Shown here: piece by piece, positions 1-64,000 of the stretch
How positions within the stretch are numbered: position 1 is the stretch's first letter
How the letters are laid out: every line of letters starts with the position of its first letter
Position numbers and translations under genes: made by a program
The notes under the pieces: model-generated
What the model was told of the DNA's origin: nothing
Database searches by the model: none
What the model saw: only the letters and a program-made list of their open reading frames with translations
Origin: Antedon mediterranea
Lineage: Eukaryota > Echinodermata > Crinoidea > Comatulida > Antedonidae
Assembly: GCF_964355755.1 (NCBI RefSeq)
Contig: NC_092675.1
Coordinates: forward strand, 16,443,312 to 16,507,311
Length of the DNA: 64,000 nt
Direction of reading: 5' to 3'

Positions 1-2790
1 TTTATTCTTTCCTTAGCACTATTTTGTCCGTGAATTATCTTGATATCAGTTTCATCTATCTAAGTCAATTTTTCAGAGTATATTCCTTATGGCCAGGAAT
101 CGATGTGGTTATATTTTCACGATGCGTAATCAAAAATTACGCGGTCTACGCGCGATTTTACGAAATCACGTTTGTAATCATATCTTCACAAGCATGAATC
201 ACAATTAAACAAAATTTGGTACTCATAAATTTCAGGTCATATTTCATCATATGGCAATACAATTACGTGCGTAGCGCATATAACGCTTGCGTACGCGCGC
301 TTAAAATGTTCAAAATTGTCAAAATTTATTTTCGATGAAATTAGAGTACGTTTCAGGCAATTTTAAGCGTTTAAAAAATTGCCATGAGTGCGCAGATTTT
401 TGCACGCGCACTGCGCGTTATACGTTAATGCGCACTCTTTTTGTCCGATTTCGGTTGTACAACCTTTCTTTAATAATATCATATTTTATTCACTTTTCAA
501 CGCGTAATTGCCTTATACGAGCACGTCAAAAGTGACAGGCTACGCACGTGTAAGTTAACAAAATGGTGAAAATATGCTAAATTTTAAAATTAATATAGAT
601 CGTCAGAATGCTCGGGAACACATATTTTTTATTTAATTTTCTTGAAGTGTATGTATCTTATGTATGATTTATTATTAAACTAAGGGAACAAAAGTTGATT
701 AAGCCATAATTAATTGCATATTAAATTAAAAAAAATTCATTTCGACAATCAAACAAATTATGACATTTTCTTAGGCCAAAATAACAAACTTAACATTAAC
801 TTTCTTCCTTCAAAAGTTCATATATTAAAGTTAAAAGTATATAGTTTGACAGTGCATCATTTTTGTACATTTTTAGAGATGTCATCATAGTAAAAAATTA
901 TAATTCATTGCGGTATGTAATAATCTATCTGCACCAAAGTGGTTACTGCATAGTAAATACACGGAGGAATTTTTCTACAATTTTTAGTCAGTTGTGTATG
1001 GCTCGGTGGTGTGTGCTCGTGTCTATGGCACTCAAGGTACCGAGATCGAGTCTCACCTTGGGAAACGAAATAAATTTTTTTTTTTTATTATCCGTATTGT
1101 TTGTTCAAATTTATTTCTTAGTGTATATATTATACACATGATTTATAATGAAATCTAGATAAAAAATAACTTATGTCTTTATTATTATGTAACAGCAAAT
1201 GTGGTTTATGACATTATACGCAGAGGGATCTTTGATCGGATTGTGATACCGGCTATTGTATTCGCGTTAGCAAGGTCCTATCATATATTATATATTATTT
1301 AAAGAATCTGAGAAAATCAATGAATCAAAATATCTTTTAAAAATAAATTATCTTTATTTTAATTATCAATGCATATAACCTATAATTCGTCATAGTGACG
1401 AATTAAATCTAGTTGTAATTTTTAACATCTTGACGGTTTCAAAATGAAATGCAAAAGTAGAAATTTCAGAATGAAATTATCTCAGCAACAACATATTAAC
1501 GTGTAGAAGAAATTGGAATACGTGAAATATTGATGCGCGCTCTTTTAAATGTAATGAAATATAACGCAAAAGATGAAAATACGACTTTTTGTATTTAACT
1601 GGCCATATGATAACGTCACAACATTCGATTGGCAAAATTTTCACATGATTTTGTATCTACTATACAATAGCTTCCTGAAAACGTTTTAATCGTGATTATC
1701 ACATTTTATTCTTACGAGCTATAACAGATTAAAATTTACTGTAAAGATGAAATTAATGACCAATGTAATTTAAATTTTTAGGCATCATGACGTTAAAAAA
1801 ATTAAAATATTTTTAATTCATGCAAAAGATAGTTGATTGACCTAGAATATATTAAAATCGGGGTGAAAATGGACAACGAATAAGTGGAGATGCGCTCTAT
1901 TAAATGTGATGAGCTATGACGAAAGAGACAAAAATCCTATATTTTATATTCGCGTGGCCATACGATGACGTCACAATGTCCAGTTAGCCATATTAATGCA
2001 TGATTCGATATCTACAACTCATCAACTTCCAGAATATGTAATTAAAAAAAAGTTCTCCATGTAGTTTAGAATCTATGACTGTTTAAAAATAGGCATAATT
2101 TTGACGAATTTTTGAACTTTTTCACCAGAAACGCGTGCAAATTATTTAATTCGACGTGCTCGTATGACGTAATTTTAAGTCGAAATTGTTTAAAAGTTGG
2201 TAACATTACTATAAAAGGCTGAAAAAACATAAATCACGCGAAAAAAATATGTTTTTAACGCTACGTGTGTACCGCGTGCGTAAAAAGTTTCACGCGCGTG
2301 GGAATTTTTTACATGCTCAAAATGACATGAAACGCATAGAAAGTTGATTAGAAGTTGATTTTTCGCACTCTAAAATTTTAAACGCGCGTGCGCGCGTAAC
2401 TTTTTGTGAAACATGCTATTTTTAATATATAGAAAGTTTGCGCTTGATGTGACTTAAATTTTCACAAAGTTTCAAAACAAAATTATGTTTCGTTTTTAGT
2501 CTATGATCAATCATTGAAATTCATAAAATCGCGCGTAAGTCACGTTGCGCAACTCTGACGTCATTCAAAAATAGGAGGTGCACAAGTTCACGTAAATGTC
2601 GATATGTTGACAAAGTTACGATATGTTCTGTTTACAAGTTTTAGAGAAACGCGACGCACAAAAATGACAGAAGGAAAGAAGTATAATACAGAAAAAAAAA
2701 AAAAATATGATGAAACAGGACGATTACAAGGAGTTATCCGCTACTAAGCGGATAACTAATAAATAAATAAAGAAATAAATAAAGATTCTG
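1..2790. repeat. Diverged repetitive DNA with CpG-containing motifs; no gene seen
   Basis: AT-rich sequence punctuated by GCGCGT/ACGCGC words that are rare elsewhere in the window. Two diverged direct copies can be matched at about 1430-1690 and 1800-2045: both contain a GATGCGC(G)CTCT-TTAAATGT-ATGA block followed by GGCCATA-GATAACGTCACAA-like sequence. The right edge has a perfect hairpin at 2734-2757 (GTTATCCGCT / AGCGGATAAC) followed by TAA and an AATAAATAAATAAAG tail. This looks like an old mobile-element body and its 3' terminus. I see no coding frame I would defend. Confidence 0.5.
998..1065 (+). repeat. tRNA-derived SINE head (A and B box)
   Basis: Contains TGGCTCGGTGGTGTG, resembling an RNA polymerase III A box, and GAGATCGAGTC, resembling a B box, about 35 nt apart, followed by an A/T-rich tail (AAATAAATTTTTTTT). 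The spacing and order fit a tRNA-derived SINE. No cloverleaf can be closed, so it is not a tRNA gene. Confidence 0.4.
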
Positions 2791-3717
2791 ACAGAATCAA
2801 GAGGTTATATGCATGAATGCATGCATATAACCTAATAAAGGCCTTGTAGCACTATGTATGACGAATTAATATGATCGGGTATAGCGTCATTTTAGTGCTT
2901 TACAGTCCAATAATCTGACTAACCTCGAATGGGTAGAGTTGCCGTGCCAGGAACGACAGTAGTTGATTCCACAAAGACAAATATGAATACCAAAGTAATA
3001 TACACTATAAATATCATGATACTTCTGTGCATGCTTTACACTCAGGTTTTCACTATTTAACGTATCTTTCTCACACGTTTCAGTAAAAGAGAAAGACGCT
3101 TTGAGTTGTTATTGTTTGTATAGCCAGTGAATGCATATAGTAGTGTGGTACAAAGGTTACATAGTCATGAGAATTTGTGACGTTTTTACAACAGTATTGA
3201 TTGGAGGTGATTGATTGATATTGCAAACTCGTGAGGGCAGCAACACCACAAATAGTTGATGATCGATTATGGCCGGTATGCCATACATACGAATTTCAAT
3301 ACATACATTATCAATTAATGTTCGAATACATCTATATATTATTGCTACTAATTTTTTCGCGTAATTTTACGTAGGGGTATACTTTTTGTGTCCGTAAGCA
3401 GCCGTAGTTTTATTATTCTATAACTTAATTCATATTTTGTCATTAAAATGTTTTAATCTGCCGACTGTTGACATACTTCAACGTGCACCTCTCATGCACG
3501 TTGTTCCTTTCATATCCCATATCCAATAGGCCTATTGCGCTTTTATACTTAATCGATACAAGCGAATTATTATTAAGGCAGACGTGTATAACAAAAATCA
3601 ATGGTCGTAAATACAGTAGTTCCCAATTTGTTTTTATTTTAATAATTTGCCAAAGTACTTTTATCAGTGCGCTTTTATTATACTTGCCCATGCAAAGTAT
3701 ATAGCCACATATGGAAG

Positions 3718-3808
3718 AAAAAGACCGTGTGGAGCCCGGGTTATACTGCTAGTCTATATAACGGTACTCCGATGGGATTCGAACCAGCTTACACTGGGCG
3801 AGCGTCTG
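3718..3808 (-). repeat. tRNA-derived SINE fragment, minus strand
   Basis: Read on the minus strand it has TGGTTTATTCAGACG, a weak A-box-like segment, and GGTTCGAATCCC, a near-perfect B box. The downstream sequence does not pair as an acceptor stem. I interpret it as a SINE head, not a tRNA gene. Confidence 0.45.
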
Positions 3809-5917
3809 AATAAACCACAAAGTGTTAGTTCAACAAATATAGTATAAAACTATTTATATTTTTATTTAGTTTTTTAATACGCTTAGTGTAGTTATAGATT
3901 TTAATTTTGACGAATTGTCGGTGATCTTCATGATTTAAAATATAAAAAAAACCAGAGATGATTAAAAGTGCACAGAAAGTATGCCACCAGAAACCTTATG
4001 TTTATAGTGCTGAATGGACGGTGTGTCATATTTATTTGTACATTCATTTTAAAGTTTGTATATCTGTTAAATTCTACTCATTTTTTTACCTTGAATATCT
4101 TTATAGGTCCATGGCTATAGCCTACTATATAGTATAGCATGAAAGTGAAATTTCAGTCTTTGACTGAAGTTACAGATATGTTACTTAAGTTATTATAATC
4201 GTCATGGTAGATCATTCCTTACATTCATGTATTACATCTTTTCACCGTTTATTATTAGACTTACTTTATACTATGTTTACTGATTTGTTAATCAGAATGT
4301 TACTTCGCCGGTCATTGACCAATGTTACATATAACATGTTATGTTTGTTGATACAGTTATTTATTGTCTCCTGTAACATATGACATCCTATAGTTTATTA
4401 TTATTATTACTACATTTGACTTTAAAATCTTAAATCTTAAAACTATGCCTAATATCTATTCTTAGAAAACATTAATTTTTATTTGTGTACGTCACCTCGT
4501 CATTTATTTCAAGCCCTTCCGATTCATAGAAAGACGGATTCGGAAACCTCCGCGTTGATCTGTAATGTCCTTTACTATAAATAACATTAATGTTGTCATA
4601 GAATTAAACAACAGACGCCGTTGTATCATCATTTACCCTTTTGTGTTGCTCACTATAAACATGAAGGAAATAAATAAGCTTGAAAACTATTTACTTTGTC
4701 CATGCTATAAATGTTAAAGCGACATGTTTTGATTGTAAATTATCAAATTTTATTGTTGAACACGTCGTAATGTAAAGGACATAACCTGTTATGGTTTACC
4801 ACCTTCAATAGGCCTACTCTCAAGGGGCTTTAGAAATAAATTTGTTAACACTCAACACCAGTACCGTTAGCATTTAAATGTATGATCTAATTTGCGTTTC
4901 ATGGTCAAATTTTACACACATAATTCATTGAATTCTGAAATTAATTTTCTTAATATATATTGATGACGAAATTTTTATGAAACTGGAAAGCTAGAATTTG
5001 TAATCTATATGTAGGTCTATTTTAAAATGCTGTTTCGTTTTGTAACTTTTTGAATAGTTTAATCTTTTTATATTACTTTGTATTCAGAAATGCAAACAGT
5101 TTTTTATACATGCAGCACTACAGTAGGCCTATCAACCTTTTTTCTCGATCCATGCCTGTTTTTTAACCCATGGGGCCTATTACCCTGAAGAACAAGATGG
5201 CGCAAATTAAACACATAACGCCAAATTATAAAATTGCAGTTGTCTAAAATCTACAATAAACATTTAAGAGGAAGCATATAACTAATACGGTAATATAAAA
5301 AGGGTAGCGCCTAGATAAATAGGGAAACGTTATTCCACTTCCAACCGTCACTCAAATTATGTATTGTAAACCGTGAAATGTCTGTCACATTGACATTACG
5401 TCAATTACAAATTCATAATTTAGGCATATAACTAGAAATTAGCCACTCCGAGAGTGTAAAATTCTCCTACATAAGATTTCTTCGGAAAATGTATAATGTA
5501 TATATATTTGTGTGTGTGTAACAATACTACAAGAACGCCAAAAACAAACAGGTGAATTTCAAAAGAAATAGGATTTCGTATCAAAAAACCTGAACAATAA
5601 ACATTTAAATTACAAATCACAAATTATAACTCTTGCCTCAAAAAAACAAAACAAAAATTTCGAGAAAATGCAACTTCAGTTTACTTGTTACTTTAGGCTA
5701 AGATTGCTCACCGGCTTTTGAAAATTCTGTCCTATTTTTTAACACTAGCAGGTCTTAAAATAGTACTAAAAAGTGGTCCGGAATTGAGACCGTGGTCCTG
5801 ATTGCCTCCTTGACGAAGGTAAACTATAAAAACTGTCTCATTGTTTTATATCATTGCTCACACTTATAAATAAAACTATAATTCATCGGCTAACCTATTC
5901 AAAATTCTTATTCTTAT

Positions 5918-6135
5918 TCTTATTCTTTTATTGCCAAATATAAAATACATGAAAAACACGACATACAAAAAAAAACAATACAACCAACTGAGTGAGCTGG
6001 CATGGGACACAAAAGCGAACCTAATCACTATGACTTAATTCAATTGATCCGCCACAGGTTGGCATTGTCTTTAATAACATATTTGCTTTTTATGCTTTCA
6101 GCTGCAGCAAGATCTTTTAATCCACATACTGAATT
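5918..6135 (-). mobile_element. 3' end of a non-LTR retrotransposon, minus strand
   Basis: On the minus strand the sequence ends in GGCAATAAAAGAATAAGAATAAGAATAAG, a short tandem 3' tail typical of CR1/L2-like LINEs. Upstream of it a short frame reads DLAAAESIKSKYVIKDNANLW before decaying. Only the last about 200 bp are present, so this is a 5'-truncated, dead copy. Confidence 0.45.
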
Positions 6136-6224
6136 TTTAAAATATGCATAACTCAGTTATTATTTAATATGATTTATACTACAATTGAAATATACCACTT
6201 TACGTTTTATTGTTATTTTCATTT

Positions 6225-6345
6225 CTGTGTCTTATTTATATGTCTTGTTTGCTTTTGATTGTTTTGTTTGGGCGTCCCTGACACAAGCTTTGCTTTTTTG
6301 CTGACGCCACCATTTTGGAAATGAATGTTGATTTTGTGATTGATT
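6225..6345 (+). mobile_element. Possible LINE 3'-UTR remnant
   Basis: Contains TTGGGCGTCCCTGACACAAG, then CTTTGC and TTTTTTGCTGACGCCACC. This stem-like motif resembles the 3' UTR of LINE families I associate with marine deuterostomes. No coding sequence is attached. Family assignment is from memory and uncertain. Confidence 0.3.
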
Positions 6346-8094
6346 GAATGTTTGCAGCTACATGCTTATTAATACGTGTAAACCTACATTACATCAGAAT
6401 TAGGACAAATCCATGGGTATGTAATACAAATAAATGAAATTCAGTGATCAATTTATTTATAATGCCAAACTCTGAAGTTTATGTCAATGTTTTAACGATA
6501 ATTAAAATATTAAATTAAATATTTCAATGAGAGTTGATATCAAATCATAAATGTGTTTTCAAGTACATTGCTTAATCCGTTTATCAACATAATAACTTTT
6601 GTTATATATCTATTGTTGAATCATCATAGATAACAGACACTTGTTGATAGATAAACACTCTTGTCTGTGGATTTTAATCAGTGTAATTACGTGCGTATTA
6701 CCCTTTCATTTGTGTGATATAACTGCACCCACTCTTCTACCCTAATATCCGACAGTTCGTTGTCTTTTTCCGGTTACCTTATTATCAAAAGGCTTTTTCA
6801 GAGTCATTGGCCTTTTCCTATAATTTTTACATATACACACATACAACAATCTGCTGATCACGTTTCATCAGCTTGGTTTCCTTGGACGCAGAGCACAGTA
6901 AGTAAGCGCAACGCAAGTAATTTGACCAATCGCGTCCAAGTGGGATCAGTATTCATTTATTCAAGGTCAAACAAAGTAAAATATAGCACATGATTTGAAA
7001 TTATTTTCGTTTGTTCAAAGTTAAAAATTCACATAAAAATAAGTTTAAAAAAGGTTAACATTTGGTAAAATACAGATAAAATACATCGTTTAAAATACAA
7101 TGAAATCAATGTTACTTTATGTTGATTGACTGGTTGAAAAGAAAGATAAATAAACATAATAAAAAGTAAATATATGGAAACCCAAATTCTAGTTATTTTA
7201 TGTAGGCTAATCAAAATGAATTTTTATTCTAGTTTTTTTGGCTTTTTATCACTATAGTCGGATACAACCGACGACAACAATGTATTTGAATATTGTTTTA
7301 AGGCTATACGGCGAGTAGCCTACTTAAGTATAGAGTGTTTATCACAAATAGAAAGAACTAATCGTGACGGTCACTCAAATCATTCCACAATTGAATGGTC
7401 TATAAGGTTTTTTCTCACTGGTGTGTTGTTCCATTGAAGAGGGTCATTATCGGTTTGTTGTTTTGGGTTCAATACCTAATACTGTAGCAAAGGAGCTGTG
7501 GCCCTGAATTATGTTGGGCGGATGAGTATGAATGAAGAGAATTAGTACATTTCACACTATCATTCAATCCATTGTTTAAGAAAATAGTTGACAGATGAAA
7601 TAAAAACATAAACATCTAATTTTAGTTACATTTTTTAATTTTAATTTTTTCCTTAGTGGGATCTAAATTGTAGCCTATGTGTGCATGAATTGAATTATAT
7701 ATAGTAGCATAGTTATGCATCCTCAAACACGATTGTTTTTAAAATTAATTTGTAAAATCAAATACTACTTTAGCATTTACAAGGGTTATTGCCAGTAGCG
7801 TTCATTTATTTGTTTTTATATCGATAGTATGGTTAAACTTTTTTTCCCTGACGTCATCAAACAAAAACGCGTCATCAACGTAACAAAGGTCGTTGATTCA
7901 TTCATTATTATTAATCCACACATTCAATGGATTACGCTCAGTTGTCCGTATACACTCGGGACGCGTTGATATATAGACGAAGACCAACGGGTAGACTTGG
8001 AGGGTATATGTACCGGTGATAATCCTGTAAGCCACCAAAGTCCCTTCCTGCGTTAAACACACGTTGTGGGTAACTTCTTTAAACCTGCACAAAG

Positions 8095-9054
8095 ATGACA
8101 CGAAGTGCAAGTAGAGTAGCAGAAGTTGAAGATTTTCATGACGACATTGCAATATTGTCGAATTCGAATAATCAGAGGCAAGCTAATGTTGCAAATAAGT
8201 TTGAGATGGAACGTGGAAGAAGACGTGTTTCTAAGATAGAACACGAACGAGTGGATCGTATTCGAGACCTTGAAAGAAGAGAGTCAGAAGTGCGTAAGAA
8301 CTTTCAAATGTTACAAGATCAAAAACTGCACACTTGTAGTAAACTAAAGAAAATATCTTTAAGTTTAGATGAATTAGAAGATCGATCATCTTCTACATAT
8401 CTTACTGTATCTAACGATACTCAAGACACGGTTAGTTCATGTCTTGACTTACGTGCCAGAAGTGTTTCTCCGAGAATAACTAGGACTAGGCCTACTTCTC
8501 CAAAAATGCGATTAACGAGTAGACCACAATCGACGGAGCGTAAACAAAGATCACCTAAAATTTCATCGACATCATCTACTGAAAACTTGCTTCAACGACG
8601 ACAGGTAAAAGCTAAAGATTCATTTTACTGTGTAACAACTGAGCATAAGAGAATAAATACAATAAAAAAGACATTATTGTCATCATCCCAATTTGCTGAA
8701 TTACGTCCTGCACATTTTCGGTCTAAAAGTACACCTTCAATCAACATGAATAACAATATGAAACCTACAGCAATTAACTCGGAACGTAGTAAAATGAGGT
8801 TCAGAAATCTGGTAAACAAACAAATACACACCGATGAAAATCGTACGCGTAAGGTACTAAAGTGTTTCGAAAACTCAAAATCTTCGAAGAAGCCTGAGGA
8901 AAAGGACCCACCCATGCTGCTACCACCTATTTACCAGCAATCTGCAACAAAACTAGTAAAAAGAGACTTTAAGAAAGCCCCAGACATTATCATTACAGAC
9001 ACTGATTGGGAAAATCTACGGAACTGTCGGTATGTTAGGCGCGATACATTATAG
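8095..9054 (+). CDS. Intronless gene A, uncharacterised basic protein with C-terminal CRYVR signature
   Basis: A single uninterrupted frame of 319 codons, starting at ATG 8095 with stops upstream, and ending in TAG. I do not recognise a characterised family. Residues about 36-90 are highly charged and predicted helical (MERGRRRVSKIEHERVDRIR onward), followed by a long serine/arginine/lysine-rich disordered middle. The last 45 residues contain LLPPIYQQ and end with WENLRNCRYVRRDTL. The same layout occurs in the next two plus-strand genes (12,628 and 15,164), so the three are interpreted as diverged paralogues. No signal peptide or membrane segment is visible. A TATATA lies about 120 nt upstream and an AATAAA at 9687-9692. 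It is probably a real single-exon gene, because the shared ends would not survive in chance open frames. Function unknown. Confidence 0.75.
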   Translation: MTRSASRVAEVEDFHDDIAILSNSNNQRQANVANKFEMERGRRRVSKIEHERVDRIRDLERRESEVRKNFQMLQDQKLHTCSKLKKISLSLDELEDRSSSTYLTVSNDTQDTVSSCLDLRARSVSPRITRTRPTSPKMRLTSRPQSTERKQRSPKISSTSSTENLLQRRQVKAKDSFYCVTTEHKRINTIKKTLLSSSQFAELRPAHFRSKSTPSINMNNNMKPTAINSERSKMRFRNLVNKQIHTDENRTRKVLKCFENSKSSKKPEEKDPPMLLPPIYQQSATKLVKRDFKKAPDIIITDTDWENLRNCRYVRRDTL

Positions 9055-10394
9055 GGTGTCATTTGTACACATATGGTTTTCCATGCGATTATTTTCTATT
9101 CATCTGTATGTTATTATGTCTAAATTTGCAGAATCTTCATGTTAATTATTTTCTAATTATGAAACACTTTCAGATAAAATCAATAAGTTGTAATGGTTTA
9201 TAATTTTTAACATCTGCCAGTGTTTTAATGTAACTAAATAGAAACACCTTTTTAATGTACATAATAGTATATTATAGCAATATTTTTTATTATAGGATGA
9301 ACCCAGATACTTCTTTCGGATAACATTTAAAACTACTGTATTAACTTATAAAAATGTTTAAAAATGTATAATAACATTTATTGCAATGGAGTCACTTAAA
9401 TAATACTTTACAATCATTAAACTTGGTATCTATCATGTTGTCACTATAATCTATTTGTTTTGTAGATTTTTATTTTGATATTTTTGTTTTATTTTTGCTA
9501 TTTGAAATTTAAAAAACATTTTTTTTAATATCCCTGAATATTTATCTATCTATTGCTGAATATAAAAGAGAAATGTTTTAAAATATGCAAATGTATATAA
9601 ATAATGTTGCCAAAGTGTAGTGTGATTTTGATATAATTGTTTATCCCAATGATTAATTTCTGATAATATATTATGATTTGTACATAAATAAAGAGTTCAC
9701 ATATACTATGCATTGTCTTGTATTATTGATTTCATATGCATTGGTTACAGCATATGGCGCAACAAAATAGATATTTTGTTGCTCCATGATTACAGTTTGT
9801 GATAATAATTATAATGAAAGCACTCAGAAACTGAGTGAAGTACTTGGCAAAATATATCCACTGATTGGGAGCATGTTGAAAGATAGATTTTTTTTGCTTT
9901 ATGTATTAGCTTTACATGGTTTATAATTTGTTTAAATAATTTTTATTACAAACTCAACCGGCATTGCAATAATGACCTTTCTAAACTCAAGATTGACCAG
10001 AATAATGGTCGAGGAGTGTTTTGAAGCTGTGCCGATTTGCGGCGCCTCTGCCTTAACCAATGTAGTAAGCTTGACCTCTCAACCAGTCGACTAATATTTT
10101 GGTCCATGTCAAAGAATGCTATTTGATATATCGATGGAAGATAAGCTTTTGTGACATGACCAATATGTCAATTTTCCTGAAAATCAACAGGCATGTTCTG
10201 AAAGCGTACAGAATGAAATAAAACGTGACTAAAAATAGTCTCACAATACATACATACAAAGTAAATACTATACTTGGCAAAATTCTTTTTGCCAAGTAAT
10301 AATGAATGTGACGTCATATAAGTATGTACAAGTAGATTATTTAAAAAAAAAAACAATTGTTAAAAGAAGTTATATTGTCCGGTTTCCTTGTGTT
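9055..10394. other. 3' UTR of gene A and intergenic DNA
   Basis: Very AT-rich sequence after the stop of gene A. The polyadenylation hexamer AATAAA at 9687-9692 would give a 3' UTR of about 650 nt. A short hairpin lies at 10274-10297 (CTTGGCAAAA / TTTTGCCAAG, with mismatches). No further coding frame is supported. Confidence 0.5.
9687..9692 (+). promoter_or_regulatory. Candidate polyadenylation signal of gene A
   Basis: Canonical AATAAA about 630 nt after the stop codon. AATAAA-like words are common in this AT-rich DNA, so the position is only a candidate. Confidence 0.35.
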
Positions 10395-10400
10395 GTCTCT

Positions 10401-10431
<31 letters not shown>

Positions 10432-10449
10432 CAAGCCCACCCAGGGACG
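10395..10449 (+). pseudogene. tRNA-Asn pseudogene with internal deletion
   Basis: The 5' half (acceptor strand GTCTCTG, D arm GGCGCAATCGGTTAGCGC, anticodon-stem start TTCGGCTGTT) and the 3' end (CAAGCCCACCCAGGGACG) match the conserved eukaryotic tRNA-Asn sequence. The two parts are joined directly: about 20 nt are missing, removing part of the anticodon loop, the variable loop and most of the T arm including the full B box. Acceptor strands GTCTCTG (10395-10401) and CAGGGAC (10442-10448) can still pair with one G-T. It cannot make a functional tRNA. Confidence 0.8.
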
Positions 10450-10915
10450 CCTGTTTTGTTTGTTATCATAATTTTTAAACATTACAGTGGCTTCATTAAT
10501 TCTGAAAAACACAAGAATTGTTTTTTCGTTGAATCGGTTTAACTCCTTCGTATAGTTCATACCGTTTCATATCTTAAAGCATGTGGAAAAAAACCGCGCC
10601 GTTTAATAATAAAAATATTTATCTCGGAACTTCACTTTTGTAACAGTTGAAGGTGCGTCCAACAACAATATATAATAAATGAAAGCACAAAATAGAAAAA
10701 AACATAGGTAATCTTACTTAATCTACATACGGTAACATGTAATAAACTCATTCATTCTCCTCCCTCCCCTTCTCCAAATATAACAAGTACAACATGTAAT
10801 AGTACTTGAAATATTGATGGTTTTTCTCTCGACTTTATAGGCTGAATGCGGAGACTATTGAGAAACTACAAAAAGGCCTATATAAAACCAGTAGGCTTAC
10901 TACCCGAATAACTAA

Positions 10916-11547
10916 GTACAACACGTTGGTATAAATATATAACAGTTTTGATCGATACATTTTTGTGTTTAATTAAGCCGTCTATAACAATTCAATTGAA
11001 CACGAAAACATCCACACGGTAAATTCTGTCTTGCCTAATTTAAATATTCAATCAATTTTTGTTGTCTATATTTGGCAAGGGTCATTGTAGAATGACCCAT
11101 GTTCTGGGATCGTGTCCTGTTTCGTCAATACGATCTCATCGTTTTGTGAAACCACAGCGTACGATACGACGTTGTAATACAATGAATCTGATAGTTGGAG
11201 TTGTTTTAACCATTTACAAAATAGTAATATTTTCTTGTATTCGACAAAGAATTTAATTACTTTATATTATTATAAGCCACGCAAAAATTAGCCAATTACT
11301 GTTTTCATCACCTGAATAAAGAATCCGTTATATTTATTATAGAGGGCTCAATTTCATCATTGCATATTGACTTGCAGCAACTTACAAGCCCATTTCAGTG
11401 TGTACTGAAATATCACCAATGCGTAGTTTTAACTCATTAAAAATCCCACAATGTGTTATAAAGCCCTGTCTAAACTTTATGTGAAAACAATCCAAGAAAT
11501 ATTTAGGAAGTAAGTGCAATTCATCATCAAACTATTGGAACTGACAT
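10916..11547. repeat. Tandem segmental duplication, copy 1 (about 632 bp)
   Basis: Starts with GTACAACACGTTGGTATAAA and ends with AACTATTGGAACTGACAT. The adjacent segment 11548-12164 repeats nearly the whole sequence in the same order with few substitutions and small indels (about 617 bp). It lies between genes A and B. There is no coding capacity beyond a short chance frame. Confidence 0.9.
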
Positions 11548-12164
11548 GTACAACACGTTGGTATAATATATAACAGTTTTGATCGATACATTTTTGTGTT
11601 TAATTAAGCCGTCTATAACAATTCAATTGAACACGAAAACATCCACACGGTAAATTCTGTCTTGCCTAATTTAAATATTCAATCAATTTTTGTTGTCTAT
11701 ATTTGGCAAGGGTCATTGTAGAATGACCTATGTTCTGGGATCGTGTCCTGTTTTGTCAATACGATCTCATCGTTTTGTGAAACCACCGCGTACGATGTTT
11801 TAGACGACTTTGTAATACAATGAATCTGATAGTTGGAGTTGTTTTAACCATTTACAAAATAGACAAGGAATTTAATTACTTTATATTATTATAAGCCACG
11901 CAAAAATTAGCCAATTACTGTTGTCATCATCTGAAAGAATCCGTTATATTTATTATAGAGGGCTCAATTTCATCATTGCATATTGACTTGCAGCAACTTA
12001 CAAGCCCATTTCAGTGTGTACTGAAATATCACCAATGCGTAGTTTTAACTCATTAAAAATCCCACAATGTGTTATAAAGCTCTGTCTAAACTTTATGTGA
12101 AAACAATCCAAGAAATATTTAGGAAGTAAGTGCAATTCATCATCAAACTATTTGAACTGACATT
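11548..12164. repeat. Tandem segmental duplication, copy 2 (about 617 bp)
   Basis: Direct repeat of the preceding 632 bp, with small deletions relative to copy 1 (for example a short stretch missing near 11,863 and a TAA-type loss near 11,933). It ends about 460 nt before the likely start codon of gene B, so any regulatory sequence inside would be duplicated next to that gene. Confidence 0.9.
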
Positions 12165-12627
12165 TACAAAGTACTAGATTAAGTGTTGAATAATAGGCTA
12201 CTCCGTTTATATATTGAAACTAGTAATAATAAAAGAATCGTCATGGTTTTCTAAACAACAACAACAGAATATTATACTTTTTCTTTTGTTATTATTATAC
12301 GGATTTAAGAATTTAATAAATAGTATCGTTTCTATGGATATCAAAGTAAACACGTATTATCATGTTTTATACTAAATTCTGATTCTAAAAGAAACTATAA
12401 TAAAAGTACATATGGTACCTATACACATTGGATTAGCATAGATTTTTCTTTTTTCTCTTGATCTACACGTTCCACATTCAACAAAGCCTACTAAAGATTC
12501 TGGAGAAGCTTCATGTATGTGTTAACTGTGGAGACGTATTCAACTGTCAACAACCTTGTTTAATTATCAGCTATACACCTACATTGCTTTTTGGACATTT
12601 TGGAGAATATTTCTAAATATTATAAGG

Positions 12628-14070
12628 ATGTCTACCGAAAAACAAGCAATCAATTTGATGACCAAAGGAAAAGGGCGTTTACTTCAGGTAATAAACACAC
12701 AAGAGCGACAGCATCATAAAAGATATGTCCAGTTTCTGGATACAGAAAGGAAGAGATTTAAAGTATCATTTGAAAGAGAACGTAGGGATTACTTTACTAA
12801 GCTTGAACAATATTACCGAAAAATATACTCGAGCGGACGGACTGGAATTGCGGAAGATGGAGAAGACGTGATGGCGGTACACTCTATTGATTTAAAACAC
12901 CGATGGTCCAAACCTGATCAACAATCAATTGATAATGGCAGTAAACTCTTGTTGGTGTCTTCAAATCTATCACCAGCATTAAAAAATGACAAAGAGCCGT
13001 TTAATCAATCAGTGTCCAAACAATTAGTAAATGACAGAGAACTTTCTTCAAAACAAACAAATTTGAACAATAATGAAATATCAGTCGTTTCTAGTAATGC
13101 ATCTGTCGTTAACTCTACTTCAACTAATAATTCATCAACACAAACTGAAAAGGAGACATCGTTTGTTCAACGACCAGATTCTAAGATTAACATATCAACT
13201 TTCCAAAGGTCAAAAGAGCATTATTTTTCTCAACCGGTTTCTGCAATAAGAGATAAAAAGCAGTCTGCTTGTGTGAGTTCTGCTAATACACATAGTAAAG
13301 AACCATCTTTCGTTCAACCACACATAAATAGGTCAGCAATGAGAAATGAGGAAAGCCATAAACTGAGGAAACACAAACTAATTCCCGGTTATAAAAGTAA
13401 AAGCTTTGTTCGATTTAGTGATTCTACACCGACAGAATATGTTGATTCCATAAATTGTAAACTTTCATGTAAAGCACCTATTTTGGGCATAAGGCCTATA
13501 TCATCATCAGACGGAGAGGTACTTAAAAACAATTGTAAGACTACAAGAAAAAGAACTACTTTAAAGCAAATTAGCTTAGGCTCAATTCCTTCCTGTTTGA
13601 AAACATCTACAAAGCTTTGTCGACATAGGACATTACCTGATCATTTCACGGTAAGCAGTGGCCATTATGAGACTATTCCTGAAGAAGAAATGTATGGAGA
13701 ACAATCATCAATGAATGATTCAGAAACACAGAGAGAACAAACCCGTGTCCGCTTACCAGTAGTGGGTGAGCAGAAGCCTATCCACACACCTCAGGAAACA
13801 GTAGGACCCACACCAACGTCGAATTACCGCCAAAAGACAATGTTGTACCATGAAAGCGAATCGATGGAGGAAATTGATGAAGATTTGCTTGATTATTCTG
13901 AATTCTTATTAAATAACTATTACTGTCTTCCACCAATATACAAAAATGTACACGCCGACCAACGCCAGTCTTTCAGTCCACCACCGCCATTCAACACTCC
14001 TGACTCTCTAGCTATGGAATTTAAAACATTGAAAATGTGTAGATATCTTAGAAACTCAAGTCCATTTTGA
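12628..14070 (+). CDS. Intronless gene B, uncharacterised paralogue with C-terminal CRYLR signature
   Basis: The open frame begins upstream at 12556, but I choose the ATG at 12628 (480 aa). The extra 24 residues are hydrophobic and unmatched in the paralogues, whereas the protein from MSTEKQAINL onward aligns with gene C. Residues about 11-70 form a charged helical block (KGKGRLLQVINTQERQ, YVQFLDTERKRF, YFTKLEQYY). The middle is Ser/Thr/Asn-rich and probably disordered. The C-terminus has CLPPIYKN, SFSPPPPF and LKMCRYLRN just before the stop. No transmembrane segment, catalytic motif or known domain is recognised. It lies between genes A and C in the same orientation. Function unknown; the paralogy supports a real gene. 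Confidence 0.75.
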   Translation: MSTEKQAINLMTKGKGRLLQVINTQERQHHKRYVQFLDTERKRFKVSFERERRDYFTKLEQYYRKIYSSGRTGIAEDGEDVMAVHSIDLKHRWSKPDQQSIDNGSKLLLVSSNLSPALKNDKEPFNQSVSKQLVNDRELSSKQTNLNNNEISVVSSNASVVNSTSTNNSSTQTEKETSFVQRPDSKINISTFQRSKEHYFSQPVSAIRDKKQSACVSSANTHSKEPSFVQPHINRSAMRNEESHKLRKHKLIPGYKSKSFVRFSDSTPTEYVDSINCKLSCKAPILGIRPISSSDGEVLKNNCKTTRKRTTLKQISLGSIPSCLKTSTKLCRHRTLPDHFTVSSGHYETIPEEEMYGEQSSMNDSETQREQTRVRLPVVGEQKPIHTPQETVGPTPTSNYRQKTMLYHESESMEEIDEDLLDYSEFLLNNYYCLPPIYKNVHADQRQSFSPPPPFNTPDSLAMEFKTLKMCRYLRNSSPF

Positions 14071-14618
14071 AAGAAGATAGGAAGTAGAAAGAGAAAAATG
14101 TTAACAAAATAGAAGGAAAAGAGAGCAAATGATGAAAGGAAAGGATGACCTCATTGTTTCATCAATAATCTCTTTACACATGGATACATTTCAGAGCGCA
14201 GAGAAAGAGTAGTTTTATAACATTTTCTTTAAAAGCATACAGTTTTTATTTAACTAAATCCATTTTCCAAGGATATAATAAGCCATTTTAACAGGAGAGT
14301 AATGGTTATTTCCGTAATTGTTAAATTTGTATAGCTGCAAAATACTATTATTCCATTTCGTGAGAATGTTTGGAACAACACAAAGATGTCCACACATAAT
14401 ATTGTTATACTCTACTAGTAAAACTGTAAGCTGTCACGCTAGGTTATCAAGAAATTTCTAAAAAATGCATTCTATAGAATTTTTGACAAAGCCCCGATTT
14501 TAAATTATTGTGATCAGACTATATTGTTACTATAGAAAACTCGTTTCCATAGTTATTAGGTACAAACAAGTTTATGACAATCCTTTTACATCATTTTAGT
14601 ACCATTGAGTTTTTGTAG
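14071..14618. other. 3' flank of gene B, no feature recognised
   Basis: AT-rich sequence with a purine-rich start (GAAAGAAGATAGGAAGTAGAAAG). Nothing coding is seen. The nearest strong AATAAA is at 14905-14910, after the minisatellite, so the gene B transcript might run through the array. Confidence 0.4.
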
Positions 14619-14876
14619 GGCTTGTATGGATATTTCACTTTGGTATTAATCAAGCACCAGAGTCTTGTATGGATATTTTACTTTGGTATTAATCAAGCAC
14701 CAGAGTCTTGTATGGATATTTCACTTTGGTATTAATCAAGCACCAGAGTCTTGTATGGATATTTCACTTTGGTATTAATCAAGCACCAGAGTCTTGTATG
14801 GATATTTCACTTTGGTAATCAAGCACCAGAGTCTTGTATGGATATTTCACTTTGGTATTAATCAAGCACCAGAGTC
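14619..14876. repeat. 43-bp minisatellite, six copies
   Basis: Six head-to-tail copies of a unit beginning GTCTTGTATGGATATTTCAC and ending AATCAAGCACCAGA. The copies are nearly identical; one has a 3-bp deletion (GGTAATCAAG) and one a C-to-T change. The high identity implies recent expansion. Confidence 0.92.
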
Positions 14877-14949
14877 GATTCAATTTTCACAACATACAAA
14901 CTCAAATAAACATTTGATTTGATATTTGTTATTTCGGAGTTTTTTTATT

Positions 14950-15105
14950 CATCAGAATTAACATATAGTTGTTTGATTGCATCAGGATGATCCCCAGAAG
15001 TTCCAGCGGTAACTAATGATCTCCTCTTGAGTCTTCTTGAATTTGAATTGGTGGAGGATGATTTTGCTTTCTTGGATTTCACGATTTTGTAATTTTCTAA
15101 CGTAA
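14950..15105 (-). other. Possible minus-strand terminal exon or coding remnant
   Basis: On the minus strand an open frame ends with basic and Ser-rich sequence (KSKKAKSSSTNSNSRRLKRR), then SLVTAGTSGDHPDAIKQLY, and a TAA that overlaps AATAAA. A TTAG acceptor-like site lies at the upstream edge. The frame has no start codon, and no upstream exon was found. It could be the last exon of an antisense gene, a remnant, or chance. Confidence 0.25.
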
Positions 15106-15163
15106 ATACGTTGCACCAAGTACTATGTTGAGATAGATAAAATCATCGTTAACAATCGATACG

Positions 15164-16162
15164 ATGTCTGTTCCTTTTGAACGTTCCGAAAAGAAAGCAT
15201 TGGCGGGGATGGAGAGGAGAAAGGGGCGTACGTTACGTGTTCTAAACACATACGAAAAACAGACATACGCTAAACAAATACAATTCTTGGAAAAAGAAAA
15301 ACAAAGATCTGCAAAAATGATTGATTTAGAATGCAACGGTTACTACGACCATCTCGAACAGCATGTCGCAAAACTTTATCCAAATACGTCCAAGTGTTTA
15401 TTAGAGGAAATTAAATCTCAAAAAGATGACAAAAACATGAATAAAACATTATCGAAACCGACCGATTCACAATTACAGCCTGACGTTGTAGAAAAACAAA
15501 AACGGTTCTCTGATAGACCTACATTGGAAGGAAAGGGAAAAGAAATAGGCATACCATTCCATCGAAGTAAAACGACGTTTGAAACTTGTGATCGTGTTGT
15601 TCCAACCAAGCCGAGTCTCCGACCGCTTACTGATAGCGAATTAAAGGGTAGTAATCAGGTATGGGGACAGAAAAACTTACACATTCCACTCAACCCATCA
15701 AAAGTGAAATTACCAAGCCAGAGAAAAACTCTACTTCTCCGATGTAAAACTACTTTACCGGAAAACCTTAATAGACCTACTAAAAAGAAGTTAAATTCAT
15801 TGAAAACGCATACTGCCAGTAGACCAACAACTAACTATGATGCTAAACGTGTTTCAATCACAGGTAATAACGATAAACCATCTGATGGAATATCGTTGGA
15901 AGATGCTAACTTTACAAGCAGGCATGATGTTCCAGGGGTATGGTCTATAAATGAACACCACCATTCTAAACACGATAGAATTCAAACCATCAAGCCGTAC
16001 ATTCCATCGCATGTTCTTCCGCCTGTGCATTCAAGCGAGTCTCGTCCGTTAGTTGCACGGTCCTGGAGTCCACCACCACGTCAAAAACATTTTGAAAATA
16101 TAGATGATTTTAAGAAACTTAAATTCTGTAGATATTTAAGAAGTAATACATTTTTACACTAA
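15164..16162 (+). CDS. Intronless gene C, uncharacterised paralogue with C-terminal CRYLR signature
   Basis: A single frame of 332 codons from ATG 15164 to TAA. The N-terminal block (residues about 16-72) contains RRKGRTLRVLNTYEKQTYA, IQFLEKEKQRS and YYDHLEQHVAKLYP, matching gene B position for position in its charged and aromatic residues. The middle is basic and low-complexity. The C-terminus has VLPPVHSS, SWSPPPRQ and LKFCRYLRS six residues before the stop. AATAAA at 16180-16185 gives a very short 3' UTR. The lack of introns, the shared ends and the tandem order with genes A and B argue for local duplication of an intronless ancestor. No known domain; role unknown. Confidence 0.78.
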   Translation: MSVPFERSEKKALAGMERRKGRTLRVLNTYEKQTYAKQIQFLEKEKQRSAKMIDLECNGYYDHLEQHVAKLYPNTSKCLLEEIKSQKDDKNMNKTLSKPTDSQLQPDVVEKQKRFSDRPTLEGKGKEIGIPFHRSKTTFETCDRVVPTKPSLRPLTDSELKGSNQVWGQKNLHIPLNPSKVKLPSQRKTLLLRCKTTLPENLNRPTKKKLNSLKTHTASRPTTNYDAKRVSITGNNDKPSDGISLEDANFTSRHDVPGVWSINEHHHSKHDRIQTIKPYIPSHVLPPVHSSESRPLVARSWSPPPRQKHFENIDDFKKLKFCRYLRSNTFLH

Positions 16163-16960
16163 ATGCTTGTTCTGCAAAAAATAAACACGTATATTTTTTA
16201 GTATTTTTACGCTGATATAACTTTAACTACAATATAAGAGAATTATAAGAGAATGATGGAGTTTTTTAGAATACGCTTTTTAACAAATGTTATATACAAA
16301 GATTTTTTTCTCTCAGTAGTAACGATTTATTCAAGATGAGACAAGTACTTAATTCTAATCTTTGTTTTAATAATGGTTTGTAAAATGTATTTATGTTCTT
16401 TATTCATTTTTAATTTGTTTACTACTTTGGTATTATATTGTTTAACTATTTAAATATTTCAATTAAAATTACAGTAGGCCTAGCAGACGATAGATGGTGA
16501 CTAATAATGATATTATACCGTATAACAATGCATTGTTTTTATAATTATTTCCAAGGTAACTTTCGAGTTCGAGATGATTTGGTTACAGCAATTAAACCCT
16601 GTCAATTTCTAGTTTTAGATTATTCTACTGACAACAAAACATCAAGTATCAACTGGTATGTGATACTTTTTAGAATGTGTATATTCTTCACTGTTGCATG
16701 AACGCTGTTCAGTAAATAAGTACATGATCATGATAGAGCTTAGCATAAACATTGCACAAAGTTGCTTTAGGCTTCTGGTTGGTTTATGCTGGCGTTAGGC
16801 TTCTAGAACTAGAATTTAGATTACTAGCCTAATGATTTATTTAATTGAAAGAAATTGGAAAATAAAATGTGAACAAAATGTCCATTAATTTGTTTTTCTT
16901 TGTATATCGTCGAAAGTGTTCGTAATGATAATACTGAGATTAAGTGTTATATATAATTAG
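16163..16960. other. 3' flank of gene C, no further gene seen
   Basis: AT-rich intergenic DNA after the polyadenylation hexamer at 16180-16185. Short frames here show no domain and no paralogue end motif. Confidence 0.45.
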
Positions 16961-17078
16961 GGAACGAGAGGACGGGATGATGATGATGAGGAGGAGGATG
17001 ATGATACAGATGACGATGATGATGATGAAGATTACGATGATGATGCAGATGATGATGATGCAGATGATGATGATGATT

Positions 17079-17121
<43 letters not shown>

Positions 17122-17325
17122 CGAGGGTGATGATAAGGATGACAAGGATGATGAAAAGATGATGAAAAGATGATAAGGAAAAAATCTGGGAACAAGAGGA
17201 TGGGATGGTGATGATGATGAAGATGACGAGGATGATGACGATGATGATGATGAAGATGACGATGATAGTGCAGATGATAATGATGCAGATGATGATGATG
17301 ATGACGAGGATGATGGAAATGTGCA
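16961..17325. repeat. GAT/ATG microsatellite with a higher-order unit
   Basis: Long (GAT)n tract with interruptions. The phrase GGGAACGAGAGGACGGGATG at 16961 recurs as GGGAACAAGAGGATGGGATG near 17187, so the array has a larger period of about 226 bp. All long open frames here (Asp/Met/Ser or His/Ile runs) are artefacts of the repeat. Confidence 0.92.
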
Positions 17326-18911
17326 TGGAAATGTGCAAACATCGCACCAGTCCATAAGAAGCTCAGCAAGACGAACCTATGCAACTATAGACCAATTGCA
17401 CTGACATCTTTGTTCTCTAAGGTGCTCGAGAGTATTGTCACCGATGAACTCCGTCTTCATCTGAACGAATTTGGACTTATGTTTGATGGCCAATATGGTT
17501 TTACTCCAGGAAAATCTTGTTCCTCAGACTTGGCTGAGGCTACAACATCCTGGGTTAAGGCTTTAGATAATGGGGCACCACGGATTGATGTCGTGGCTCT
17601 TGATTACAGTAGGGCATTTGATTCCATCTCGCATGACATTCTGGTGAATAAGCTTTCAAAAACGTATGGTGTTGGCGGTGTATTATTAAAATGGATTAAC
17701 TCTTTCTTATCTGGTCGTAAGCAAAGAGTAATTTTTAATGGTGTCCAATCTGACTGGTGTTTAGTCAAGTCAGGTGTCCTCCAGGGGTCAGTCTTGGGGC
17801 CATTATTGTTCAACATTTACGTGAATGACTTAAATCTTCACTTGGAAAATAAACCGTACCAATATGCTGACGATACATTTATTAGTAAAGCAGTTTATTC
17901 TTATTGTGATTTTATTTCCTTACAGAGAGACATTAACAAAATCTCTGAATGGTCAATTTTAAACAAACTTATTTTAAACCCTACTAAATGTAACATCTTG
18001 TCTATCAATAGAAGGAGAGCTCCATCTTCTAATGACTATGTACTTAACGATCAGGTTATTGCACATGTTAAACATCTGAAAATTCTTTGTGTGTACATAT
18101 CCGATGATTTGTCATGGTCTAAACAAGTCCATGAGGTTGTAAATAAGTGTAATAGAACACTGGGTCTTGTTAGAGCAATTGCTGGTGGTTGTTCTACACC
18201 CGTTCTTTTAAAATTATACCAGTGTCTAGTCCTCCCTCATATACAGTACTGTTGCGAGGTGTGGTACCCTTATCGCATATGTCAAATTCAAATGATTGAG
18301 CAAATCCAGAGACGGGCCACCCGGTTGATTTTACATCAACGTCGTCAGGAACATGTCATATGAGGGGAGACTAGACACTCTTGATATCCCATCCACAATC
18401 GCTATTAGAGATTGTTATACTGTTCTATTTGTTTGCAATGTTTTACTTTATCATCAAAGATCTATTATTTATAATTTACTCATAGTTAATAATCGTCATG
18501 ATACTTTCACTTTCAAGCATCTTCGCTCCAGTAATGATATGTCAAAATTTTGCATCCCGACTAGAACTTGGAATTCCATACCCAATGAGATTCGCGATAT
18601 TTTTGTTAATGGTTCTTTTATTAATTTCAAATTATCTCTAAAGCTATATTTTAAATGTCGGAGAGAAACTTTTTAAATTTTTAAATGAAATGATATGTCT
18701 ACTATATTAGTATATATTCTTGTTATTTGTTATTTATGTGTTGGAGAGACACACCTTACCGGTGACAGCGTTTTGTTTAATGCTTTTGTCTTTCCTCGGC
18801 CTCGTGTCTTGTTTTTCATATATATATATATATATATATTTCTATGTTTTTTTTTGTTGTAATTATTATTTTATGTTTATTGCCGAAATGAATAAAATAA
18901 AATAAATAAAA
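17326..18911 (+). mobile_element. 5'-truncated non-LTR (LINE) retrotransposon with frameshift
   Basis: The reverse transcriptase domain is readable from a WKCANIAPVHKK-like start (17326), through NYRPIALTSL, the palm motif VVALDYSRAFDSISHDIL, LQGSVLGPLLFNIYVNDL and the catalytic YADDT, to a C-terminal RRATRL region. The first frame stops at 18363. The continuing C-terminal region (MSYEGRLDTLDI to about 18676) lies in another frame, so there has been a single indel near 18345. There is no endonuclease domain: the 5' end is missing. The 3' end is AATGAATAAAATAAAATAAATAAA at 18888-18911. The family is CR1/Jockey-like by general resemblance. It is a dead copy inserted in a GAT array, which resumes immediately after it. 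Confidence 0.9.
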
Positions 18912-18982
18912 AATGATGAAGATGACGTAGATGATGATGATGCGGATTATGATGATGCAGATGATGAGGGAAAAAATCTGTA
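18912..18982. repeat. GAT microsatellite, right part
   Basis: ATGATGAAGATGACGTAGATGATG-type sequence resumes directly after the LINE tail and ends with GAGGGAAAAAATCTG, echoing GGAAAAAATCTGGG near 17,175. The LINE therefore split one array. Confidence 0.85.
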
Positions 18983-19848
18983 GCTAATATAAAGTGGATT
19001 ATTTCACTGTACCCGTTCTGATTTTCGCTGTCTAAAAATAAGTGGGGTTATTATCAAAATATTGTTGTAAAGAAATTTTAAACCGCGGAGCTAACCTTTA
19101 AATAAAATTATGTCAACGACATAAAAAAAAATATTGGTTTCCGCCCTCTATACTGTGATACCATTTTAAATTTTTCACAAACGCTACAAAAAAAGATCTC
19201 GAATTGGATTGGAAAAGGGAGTTTAATTTTTTGTATTTACTAATTGAATATATATATAGCATATATGTTAAATAATGAATACGAAAATACAAATTGGAAG
19301 TATGTCACAATACGTTCAGACAACTTTGTGTATTATTTGTAATTAAATACGCTGGTTTAAGTTCGCATAACATAGGCTTGGCTAGGCCTGTCTGGCCAAG
19401 CAAGCACTCCACCAATTCAGCAGATGAGTTTGAGTCCGCATGAGTGAGGTGGCGGCGAACTTCCAGTCGGTATTAATAGCCTAGGCCTAGAGAGTAGTAT
19501 AAACGGAACTATCATCGAACGATTTGATCCGTTAACTGTAAGGTCAGACCAAAAATACTTATTTCATGCATGCACACTTCAAACATTAATATACTTACTA
19601 GCTAGTCTAGTCATTCATGATGATAATAAAGTAGGCCTAGCTAGTAGGCCTAATAAGTAATATTAGTTATTAAATATTAATAATATTAGTAAGTATTTAG
19701 GCAAGTGCTTGTTTCTGTATTTTCTAAATACCGTCCTTATGTACCGCGGTATATGTTTATACCATATTTTGACCATATGCAGCTGAATCGGGCCTCTTCA
19801 ATAACCATTAATTTTTATAATATTTATATAAGTGAGCTAATTTATATA
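18983..19848. other. Intergenic DNA with TAGGCCTA-type clusters
   Basis: No coding frame supported. Several GGCCTAG/TAGGCCTA words cluster at 19,380-19,500 and 19,630-19,660. Confidence 0.4.
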
Positions 19849-20030
19849 CTGTACTGATACGGGTAAAAGCCCATACTCGGGTATAAGCCCACCCCCGACT
19901 TTTGACTAATTTTCATGAAAAATGAGGCACTCGGGTATAAGCCCACCCATTAATTCGAAGATCTACAGTGTGTGCCGTAATACATTATTTTGTATTTGGT
20001 GACGTCCATACACCGAATACAGCTTTGATC

Positions 20031-20038
20031 ATAACCAA
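20031..20038. other. Target-site duplication, left copy (ATAACCAA)
   Basis: Exact 8-bp match to 21114-21121 on the other side of the fold-back element. If the terminal G is shared the duplication could be read as 9 bp. Confidence 0.85.
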
Positions 20039-21113
20039 GGGGTGTCACGAAACCTAAGACCACGAAAGCTAAGACCCCCTAAGACCTAAGATCACGAAAG
20101 CTAAGACCCAAGACCTAAGATTACAAATTCTAAGATATACTACAGCTTAAAAACAATACTTGTTTATCCATACATAATTTTAAACACAGTAGGTTTCATT
20201 TATTACCATAAATATAATTTAATACTACCGCAAAACATAGATAAACTCACATTATTTTCGCCCGTTGAGTAAATGTATATTTTTTCTTTACAACAAACAA
20301 ACTTGACGGGTTGTTTGTTGGTATATATTTACTCCAATGTGTTGGTTCAGAGGATGTTTTTCTTACGCACCTGCCTTTCTTGTATTTTGACTCCAAATTT
20401 GTTGACTAACTTTATCCTGAATACCACACTTTAAAATTAGGACTTATAAGTACTTTCAGAAGGAGAAACACATAAAAATAAATAAATCCTTTCCCATCCT
20501 GATTTTAAAGACGTGTTTCTTTGTATACTGTAATGTAACTCCTCGAGCTCCCCATGCTCAATGTTTTTGTTTCTATGGAGCGCCAAAAGAGCAACAATAA
20601 TAGTACAAGTATAAAAACAGAAAGAAAACGAAACAAAAAAACTTATCATAATTTTTAAGTTAAAATCTATTTGCCAGCATTTATTTCTTCGTACTTGCAT
20701 GATTATACTATTATATTATCATTACAATTTTAATTTTACATTGTTCCATCCACACTGTAGATGGACTCCACAGAGTTTTCAGCTCTCTATATAATTTTTG
20801 CTCTTTTGACGTTCCATAGAAACAAAAACATTGAACATGGGGTAGGCCTACCTCTAGTGTGCTGTAGGCTAGTCATTTTGTGTGCGAGAAAAACGTCTGT
20901 AAAATCATCAATTTAAAAATGTATTTGTTACTTTTTATGTGATTCTTTTTCATGAAAGTGCCAATTCTAAGGTGTGGTATTCAGAATAAATGTTGGGAGT
21001 TAAAAAACAAGGCAGGTGCGAAAGATAAATATTTGTAGTCTTGGGTCTTAGCTTTCGTGATCTTAGGTCCTAGGGGGTCTTAGCTTTCGTGGTCTTAGGT
21101 TTCGTGACACCCC
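20039..21113. mobile_element. Fold-back element, 1,075 bp, with subrepeated arms
   Basis: The ends are GGGGTGTCACGAAACCTAAG and its reverse complement. The outer arms contain a tandem submotif (CCTAAGACCACGAAAGCTAA). The inverted similarity continues inward: CGCACCTGCCTTTCTTGT near 20,370 against its complement near 21,010, and GTTTTTGTTTCTATGGAGCG near 20,565 against its complement near 20,815. Nearly the whole element can therefore fold into one long hairpin. It is flanked by the 8-bp duplication ATAACCAA. No transposase is encoded, so it is non-autonomous. Confidence 0.88.
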
Positions 21114-21916
21114 ATAACCAAGCTAGGCTAATATACGCTAGGCCATATGAGGCCTAGCGGTCCTGTTTTGTTTACACTCCATCGCGGTCGAAGATTGCTT
21201 CACACACGACGCTATGAGTCGCCAAAACGGAAAACCACTATTTGGTATCGGCTGCCATAAACAAGCTTATTATTAAATTTCTTTGGTACATTTCTATTTA
21301 ACGAACATTGTATACTTGCTTTTCTGCTTGATAAATTCTTGTTCAATTGATGTTTAAAATAAGATATTCTACGATAAATTTAACACGAACTAGGCCTTGT
21401 GAAGACGCTCGCTCGCATGGGGGAATACACAGTGTAAATGTGCTGTTTTTGACGATCTGCATTTTTGGATCCTCGAGTATAAGCCCACCCCCCAAACTTG
21501 ACATGATTTCATGTTCAAGGGGGGTGGGCTTATACCCGCGTCAGTACGGTACTTAATCATTCAACTGCAGTAATATTAAATAAGGTTTATCCAGATATAC
21601 TGTCAACTGTGTATAGCTTGATATTGCGAGGAGCGTTATTGCTGATAATGCGGTGGCATATTGTTGGAGGAAAAAAGTAAACAACAAATCTCATTCGTAA
21701 ACATGTGTGTGCCCTCATTTTCTTCCTGTCATGTGTTGCATGCTAAAACATTATACTGTGTGGTTTTTAAAACTACAATTTGTTCAAGTGAACAATATGT
21801 AACCTCAACAAATAAAATAACGCTTTCAACAAAATTGAATTTAGTATCGGCTTCCATAAACTTGATACTTGATAGTTTTGGGGAAAACTCTGATAATATA
21901 ATTTTTTTATTTTCAG

Positions 21917-24900
21917 GTAATGTGAATCAAATGGTGACAGGATGCTAAGGTCATGCCTATGTCTACGTGGTAGCAAAGAAGACGTCAAAGAGCTTGATTT
22001 CAGACACTGCAACTTGAATTCAGTACCAGAAGAAGTCTATGAGTTTGAGCAAACCTTAGAAGAACTTTACTTGGACTCCAACAACATCAAAGATCTTACA
22101 GTTGTAAGTTTTATTAATAGTATTTAATATAATAAGCCATTGTAACGGAAGGAATCTGCTAAATATAGCCCAATTATTTTGGGGTTTTTATAAACAATTT
22201 TTTTGGGGAGGGTTCTTTGAAGGTGATTTTTTATTTTTTTTTTTTTGAGAGGAGAATATTGTACGTCGTTAACATTATTCAGTTTATTAAAGATGTATTG
22301 TCCCTTGAAACACAAAAAAATGAAGGTAAGAATATTCTAAATTTAAATTGGCCATATCAAAGTAATATTAAAGTTATTCACTTTCAGTCGAAAATTCGAG
22401 CCAAAAACATCAGGTTTACGTAATTAACAGCTAAATTAATTTGATTACATTTCGTCTGGAAAATTGTCACGAGCGAAAGTAAACAAAGATTTCAAACCAT
22501 AATTATACATTATGCATGATGCTAATTAGGATTGTTTACAACTCGTCAGGGTTGAGAAGGGTTTTTCACCGAAATCGCGAGGAAGTTTTATGATTATGCA
22601 TACAGAGTAGCCAAATAAGCACATTGCATTATGACTGGAAGTCAAAGTTATTTTTTTAACCAAAAAACGTCTGTATTTCAGTTAAATTTTTTTTTTTCCG
22701 ACTAATTTTTGGTGAAAGTTAATAACTATTATGATACTTCAAAATGACCCACTTTTTTTCGAAATCTTTTATTTTTTATTTTTTGGGAATTTGACAAAGG
22801 GACAATACAATTTACAATACAAATACAATACAAATTTTATTTCAAAATTTTATTTGAAAAAGGTTTTTTTTGGGTGGACTCTTTTACAGACACTTACAGT
22901 ATTTACAATAAAGGTGTTTAAGCAGATAATAGACCTATAATGTATTTAGATAATTGTTGACTGGTTGGTTGGCTCCACCCAATTATACACCCAGAAACAC
23001 CCAGTATAATTATATTTCTATAATAAATAATGGTTTATTTCATTATTTTGTGTCTGTTTTACATTATCAGTTATTAGTAGTTCAACAATATATCATTTCA
23101 TTTTTAACCATTTGGAATTGTTTTGTTTGTGTGTTCATTTTTATGGATTTACATTTTTTTTTATTTCAATGGTGTTGATATTTAATATTTTGCAATTTTT
23201 TTGTGTGTGAGATTTACTGTATTTATTACCTATTTGCTACTTCTGTAATTGTGGTCTAGAGCAGTAACTTTAAAATTAACCAGCATTACAATACCGCGCA
23301 CAATTTACCGCCGGCTTTCTTTTGCGTATTTTTTGTGTGGATATATTATTTCTGAACATGCTCAGAATTAATTTCTGACTGTTTTATATACAGTGACATA
23401 CAGTGTCAAATTACTGTTATTTTTTGCCTTTTTTTGGTGTTTATCCTTAATAAAATTCAGGAAAGTGATCGTGTGCGGCCCGCCCCTTCATAGATTCATA
23501 GACATCACGTACCATTCAGAGGCTTTGGTGGAGATACCTAAAATTATGCGAACAATTTAGTAGCATTATATATAGATGCCCTGCTTTGAATAAACTCCCC
23601 TTGAATAAACTCCCCCATAGAAGAACATCGTTTAGAATTAATCCATCCCCTGAAATAAACGCCTGCCACATGCATAATGATCCCAATGGTAATACAGTTA
23701 AGCTTTTTGGGCTATCCTGGAAAATCTTTTAATAATATATTTATTTGTTATTGCACTTGTATTTTTTATTTCCTAATAAATCATTGACCAAGCATTTTTA
23801 TAGATTTTTTACTGTATTTTATCACTTCTTGATACTAATTGTGTTATTCGAATAAATTACTTGATTAGTTTTTACTGTACTATTTTCTTACAAAAAGAAA
23901 AATAAATGTTCTTATTCATGGAGTGGTTTTTTCCTACTATATTTTAGTCTCTCTTTCATTGTCAACAATTGAAGAAATTCAGTATAAGTGATAATGAATT
24001 GTACGCAGTGCCCAGTGGAATTGCTAACTTGATTATCTTGCAACAGTTGGATCTCAGTAAAAATGGTGAGTTGTCTACAGCGAAATTACATTTACTTGAA
24101 TTGAATCTGTTTTTAATGTCTATCCCATAATAACATAACTCTTCAAATTCTAAAGCTCTGTCTACACTAGCAAACTTTATGTGACTGACAACAAAAAATG
24201 TGATGTACCCATACATGGACATGATGATGCCATATCACTACCATATTTTGGCATACAGTATCACTACCATATTTGGACACATCATGTCATGAACTAGTTT
24301 GATAGTTGTAGACAGAGCTTTAAAAGCATGGCAGATTTCCATTATAAAAAGGAATATAAAGTGTTCTTCTCTTTCAATGAAATGTTCTCCATTATTACTA
24401 ATGAACACAGACACATTTTTTGAATATTTCAAAGAACATTATTTTTTAGCTTGAAAAAAAACAACTACAAAATATAGGTGAAATATTGATACAACATATT
24501 ATTTTAATACATTTTTTTTAGGAATTGTTTCCATTCCTGACAATATCAAATGCTGTAAGAATTTATCGGTTATTGACCTTAGTGTTAATCCACTTGGAAA
24601 GTAAGTTGTTAATTTCCTTAATTTCAAACATTAAAATATTTTTTTATAATCTTTTTAAACAATATCAAAGTCATGTTTTGTTCAATAGCATTATTTTTGC
24701 TACATTGTACAATATAGATTTTAGATTGAAATGAAAGTTAAATTTCTATCACAGTAGATCTCAAAATATATAAGTAAAAAGCTAGATTAAGAGAGAATAG
24801 GCACACTTTAGTAAAAACATGCTGCTCCTTTGTCTGGGCTAATGAGTACAGTAGATTAGTAATGTCTAAACAATAAAGTTTTAACTACACTATACCTCTT

Positions 24901-27900
24901 TTGTGATATAAAGTATCCTTTTACGCGATCAATCGAAGTCGGTGCATCACATCACAATATGAAAATATCAATCCGCACGCGATGCATGTTGGGATTTATT
25001 ATAGCGGGCCGACCTACAATTATTAGAATCGACTTAAATTTCACATTTTTAACTTTTTAAAGACAAACAATCGCAATAGGTCCATATGGTATTTATTTTT
25101 ACATAAAATGTAGTGTGTGACTTTAAATTAGGAAAAAAAATAAATAAAATAATAAAAACAAAACAAGTTATGAATTATGAAAACATAGGCATATCATTTT
25201 TAGAAAATATTGCACTGGAACATTAAATGCTGCAATGTCATAGAGACTCATTATATTCATTCAAATTGTGAGACAGTTCAAGTTACTTCTTTACAAGTCA
25301 GCTATACACTTCAGCACATTTTATTAGTCAGTGTTGTAGACCCTAGGGAGATGTTAAGCAGTTTTAAATTACCTTTTGTATGCTACATATCTTAAGAACT
25401 GCAGAATGACCGTTTCAAAATGTTATAATTATATTGGCAGCTATGCAATTATTCTTAATAGTTCTTCGTATTACACTGGTCAAATTTATGCTGCTTTTAA
25501 ATATTTATAGCTTTACAGAATGTATCAGAATTATTCTGAAGGTTTTAAATTGAATTTTATAAAATGAATATAAATAATTTTATGTGAGAAACACATTTGT
25601 GGTAATTCAGATTTCATTTTATTATTATTTTCACGCCGCTGCTCTAGCCAGCTATGTCCCAGGAGGACATATTCATTAATTAGCTGTTTCATAGTGGTAG
25701 CTTTAGTATCTAAGACTGACAGTTTTGCGAATTTGTAAAATCGACTATAATTTATAGGTCCCAGCTGCTAGACCCAAAAAAACATTTGGGAAAAGAGAGT
25801 TTGATTTTAAATTCTCGCCCTTTGATTGGTTAACGCGAATCAACAGACTTGGGAAGAATTTTATCACTGAACCACCGTGAAGTCACGTTGTCTCTCGAGG
25901 GTATTCAGTTGCATGCCTACAGTATAGATTGAGGTCACACACAAATGGGCATGTGATTCATAATTAAACTATCTGTGATTTGTATGTAGTTTTGCGATTA
26001 AAGGACTTTTTAAATAATCAATCATAAATTAATCAAAAGAACAATGATTAATGTTAAAATGTCAAGCGGCGTTTTTTGTAAAAAATATTTCTTGTTTATA
26101 GTCTTATTTTATTTGTTCATTTTGTATTGTATGATGAGGTTATTATAATTAATTAATAAATAGTAGAGTAAAGAAGTATAGAATGTTGCATTAAATGACT
26201 TGATTGATGTTTGATTTTTTATTTTTTTATTTAATTTCCAGGTTACCAGAAGGATTTACCCATTTAACTAATTTAACTCAGTTGTACTTAAATGACACCA
26301 TTTTGAAGTACTTACCGGCAAACTTTGGTAAGCTCACCAAGCTCACCGTGTTGGAACTGCGAGAAAACCATCTTCGCTCTTTACCAAAGTAAGATTACAT
26401 TTGTTTTTTTGAATCAGCATTTCTCTACTGGCGGAAAAGGGCTTCATTACATATATTTTTTTTATCTTTTCAAATTTTATTTCAATTCACAATCAACAGC
26501 AGACTGGAATGATAAAACAAGACAAAAGATTATCGACAAGGTCTACAAGAACCAATTAAATACATTTCTTAATTTTGGATTTAAATAAAGATAAACAATT
26601 AAAGAAAATATCAATAGTGGAGTCAAAGGAATTAAGTATCTCCATACTGTTCCAACTATAGGAATTAGTTACGATTCCATTTTGTGTTCATTCTTAAATA
26701 CCTTTGCTGTGTGCCAAGCATTAATTAAAACTATTTGATTCATCAGTAGATGTTTGATCTTTAAACTTAAGAGAAGAGTTTTGTAAATCTTCAAACTTTT
26801 TTATTTTCTGTAGGACGATTAGCAAGTTAACAGAGTTAGAGAGACTAGACATTGGCAGTAACGAATTCAGAGAATTAGTAAGTGTAAAAACTGAAACAAA
26901 AAATTCTGATAATTTAGTACTGTTTTATGATGTAATAAAATAAGAAAATGCTGTATTAACTTGGAATTTATAAAAAATCTCAAGTTTCTGTCAGAGTAAA
27001 TAAATAATAATAAGATTCTTTCAAAAAAGATATTTGACTGAAGAGATGTGCTCAGAATTTGTCAAACATTATTGATAGCTGTTCCTTATGTGCTCTAATA
27101 TTGAGATGCATGCTTTTATGCTATCATAGAACAACGAGAAGCTGAGTGAGCATGCTCGGTGAACCTGCTTCACTCAGGTCATTTCCATATATAATGGCTC
27201 TGATTTTAAGGTTCATACAATTTATAACAATAACAACTGTAACTTGTAATCGATAAAGCCTATAGAGCTATACTTTTGGTATATTTTATTTAATAATATT
27301 GTTCTATTATTACTATTTCAGGCTAAAGAAGTCGGATCTCTTACCAAGTTAACAGAATTGTGGATTGATGCAAATAAAATTACAGTTCTTCCTGAAGTAA
27401 GTACAGAAATTCTTGTACTAACATTGTTTATTTCAAAATGATATTGTTATTATTAAAATGTATTATTTATATATTGATAGCTGTTCCTTATGCTCTCTAA
27501 AGATTGAGATGCATGCTTTTATGCTATCATAGAACAATGAGATGTCTATTGAGCAGCTCAGTGAACCTGCTTCACTCAGGTCATTTCAAGGTTTATGGCA
27601 CTGATTTTAAGGTTCATACATTTTTTAACTAAGAAGAAATATTACATACAATGTGTATGTACCATTTCTTTTTTTTGTATTGCCATACTGTAGTCCTAAA
27701 AGTCTTAACTTTGTAAACATGAAATTTAGTAACTTATCACTACAAAAAACAATTTATCTACAGTGAGCTGATTTTCCTGCCATACATTATAAGAGAGATT
27801 CGATAAATACTAATCTCACATCTTCCAGCCAAAGCCATTACACAATCTAAATGAACACCTTAGTAGGCTATTTACTGCTAAGTAGTTTTTTTACTCTGGC

Positions 27901-30900
27901 TCTGCAACGTAGAATAGGAGGATCCCATATGTATGTATGCATTTATCACCTGATTTTTCTAACTTTTGTAACTTTTTTTGTAGGGTCTTGGTGGCCTAAC
28001 AAGTCTAACCTTTTTCGATGCTTCCTGCAACCGTCTTGAGTACCTACCAGCAGATATACAAAACTGGGAATCACTGACAGATCTTCACCTTTCAAAGAAT
28101 TATTTACAAGAACTTCCAGAAAACCTAGGTATGGTTATTGTCTTATCTTAAAAACCCTTTTATTACCAGTTTTCTAATAGGACCATATCAACATCTCTTT
28201 AGTGAGTGAGTGGCCAAGCGGTTAAGACAGTGGAACCGTAATTACGTAGCCATAACATCGGCAGGGGTTCGAGGCTCACTCACTCCATGGTTCTGGTGGT
28301 AAAACGAGTCTTCTCGGATAAGGATTATACACCGTAGGTCCAGTGTACACATCTAGCTCGTGTGCACTTTAAAGAATCTAGTACATCTTTCGAGACTAGT
28401 AGGGGGTTACCCCGATGTATTAGTACATCACAGCCACTGATCACCAACTGGGCCCTCTGGGAGACCAGTCTTTGACTGAAAAGGTTACCCAGTATAAATA
28501 TATATTTCTATCAATTTATTAAATGCTGCAAGCACACTGTCAATTATTGTTTTGTTGCTTTTAAACAGTAAGCTATACTTGACATACAGTATGATTTCTT
28601 TCGGTAATGTAACAAAGTCTATGTTCTACTGTTCTGTATAAATATAAATATGTACATAGTTGTTTCATCATGTTTTAATATAAAAACTCAAGATGGTTAT
28701 CTACAGAGCCTCTGTTTTACGTACCCTGAATTTATGTTTCCTGGATATTACATACGTTTAAAATAACCGATGACGTCATCATTTTCTTACATTGAGGGCG
28801 CAATTTAACAACAAACACAAAGCCATGCCATGGCTGTGTGAGACAAGCTACACACGTGCATTCCCCCTACAGCAGCGACTGTTTTTATTGATAGAAAATA
28901 TAACACTTTATTTAAACATCGCACAGCCTGTATATACTGTACTTTTCTAGATAGTCTAGGCAAGGCCTAGCTAGTGACCACTGCATGCTGTACAGTAAAG
29001 TAGGCAAACACGGCAGCCTTTTTAGCTACGATCTACGTATTTGGGGGTCAATTTAAGGCCAACCTGGATTTCACGAATCCCATGTTTTATGTATGCCTTT
29101 TGGTCCCGTACCATACGTAAAATGAAGGTTCAACTGTAAAGGCAAAAGTTAAGTTAAGCAGATAACTGAAATAAATACCAAACACCTACCGATCAATCAA
29201 TACTAATAAGATTGTATTTATTGTATTTTTTAAAGATTTTTTAAGCGTTTAGGAAACTGTGTATATTTTATTATTTGATATTATTTTTTATAGGTAAACT
29301 GAGTCGGCTTAAAACATTAAAAGTTGATGAGAATGAACTTGCCTTTCTTCCATTCTCAATCGGTGGTTTAGTATCTATTGAGGAGCTCATTCTAAGCTGC
29401 AATGACTTAGAAGAATTACCACCAAGTATAGGCCTTCTTCGCCAGCTTTCACATCTGAATGTTGACGAGAATCTTCTAGCCTACATTCCACCAGAGGTAA
29501 TTGTAAACCCTTGATAAATTTCCAAGGAGTGTTCACATGTTTTCACTTACAGCTTGTGATTCTGTATAGTAAAATTGTGTTAAAAAAATTGTTTACAAAA
29601 GGCCAGTTCAACATTTTGGTGCAAAATTTTGGTATTGTTTCTTCACCAGATTTTTTTACCAGCACAACTCAAGATCATAACTATGTGGCAGCCTAGCTAG
29701 ACCTAGCCATACACTACATTTGCATTATGTAAAGTCGTATGTTTGTAAAATGTATAAACAGAAGAGAATGAAAATATTGCAAGATTTGCATTTTTTGCCA
29801 TCAATTTCTTGACGCGACCCATAGATTTTATTTCCCATGTCCTAATGAGCCACTTTTCCATAGATGTCCAATTTTACTTACATTGTTATCAAGTTTAAAG
29901 TTTTGTCTACACTATCAAACTTTATGTGACAAAAAAATGTCATGTGCCCATATTTGGACATGATGATGTTATATCCATATTTGGGTATATCACTACCATA
30001 TTTGGGCACATATTTTTTGTCAAACTAATTTAATAGACAGAGACAGAGCTTTAGATTCTATTAATCTTATCCAACAGCTTGGTAGCTGTAATCATATAAC
30101 AGTGTTATCATTACGTTCAAATCGTTTAAAGACCGTTCCTGATGAGCTAGGCCGTTTATCCCGTATGACTGTACTTAACCTAAGTGATAACCGGTTACTC
30201 TACTTACCGTTCAGTTTCACTAAACTTAAATCTATTCAAGCTTTGTGGTTGGCAGAAAATCAGGTAATTTGTTTTCAATTTTATAATAATAATAATAATA
30301 AGAGAGTGTTTGTACATTTGTTCCTTATACAAATTTGTTCTATTGCATACATCCATACACATGGGGTATTAAAATGACCATCTAGGAAGATTTTTGGATG
30401 CTAGTCAAGTCGCCCCATCGCAAAGTCGCCCCATACAAAGTCGCCCCTTACACAGTCGCCCCATCGCAAAGTCGCCCCAAAACAAAGTCGCCCCGACACA
30501 GTCGCCCCATCGCAAAGTCGACCCATCGCAAAGTCGCCCCAACGCAAAGTCGCCCCATCGCAAAGTCGCCCCATCACAAAGTCGCCCTATCGCAAAGTCG
30601 CCCAAAACGTTAAAAAATAGTTTACAAGTGCGTAAAATGTCGCAATGATACACAAAATAACACGGAACGTGTAGGCATAAAAGGGGAAGCCCCGCCATGT
30701 AGTCTCAGGTCACACGATCGGCACGCACCCCCATCATCAGAGTGGAAACCCCGACTAATCACTCAGCGGTCGCACTAACGTGCTATAGCTTACCAGCAGA
30801 GGGAAACCCCGTAATTACTCCGCCGTTGTCGCACTACAACTCACCATTCTGAAGATGGGGAAACCCCGCCGGAGTTTTACGATGATATCAGTCGCGTTCG

Positions 30901-33900
30901 AAATCGGTCGCGTTTAATTTTGGTCGCGATAAAATGATGTTATACGATCTAGATTATTTTTACTTTGGTCGATGAATATTTATTGTTATTATTAGGCCTA
31001 TATTAATAATTGATTTTTGTTTTTATTTTACAGGTCAGTAGGATGGGAAAGATGTGTGCCTTAAAAAAATGACAATTTGTAAACATAGTTTAAGATTATA
31101 GTATTATCCAGCATAATGTCATTTGACAGTACATAATTATTTAAATGTGAAATATTTTATAGGAAACGTAGACTGCGTCTGTGTCTTTTATTTTATATGC
31201 AACAAATTACGTAAAACAATTTATTTATAAACATTCAGTTTACTATTATTATACATAGTATTACAATGGACATTGATTGTAAGCCTGGAAAGGCAATCCC
31301 ATCATTATATCAATTATAAAATTGCATCATATCACCACTATATGTCGTAAATGACGTGCGTGTGTGTATTCGTCGTACGTATTATTCCGTGCCTCTTCAC
31401 TGTCTTGTTTAATTTAAAATTAAATATACACCCGATATGAGGATATTTATTAGGCATGTTAATTAGAATGTTCTAAAACCAAAAGGGTTGAGAAGAATTT
31501 CTTCAGTAAAATGATCATTGTGCTGTTGAATAAAAGGCGACTCGCTATCTGAAACATTCTCTGAAACCAATCGGAGCTGCGCCTTCTGGTATCTGTTTCC
31601 TCACAGCTGCTACGTCTTTCTGCTGACCGTCGGGGATTCCCCTTTTTAAAAAACACGCACACGATACTGTACGATGGTTTTTCCATGGTCAAAATGTAGC
31701 GTTTTAAATTTTACTAAAATACCTGCATGTAAAACAATCATATCGGCGATGAAATCCTTTTTTTTTCCTTCATTTTGAAAAGTCATTATAAAAGTAAGAC
31801 ACATAACTTGTCAATAAATGCAAAATGATCAATAAGTAGCCTATAACACTCATTGTCTTACAACACTGTTTTACAACTCATTGTCTTACAAATCTATACG
31901 AAGGCCTACACATTTATACATTTATTATATTATCCTAAAAAATGAGCTGGTATCCAGGCGTAGGTTGAAGAAAGATTCGTAATTGTGGCTCTGGTAACTA
32001 ATTTAACATTTTCGAAACTATAAATCAGGGATAATCTTTTTAGAACTTTCAAACAAGGGACTATTTTTTTAATGATTTTTAAAAAGCACTTCACTCCATT
32101 AAAACCTGTAAAATAAAAATTTTATGTATATAATAAGATAAAAATTGTAATGTAGGCCTATACGACATTTAGCGCGACCAAAGTAACAAACGCAATCGAT
32201 ATCAAACGCAACCGATATGAAACAGCGTACTACTACGGCGGCGCTTCATAATCATACCGAAATAAAACCGTGGGCGACTTTGCGATGGGGCGACTTTGCG
32301 ATGGGGCGACTCTGCGTTGGGGCGACTTTGCGCTGGGGCGACTTTGTAATTGGGCGACTTTGCGATGGGGCGACTGTGCCTGGGCGACTTTGTTTTGGGG
32401 CGACTTTGCGATGGGGCGACTTTGTATTGGGCGACTTTGTATGGGGCGACTTTGCGATGGGGCGACTTGACTGGATCCCCTACTACCTTATTCTGCCTCC
32501 CAATAAATTTTTTTCTACCTCCCAATTATGTATGCATACCTGTGCGCAATTCAGCCCAGTTGCTAGTTTCAGGTTATTCCCCTGTATTTTTATATTTATT
32601 TATAATTATTTGTGTACTTTCAGTCTAAACCTTTGTTACAACTGCAATCAGACTTCATACCAGAAAGAGGCTACAAGGTGTTGACATGCTTCTTGTTTCC
32701 ACAGCAACCAAAGGCTCCAGAAGAAGGTAGTATATTCATTGTTTATCTCTCTTCTCTGTGGACTCATTGTGCATATACCATATACCCTCATGTATAATCC
32801 CACTTCGGGTCTAATTTCATCCCCTATTTTATGTCTGATTTCACAAACAGGCATGTCCCCGCATATAGTCCCATTGTTAACTTTTGGTCTGGACGATGTA
32901 GGCCTCTAAATAGCCAGTTCATATGAGTTTGTACAAGAAATGCTTACCAATCCCACACCCCCAAGGCCAACTTATGGGTCCTAATGGGGTGGGATTATAT
33001 CAGAGGATATACGGTAAGTACTAATAAGTAAGCCATCTACTGAATTTATTATTATTTCTTTTGCGAGAAAGGTTAAGATTTCCTATAATTTGAATATAAT
33101 TACAGTATGATAGGTAAAAAGTTTCTTAACACAGCCTGTTTTTTTAAATTTTTATTTTATTTTGGTTTTTTTTGTTCAATATTTAATATTGTTTCTTTTT
33201 ACGTTGTTTATTAGTTATACATTGGAGTACGTACAAAGGTAATAAACATGAAATGTAAAGTTAGTTTATGTTTCACTATATGCATGCAATTATTAGTGTT
33301 GTAATACTTTATCAACACTGGCCTAGCACAGAAAATTTTGCTTAACAAGGTCTCTTTCAGGTCTGGTATGACAACACTTGACCAAATTAGTTTAACCATG
33401 GTTTAACTTCTGTAGTGCAGCCTGTCTTGGCAACATTCATATCAAGCTTCAATACAATACAGGCAACCCCTCTCCTGCATGGTTCTACTAGAATTTACCT
33501 TTACATGTCTTTTTACCATCCCTGGCTTAGCTTTTCTTTAAACAAATATTCTTACAAACATGTCATCTATCTCGGATTGACTAAATATATTTTCAATAAA
33601 TAATTTTTATAATAATTTTAACGCTGCTATACAAGTAAAATATTTCTAGTTCTATACATAGTTTTACTTTACCTATGCATATATTCAATTTTCAAAAAAT
33701 TGTGGATGGTCTCCTTGACTACTGTTGAAAATCGGCCGAGAGTGATAGGGATAAGATTAGTAAAAGGAGGTGTTGCTTACCTTTCTGTTTGGTCTAGCCT
33801 CCTTTGTTGCACTCATAATATTTAATCTCTTGAGACACACAGTGGAGTGCTTATCGCAATCTAATCCGATTCATGGTGTCTGTGTTTGTTAGTCGGTGAC

Positions 33901-36900
33901 ATGTAAAGCAGCTATCTATCGCTACCATACAGTAGGATACCTGGTAGTAGTAGTAGCAGCGTTAAGTGTTTTGTATGCTCATGTGCTGAATCCAAATCCA
34001 AGAAGAGAGCGCTGCTCTCTCCGGTAGCCTTGTACATGACCTTGGGTCACGCGATGAGCTGAACCATTATCAGGAGGGGTATTTCACTACACTACATTCC
34101 CACTGCAAGAAATATATATATATTAAATAAATTTGCAGGCATAGGGAAAGTCTAAATTATGTAGTGATATACTGAACCTAATTAATTTATTATAAACTGT
34201 TATAATTTCTGACCAGCATCTTTTTATAACCTATTTAATTTCAGAAATAAGATTTAAAGAATTATGCTTGGTTCCCACTAGAGAGACAACACAAGGATGT
34301 AACGCAACATAAGTTAGTTGACCAATCACAAGCGATGAAGTATTGGTCAACACACTTGCATTACGTCCTAGTGAGAACCAAGCTTTAGAATGTATTCTGT
34401 TTATGACCCTAGTAAATTACACAAAATATCATCATCATATTGTCTGCAGTTTTGTCATCATATTAGTTCTTCGTCGTCATAATGATAATTGGCTTGTGTT
34501 TTACCAGTCATTGTTTGTTTAGTCTAGTTTATCCTCAACATTATGGTTATCATCAATATCACTAACCATCAACACAAACACAGTTGCAGTGAACAAATAG
34601 ATCATATTCATTTTCTTTTGAGTTCATATGTTTTTACAGTATATAGCAGGTAGATGATTTGTAGTGTTAAAATTAAATACACTGGTAATCGTATATTTTT
34701 ACATTAGATTACATACTTTACATCATAGGTAGTTGTTAGGCTTGTTTTAATCAAAAGTATAGCTGAGCTTCAAAGATGCTTGCTTAGCAATCCCAGTCTC
34801 CTAGGTTCAAATCCCAGAATTTTTCTCCTGAAAAATGGCACCCCATCCTTAGCTGTGTATGAGTAGTTTTGTTTCCAATCTTGTTAATTGGCCATTGCTG
34901 TTGCCTGTACTGTATGTAATTATTACAGAGATAGTATTCAGAGGCTGAGTCACATCACAGTTAACATGTGACATGCAAGTCAAGTTTGCTTGAGATACGC
35001 AAGACTTGGCATATGCTCACATGATACTGATTATTATATTTTTGTTATGCATTTTACAGATCTTTTTTTTTTACTATATTTAATAATGTTATTGTAATGT
35101 CTGATTTATATACATTTTCCTATCCTTTGCAGTGCTTTATGCTGTATGTGTTTAGAGCTAAGCTGAAGATTTTCCGTGCCATTTACCTCCATTAATATTT
35201 CTCATAATTTTAAAACTATTTACCCAGTATATTTTTGGTATAGATGGATATGTAAAAAGCACATGTTTTTGAAGCAGAACATTTTAATTACTGTATTTTA
35301 TATCTTTTTCCTTTAATTTTTTTCTTTTATATGAATAAGAATAGGTATTTTAAATATATTGTTGTTGAGTTCTGAAAACATACTAAGGTTATTTACAATC
35401 AAAAGCTGTTTCATTAAATGCTAGAAGTGGCACTGTAGCTTGTGGCATGCTTTCCTGCCACAAGGGCATTGGTTCAATTCTGAGCCTATTTACATACCTA
35501 GGATTTGAGTTGTACTAGTGGCATCAACAACTTTTAAGTTTAATGGTTAAGGAGGGAACTGCACACAATAGACATACAGGGAATCAAGCCTCTTTTGACC
35601 TTGATTCTGGTGGTAGAAAAAGTCTTCATGGATAAGGAATTTTAACTGGATATCCAGTGTACACATCTGGCTCATGTTCACTTTAAATAACCTTTCAGAA
35701 GAGTAGGGTATACTAGTCTATTTGAAATTCCTTAATTGAGGATGAATATTATGAAACAAACAAGCTTGTACTATCAATGTTGACAGATCATGGGATATGT
35801 CTCATCTTGTAATGTGTATTGTATGAGATTAATTAACGCTTTGATAATATTTTAATCTATTACTACCACTTTGTATATGGAGAATTAATTAATTAGCTGT
35901 GTTTATTTTGTTTGTTTAGATATATACATGAGTGATGCTGAGAGCTTCCATGCATCCGTCTGGGAACAGAAACGTCTTTCAAGTATGAAAATAGCATTTG
36001 ATGTGGCAGAGGTAGATAGTCAGGTATGTTATGTATGGAAATGATACATTACCCTGCTACAGTACCGCTACACACAATAGGGATCTTTCCAATTGCTAGG
36101 ACCTAGAACCTACATACCGTAAAAACCTCAAGCCCATCTCAAAAAGAAGCCACTTTCTTAGGTTTGCAAAAATAATCAAAAACTTCTTTTCAATATAGTA
36201 TTTCTTTTATTGAACCTTGTAAATAGAATTTCTGTTGACGTATATATGTGAACTTTATTCAATCAATCGTACATTCTTTTGGTATTATAATAGTAACCAT
36301 AATAACGTGTATTTACAGTATGTATCTTTGTACATGACAATAAAGAGTAACTTAAGACTCAACATTTTGCAAGATTGAAAAGCTGGTTAAAACACAAACT
36401 TTAGCATCTTTGTCATATTTTACATTTCATATGTATTTTCATCATTACTGCAATAATCACCATGTAGTGAAAATTTGAGAAAACCTAAATAAATCCAATT
36501 TAACCTCTTTCCAATATAACTTTTGTTTATTTTTTTTTATTTAAGATTCAGGTTAGAAAAAGGTCACCAAACCCATATCCAAAGGAATCTGGGAAAACTC
36601 TGAAGAAATCTGTGCCAAACGGAGACGTGTCCGACTTTGAACGTCCTACTGTAAGATATTATGCATTATGATTGAGTTGTGCCATGATAAGTCTTTGCGA
36701 GGGAGTGGAGTTTATTTTAATAAACAGTACTGGAATTAGACAAGATTTGATCCCTTGACCCTGGAGGGATCAGTAGTTGGAAATCTTAACCACCTAAGCT
36801 ACTACATTTTACTATGTTATGTTCTTAATTTGTTTATTATTTTACTATTATTTAGAGGAGACATAGAAATAGCAACTCTCATCATAAAGACAAGTCTGCT

Positions 36901-39900
36901 GATAGTCCAAGGAATGACAGAGGTTTAGAATTGTTTAGAGCAGACAAAGTAAGCATTTTAATTGTTTATAGTTGAATAAATAATTAAACAAAGGATTACA
37001 CACATTACTTTAATTACACTTCAAATACTGTAAAACCAGAAATTTCCACACACATCCAACTTTCTTGAATTTCATGAGTGAAATTCGTGAAAGTTTATTG
37101 CCGCGAACAATCTTCAGGAAGCATTAATGACGAAAGTCATGCATACGATGGTCAACACGATCTTGTTACTAAAATGCGTTACTGTATTAGTACAGACTAC
37201 ATGCATTTTAACACAAAGGTTGCACCGACGATAGATTGACACGAATTTGTTACAATATTTAATTGTACTTTATTTTTCAAAATGGCCGATGTAACCAATT
37301 CGCAGAAGTTTCATGTCACAAAAGTTTCCGGTTTTATAGTAATTTTAATGTCATGTTTAAATTGAGACGATTTACTAACAATTTCAATCTATTTAAATTG
37401 AGATTATTTATCACCTGTAGAAGAAAAGAAAGCAAGATAAAGAACGATTTGGCCGAGGGTCAATGGGTCATCGACCAGGAGGAGAGAGTGATACAGAATT
37501 TATTGCTATGCAGATGAGAGAAAGCTTAAAAAGAAATTCAATTAAGGTAAGTTAAAGATAAAACATAAAAAGGAGCTTGTATTGCAATGTATCATCAGTA
37601 TTTTGACAATGAGTGGGGTTTTACAGACTTGTAGAAAAGCTAATTTTGCTTTAACAAGTTCTGTCTAAAGCATGGTTCCCACTACAGTAAGTAGCAATGT
37701 ACCATAAAAAAATGCCATTCCAATAGTTGTGTTTTCCTCCACCTGTGTGAAATCGAATATGCTTAGTTGAGTGTCTGTTAGTTGCTGTAGACCTTGACCT
37801 GGTTCGCCCCGTGATTGATTTACTATGTTTTCCAGTGTTGTTTGCACCACTGTTGCGTCATTGGTTCACACTTGTGATTACGCAATAAAGCACTTTGCGT
37901 GGATACATCGTTGCGTCCAAGTTGGAACCACAGTTTACAGACAACGTTTTTTTAGTCAAAATTTATCAATTGGTGTTGTGCTTTGTCAACACAAACTTTA
38001 TTTGATCCTAATGACTGTATATACAGATATACTCAACATAATCAAATTATGCACTAATGTACTCAATAAACTAATCACTAGTTTTTTAAACTTATTTTTT
38101 TTTTTTTGAATTTTTTAGAATAAAGGTGGACGTGGCTATTCAAGTGATACCGACAGTTTTCTGAAAAGTCCACCATCGCATTTAGACCAACAAAAGTTTA
38201 AAGTAAAAGCTGAGAAACAATTGATAACCGAGGTTGATGAAGAAGTTGCAATTATTAATGCAAGTACAGATAAAACAGATAATCAAAGTGATAAACTAAT
38301 AAGCAAATCGCCTGAAAAAACAGTCACCGTGCGTGTTAGTACTAACACACCTGTAAGAACTCCACAAGGATTTGGGGAACTACCCACTTCAAAGTCATTC
38401 CCTGTTGATGAACAGGTCAGACCACAGAGGGGTCTTCGGAGGTCAGGGTACAGTACCGACCCTGAATATGACCCTAGATTCTATCGGAAAAAAATGGATT
38501 ATAAAATGAAATCTAAAGACGATCACCATCTTTCTAAACCTAAGAATTATATGCAACGGCGAGATCACCATCGAATGAATTGGCAACATTTATCAAGAGA
38601 GAACGAAATCTGGATTGATAAAGCTCCTGGAGCAGGAACAGGGGGAAATAGTAAAAGTCAATCGGAGGCATGGAACGGTAGTGTTGGGCATGTAAATTCT
38701 GTATCAAATTGCAATCAAAACAGTAGTACAAATTATTTAGCTGAATACAGACCGCCTAGTAGGCATGGTAATGTACCTTATTCATCATCGCAGTCAACTT
38801 TGAGTAATTCAAGGCCACATATACCAAGTTACGAGGATGTAATGCGGAGTCGAGATGCTTTAGCGTATCAGAAGAGCCCAACAAAGGGCGAACAAGACCA
38901 CATTGAACCGTCGAATAATGGTGCTAGTCAAAATGTTCACAATATGCCATCTACAACCTCACAACTTTCACCTAACAAACATTTAAATCAATCTTTAACT
39001 AATCATGAAAGTTTAGAGCAAAAAACTCCTACCTCTTTGGAACCCCATAGGAGAGGAAAAGCTGACGGGCGATTGGGTAATGAAAATGGGCATAAAGAGG
39101 GTCACTATGAGCGTCCACATGACCAAAGACCAAGAAACCAGACCACTCCAATGGTAAGAACATTGATTTAGTCTGATACTGATATTTTATAATATTTATT
39201 CTACTATGGATAATTGTTGTATCACGTACAATCACTGTAGTTGCTTGTTTATCAATTTATTTTATATTTTTTCCATTCAGGAGACACAAACATATTTATG
39301 GTGTGATATTAAAGACACTTTATCTGCAATTGTTTTTTTTTTCGTTTTGTACAAATAATGCATATATATTATTTTTTAAACATGGTCATTCCTTGTCTTA
39401 AATGTATATTCTAAGGTTAATTATGATAAAAGCGAAGTGTCTTTAATTTAATTTTTATTTATTGTCATTTATCAACATTTTTTAGAAAAAAAACCCCTGA
39501 AACGTGTTGCAAGAGTTGGTTGGTTAAAACCAATCCGATGAACCAGTCCCAATTCTGGACTGGGTATCAAATTCTAAAATGTTGATAATTGAGATTTTTT
39601 TAAATGTCATTTTGTGTTAATTGGTGATGGTCTGTTTAATGCACATATCACAGAAACCTAGATGTCAAATGGGGGTAAAAGCTAGACAAAACCAGATACG
39701 TATGCACATGTTACAAGCAAGGTTGACCAACAGCATGGTTAGTTGTTATCTTATGTTCTACGTATGATCACTATTTTTCCTTTTATCATTAATTGCATGC
39801 CAATTTTGAATTAATACTTTTAAATTACTCATACGTTTTCACTTGCATATTACAAGTGAGTGAGTGACCGAGTGGTTAAGACAGTGGAACTGTAATTACA

Positions 39901-42900
39901 TCGGCAAGGGTTCGAGGTTCACTTGCACTTCTCGTGGTAAACAAGTCTTCTCGGATAAGGACTACAAACCGTAGGTCCAGTGTACACATCTAGCTCATGT
40001 GTACTGCTGAACCTACTGTAGTACATCTTTTGAGCCACTGATCGTAACTGGGTCCTCTGGGAGATCAGTCTTTGGCTGAAGAGGTCACCAAGTATAAACA
40101 AATAATAACAATACAAACCCTGTGATTTTAAAACAAGAATCGTTGGCTTTAGTCTTGGTACTGAGACTATATTAGGAGGTTTCGTATTGCCCGAAATCCT
40201 TATAAAACAAGACTTTACAAAGCAAGTAGTCGCCTTTTTAAAGCTATATAATATTATAAATTAAACAAAATTGTGTTATGAATGTATTTCGCAGACTGAT
40301 AACAACACAGAGGGCAGTGATGATGTCTTTAAGGCAAATACTGCTGCCGGAGATGTGCCATCATCTCCGAGTCAACAGGATTTTCCGTCGCCACCAGAGT
40401 CGCAGCAGCACGAGTTCTCTGACTACGTTGCCACTGATAGAAGTACACAGAATATTGAAGGAGTTGCACATTATGAAGGCTTACCAAGACCCACTCAACT
40501 TGATGTCGTGTCTATGGAGAGGTTGAATGGTGTACATGTTGACTATAGTAAGCCTGGTAGAAATTATACAGAACAGAGGCATGGTGAGTTTTGACCTATA
40601 TTGGCCTAGACAAGCGTTCTGGAAACCTGTTATTTTGCGTCCTAAAATCTGGTTCTCATAATCAAACCACGGCTTAATTACCCACCTGGACCAACAAAAT
40701 AAAATAATCTGCCATAAATCATCAAACACAATTGATTATTTCATTGTAATTTGCGTAATTGCTAAAAGAAAGGAGCTTTTGACGCTGGGAAAACATTATC
40801 AGGTTTTTTTTTTTATATCTCAAACCATCTCACAGCCCTTTAAAAATGTTTCCATAGTTTGCAGAACGTCGGTCTAGGCAATTGTACAGTAGTAGATACA
40901 TTTTATTACAAAATGCTATTGAAAATTAACCTTTGAATTTGTGTTCAGGACTTTCCTTTCTTTACTCGATTTCAAATTGATTTTTTTAAATTCAAATTTC
41001 TAGAATCGCCAAGTGCTTCAAAAATTGAATCATTGAAACGAAGAGCTCAACAAAGATCAACTCCTGGAAGTGATTCTAGCAAGTCACCACATTCTGTCAG
41101 ACGAGCGGGTCGCCAGTCACCTCAAGACACCGGAAGACGTTCACCTTATGCAGCACACAGGGAAGGCTATCCTCCGAGGTCATCACCAGGAAGTACTAGT
41201 AGAGACATCGACTATGTTGACTATGCAAGTTATATGGCCCACCCAAGGCCTAGTCAGTCAAGTATGAATGATGACCCTAAGTATTTACCTCATACAGAAC
41301 CTAGGCCCAGTCAAGCTAGTATAGATATTCTTGGCAGTTCTCCACAACTAGTTAATACTGACAGAAGATCTCCACATGCTCAAAGGAGGACGGATAGCAG
41401 TAACTCACCACAACGGCATGTGAATGCACATTCTTACTCTCCTCATTCAACAGGTCAGATTGATGGCAGTTCACAGTCACCTCACATGTCCAAACGGAAT
41501 GACACTAGTTCTTATTCACCGCATTCCGCAAGGCGGAATGACACTAGTTCTTATTCACCGCATTCCACAAGGCGGAATGACACTAGTTCTTATTCACCGC
41601 ATTCCACAAGGCGGAATGACACTAGTTCTTATTCACCGCATTCCACAAGGCGGAATGACACTAGTTCTTATTCACCGCATTCCACAAGGCGGAAGAATGA
41701 TGAATCCTATTCACCGCATTCCACAAGGCGGAAGGATGGTGACTCCTATTCACCGCATTCCACAAGACGGAATGATGGTAGCTCCTATTCACCGCATTCC
41801 ACTAGGCAAAACAATGGTAGCTCCTATTCACCACATGCTACAAGGCGGAACAACGATAGTTCCCAATCACCACATTCGGTTAGGCGTATGACAAGTAATT
41901 CACCGCATTCCACTAGACGAATGGAAAACAGTTCTCCACATGTGCCAAGGAGAATGGATGTGACCTCTCATTCACCACATATGGGACGAAGGATGGATGT
42001 GACATCTCATTCACCACATTTAGACAGAAGGGTAGATGACATTCCAGTTTTGCCAGAGTTAAACCATGGTCCAAGTTCACAGTCACCTAATGCTAGACGA
42101 AGAATTGCACAAGAACCAAAATCTACCAATCGTCAAATGGTAAGTCATTGTTTATTGGCATAACTGTGGTGTTAGATAATGAAGGAAGTTCCGCACTTTA
42201 AAGGTCACTAAAGATACCAAAATGTTCAGGTTGTATAGAAATGTTACACAACAACCACAACATCAAACTACTAACAATATGAATTTAAATGCAAATTTAG
42301 ATAAGTTGCTAATTACTAATTATGGTTATTTTATGTATGTTGATAAATATTAGTTTACCACAATTATCTTTATATGGTATCATATTTTAGTTACCATATT
42401 TACATACTTTATTTTTTTCTCATAGTTAACTGTCACTATACACAAAACACCAGGTCTTGGCTTTAGTATCACAGGCGGTATGAATTCACCAGGCAATCCA
42501 TTCAGACATGGCGACCAGGTAAGAACATTCTCTCGATTTAGAACAACCATTGCGCTATAATGTCCTTTATTTATATAATGCATAGCTCATGGTATTTTAA
42601 ACATTTATGACACCCTTATTAAGAGACACTTTGGTTGGGTTCCACTAAACTAGTTTGACAAAAAAGTATGATGTGCCCAAATATGCTAGTGATATGCCCA
42701 AATATGGTAGTGATAAGACATCATGGGAACATCACATTTTTTTGTCACAAACTTTGATAATGTAGACAGATTTATTTTATATTTATTTCAGGGAATATTT
42801 GTAACAAAAGTGCAAGCAGGCGGTGCCGCAGAGATGTGTTTGCAACCAGGTGACAAGATAATTGATGTCAACGGTGTGGACTTTGTCAACATCACGCATG

Positions 42901-42962
42901 AAAATGCAGTCAAGACATTAAGGACCAGTAATCCTGTTACTATGCTAATATGCAGGCAATAA
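21917..42962 (+). CDS. erbin/lrrc7-like: LAP-family LRR and PDZ scaffold protein, erbin/LRRC7-like (complete, 19 coding exons)
   Basis: Exons: 21917-22103 (ATG 21942), 23948-24065, 24522-24600, 26242-26388, 26814-26877, 27322-27396, 27984-28128, 29294-29496, 30078-30263, 32624-32726, 35920-36023, 36546-36650, 36856-36948, 37421-37546, 38119-39153, 40295-40583, 41004-42139, 42426-42518, 42792-42962. All joins use GT/AG and keep frame, giving 1,477 aa, close to the vertebrate erbin and LRRC7 lengths. Order: a Cys-containing N-terminus (SCLCLRG) as in LAP proteins, where cysteines are palmitoylated; about 16 LRRs (residues 1-393); the LAP-specific motif [13 protein letters not shown]; a long basic, serine-rich middle; a C-terminal PDZ with GLGFSITGG in place of the GLGF loop. 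The family scaffolds basolateral polarity and adhesion complexes. The start is supported by the LAP-like N-terminus; an upstream non-coding exon must exist, because an acceptor AG directly precedes 21917. Confidence 0.93.
21942..30263 (+). CDS. erbin/lrrc7-like: LRR-encoding exons 1-9 of the LAP gene
   Basis: Nine exons (1,179 coding nt, 393 aa) encode consecutive 23-residue LRRs of the LAP type. Clear units include [88 protein letters not shown] and [18 protein letters not shown]. Intron phases vary (0, 1, 2), so exons do not equal whole repeats. Exon 6 (27322-27396) is 75 nt, phase 0 on both sides, and could be skipped without breaking frame. Exon 9 (186 nt) is also symmetric. Confidence 0.92.
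22294..22808. mobile_element. Putative MITE in LAP intron 1
   Basis: TGTATTGTCCCTTG at the left and CAAAGGGACAATACA at the right are inverted copies about 515 bp apart. The interior is AT-rich with weak further inverted similarity. No coding sequence. Edges approximate. Confidence 0.5.
24153..24320. mobile_element. MITE family M1, copy 1 (AAGCTCTGTCTAC termini)
   Basis: A 168-bp element with terminal inverted repeats AAGCTCTGTCTAC / GTAGACAGAGCTT, flanked by TA on both sides (24151-52, 24321-22). Interior phrases ACTTTATGTGAC, GGACATGATGATG and CACTACCATATTTGG recur in five further copies in this window. Non-autonomous; TA target like Tc1/mariner. Confidence 0.88.
27072..27224. repeat. Direct repeat upstream of LRR exon 6, copy 1
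   Basis: About 153 bp from TTGATAGCTGTTCCTTATG to TTAAGGTTCATACA. A second copy at 27474-27623 has the same order of blocks, including GAGATGCATGCTTTTATGCT and GTGAACCTGCTTCACTCAGG. No terminal inverted repeats seen. Confidence 0.88.
27474..27623. repeat. Direct repeat downstream of LRR exon 6, copy 2
   Basis: Diverged direct copy of 27072-27224. The two copies flank the 75-nt exon 27322-27396 symmetrically in the same orientation. Confidence 0.88.
28204..28500 (+). repeat. tRNA-derived SINE family S1, copy 1
   Basis: The head has an A box (GTGGCCAAGCGGTTAAGAC) and a B box (GGGGTTCGAGGC). The body includes AGTCTTCTCGGATAAGGA, CCAGTGTACACATCTAGCTC and CTCTGGGAGACCAGTCTTTG, ending near AAGGTTACCCAGTATAAATA. 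The Ser/Leu-like tRNA head and shared body define a family also present at 39855-40107 and, diverged, at 35430-35730. Confidence 0.85.
29898..30051. mobile_element. MITE family M1, copy 2
   Basis: Ends AAGTTTTGTCTAC and GACAGAGACAGAGCTT, flanked by TA (29896-97, 30052-53). Interior carries ACTTTATGTGAC, GGACATGATGATG and CACTACCATATTTGGGC as in copy 1. It sits just upstream of LAP exon 9, whose acceptor is at 30077. Confidence 0.85.
30403..32472. mobile_element. Fold-back element, 2.07 kb, with tandem-repeat arms
   Basis: The left arm (30403-30604) is about 12 tandem copies of a 12-17-bp motif, typically AAAGTCGCCCCATCGC. The right arm (32270-32472) is the inverted counterpart (GGGGCGACTTTGCGATG). 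The outermost 45 bp of the arms match in order: AGTCAAGTCGCCCC, ATCGCAAAGTCGCCCC, ATACAAAGTCGCCC. Inside the arms are inverted GGTCGCGTT-type phrases near 30,910 and 32,175, and a run of GGGAAACCCCG motifs at 30,680-30,870. Frames of the AKSPHRKV type are translations of the repeat. No transposase is seen. The flanks GGATGCT / GGATCCC may be a decayed target duplication. Confidence 0.8.
30680..30880. repeat. GGGAAACCCCG-motif cluster inside the fold-back element
   Basis: Four GGGGAAGCCCCGCC/GGAAACCCCG-like motifs spaced about 55-65 bp apart, separated by related CAC/CATCA-containing spacers. A diverged tandem array of higher GC than its surroundings. Confidence 0.6.
32778..33014. mobile_element. 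MITE, 237 bp, TA-flanked, in a LAP intron
   Basis: Left CCATATACCCTC-ATGTATAATCCCAC and right GTGGGATTATATCAGAGGATATACGG are inverted, with TA on both sides. The interior has CCC-rich phrases reminiscent of, but not the same as, the outer element at 19849. Confidence 0.75.
34265..34385. mobile_element. MITE family M2, copy 1
   Basis: Left GCTTGGTTCCCACTAG and right CTAGTGAGAACCAAGC are inverted; an inner pair GTTGACCAAT / ATTGGTCAAC extends the hairpin. TA-rich flanks. Related to 37668-37935 through the GGTTCCCACTA termini. Confidence 0.8.
34755..34990 (+). repeat. tRNA-derived SINE-like element
   Basis: A-box-like TAGCTGAGCTTCAAAGATG followed 40 nt later by a perfect B box GGTTCAAATCC. The body continues for about 180 bp to CACATGATACTG-type sequence. 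No acceptor stem closes. Confidence 0.5.
35430..35730 (+). repeat. SINE family S1, diverged copy
   Basis: Head with TGTAGCTTGTGGCATG (A-box-like) and TTGGTTCAATTCTGA (B-box-like). The body phrases AAAAGTCTTCATGGATAAGGA and CCAGTGTACACATCTGGCTC match the body of the S1 copies at 28204 and 39855. Confidence 0.6.
36690..36810 (-). repeat. tRNA-derived SINE fragment, minus strand
   Basis: On the minus strand TAGCTTAGGTGGTTAAGA (A box) is followed by GGGATCAAATCTTG (B-box-like). It lies between LAP exons 12 and 13. Confidence 0.5.
37668..37935. mobile_element. MITE family M2, longer copy
   Basis: Left AAGCATGGTTCCCACTA and right AGTTGGAACCACAGTT are imperfect inverted copies flanked by TA (37666-67, 37936-37). 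268 bp. It contains ATTGGTTCACACTTGTGATT in the right half. Confidence 0.6.
38119..39153 (+). CDS. erbin/lrrc7-like: LAP gene exon 15, large disordered linker
   Basis: A 1,035-nt exon in frame with its neighbours (residues about 571-915). Rich in Ser, Asn, His, Arg and Lys with no folded domain. Contains [19 protein letters not shown], a Tyr-rich segment, and an earlier [14 protein letters not shown]; these repeated GYS-(S/T)D phrases could be phosphorylation or docking sites (inference). The family's central linker is poorly conserved. Confidence 0.88.
39855..40107 (+). repeat. tRNA-derived SINE family S1, copy 2
   Basis: Same head (GTGACCGAGTGGTTAAGAC, then AGGGTTCGAGGTTC) and body as 28204-28500, including AAGTCTTCTCGGATAAGGA and CCTCTGGGAGATCAGTCTTT. 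It ends with an AATAATAACAATACA tail. Located in the intron before LAP exon 16. Confidence 0.85.
41004..42139 (+). CDS. erbin/lrrc7-like: LAP gene exon 17, with SPHS repeat domain
   Basis: A 1,136-nt exon encoding residues about 1012-1390. After a Ser/Arg/Pro-rich start it holds a run of 13-residue units of the form [13 protein letters not shown] (39 nt each). The central copies are nearly identical at the nucleotide level and decay towards both ends (SPHSVRR, SPHVPRR, SPHMGRR). The reading frame is intact through all units. Every unit supplies an S-P dipeptide next to basic residues, so a multi-phosphorylated linker is plausible (inference). I know of no such repeat in vertebrate erbin or LRRC7. 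Confidence 0.88.
41490..41890 (+). repeat. 39-bp in-frame coding minisatellite
   Basis: Tandem units beginning CGGAATGACACTAGTTCTTA and ending TTCACCGCATTCCACAAGG. Five central copies are almost identical; flanking copies are diverged. The length is a multiple of three, so copy-number change preserves the LAP frame. Confidence 0.92.
42426..42962 (+). CDS. erbin/lrrc7-like: LAP gene exons 18-19, PDZ domain and C-terminus
   Basis: Exons 42426-42518 and 42792-42962 encode the last 87 residues: [18 protein letters not shown] (carboxylate-binding loop), then [20 protein letters not shown], then [15 protein letters not shown] and [10 protein letters not shown]. The histidine at the start of helix alpha-B (THENAV) predicts class I ligands (S/T-x-hydrophobic C-termini), as in erbin. 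The stop follows directly after the domain, as in LAP proteins with a single PDZ. Confidence 0.92.
42637..42770. mobile_element. MITE family M1, copy 3 (degenerate ends)
   Basis: Contains CTAGTTTGACAAAAAAG, GATGTGCCCAAATATG, GTAGTGAT and TTTGTCACAAACTTTGATAATGTAGACAGA, the M1 phrases in inverted order. It lies in the 273-bp intron between the two PDZ exons, ending about 20 nt before the acceptor. Confidence 0.75.
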
Positions 42963-43262
42963 GAGAATACTTTTTGCACCTGTAAACTAAAGATAGGTTT
43001 GCAAGGATATAATAATAATAAGTTTATAGGTCACATGAATATTCATATATATTGGTCATACATAACTTAATAACAAATACTTAACCTACAATGCTGTAAC
43101 AGTTTTAGCAAGCTAGGTTTACTAGTAATACTGTTATTATGCAGTAAAAGAATACTTTTTATAATTGAAACTAAACATGGCTTAGTTAGGATATGAATAA
43201 TAATCTTATAGGTCACATAATAGGTCACATTCTGGACATGCAATGCTGTAACAGTTTTAGCA
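42949..43262. repeat. Diverged tandem duplication spanning the LAP stop codon
   Basis: The block starting ATGCAGGCAATAAGAGAATA (42949, coding end) and running to AATGCTGTAACAGTTTTAGC (about 43,110) recurs from ATGCAGTAAAAGAATACTTT (about 43,140) to 43,262. The second copy is non-coding 3' UTR. Confidence 0.65.
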
Positions 43263-44448
43263 GTTTCTAATTTTATAAAATATTTATGTGCAAAGGTATT
43301 TTTATTACAGACACTAATGGTTGGAAGTCCTCTTTGTAATTCAAACTTTTAAATTTTAGTAAAGAAGTACAGGTATATGAATATAGCATGCGGTTGTTTG
43401 TACTATATATATCCACATAGTATGGAGTCCAGTAGAATCGGCTAAATATAATCACCAATGATTTCAAGTGTCCTTTATAATGTTGTCAATGAATTGTTTT
43501 TGAAAATTAAATCCATGAATACCTCATACTTTTTATGTTGAACTTCACCAGTTTTGTACACATTTTTGAGATGAGAAGTCATTAGTACAGTATTATATGA
43601 GGAACTTGTAAGCTTCAATAATAGATGATACCCAGTTTTACAAATCATCGTTACATATAGACTTTACATTGTGCATTTTTTAAGTGCAAATATTTCTAGT
43701 ATCATTGTATTAGTAAATGCTCATTGATTCCGTAATCTGGTATGAATATAATTTAAAAGCGTTCAATTTGTATTAGTTAATATTGTATAGAAAAAAAGTT
43801 CATGTTTTGTAAGTTTTTATTTTTTACGCCATATTTACCCAAGTGTCTATTTTTTCAGAAAGTTTTGTTTTCAATCTTTTGAATGAATTAACTTTACTGT
43901 GTAGGGATATTAATAGGTTGACCAAAAAATGATTTTTTATTCATGAGTATATCTAAGTTTGTATATTTAATTCATTGCTACACAGACCTGAAAGGTGAAT
44001 GCAGTCCCTAATCCCAAACTGGACCAATTTATTTAATGTTTTCAACCCTATTTAGTACCATAAATTAATTCCTTTACACAATGGTGCTAATTTGTAGTTG
44101 TTATGCAACAATTATGTATATTATTATAATGTCCATTGATTAATGCAATTTGGAAACCACCAGAAAAACTTTTTTTTTTTATTTTGGGGTTACTGTTAAA
44201 TTTTAGTTTAGAGGAAATTGTGCTAATAATGGTAACTATGATCATTTTTGCATTTGATTCAATAAAATATTGTCGGATACATCTTAAAGTCATTTTGACC
44301 ATTAAAAAACAAGAGACCCATGGGGTGGCTCAAAATGACCTGCTTTCTTGGATTTTTGTTAACATAACTTATTTCAACAAGTTTTCTGAGAGAGTTCATT
44401 TGCAGTTAGGTTTGCAGTACACCATGTGTTTCTAAAAAGAAACGATTG

Positions 44449-44692
44449 TTGAGCCGTGAAATGTGCAAAAAGTCACATATCCCTATAATGTCCAAACAAC
44501 CACATTGGTGCAAACATGGGACCCTCAAATGTGCAAATCTGTAAAAATTCATAATCCACTAATGTTAAATATACACAATTTTAAAAGAATTACTTTCTTC
44601 AAACAAAATTAGTTTAATTAATATCGGGAAAATAATATATGTTTGCACATTTGAGGGCAAAATGTTTTGTTTTGTACATTTCACAACTCAAC
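44449..44692. mobile_element. Possible inverted-repeat element
   Basis: GTTGAGCCGTGAAATGTGCAAAA at the left and TTTTGTACATTTCACAACTCAAC at the right are inverted, with an inner pair CCTCAAATGTGCAAA / TTTGCACATTTGAGG. About 244 bp. Confidence 0.55.
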
Positions 44693-46224
44693 AAGGATCT
44701 ACAATCATCTTCTGGAGTAATTCTAAGATGACGACATTTCCTTGTTTAAAAACACATATAGTGTACTGCAACTTTTACTTTATTTATTCAGCATGCAAAC
44801 AATGGGTTGTTCAGCTGTATCAGTATGCAATTTCCATGTCTCATCTTGTCAATATAATATTCCAGATATAAATAAGACTTTAATGACAACTTTATTTTTA
44901 TGTTAATATTATTTTTTTTGTAATTATACTAGTCTTTCCAATCGTAAATTAAAATGTGTACAATCATTGTTTAGATTTTCCATGATAAACGTTTTTACCA
45001 GAATTGCCAAAAGTATATAGTAACCATTTTAACTATTTATTATCAAAGCCAGCTTGAAAAATGTCATTTCCACTTATGTATTCCTACTGTGACCTTGATA
45101 TTGTACTGGAAATTCAGCATCAGTACTTTCTAAACAATGTATTCATATGATAAGTTATTGTGTGTAACAAATACAACATTACTCTCATTTTTTACTGATT
45201 TTAAACACAATATCCAGCCAGTAGTTATTTTAATTTTATATTAATGTGTGCAATTGTATATATGCATGCCTTGAGAGAAGGATCGCTGAATTTTAAACTT
45301 CTACTAAGAAGTAACTGATGAAACATACAGTATTATGAAATTAAAAAAATGGAATATCGAATCCGATTCTTCAAACTTAAAAATATAGTCTACTTAAAAT
45401 ATTTCAAATGAATTTTGTTTCATAAAAATGTTTCATTTATTTTTACTATTTTGAAACACCACTCGATAAATTCATTACTGTTTTATGGTTTCAAATATGT
45501 TTTCTATTTTATATAGTGATTTTAAAAGTATTAAAATACGGATAACTTATTGATTTACAAAATGCTGTTGTGTGATTTTTTTAAATACAAAAAGCCATCA
45601 ATAGTAATAATATTATGCTAATTATATTATGCTAATTGTATTATGCTAGTCAGCTAGATTACTAGTAGTAGCTGCTTTTGACTATAAGCCTGCAGTAACA
45701 GTCTCGTAGTATTAACATAAGGTACTTACTGGACAGTTGACATGTTTTCCGCACCATACCGTTAATTTTTTTTTAAGTGCGCCGCCTATTTTCACAGGTA
45801 TGCCTCGCGTACCAATTTGGACTCTCCAGCGTGTCGAAAAAGCTATAGTCTTTCCGGGTCCAGACAATATTTTGGCATCGTTACATTGCATTCATTTACG
45901 TTTTTTCTGACGAATATTTGTTCAAATAAAATAAACTGTAGTTATCAGACATAGGCCTTTTATCCAAATTGTTTGTATAGTATACAAACTAATTAAAATA
46001 TCCATTTATTACTTTCATGTTTAAAATATTTCAGCCTCCTTGAGCTGGAGTTCGAACATGTGTTAAGTCCATTTTGGTAACCCGAATATAACTCTTTTTT
46101 GTTGGCTACAATTCAAAATTTTAGCGGGCATTGTTGTTGTTGATGTTTGTCAACTGGTCCTCCTAGGCCAATAAAAACATAAAATGTAAGTTGTTTATAG
46201 TTAATCAAGTTTGAAATAAGGTCA

Positions 46225-46400
46225 GGGCCTAGGCCTAGGCCTAACTAGGCCTACTAACTATATAGGTCTAGGTAGGCTAGATAGAGTAGAGGTCTAACCG
46301 CTAGGCTAGGCCTCTAGGCCTACCCACCACTAGGTAGGCCTAGGCCTATAGCCTAGTAGTAGGCTAGCCTAGCTACCCAAATCAACCCGTACCTATGCCA
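46225..46400. repeat. TAGGCCTA-type low-complexity cluster
   Basis: A dense mix of TAGGCCTA, CTAGGCC and GGCTAG words in both orientations, unlike the surrounding AT-rich sequence. It is not a regular tandem array. Confidence 0.8.
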
Positions 46401-46660
46401 ACTCGTACCCAATTTGGCTAACCCGTAGTACCCAACCAATCGCGCCCTCAATATATAAGGCCCAGATTGGTAACGACCAGCAGTGTCGCCTTTATGATGA
46501 GTACTACTACTAGTAGGCCTAGCTAGTACATTATATTTATTACGTGACTACGTTCTTTATAATTAATTTTAAAATGTATGGATGTTAACTTAATGGACTT
46601 TTTCTCATTACAAACTAAGAAATATGAAATACAGCAACATTTTTTAGAAAGAAGAATAAT

Positions 46661-46669
46661 TATTTTTAA
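46661..46669. other. Target-site duplication, left copy (TATTTTTAA)
   Basis: Exact 9-bp match to 47453-47461, abutting the inverted termini of the element 46670-47452. Confidence 0.85.
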
Positions 46670-47452
46670 CGCCGTGGCTAAAGATACGGTACCGTATTCT
46701 AACTTCTGTTTACTAAAGGTACGGTAAAATTGCATTACGTCATAACCAGCCAATGGGGTGCTGGTACATGTGTGACGTCATCGTATAAGGACTTTGTGGA
46801 TTTTTTTCATATCGCGAAAACAGTGATCAACCGCATTTTCTTGATGCTTTATTTATCGCTATTATCGCCGTCGTGTGTGACAAAAACTAAATGTAGCCTA
46901 CGTCTGTTATTATTATTGAAAATTAAAGCCAAAACATGTTGATTTTAATTCTAGAATACAGAAAACCGTTTCAAAAGAGGCCTAGGCCTACTTACTACGT
47001 ACTATAACCTCATTATATGAGTTTAATTGTTTGTGTAGAGGGAAAGCGATGTCAGGCTGGGGCCAGCTACATGTGTGCACTGATTTCTGTGACTCGTCAG
47101 CCCTGGGGCTACTGTCTAAATCATAGTATTTGAAGACCCCTTTATTGTCCGCATTTGCTTGTTGTTTATGGTCACCATTGTAAACAAAGTTTAATAAAAA
47201 ATATAGGCCTAAATAGGCCATTTGGAATAAAAATAAAACCCTCATCTGCAGCGCACACACATCCACGCAGCCTGGCGCCGCCGATAGGAATTCTACAGAC
47301 GCGATATGAAAAAAAATCCCAAGTCCTTAGACCTTATACGATGACGTCACACACGTACCAGCACCCCATTGGCTGATTATGACGTAATGCAATGTTACCG
47401 TACCTTTAGTAAACAGAAGTTAGAATACGGTACCGTATCTTTAGCCACGGCG
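46670..47452. mobile_element. Non-autonomous DNA transposon, 783 bp, long TIRs, 9-bp target duplication
   Basis: Inverted arms of about 125 bp beginning CGCCGTGGCTAAAGATACGG. They run through TAACTTCTGTTTACTAAAGG, TTGCATTACGTCATAA, CCAATGGGGTGCTGGTAC and GACGTCATCGTATAAGG, with few mismatches between arms. The 9-bp duplication TATTTTTAA flanks both ends exactly. The interior has no transposase. A 9-bp duplication with long TIRs is compatible with Mutator-like or fold-back elements, but the family is not determined. Confidence 0.88.
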
Positions 47453-47829
47453 TATTTTTAAATATATATTTATTATAAGCTAATTTTTCCAGAATATTAA
47501 TAATATACAGTATATTGATTGGGTACATAACCTATATATCGTATTTTTCATCTCTTTGTTGCACCAATGGAAGCCTATGGTCTAATATTATCATGTTTAA
47601 ATGTTAAAACATAATAATGGCCCAACATCGTGTGAGATGAATATTTAGGTGAGAAATATATGAGATATATATGATGCGAAACAGCAGTAGCGCCTGAGTG
47701 CATAAAAAATAAATCCTGCACCAAAACTTTGAAATGTGCTGATGAGAATAATGTAGGCTAATAAAGCCATTCATGTAGGTAACATTATATGAATTTCAGC
47801 ATGTTAATAATATTTTAATTTCTTTTCAG

Positions 47830-50800
47830 ATGTCTCAGCCAGCATACAACTTTCCATCTTTGACTTCTGATGATTTGTTGATTTTCCTTCAAGATTTGTT
47901 TCAAGAGGAATTTGTGACTTCTGAAAATGATCTAAAAAATCCCCAGGTATAATAAATTGAAAGTTTATTAAGTTATATTTTAGGACAAATTATTAGATCA
48001 AATTGTCATATGATGAATAAATACATTAAATTAATTACTTGTTTGGCAATTTACTAAGCTTGAACCAACTATAACAAAAAAAGACAAATAAAAGCACTAT
48101 GGCACTAAACTTAAATTGTTCTAGTATTAATAAAATTACACAATATCCTGACAACAGCTATATTGGTTTGGCTAATAATACTATCTCCCCTTTTTTACCC
48201 CTGTCGTATTCAGAATAAAATAATAATATTCTGTCCTGTACTAATAAAATGGCTAATAGTGTATCCTTTTTTTACCTTTATGCTATACTAATAATTGTTG
48301 ATTTTGTTTATGATTTCAGCCTATGCATGTTCAAGCTATCTATTCACACTTGTTGGAAGCTTCACTTAACATCACTCCAGGACAGCTGAAACAGCCTCAG
48401 TTAGAAGCTACTAACTTTCTTAGCTACAATGAACTACATGAAGATTCAGTCCCACTCATCATGTACACTCTTGTCATGTAAGTAACTCTTAAACATACTA
48501 ACCACCAATTATGCCTCTTGCATGTAGGGCAGCAACAAGGTCCTCTACTCTTGACATTTTTGGGATCTTCTCTAGACATTTCCTCCATTCCAGGTTCATG
48601 TTCTTTATTTCCTCCTCGATGGTGCGACACCAGGTGGAGTTTGTCTGTCTACCTCTCACCCATTATGACTCTTGCATGTAGGGCAGCAACAAGGTCCTCT
48701 ACTCTTGACATTTTTGGGATCTTCTCTGGACATTTCCTCCATTCCAGGTTCATGTTCTTTATTTCCTCCTCGATGGTGCGACACCAGGTGGAGTTTGTCT
48801 GTCTGCCTCTCACCCATTATGACTCTTGCATGTAGGGCAGCAACAAGGTCCTCTACTCTTTTGGGCTCCTCTTCTTTTACATTTCACCATTCCAGGTTCA
48901 TTTTCTTCATTTCCTCATGGTGTGACACCAGTGGCATTTGTCTGTCTCTCACCACCCATTATGCCTCTTGCATGTAGTCCAGCAACGAGTGTCTTGAGGG
49001 ATGTTGTCAGTCTTTTCTTAAAACATGGCCAATTCAGTACTAACCATCTTATATTGTGACTTATGGATTAATTAATTGTATTTTTAGGCAAAGATTTATG
49101 ACATCTTGTGGAGTGAATGATTTCAAGCTCAAGGACTTGACTGGGCCAAGTATGTACAGACATAGCGTTTACTAGATTTACAGAAGAACCCCTATTTGGG
49201 GGGATACCTTCGGGAACAAACATCTTATATTCTTTGTCTATAAAAGGGGAAATTGTATTTAAATAGCAGCTTAATAGTATTGGACTTTATTTGATTTTGA
49301 TTCATTTTATTTTACAATTATAATTTTCAATGATTTATATTGAGAGAGAATGCCTATAAATAATTCTGTTTCTTTATAGTTACTGTACAATCATTTACAT
49401 TTTCCATATTAATATCTTCAAAATTCCAATCACATTCTTTTAATTAATTTTATCATTATACCATTATTATCATGTTAATTATTGATACCACTGTATCAGC
49501 AATATTATCATTCAAATTGTAATGTATTATGTTTCAGAACCAAAACGGTTTCAGCGTAACTTGAGTGCCATTGTAAACTACTATCGTTTCAAGCAACAAA
49601 GGGAGCCGACATTTGAACGTATCAAACAAGAAACAGTAAGTATTGAAGATGATTCGAAAAGAAGCCCATCTCGAAATCAAGCTCACCGGGCTTCTTTTTA
49701 AGATAGTACATGGGCTTCTTTTCAAGATAGTCTATTTGAATAAGGTGATTTAATGCCAGATAACTTGTGATGCAGATATAATGTATAAGTGGGTTTATAT
49801 AGTACATTAAAAATGGTATTTTGATCAGAAAATAATGTAAAATTGGCAGGTGATGTTTCAGAAATCGTATTGTAGTAGAAATTCACAAAATTGACAGCAT
49901 ACATTTCGAAAAGAAACCCTCCTCATTAGTTTACAAAAGTTGTCTCAAAAAGAAGCCCATCTTGAAAAGAAGCTTACACAAGAGTACTAAAAAAGGGGCT
50001 GCTTTAAAAGCTTTTACAGTATGTGTCCCAACAAAGGGTTTTACAATAATTGAGTGATTTACTAAGGTCTATATTTTGTTATTCAGTCTGTATGTAAATA
50101 GTGTATCATTTTTGTGTAAAGATATATTTTGGATATCTTTTTGTAGGATGCTTTGAATGAGCAGCATCAGTGCACACTTCATGAAATTGATGAACTCAAG
50201 GCTAAAATAAACAAGATAAAAGCACAAAGAGCTGAGGAAGAACCACAAGTCCAACAGGTATAAATACTACTCTATTCACATGCACTTTAATTTTCAACTG
50301 TATGAAAAAATAAATATAGTACAGATTGAAAATGTGAAAACATGGACGAAGGGATTGCCTAAGACACAATAATAATATCGAACATTTATAAAGCGCTCTT
50401 TACCAGAGTCTCACAGCGCAACATGAAAAGAATAATTATTTAGATAGGAGTTTTCAGGAGAGATTTGACACGTTAATATTTTGAATGAATAATAATAATA
50501 TTAATAAGATAATAGTAATAATAACAAAAGCAGTCAGAGAGTTGCAACCTCCGGCTGGAATAAAAGAGAAAGTAAAGGATCAAGAATCATCATACGGATC
50601 CGTCTTGAAAAAAATTAGTAAAACAATAAAAAGTGACACTATGTGTGAAAGCTTGTTACGTAGGCTAGGCTTAATGCTGATTAGTATTAATTTCTTTGAT
50701 CACTGCCTACATAGTGTTACAAGATCTATTTATTATTACTTTTGTTAAGCTTTGTAGTCAAGTAGAGGAGCTTGGAATGCATATGTCAGCATATCAACAA

Positions 50801-52938
50801 GAACAGGCAAGCCAACAAAAAGCTGTTCAACAGCTTAAAGCAGAAATTGCTGAAAAAGTGGCAAAGACGGTGAGCTAACAATATCATTAAAAGCCAATGT
50901 CCAGGACACATTATTTTTTTCCTATGAGGTTAAGGCTGAAAACATAAATGATACACGACTTTAGATAGCTGATCTAATTCCTAAATATAGCTTAGCCTAT
51001 CCCTCTAAATAATCTCTCTCAATTATTTAAAAAAAAACATGCTATTGATGGCCATCAAACCCAGGGCTCCAGTGTCTTAGCCTGAAGTCTTTACCGCTAC
51101 TCGACCAAACATTTTGAAACCTGTTGACCCTCCTTGCTTATATAGTGCCCCTATAATGTTCTAACTTATGTCATAATTATTTCATGAATTATTCATGATT
51201 TCTGTTTTAAACTCTTAGGGAAAACAATAATGCTTTCAGGTCCTGTTCAGGTCATTTACCTGGGTAAGTTTGTTTAACTTACTTAAAATGTATTAAATTA
51301 TTAATTATTACTTCTAAAATTTTACAATAGGACCAGTATAAAGTGCTGACACTAAGTGCTAAAGAGGAGGGAGACAAGTTGAAGTCGCAGATCGTCCAAT
51401 CGCCAGAGAGGATGAAAAGTAAAATCAGCGGTATGCACAGCGCCATCAACACAAGTAAATTAGGCAAAGAAGAAAAGGCACAGTGCCTTCAGGAAAAAAT
51501 CACACAAATACAGAAAATGGCTTCCATACATGACTGCTGTGAACAAGCTTCAACACTTATCTCGGCAATCAACTGTGAATTAGACAAGCAGAAGTAAGCC
51601 TTTTTGTCGTCAATTCTTCAACAAGTTCAGGACATTTTTCACCAAGTATTTTTTTTAAACATTAATCATTTTGCAGACTTATGGAGGTAACAATTATATT
51701 TCTCATTGAATTACAAATTAATTCATTATCATTTCTTTCAGAGAAGCCACCAATGAAGTAGAGAAAGTAAAAGACAGAATTTCTGTGCAGAGGGACGCGT
51801 TGAGAGATTTGACTGCTAAAGAGAACCAACTTAAACGTCAGAAGGTGTCAAAGCAAGAACGAATGTCCAAACTGTCATTGCAACATCAAAGTAAAATGAC
51901 TGCAGCTTCTGAAGCTCTGCAAATGTCTAAGAAGTATGTACTTTTTTGGATTTTTTCAACCACATCGAATTACATCACCATGGCTTCTTGGTTGTACTAA
52001 GGAGCCAAAGATGTACTGTGTTTTTTAAAGAAAGTTTTTCATATCACCAGAAGTGTAGTCTCTAACTGTCCGCAGTCTAGTAACACTTAGTATCACTGTA
52101 TAAACATTTTATTTTCCTTATAGGGAAGTTGAAATAGGAGAAGAAAAAAAGCAGAAGTTACAACATTATTTAAATACCCTCAAAGGAGAAATGGCAAATG
52201 TTCAAAAAGAGGTAATGCCATCTCTATTTACTATGTTTGAAACTAATATTACTAGATGTAATGTTGGTTTAGTCTTTATTTTGAGATGAAATTTAATTTT
52301 CAATCTGGTTACTTTGGGGGTACACTCGACAGTAGAATTTGTATTGAACATATATGAAAGAACATGTTTTTATTTCGACAGATGGATGACAAAACAAGTA
52401 ATCATACTCAAGAAATGAACAAGTTGCAGGACACTTATGCAGCGTTAATAGAGGCAGTAAGTGTAATACTATTACATATTTAATTAATTACTACCACCCC
52501 CTTTGTGGACATTCTTTCAGTTTGCTGTCCTCTATCAAGGCTCAAAGATGTCAATCAGCAGGAACATTGTGATTATCTCTGCTGCACACATGGGCCAAAC
52601 ATCAAATCCATTCTATCTGTGTCTCACACACATACATACGGGATCCTCCTCGCTGGAGTTGAACACCTATTCAGCAATAAATAGCCCACTGAGGTGTTCC
52701 TTAAGATTTGTTTGTGACAACCTCAATTTGAGAATTTAATGTATTTGAAAAGTCTACACAATGTTAATTGATTGATCGAAATGTGGAAATAATCTAGTAT
52801 TCATGTGTGACTTGATAGACCTGTATTCTGTGCTTTTTGTTTACTAACTAATTTATTTTTATTTTAACACAGGTTGATGGTTACCATAAAGATCTCGCTA
52901 CAGTCTTCAAAGAAGTTGCTCCGTGGCTTAAATCATAA
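47830..52938 (+). CDS. NUF2: Kinetochore protein NUF2 (complete, 11 coding exons)
   Basis: Exons: 47830-47946, 48320-48477, 49088-49149, 49538-49635, 50147-50257, 50750-50869, 51331-51593, 51742-51933, 52124-52211, 52382-52456, 52873-52938. All GT/AG joins keep frame, giving 449 aa (human NUF2 is 464). NUF2 pairs with NDC80 in the outer-kinetochore NDC80 complex that binds spindle microtubules. The N-terminal about 140 residues (YNFPSLTSDDLLIFLQDLF, then PKRFQRNLSAIVNYYRF) are the CH-like domain. The rest is long coiled coil, including the recognisable QIVQSPERMKSKI. The ATG lies directly at a splice acceptor (TTTTCAG|ATG), so a non-coding 5' exon is expected. Exon 6 uses the acceptor TTAAG at 50749, because the nearer TAG site would break frame. 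Confidence 0.93.
48511..48978 (-). repeat. Three tandem 154-bp copies of a LINE C-terminal fragment in NUF2 intron 2
   Basis: Units start at about 48511, 48665 and 48819. The first two are nearly identical and the third is diverged and shortened. On the minus strand each unit reads STWCRTIEEEIKNMNLEWR, then about 20 residues, then VEDLVAALHARV. This pattern (T-W-x-x-T-x-E-x-E, then W, then L-V-x-A-L) resembles the conserved C-terminal tail of non-LTR retrotransposon ORF2 proteins. Confidence 0.75.
50370..50420. repeat. Short repeat-like motif (AACATTTATAAAGCGC)
   Basis: AATAATATCGAACATTTATA followed by AAGCGCTCTTTACC. I associate this with dispersed repeats in marine invertebrate genomes, but no second copy is seen here. 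Confidence 0.25.
51050..51130 (-). repeat. tRNA-derived SINE fragment, minus strand
   Basis: Minus-strand GGTCGAGTAGCGGTAAAGAC (A box) and CCCTGGGTTTGATGG (B-box-like). Located in a NUF2 intron. Confidence 0.5.
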
Positions 52939-53064
52939 AATCACCTACTCTCTTATGTAACATGTTTATGGACTCATTTTAATCTTTTTATTTTTAAATG
53001 TACTATATTTACTACTGTAACACTAACACCTTTTTTAAAGAATCAATTTTACATATAGAATACC

Positions 53065-53070
53065 AATAAA
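53065..53070 (+). promoter_or_regulatory. Candidate polyadenylation signal of NUF2
   Basis: AATAAA 127 nt after the NUF2 stop codon; a plausible short 3' UTR. Confidence 0.5.
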
Positions 53071-53294
53071 AATGTATATATGCACGTCACTCAATACTAT
53101 ATGTCATCATTTTTTGTGGTATAGCAAATTTGAACCCTTTTATTTTTGGACAAAACACCATAAGATGGTCATAATTTTATAAATGTGCACATAACGCTAT
53201 ATACGTGAACATAGTAATATTAGCTCATTTTTAAATGTTTATATTTTTCCCATTTTTCGATTAAATCGCTGACGCTTACGGTATATGTACACAT

Positions 53295-53470
53295 AACACT
53301 ATACGCATACAAATTTGCAGGTGTGCCATGAACCTCTTAGTTTCAGTGTAACTGGTGTTGCACATAGGACACATAAAGTATGTAAACGGAACAGGTACCA
53401 CAATTGGGTTGTTCTCTACCTGTGTTCTACTATCAGTAGAACAGACAACAGGGATATATGCTGAACACAC
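53295..53470 (-). CDS. Possible exon or remnant with a C2HC zinc-finger-like segment
   Basis: A minus-strand open segment contains FMCPMCNTSYTETKRFMAHL followed by QIC, giving the spacing C-x2-C-x12-H-x3-C of a classical C2H2-type finger with the last ligand Cys. A possible donor GTATAG follows TGTATGC. No partner exon or start was found. It lies just beyond the 3' end of a minus-strand LINE, so it could be an isolated exon of an unknown gene, a remnant or chance. Confidence 0.25.
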
Positions 53471-53488
53471 TCAGATGGAGTTCTAATT

Positions 53489-54400
53489 GTAATAATAACA
53501 ACTTTATTTAAAAACAGATGCAACACTTGGTGTTTTTCACAAGGCCGTTACTTACTACAAAACTATTTACACAATTTATCATTTACAGTACATGATTAAA
53601 AAACTATAAAAAAAAAAATGATTTCATGAAAAACATAGTTTCAAGTATATCTTATCTTTGGTCATTTATAATTTTTTTTAATATATGTATATTAGGAGCT
53701 GTAATTGCATTTGAGTTTATAGCATTTAAACTATTCCATAGCTTTGCACCAGAATACGAGAAACTTTTCTTTTTATTCTCAGTGTTTGCCTTATGTAAAC
53801 TTAGAATATCTTTTGATCTAGCATTGTTTGTTTGCGTTCATAGAATCTGTTTCTTAAGTAGGATGGTGTTAAGTTATTCATTATTTTATACATTGTGACT
53901 GCTTCGTTGAAATATTGTTTTTTCTAAATTAGGCCAATTTAAATCTTTGAGCGCCTGTGAGCTAGAGTCATACCTAGATGTATGTGTAATTATTTTGGCC
54001 GCTCTATTTTGGAGTACTTGGAGTTTACATTTGAGGGTTTGGTTACAACGACCCCATACAACATTGCAGTAGTCAAAATGGTGGGTTATGATAGATTTGT
54101 ACATTAATGATTGAATATTTTGAGGAAAAATATTTGCTGCATTTTTTTAGATAGTACAGACCTGATATTACTTTATTTTTCACTTGATCTATTTGTTTAT
54201 GCCATTTTAAATTTTCATCGATAATGACACCTAAATGTTTACAGTTACTTTTTCAAGTTTTGTACCATCTATATTAATATCCATGTTAATCAATTTATTT
54301 GATTTTTGATGTGTTCCTAAAATCATATATTCAGTCTTTTTAACGTTGTGAAGAACTCCTTTAGACTTGATGGTGGGATGTTGTGCACATCTATTATTCG
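53489..54400 (-). mobile_element. 5'-truncated non-LTR retrotransposon, minus strand
   Basis: Reading the minus strand: VKKTEYMILGTHQK and NIDGTKLEKV (RT thumb-side region) near 54,350-54,230, then SIITHHFDYCNVVWGRC, LQVLQNRAAKIIT and LKDLNWPNLE near 54,100-53,930, then decayed C-terminal sequence. The 3' end is AAATAAAGTTGTTATTATTACAA at about 53,489-53,515. Stops and frame changes separate the blocks. The catalytic core and endonuclease are missing. Confidence 0.8.
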
Positions 54401-55012
54401 TTTTGTTTATTTTCTTGTGAAGAAAATTGGCGCATCCTGTAGGACTGGCATTTATAAGGCGCACAACACCCTCAGAGATCATGTGAAATCGTAGTTTAGT
54501 TCCAGTAACCTTTTGATCATTCTGCATGGAGGAAGGTAGAATTTAAAATGATCATAACGCAAGAAATAAGGGAAACACAATATCATATAATTGAATTTTG
54601 TTTGTTTGTATGAAAAATAGGCAAATGAAACTTTATATATAAATTATAGTTTATTATGACATAGTGAAACAAAATATCTAAGGCGTCATGCTTTATCATA
54701 GTACAATTATCCAGAGTACTGATTTACAGACATTACATTATTTGAAGGTCGATCAACAAATTATTTTTCGAACATTGCATTACATACAAGACCAGTGTAG
54801 AAACAGTACCGGTATATGTACAAATGAGAACACATTCATTATACTACAGTAAATCTATGCAAAAATATACTCAACTCAAAAAAAATTATATTATATGCTA
54901 TAAGACAATACTATAACCTAAATTTGTTACCTTACTTGAAATTGTCAAACAGAACAAGGCAACGTTTTGTAAAAGAATATAACTATAAATACAAATTATG
55001 TAAAGCAAGGTG

Positions 55013-55090
55013 ATGTTGACTATTGACTATACTGTTGACTATTGACTGTTGACTATTGACTATACTGTTGACTATTGACTGTTGACTATT
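55013..55090. repeat. GTTGACTATT tandem repeat
   Basis: About seven imperfect copies of GTTGACTATT with interspersed GACTATACT. Confidence 0.85.
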
Positions 55091-55484
55091 CCATAAATAT
55101 ATGCATTCAATCAATCAAGTCATATTTGCATAAATAGCGCAATTTAATTTTTAAAAGGCATTCTCAATCTGAAACACCATAAATTTAAAAAGTTATAGGC
55201 ATATTGTATTTTTAAACACCTTTTACAGTACTTTTATCTTTCTCATTTAATATACAAGTGTACAAATAAATAGAACTAAATCAGAATTTAAAAATTGGTA
55301 TAAAAGAAGTTTCATAATTATAGTATTAAACAATAATCGCAATTAAAAAAAAAGAACAGTATAACAAGCATCAAGTAGAAGAATACATATTAAAGAATCA
55401 TGTGTATTGTATGTACACTGGACAACAGCTTTACATCTCATCTGAAAAATGAGGCAATCTTGTTTAAGATTGCAAGCAATATGG

Positions 55485-55560
55485 TACAGACAGGTCTTGA
55501 ACCCATGCCTCTAACTAGACCAATTCCCTTACCATTACACCATATCACTCTCTGTCCTAT
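55485..55560 (-). repeat. tRNA-derived SINE fragment, minus strand
   Basis: Minus-strand ATATGGTGTAATGGTAAGG (A box) and CATGGGTTCAAGACC (B box) at tRNA spacing; no closing acceptor stem. Confidence 0.6.
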
Positions 55561-55940
55561 GTCTTTATTCTGTAATAAAGACCCGATTTAAAACTAAATT
55601 TAAAAAGTGTTTTTTAGGAATAAAAGTATAAATAGTACAGTAGTAATAACAAACAGTCTGAATATAATACCCTGCTCTCTTTAGTATAGTCTAGTATAGA
55701 AATCTCCTGTTAATACTATTTAACAATTATTTAAAATTCATGTTGGGCCTCTGGCCCACAATTTCCTCCCTGTATATTTGAAGTTCACTTTCAATTTGTA
55801 TTTGTTTTTCTCTTATATAAATTGTTGTCATAAATATCTGTTACATGATTGGCACATCATTAGTAGCATTATTATGACAGTATCATTCAGGCTACATCAT
55901 TATAATAGCAATTCATAGAGGCATGAATATGGTTATTATA

Positions 55941-56219
55941 CAAATAATGAATGTTTATGAGTGTAATGGTACAAATAATGAATGTTTATGAGTGTAATGG
56001 TACAAATAATGAATGTTTATGAGTGTAATGGTACAAATAATGAATGTTTATGAGTGTAATGGTACAAATAATGAATGTTTATGAGTGTAATGGTACAAAT
56101 AATGAATGTTTATGAGTGTAATGGTACAAATAATGAATGTTTATGAGTGTAATGGTACAAATAATGAATGTTTATGAGTGTAATGGTACAAATAATGAAT
56201 TTTTATGAGTGTAATGGTA
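55941..56219. repeat. 31-bp tandem array, nine copies
   Basis: Nine copies of a 31-bp unit CAAATAATGAATGTTTATGA + GTGTAATGGTA, essentially identical (one G-to-T change in the last). No unique spacers, so it is not CRISPR-like. Confidence 0.95.
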
Positions 56220-56354
56220 CAAATAATGGCATGAAGTGAATGATGAAAGGTTATATTTCAATAAGGCGATGGCATGAGGTGAAATATAACCTTTCATCAT
56301 TCACCAAATGCCATTATTTTTACCATTACAGGAATATAGAACATTCATTATTTG
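55941..56354. mobile_element. Palindromic MITE M3, copy 1, with expanded left arm
   Basis: The core hairpin CAAATAATGGCATG, then GTGAATGATGAAAGGTTATAT, and its complement (to about 56,325) ends with AACATTCATTATTTG. The left arm is preceded by nine 31-bp units (55941-56219), where the second copy of the family (56901-57060) has only one unit. So the array arose from the element's own left arm. Confidence 0.85.
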
Positions 56355-56900
56355 AATGTAAATAGATTCTTGTCAGGGCGGATCCAGGATTGGCGGTGAG
56401 TTGAGGCGATTTTGAAAATATAACACCTCCAGAAATGGCACTCTCACGTTATTATAAATGTATTAACAATTGATATTTTAAATATGAAAACTGAGGTACT
56501 AGCCTATTAAAGGGTGACATTTTCCCAATAGGCCTATTTTGAGTAAAAGCGTCACAAAAGCTTCGCGCAAGTCAGCGTTTGCACATGGCGGAAAAAGGTG
56601 CTGTCCAGGGTCGTCGACAGAACCTGTAGCGAAGCGAACTTTGTTAAATGACGCCCCAGATGGCCAGAAATGATACTCTCGCACATAAAATTCATGATAA
56701 ATGGCACCTCTAATTTGCAGAAAAAGGCACTCTCATATGTAGCATGCTACCAATGAGCAAAACGATCATACTTTTTCCCTCCAATAAACACATGTGACTA
56801 ATTACAGGACGATATAACATTTTGTTGCCGATTTCATTCACCCAGTATTTAGTTTTGATTGCCGTTGCTTTCAAGTTCAATGCAAACGTGCTATAATATA

Positions 56901-57060
56901 CAAATAATGAATGTTTATGAGTGCAATGGTACAAATAATGGCACGAGGTGAATGATGAAAGGTTATATCAACGAGGCAAAGCCGAGTTGATATAACCTTT
57001 CATCATTCACCAAGTGCCATTATTTGTACCATTACACGAATACAAAACATTCATTATTTG
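56901..57060. mobile_element. Palindromic MITE M3, copy 2
   Basis: A 160-bp nearly perfect palindrome from CAAATAATGAATGTT to AACATTCATTATTTG. The centre is GGTTATATCAACGAGGC / GCCGAGTTGATATAACC. Confidence 0.9.
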
Positions 57061-57102
57061 TTTTATATAACATCTAAATAACAAACAAAAATGTTTCAAA
57101 AA

Positions 57103-57203
57103 GTACTATTTAACGATCGTTGAATAGTGCGTACTATTGCACGCCATGTGACCCACATTCGTCCAATCAAATGACAGGAATTTATATAGGTGTTATATAA
57201 TAT
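57103..57203. repeat. Direct repeat pair, copy 1
   Basis: Contains GCCATGTGACCCACATTCGT, CCAATCAAATGACAGGAATTT and AGGTGTTATA. The same blocks in the same order recur at 58003-58089. Confidence 0.75.
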
Positions 57204-57636
57204 ATACTACAGTACACAGTTACCACAGTTAGTGTACTATATTATTATTAACATATCCTCTATGATGATGATATGTAGGTAACCACAGCGTATATACACT
57301 TTTATTTATGCTTGCTGACTGCCAGCGATCTAAACAATAGGTAGGCCTACGGGCGGTGTCCATTGTACGAATCGTTCGTGCACCCGAGTATGGGTACGAT
57401 ACATGCGTCAATATCATGTTACATTCAGGGACCAAAATGCGTTTATTTTTCAGGTGAAAATAGGCAATTAATTTCACAACTCTTAGAAATTTACAGACAG
57501 AAACGAAAATGATGACCTCTAAAAATTAGCAAGGTGCTGAAACAATGTGTTTTAATAAAAGTGAAAGTACTTTACGCTTTTTTTTACCAAATTTGTTTTC
57601 CTTATGGTAGGAAAATTTTTTTTCTCCAGATTTATA

Positions 57637-57656
57637 GGGGGGGGGGGGGGGGGGGC
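57637..57656. repeat. Poly-G tract
   Basis: About 20 consecutive G before CACACGTGCGG; at least partly an assembly-sensitive homopolymer. Confidence 0.85.
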
Positions 57657-58002
57657 ACACGTGCGGACCCCCCTCTGGATCAGCCACTGCTGCTTGTCAT
57701 TTAAATCATATTGAATAAAAGGTAGGCCTAGGACTACATTGATTCATATTGTTAAACCAGTAAAATTATGTTTTTAATAATATATTAAATATTATACCTA
57801 TTTGGATTTTATAAACAGAGATACCATTACGAAACTTCGACAAGCAACTGGAACTCATCTAGGCTAATTCAATCTAAAGCTAATTTAAATGCCTTTTTTG
57901 GTCTAAATTAGTAAATATATCTCTCCAATAATGTAATCGTGAAACCAGTTATAACATTCAATCATTCAAAGTATTTCACAAACGTGAAAAGATTTTTTTT
58001 TT

Positions 58003-58089
58003 CGTACTATTGAACGACCGTACTATTGCATGCCATGTGACCCACAATCGTCCAATCAAATGACAGGAATTTTATTTAGGTGTTATACA
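58003..58089. repeat. Direct repeat pair, copy 2
   Basis: Same blocks as 57103-57203 (GCCATGTGACCCACAATCGT, CCAATCAAATGACAGGAATTTT, AGGTGTTATA). The copies lie about 900 bp apart in the same orientation. Confidence 0.75.
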
Positions 58090-58161
58090 AATTGTAATAT
58101 GTTAAAATAGTCTTATCATTCTTTTGTCATCTACCACTTGGCTTTCTATTATATCTACAAT

Positions 58162-61100
58162 CTACTGCTTTTGTAATCGTTGCTCCCATTGCAAAGCTAG
58201 CTTACTTTTCCTCTTTATTGAATGTCCAGATTCTTTTTTTGCCTAAAAAGATAAAGATAAAAGATATTGATGACATTGAAGTATTGAAAAGGCTTGGAGG
58301 GGGTTTAACCTTTTCTTAAGCTCTGTCTACAATATCAAAGAAAGTGTAATGTGCCCAAATATGGTAGTGATATTGACATCATCATGTCCATATATGAGCA
58401 CATTACATTTTTTGTCACATAAAGTTTGATAGTGTAGACGTGTGTATAGCCTTGAAATTTTACTATTTTCATATAGCAAAAGTCATGGTGATTTAAGATG
58501 TGGGGGGGGGGGGGGGCTTCTTTTATAAAACCCCAGATGGAATGAAATTGTTTTGCAGTTAGTGCCTTTTTATAAACTTCACTTTAAAATTCCTGGCTGA
58601 CTGCCTGGATTTTAGATTTTAATTGTTAAACATGTAAATATAAAAATATAACTAATAAAAAATATATTTATTAATAACCATCACCTTTAAACAAGTAAAC
58701 TAAGGTGTTTAAACACATCTCTAACTAGGATTAAAGAATTAATTTTTCACTTGAAGGGTATCAAAGGCATCATTATTCATATTAGTAAAACTATTTTTGA
58801 AGGGTGTTTTTAAAATGTACGCATGACTAAAGTTTAGTCATGACATTGTGCAATCTAAATTGATGGATGCATTATGATCTGAGGAAAAAAACCCAAATAT
58901 TACAAACTTTTAGAAATCTTTTACATTATAAAAAATATAAAACTTACAAACTACCCAAATAATAGTATTGACAATTTTATTGCAGAGAGAAAGCTACATT
59001 ACTAATCGTACCATGCAGTCTATCAGACCTTAGGCAGCAGATTATCTTCTATAAAAAGTATTTTCTATCATTGATCTAAACAAGTACTGTAACCACAGCA
59101 AGAGTATGAAAACTATGATACAATATAATACAGTGAAAGAGCTACATCTATTAGGGTATTTCTAGAAGGTTTAAAATACCAAATGTCTAAATATGCTTGT
59201 TTATAAAATAATGTCAAACAAAGGTTAATAAAGGGCTAGTACACATTTCCAAAGACACAATAGATATTTATAACACGGGGATATTTCTGTGTTTAAGCAT
59301 ATAATGCTGAATAATGGGTAAAGGTAAATTATTATATAAATTTTACACCAAATTAATTATTTTCACCAAACTACAAATATTATTACAATACACTAAACAT
59401 AATCTAAGGCTCTGTTCACACCAGTGTTTTAGTGACAACAATAAATGTTTATGTCTGCGAAAAGAGTATTTTAGCCCACAATGTGTCGCTGAAGAACCAT
59501 ATTGTGGAAAACGGTATTGGAGTATTCCATTTTAATATAAAAGACTAATGAAACTCAGAAAGCCCAATGAAGGACAAAACTTCAATTGTAACTCAATAGG
59601 TGTGAACATGCCTTATTAAATGTATGGATTAGTTTCCTATACCTGGTAATAAAATAGTTAAATAAAATCTACAGCTCTTACCAGTTGCTCACCTATTTTC
59701 ACTTTCACTGAGAAATTAAATAATCAATAAGTTAAAGTTATGGTTTTTGCCATTGCAGGACCAGTTTGGGACCTTTACAGAGTGTACATATTTAGTTAGA
59801 TTTCGAGTGAATTTACTGCATTTGTTATGACATATCTACAAAAAAATAGATTATGACCCATTGCCTTGGTTAGAAGAATTATACTATATTTTTATGATGC
59901 TGTGCTGAAATAATTTTTTCACTTGTAAAAATAATTTTTTTTTTAAAGTTCTTTTTAGTTTTCAGAGATAAACATATTGTACATGTTTGGCATCCCTTTG
60001 ATTTTGGCAAAAACCTTAAATCTGAAAGAAAAGGCAGGCAGATTTACATTGGCCAAATTGCATTAAAAACCTTGCCAAATTGTAAAATGTAACCTTTTAT
60101 ATTTATTAACTGATGGATAGATTTTTCTAAATCTAAATCAGTTTGCGAAATCCACCTGTTACTGGTCATCTCGTAACTAAATCAAAATGTCAACTGTCGC
60201 TATTGGCTTTATCAACTAGAATAACTGATTGGCGAGAGGACAAAAACAAGATATTTTACTTAGAAGATAACATTGAATTGAAACAATTGATGAATGTTTA
60301 TCAGATGATAATTTTAATTACTACAGATAATTTTAACTGTTGACAATGCTTATTACATGAATCAATAAAATTATGAAAATTTGAAATGACTATCTACGAT
60401 AGTAAACTTCAACCACATAATATATAAATATATTAGTGGAGTACTTTGCCAAATATATCAGTGAAAACTATATTCGGAAAGAGAGGACTCACTACTTAAT
60501 ATTTTGGCCCATGTTATTGTTAAAAGATACAAAGGGTGTGCTGTTTAATACTTCACCTCATATGGACGATACAGGTAACACAGATTCCACTATACTGTAA
60601 TAACCAATATATCAATAGGCATGTTCTGTAGATACCTAACAATTGTGGATGCTAACAAACAATATATACACTTTTAGCAAAATTATGTTTTGCTAAATTG
60701 ATAGCATCGCATGCTTAGTGAAATATAGAATATGAAAATAAGGGAGAGTTTAAAGGCAAGGTTTACAGTATAGAATGCATGAGTCATTGAGTTGTTAACA
60801 GTTCCTTCAACCTTATAATTGTAATCTTTTCCTGACCATCTTTGAATATTAGATGTAATTGCAACAGATGCATGTACTGCTTGTGGAAGTGACATGCCAA
60901 ATAAGTTACCATAAGATACACTCAGTCTCAATAACTCAACAAAATGAAAAGTATGAGGCCAAAATTATTTACTTGTTGCAGCAACTATGATTTATAACGA
61001 AACACAACACAATGTTATGTGGAAACTAAAGTATGTACTCATGCATTATCATAAGTAATACTTTGTTTTTCTTTTACCTAGTTTAACATGGGTTACAGTA

Positions 61101-63676
61101 CAATTACTTTAGATAAAGAAATTGGCAGGCCCACTGACGAGGAAAGACATGAATAATTGAAAAATGTCCTTATTTAGGTAGGGTTCTAAGCTGGTGTGTA
61201 TTGCAGTATTTGTGTGTCTGTTAAAGCCTGTTACCCAGCTAAGTTGGATCATTAATAACTATGGCCATGAAACCAAATTACCTAGGTAAATAACTGCGAT
61301 GATTTTTTTAAATTTTTGCAGACATGAAATGCTTCCTAAACACAAACACTCTGCACTTGTCATCCTTGATGAGGCTGTTATAAGAATTCAATTTATTACT
61401 CAACATCAGGAAATTTATTAATCTATAGCATCAGGAATACTATAGCACACCAGCTGCAACTATACAATTTGCTATACATGTTATATGGATGCTGAATTGT
61501 AAAAGGGTATGTGGTTTTTTAAGCAGTCTCTTTACATGCATTAGATTTTGTAACACAGCATAATCCACAAAAAATAAATTGAAAACTACTAGTTTTTACT
61601 TTTCAAAGCAAATCAACACATTTTAAATCATTAATGGCTTGAACTCTTTTTTTAGTTTGTTTTATCACCATAATAATGTTTTTAAATATTTTAATTTGTG
61701 ACTTTAAATAATTAAAATTAGGTGGCAGAAATTGACGTATCTCCTCGTTGCATATGATTTCCTTCATTTTTCTATTAATACACATTTTTTATGTTCTTTT
61801 AGAGAGTGGTAATGATTACTCACTTTATGATAGTGATGATTAAACGTAATTTTAAAAATATTACAGATTTTGTTGAGTGATAGTTGGCAACTTCTGTTTT
61901 GGCTCAAAAAGATTTTAAGTAATATTCTGCTCTGTCACTATCTAGTTTGACAACAAAATTGTGATGTACCCAAATATGGTAGTGCTATGACATAATCATA
62001 TCCATATATGGGCACATGTCATTTTGTTGTCACATAATGTTTGATAGTGTAGACAGACTTTAAAGAAACGAATCTGTACCTGTAATTGGGTTAGATTGTC
62101 AGTGACTGGTGCACTTCGTCTTTTGCTGGCTTCTGTATCGCCCTCTTGTGGTTTCACTTCTAGCTGGTATGATGACTTAGGTCGAGGTTTTAATCGATCG
62201 TGTTCCTTCTTGATGGAATCTTCTCGTTCCTTCTGAAGACGTATTTCTCTTTGAATAATAGATTCTTTGACTTGAACTTTTTTCTTATCTTCTAACAATA
62301 AAATACACAGCAGAATAATAATTCAACAATGTTGAAATAGTAATTCAGACACGGTGCATGTATATGTCAAGAAGGTGTTGTTACAGGGTATTATTACATG
62401 TATGTACATTTTGGGGTATGTTTCTATTAGTCCCTGTCTACTGTACACTTATAAACTACAAAAAAATGTGATGCGGCCATATATGGACATGATGATGTCA
62501 TATTATTACCATATTTTGGCACATTAAAGTTTTTTTGTCAAACTAGTTTGATAGTATGACAAAGCTTTAAAAAGAATTTTGGTACTATTTTTACCTTTTA
62601 AGACTGATTCATTTTGTTCATCTGTAACATCACTCTTTGATACAGATTTGATTATTACTCTTTTCTGTTCATCCTCTTTCTTTCTTTCATCCTTTTGCTT
62701 ACTAGCTAGCCTTCCTCTTACGGAACTTGTTGATGATATACTTGAGGAATTAGAGCAAGTACAACTGGTAGAAAAAGTCTTTCCAACTGGACATTTTTCT
62801 AGACTGTCAGTGACTGTCAAATTATGTTTAACCAAATCTTTGGTTTTTCCTAGATATTGAGTAGACATTGTTAATGGTATACAATACATTTAAAAAAAAA
62901 GGAAGGTAGGGTAGTATGATAATAATATCAGTGTTATTTTCCAATTACATTGGCAATACATGATAAATATAGGATAGACTCTTTTCTAAATTCCAAGTCC
63001 GAGGTTTAGGTTGTGGTACACATCATGGAATTAGTAGGCAAGATGGGTTAATAATCATTGGCCAACAATTGTCTCACCAGCGAAGAGTGTTCACTCTTCC
63101 CTTGTCTTAACTATGTACAAACCCCAAGAAAAATCTCTACCCCACTACAAAATAAAAATAACTTATGTCATAATTGTTGACAATAGGAAACAGGTAATCA
63201 TCGGATATGCTTTACATTAGGTGCAGTGATCGGATCAGGATTGCTTATTATTTAATATTAATTAATTAAATAATAAATATTAAAATAAAATTCAAAAATA
63301 AATATACATATATGCACATAAGTTGCTGGGATCTCTCTCTCTCTCACTCAGAGACAACCTCACTCAATGACGGCCTGATGTCCTCAATCGAGAATGGCTA
63401 ACCAAACAAGAACAAGATTGTTAACATACTCTTTTGTATAGCAAGTTCCTCTTCCCTTTCTTGTGTTAGTCTAATATCTCGTTCAATAGTACTTTCTTTC
63501 TTAGTCAGTGTTCGCCTTTTTGGTTCTGTTGTTTGTTTATCTCGTATAATTACATCAGGTACTGTGTCTAAAGAAAATGAATCATCGTTTGTTGCCTTAT
63601 GGATGTATGCCAGCGATGACTTGGGTGATGACATCAAGAAACCTGCTTTTCTTGTTGGTGTAGATTCCTGTTTAGA
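58162..63676 (-). CDS. MISP/AKAP2-like protein, 3' part of gene (last four exons found)
   Basis: Minus-strand exons in transcript order: 63676-63430, 62849-62595, 62291-62080, 58242-58162. All have GT/AG sites and the phases fit (247, 255, 212 and 81 nt), giving 264 residues plus stop; the 5' part lies beyond the window. Two copies of a charged helix, ERDIRLTQEREEEL and QREIRLQKEREDS, match the E-R-x-I-R-L-x-x-E-R-E motif of the MISP/AKAP2 C-terminal family. The end KRKSKLALQWEQRLQKQ matches that family's terminal L-A-L-Q-W-E. Members bind actin and influence spindle positioning (MISP) or anchor protein kinase A (AKAP2); which applies here is unknown. The long last intron (3.8 kb) could hide an alternative exon. 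Confidence 0.78.
58317..58446. mobile_element. MITE family M1, copy 4
   Basis: Left AAGCTCTGTCTACAATATCAAA; right TTTGTCACATAAAGTTTGAT then AGTGTAGAC. The interior GTGCCCAAATATGGTAGTGAT and CATCATGTCCATATATG match M1. Located in the last intron of the MISP/AKAP2-like gene. Confidence 0.8.
58502..58517. repeat. Poly-G tract
   Basis: About 16 consecutive G in otherwise AT-rich intron DNA. Confidence 0.85.
58520..61928. other. Intron DNA of the MISP/AKAP2-like gene, no gene seen
   Basis: AT-rich. Short frames have no domain. One inverted-repeat element is recognised at 59407-59613. Confidence 0.45.
59407..59613. mobile_element. MITE, 207 bp, TA-flanked
   Basis: Left AGGCTCTGTTCACACC and right GGTGTGAACATGCCT are inverted, with TA at both sides (59405-06, 59614-15). 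A unique family within this window. Confidence 0.78.
61929..62060. mobile_element. MITE family M1, copy 5
   Basis: GCTCTGTCACTATCTAGTTTG at the left; GTCACATAATGTTTGATAGT then GTAGACAGACTT at the right; interior CCCAAATATGGTAGTG and ATATCCATATATGGGCAC. It ends about 20 nt from the donor of the 62291-62080 exon. Confidence 0.8.
62428..62570. mobile_element. MITE family M1, copy 6
   Basis: Left AGTCCCTGTCTAC; right AACTAGTTTGATAGTATGAC then AAAGCTTTA; interior CCATATATGGACATGATGATG. It lies in the intron beside the 62849-62595 exon. Confidence 0.8.
62850..63429. other. Intron of the MISP/AKAP2-like gene
   Basis: No coding or structured element recognised apart from a short CT microsatellite at about 63,331-63,349. 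Confidence 0.5.
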
Positions 63677-64000
63677 CTATAAATGAAAAAAAATAAAAAT
63701 GCTATGTAATTTGGTGTTTGTGTAAAATCTATAAGCATGGAGGAATTATCATCTAAGTTAGTATAAATTATGACTATTTCTCCCCAAGTACTGTATATAA
63801 ATCCATATTTTGAAATATCTAAAATGCCATAAAGTATATACATTCTACAAAGTGCTTTACCATGTAAAATATAGTGTATATTGCTACTGTACTGTACATA
63901 ACCAACATCCCTTTTATTCATCTGAATTCTGCACTCAATATTGTGAAATTGTTTAATAGAATTATTGACAATTCATTTAATTTTTTTTTTGCTTTTTTTA
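63677..64000. other. Upstream intron of the MISP/AKAP2-like gene, to the window edge
   Basis: AT-rich, with a pyrimidine tract next to the 63676 acceptor on the minus strand. No further exon seen before the edge. Confidence 0.45.

Follow-up and report, generated by a model that had tools for sequence, protein, structure and literature searches.

The window, the whole stretch of 64,000 nucleotides of Antedon mediterranea DNA that was analyzed, contains three single-exon genes on the same strand, here numbered 1 to 3. Their coding sequences are as follows:

8095..9054, + strand: gene 1 (P0001), CDS of 319 aa, a single-exon ORF with C-terminus DWENLRNCRYVRRDTL
12628..14070, + strand: gene 2 (P0002), CDS of 480 aa, a single-exon ORF with C-terminus EFKTLKMCRYLRNSSPF
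15164..16162, + strand: gene 3 (P0003), CDS of 332 aa, a single-exon ORF with C-terminus DFKKLKFCRYLRSNTFLH

Each gene consists of one uninterrupted frame from ATG to stop, with an in-frame stop 5′ of it. From stop to stop, these frames comprise 323, 514 and 341 codons for genes 1, 2 and 3, respectively; by comparison, the longest open frame among 40 simulations of 64 kb, matched to the window in dinucleotide composition, was 228 codons. The codon positions are also skewed, with GC1 of 0.42-0.45 and GC3 of 0.28-0.31. We conclude that genes 1-3 are genuine ORFs, exceeding chance length, as an earlier reading of this DNA from sequence only had proposed.

The C-terminal tail and a fourth gene

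The three proteins end in a conserved tail, whose consensus is LPP[IV] ... [FW]xxLxxCRY[LV]R. Conservation thus includes a leucine 3 positions and an aromatic residue 6 positions before the cysteine, as well as LPP[IV]. The tails are:

8917..9039, + strand: gene 1 conserved tail, LLPPI ... DWENLRNCRYVR
13927..14052, + strand: gene 2 conserved tail, LPPI ... EFKTLKMCRYLR
16016..16141, + strand: gene 3 conserved tail, LPPV ... DFKKLKFCRYLR, with a weak predicted helix at residues 313-322 ending at the cysteine

When one partner of each pair was shuffled, the real score was matched by 1/2000 shuffles for genes 1 and 2, and by 0/2000 for genes 1 and 3 and for genes 2 and 3. Judged by sequence, therefore, the tails are homologous across all three pairs. 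The motif lies 4, 5 and 6 residues from the stop in genes 1, 2 and 3, which bears out the earlier claim of a near-terminal L-x-x-C-R-Y-(L/V)-R preceded by LPP(I/V). The tail motif could be a docking site.

A search of the genome with the tail of gene 1 reported one more single-exon gene, the fourth, which lies on contig 4, encodes 428 aa and carries LPPI plus DWEDLKKCRYLR. Since this search gave an E-value of only 4.87 for the fourth gene, and missed gene 2, membership of the fourth gene is based on follow-up with a profile and with shuffles. The profile of the three window tails scored it at 25.4 bits (E 5.4e-10, as a single sequence). Its tail was matched by 0/2000 shuffles against gene 3 and 4/2000 against gene 2; the 0/2000 against gene 1 is not independent, because the gene was found through gene 1's tail. 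LPP[IV] followed by [FW]xxLxxCRY[LV]R is thus present in genes 1, 2 and 3 and in the fourth gene. In the latter, the motif lies 31 residues upstream of the C-terminus; that is, the tail motif can be non-terminal.

Whether other copies carry the tail had been suggested as a check, and the fourth copy, on another contig, answers it in the affirmative. The genome therefore holds at least four genes of the family, which extends beyond the tandem triplet. The fourth gene went unreported when the genome was searched with the full-length proteins or with the tail or head of gene 3, so the copy number is a lower bound. A profile scan of the window and the 30 kb upstream revealed no additional copy.

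Heads and middles of the encoded proteins

The features identified outside the tails, by sequence comparison or from AlphaFold predictions, are:

12634..12858, + strand: gene 2 N-terminal block common with gene 3 (35% over 75 residues; 0/2000 shuffles)
15185..15409, + strand: gene 3 N-terminal block common with gene 2 (sequence match; predicted helices 6-71 and 77-95)
8107..8388, + strand: gene 1 predicted N-terminal helix, residues 5-98 (AlphaFold; block-mean pLDDT of 86-96 for residues 21-80)
15446..16015, + strand: gene 3 predicted disordered linker, residues 95-284 (pLDDT <50)

A charged helical head had been ascribed to all three proteins. The head of gene 1 shows no significant similarity to that of gene 2 (53/2000 shuffles) or gene 3 (306/2000), and so the head is common by sequence to genes 2 and 3 only. 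AlphaFold predicts a long N-terminal helix for both gene 1, with confidence, and gene 3, with moderate confidence; as architecture, therefore, the charged helical block holds for these two proteins. Between the ends, the three proteins show no similarity past composition (1211, 102 and 1788 of 2000 shuffles), and the middles of genes 1 and 3 are predicted to be disordered, in agreement with the divergent, disordered-like middles anticipated from the sequence. The predicted tail helices of genes 1 and 3 stop short of RYLR and are of low confidence. Taken together, these data support a small family of genes without introns, whose products have two ends that are conserved or structured, separated by a disordered middle.

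Relationship to CCDC190

The sequence-only reading recognized no known family in these genes. This stands insofar as genes 1-3 fall below every Pfam cut-off: the whole proteins gave a single chance-like match (E 0.31, in a search up to E 1), and heads and tails searched apart gave chance-like matches up to E 10, the best at E 0.037. Sequence searches of the PDB, for which the queries were genes 1-3, the tail and head profiles, a five-tail profile and the CCDC190-like gene described below, returned best E-values of 0.21 to 2 per search, all chance-like, and thus no credible solved relative. If the reading proposed below is right, this is a family that ordinary profile searches miss because a short segment alone is conserved. 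The claim needs amending in one respect, namely a weak link to CCDC190 (C1orf110, PF15768).

When PF15768 was searched against the genome at E up to 10, a single match was obtained (one candidate scored), and this too is a single-exon gene on contig 4, with one open frame and an RYLR tail. The matched C-terminus, at model positions 201-270, contains FHEAKKARYLR. Residues 289-359 correspond to model positions 214-270 with RYLR among them, in an alignment that does not display the residues of the model itself. The scores against PF15768 were 18.7, 17.5 and 13.6 bits, short of the curated cut-off of 27; against Pfam, the last 103 aa gave E 0.0044, and the first 106 residues matched no family. Relative to the window tails, the second part of the tail has alanine in place of both the leucine and the cysteine, and LLPN stands at the LPP[IV] site. 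A further KELSVTEVF after RYLR is absent from genes 1-3 and weakly visible in the fourth gene. Because this gene and the fourth, both dispersed, are also single open frames, the lack of introns that had seemed to set the three window genes apart is real but is not peculiar to the local array.

The similarity of the tails to that of the CCDC190-like gene is graded. For the fourth gene, 3/2000 shuffles reached the real score. For genes 1, 2 and 3, the counts were 570, 75 and 72 of 2000 against the last 85 residues of the CCDC190-like protein, and 427, 44 and 68 of 2000 against its last 62. Shuffles of the CCDC190-like gene scored as high as the real one in 73/5000 cases with the three-tail profile (94 by best domain) and in 24/5000 with the four-tail profile, and hhalign of the window tails against its tail gave a probability of 2.1% (P 0.023). 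The heads of genes 1, 2 and 3 are not similar to that of the CCDC190-like gene (533, 618 and 846 of 2000 shuffles), and the head of the fourth gene gave 104/2000.

We consider it fairly probable, from these comparisons, that the gene set consists of distant, fast-evolving relatives of CCDC190, i.e., a diverged branch. The name of the CCDC190 family implies a coiled coil in front; genes 1 and 3 have predicted long helices there, but their heads do not resemble that of the CCDC190-like gene. Vertebrate members have a low-complexity middle. The principal alternative is a lineage-restricted family of its own, without kinship to CCDC190, the RYLR of the CCDC190-like gene having arisen by convergence; the members of such a family would be two-ended linkers all the same, in an unspecified compartment. 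We regard this as possible, though rather less than an even prospect. It would account for the marginal results for the window tails in the shuffles and in hhalign, for the dissimilar heads, and for the failure of the CCDC190-like protein, used as a query against the genome, to report either the window genes or the fourth gene. It would also account for the lack of any PF15768 match in genes 1-3, whether searched whole (E limit 1) or as separate heads and tails (E limit 10). The fourth gene likewise went unmatched to an E limit of 10; in all these searches, the HMMER filters discard most matches beyond E ~0.1. Against convergence, however, the fourth gene bridges both sets, and a near-terminal RY[LVI]R occurs in no other ORF examined. 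It was found in the last 45 residues of 7/424 distinct ORFs of at least 60 aa, a set biased in that part of its DNA was chosen because it matched, and these seven rows represent the five genes only, two being cut pieces of gene 2.

The surroundings of the genes were also compared. An NUF2 exon lies ~36 kb from gene 3 (PF18595, 30.7 bits, cut-off 28.4), and the CCDC190-like gene, on contig 4, does not adjoin NUF2. RGS matches were found on contig 6, the contig of the window, ~7 Mb from it, and on contig 4, 1.2 Mb from the CCDC190-like gene; UDPGP matches were on contigs 10 and 7. Neighbors over 30 kb on the upstream side, 10 kb on the downstream side and 19 kb surrounding the CCDC190-like gene were mostly read by eye among the ORFs listed, and one upstream ORF was run against Pfam. 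A report on the horse lists CCDC190, RGS4, RGS5 and NUF2 among the dozens of genes of one region (PMC8532986). A scan of the window for X-boxes gave 5 matches vs 7.2 expected, no excess over chance. The X-box-like match closest to the triplet is ~390 bases 3′ of gene 3.

Proposed mechanism and alternative roles of the tail

Our working proposal, to which we give somewhat less than even confidence, is that the family comprises single-exon, fast-evolving ciliary or cytoskeletal linkers, most likely a diverged CCDC190 branch. Each protein would begin with a charged helix, continue as a disordered tether and carry [FW]xx[LA]xx[CA]RY[LV]R in its C-terminal part. Through the helix, the protein would be anchored to one partner, a filament or a coiled coil; the RYLR segment, probably helical once bound, would clip onto a second site on one conserved partner; and the free disordered middle would set the reach. 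The likely site would be the motile cilium, at the axoneme or basal body. Docking, partner and cilium are together put forward tentatively. Ciliary microtubule inner proteins and other short axonemal linkers are partly disordered and anchored through small motifs, and would be analogous to this family in their working; the searches of solved structures gave no credible relative.

The ciliary location is suggested by the listing of CCDC190 with axonemal genes in mammals. CCDC190 appears among axonemal genes (PMC6444505) and is grouped with CCDC39, CCDC65, CCDC173 and seven CFAP genes (PMC7588428). Counting against such a location, it was scored in 'intracellular vesicles' in Ewing sarcoma (PMC8516792). 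Among the matches listed for its three names, none had any of these names in title or abstract, and no dedicated paper was among them; a literature search on the letters of the tail motif returned unrelated words only, and one on the proposed mechanism found nothing.

A broader version of the linker proposal, in which CCDC190 and an expanded intronless branch form an unrecognized animal superfamily defined by [FW]xx[LA]xx[CA]RY[LV]R, which docks one conserved ciliary or cytoskeletal partner while the rest diverges freely, is possible but doubtful. If the proposal is true, CCDC190, which is poorly studied, gains a testable functional core of ~12 residues, and the natural variants of that core (Cys or Ala, terminal or internal, Leu or Val) could help find its partner.

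The tail might instead be a cell-cycle or signaling motif, such as a cyclin-docking RxL, with a role in division or meiosis. The R-Y-L of genes 2 and 3 and of both contig-4 genes (4/5 tails) fits the RxL pattern; gene 1, however, has R-Y-V, and the conserved upstream leucine, the aromatic residue and LPP[IV] make a longer stretch than a bare RxL needs. We thus consider this reading unlikely. Still less probable, by a good measure, is that function resides in the near-terminal cysteine, through lipidation or redox chemistry, and that the remainder is spacing. Although the cysteine is invariant across genes 1-3 and the fourth gene, the latter has 31 residues beyond the motif, the R-Y and R that flank the cysteine site are conserved in 5/5 genes, and alanine takes the place of cysteine in the CCDC190-like gene. 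For this last reason, the cysteine is probably inessential, provided that the CCDC190-like gene is related. The earlier suggestion of a C-terminal docking motif or a working cysteine is therefore narrowed: docking may hold, in a motif that need not be terminal, and the cysteine is, on the same proviso, probably dispensable. Finally, that these are chance or decayed open frames, and not functional protein genes, is scarcely credible, given their length, their codon-position skew and the synonymous variation under a constant peptide, RY[LV]R being the same in all five genes while its codons vary.

The tail family

Three single-exon genes lie in tandem in the window:

8095-9054, + strand: gene 1, single open frame of 319 residues
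12628-14070, + strand: gene 2, single open frame of 480 residues
15164-16162, + strand: gene 3, single open frame of 332 residues

An in-frame stop precedes each of them, and from stop to stop the frames measure 323, 514 and 341 codons, respectively; in 40 simulated 64-kb sequences, the longest open frame reached 228 codons, with a mean maximum of 133. Judging from their sequences, we take the three to be genes. Between genes 2 and 3 there is a 43-bp x 6 tandem array (14621-14876, 96% matches), which ends 288 bases before the gene 3 ATG. At 16976-18360, a long GAT repeat precedes an open frame for a reverse transcriptase (PF00078, 99.9 bits), which lies about 1.2 kb after gene 3.

The sequence-only reading had attributed to all three proteins a common N-terminal block, or head, and a common C-terminal tail. 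The tail is indeed shared. In each protein LPP[IV] is followed by 25-27 variable residues and then by aromatic-x-x-L-x-x-C-R-Y-[LV]-R, after which 4 to 6 further residues precede the stop; pairwise, the tails are strongly alike (1/2000, 0/2000 and 0/2000 shuffles reach the real score). The middles are without similarity in any pair (1211/2000, 102/2000 and 1788/2000). The head claim stood for genes 2 and 3 (0/2000) but not for gene 1 (53/2000 versus gene 2, 306/2000 versus gene 3); because the similarity is restricted to that pair, a common head is established for two of the three genes. Synonymous codons vary around the constant tail peptide (first Arg CGG/AGA/CGT; Leu CTT/TTA/TTG), a pattern that fits selection on the peptide.

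The genome (354 Mb, 18 contigs) was searched with the full proteins and with the tail and head of gene 3. These searches returned only the three genes and two matches of gene 2 at E 4.46, which we took as chance. The gene 1 tail found itself, gene 3 (E 3.01) and contig 4:745688-745855, minus strand (E 4.87); gene 2 was not reported in this search. The contig 4 match sits inside a 434-codon open frame:

contig 4:745592-746878 including the stop, minus strand: P0005, 428 residues from the first ATG

P0005 contains MILPPIHN and DEDWEDLKKCRYLR. A profile built from the three window tails gives it 25.4 bits (with one sequence scored, E 5.4e-10), and against the tails of genes 1, 2 and 3 its scores are reached by 0/2000, 4/2000 and 0/2000 shuffles. 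Its head has no clear relation to theirs (45/2000, 21/2000 and 339/2000). By its tail sequence, P0005 is a fourth member of the family. A position near the stop, to which the sequence-only reading had given weight, is found in genes 1-3, whereas 31 residues follow the motif in P0005; a free C-terminus is therefore unnecessary. The tail family is real, somewhat unusual, and bigger than that reading saw.

Possible kinship with CCDC190

Because of the helical head and a NUF2-like exon nearby, CCDC190 (alias C1orf110) was suspected, and its Pfam model, PF15768, was searched against the genome. At E up to 10 there was a single match, at contig 4:7864386-7864643, covering model positions 201-270; its E value is 0.35, and its 18.7 bits fall short of the cut-off (27). 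The candidate gene is:

contig 4:7863567-7864694: P0004, single open frame of 376 residues

Its C-terminal 103 residues match PF15768 214-270 with E 0.0044 (whole protein, E 0.068), and FHEAKKARYLRWKDPQTINKELSVTEVF lies within the matching segment. In the adjoining DNA, an exon resembles the ITPA C-terminus by eye (L020:3447-3719, minus strand).

P0004 was chosen independently of the RYLR tail. Its last 85 residues gave 570/2000, 75/2000 and 72/2000 shuffles against the tails of genes 1, 2 and 3, and its last 62 gave 427/2000, 44/2000 and 68/2000; hhalign of the window tails with the P0004 tail returned a probability of 2.1% (P 0.023). P0005 against the P0004 tail gave 3/2000, and the likeness continues beyond the motif. 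Shuffles of P0004 matched its score in 73/5000 cases with the three-tail profile and in 24/5000 with the four-tail profile. A genome search with P0004 reported neither genes 1-3 nor P0005. RY[LVI]R occurs in the last 45 residues of 7 of 424 distinct ORFs of at least 60 aa, all from these five genes; the seven include two cut pieces of gene 2, and part of the DNA examined had been chosen owing to its matching.

Evidence from linkage is mixed. In the horse, the gene list of one associated region includes CCDC190, RGS4, RGS5 and NUF2 among dozens of others (PMC8532986), and markers near CCDC190 and RGS5 are about 0.36 Mb apart in the goat (PMC11218406). The window contains:

51331-51997, + strand: NUF2-like exons, 51722-51997 above the PF18595 cut-off, 51331-51594 by eye only

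For the exon at 51722-51997, the Nuf2 DHR10-like model PF18595 gives 30.7 bits (cut-off 28.4). Gene 3 is about 36 kb away, and a putative gene with LRR and PDZ exons lies in between; the exon at 51331-51594 had no backing match in Pfam or PDB. Counting against linkage, the match to PF15768 is on contig 4 with an RGS match 1.2 Mb away, and about 7 Mb separate the contig 6 RGS match from the window. UDPGP matches fall on contigs 10 and 7. Taken together, we lean towards a kinship of the triplet and P0005 with CCDC190, which is suggestive and unproved. We regard the family as a probable divergent offshoot of a known, if obscure, family and not as a new kind.

Predicted structure and possible function

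AlphaFold was run with the window sequences, and stand-alone models are reported for genes 3 and 1. In gene 3 (mean pLDDT 48.4, pTM 0.23), helices are predicted at 6-71 and 77-95 (block means 71-80 over residues 31-90), residues 95-284 fall below pLDDT 50, and a short tail helix at 313-322 spans DFKKLKFC and stops at the Cys. In gene 1 (mean pLDDT 50.3, pTM 0.24), a helix at 5-98 (block means 86-96 over residues 21-80) gives way to a stretch of low confidence (98-289), after which a short helix at 302-309 extends across DTDWENLR. Confidence in the tail helices is low, with block means of 56 and 44 for gene 3 and of 54 for gene 1, and RY[LV]R lies outside them in both models.

In the proposed mechanism, the front helix would bind, or dimerise on, one partner; the disordered middle would serve as a tether; and the tail would present a docking face in which an aromatic, Leu and Cys/Ala are spaced three residues apart and R-Y-[LV]-R follows. 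The docking, its partner and the place of action are what we infer.

CCDC190 is among 142 genes down-regulated in nasopharyngeal carcinoma, a set rich in axonemal genes (PMC6444505), and is up in healthy cow endometrium alongside CCDC39, CCDC65, CCDC173 and seven CFAP genes (PMC7588428). C1orf110 falls in a 'BE over CIS_PC' set; genes of cilia formation are highlighted in the network figure for that set, but C1orf110 is one of eight excluded from that network analysis (PMC2820080). In cow endometrium the homologue varies around oestrus, in an account whose excerpt draws no link to cilia (PMC10977793). A placement in intracellular vesicles in Ewing sarcoma (PMC8516792) counts against a ciliary role. 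For the triplet such a role can be put forward only tentatively, because it takes two inferences, kinship and conserved function.

Other features of the region

The LRR and PDZ exons at 29245-42959 (+ strand) may form a single multi-exon gene. Within this region lie a coding tandem repeat with a 13-residue unit (41495-41877, 39 bp x 9.8) and, among the LRR exons, one 16-bp unit in two arrays of opposite orientation (30403-30604 and 32271-32472; arms of 202 nt at 93%, 1666 nt apart). The palindrome TAGGCCTA occurs 23 times in the window versus 0.6 expected, with nine occurrences clustered within 1 kb (46230-47211). Segments of the ERDIRLTQEREEE type, at window 61999-63676 and in a further stretch (L021:1255-3975), both on the minus strand, look by eye like the C-termini of MISP/AKAP2 (AKAP2_C scores 12.6 bits, under the cut-off of 27) and are accompanied by a 907-codon open frame. 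Upstream of the window there are a large inverted repeat (L013:5652-6823 and 8582-9753; arms of 1172 nt at 97%) and an ankyrin-repeat exon (PF12796, 40.5 bits) of a minus-strand gene (L014:6160-6456).
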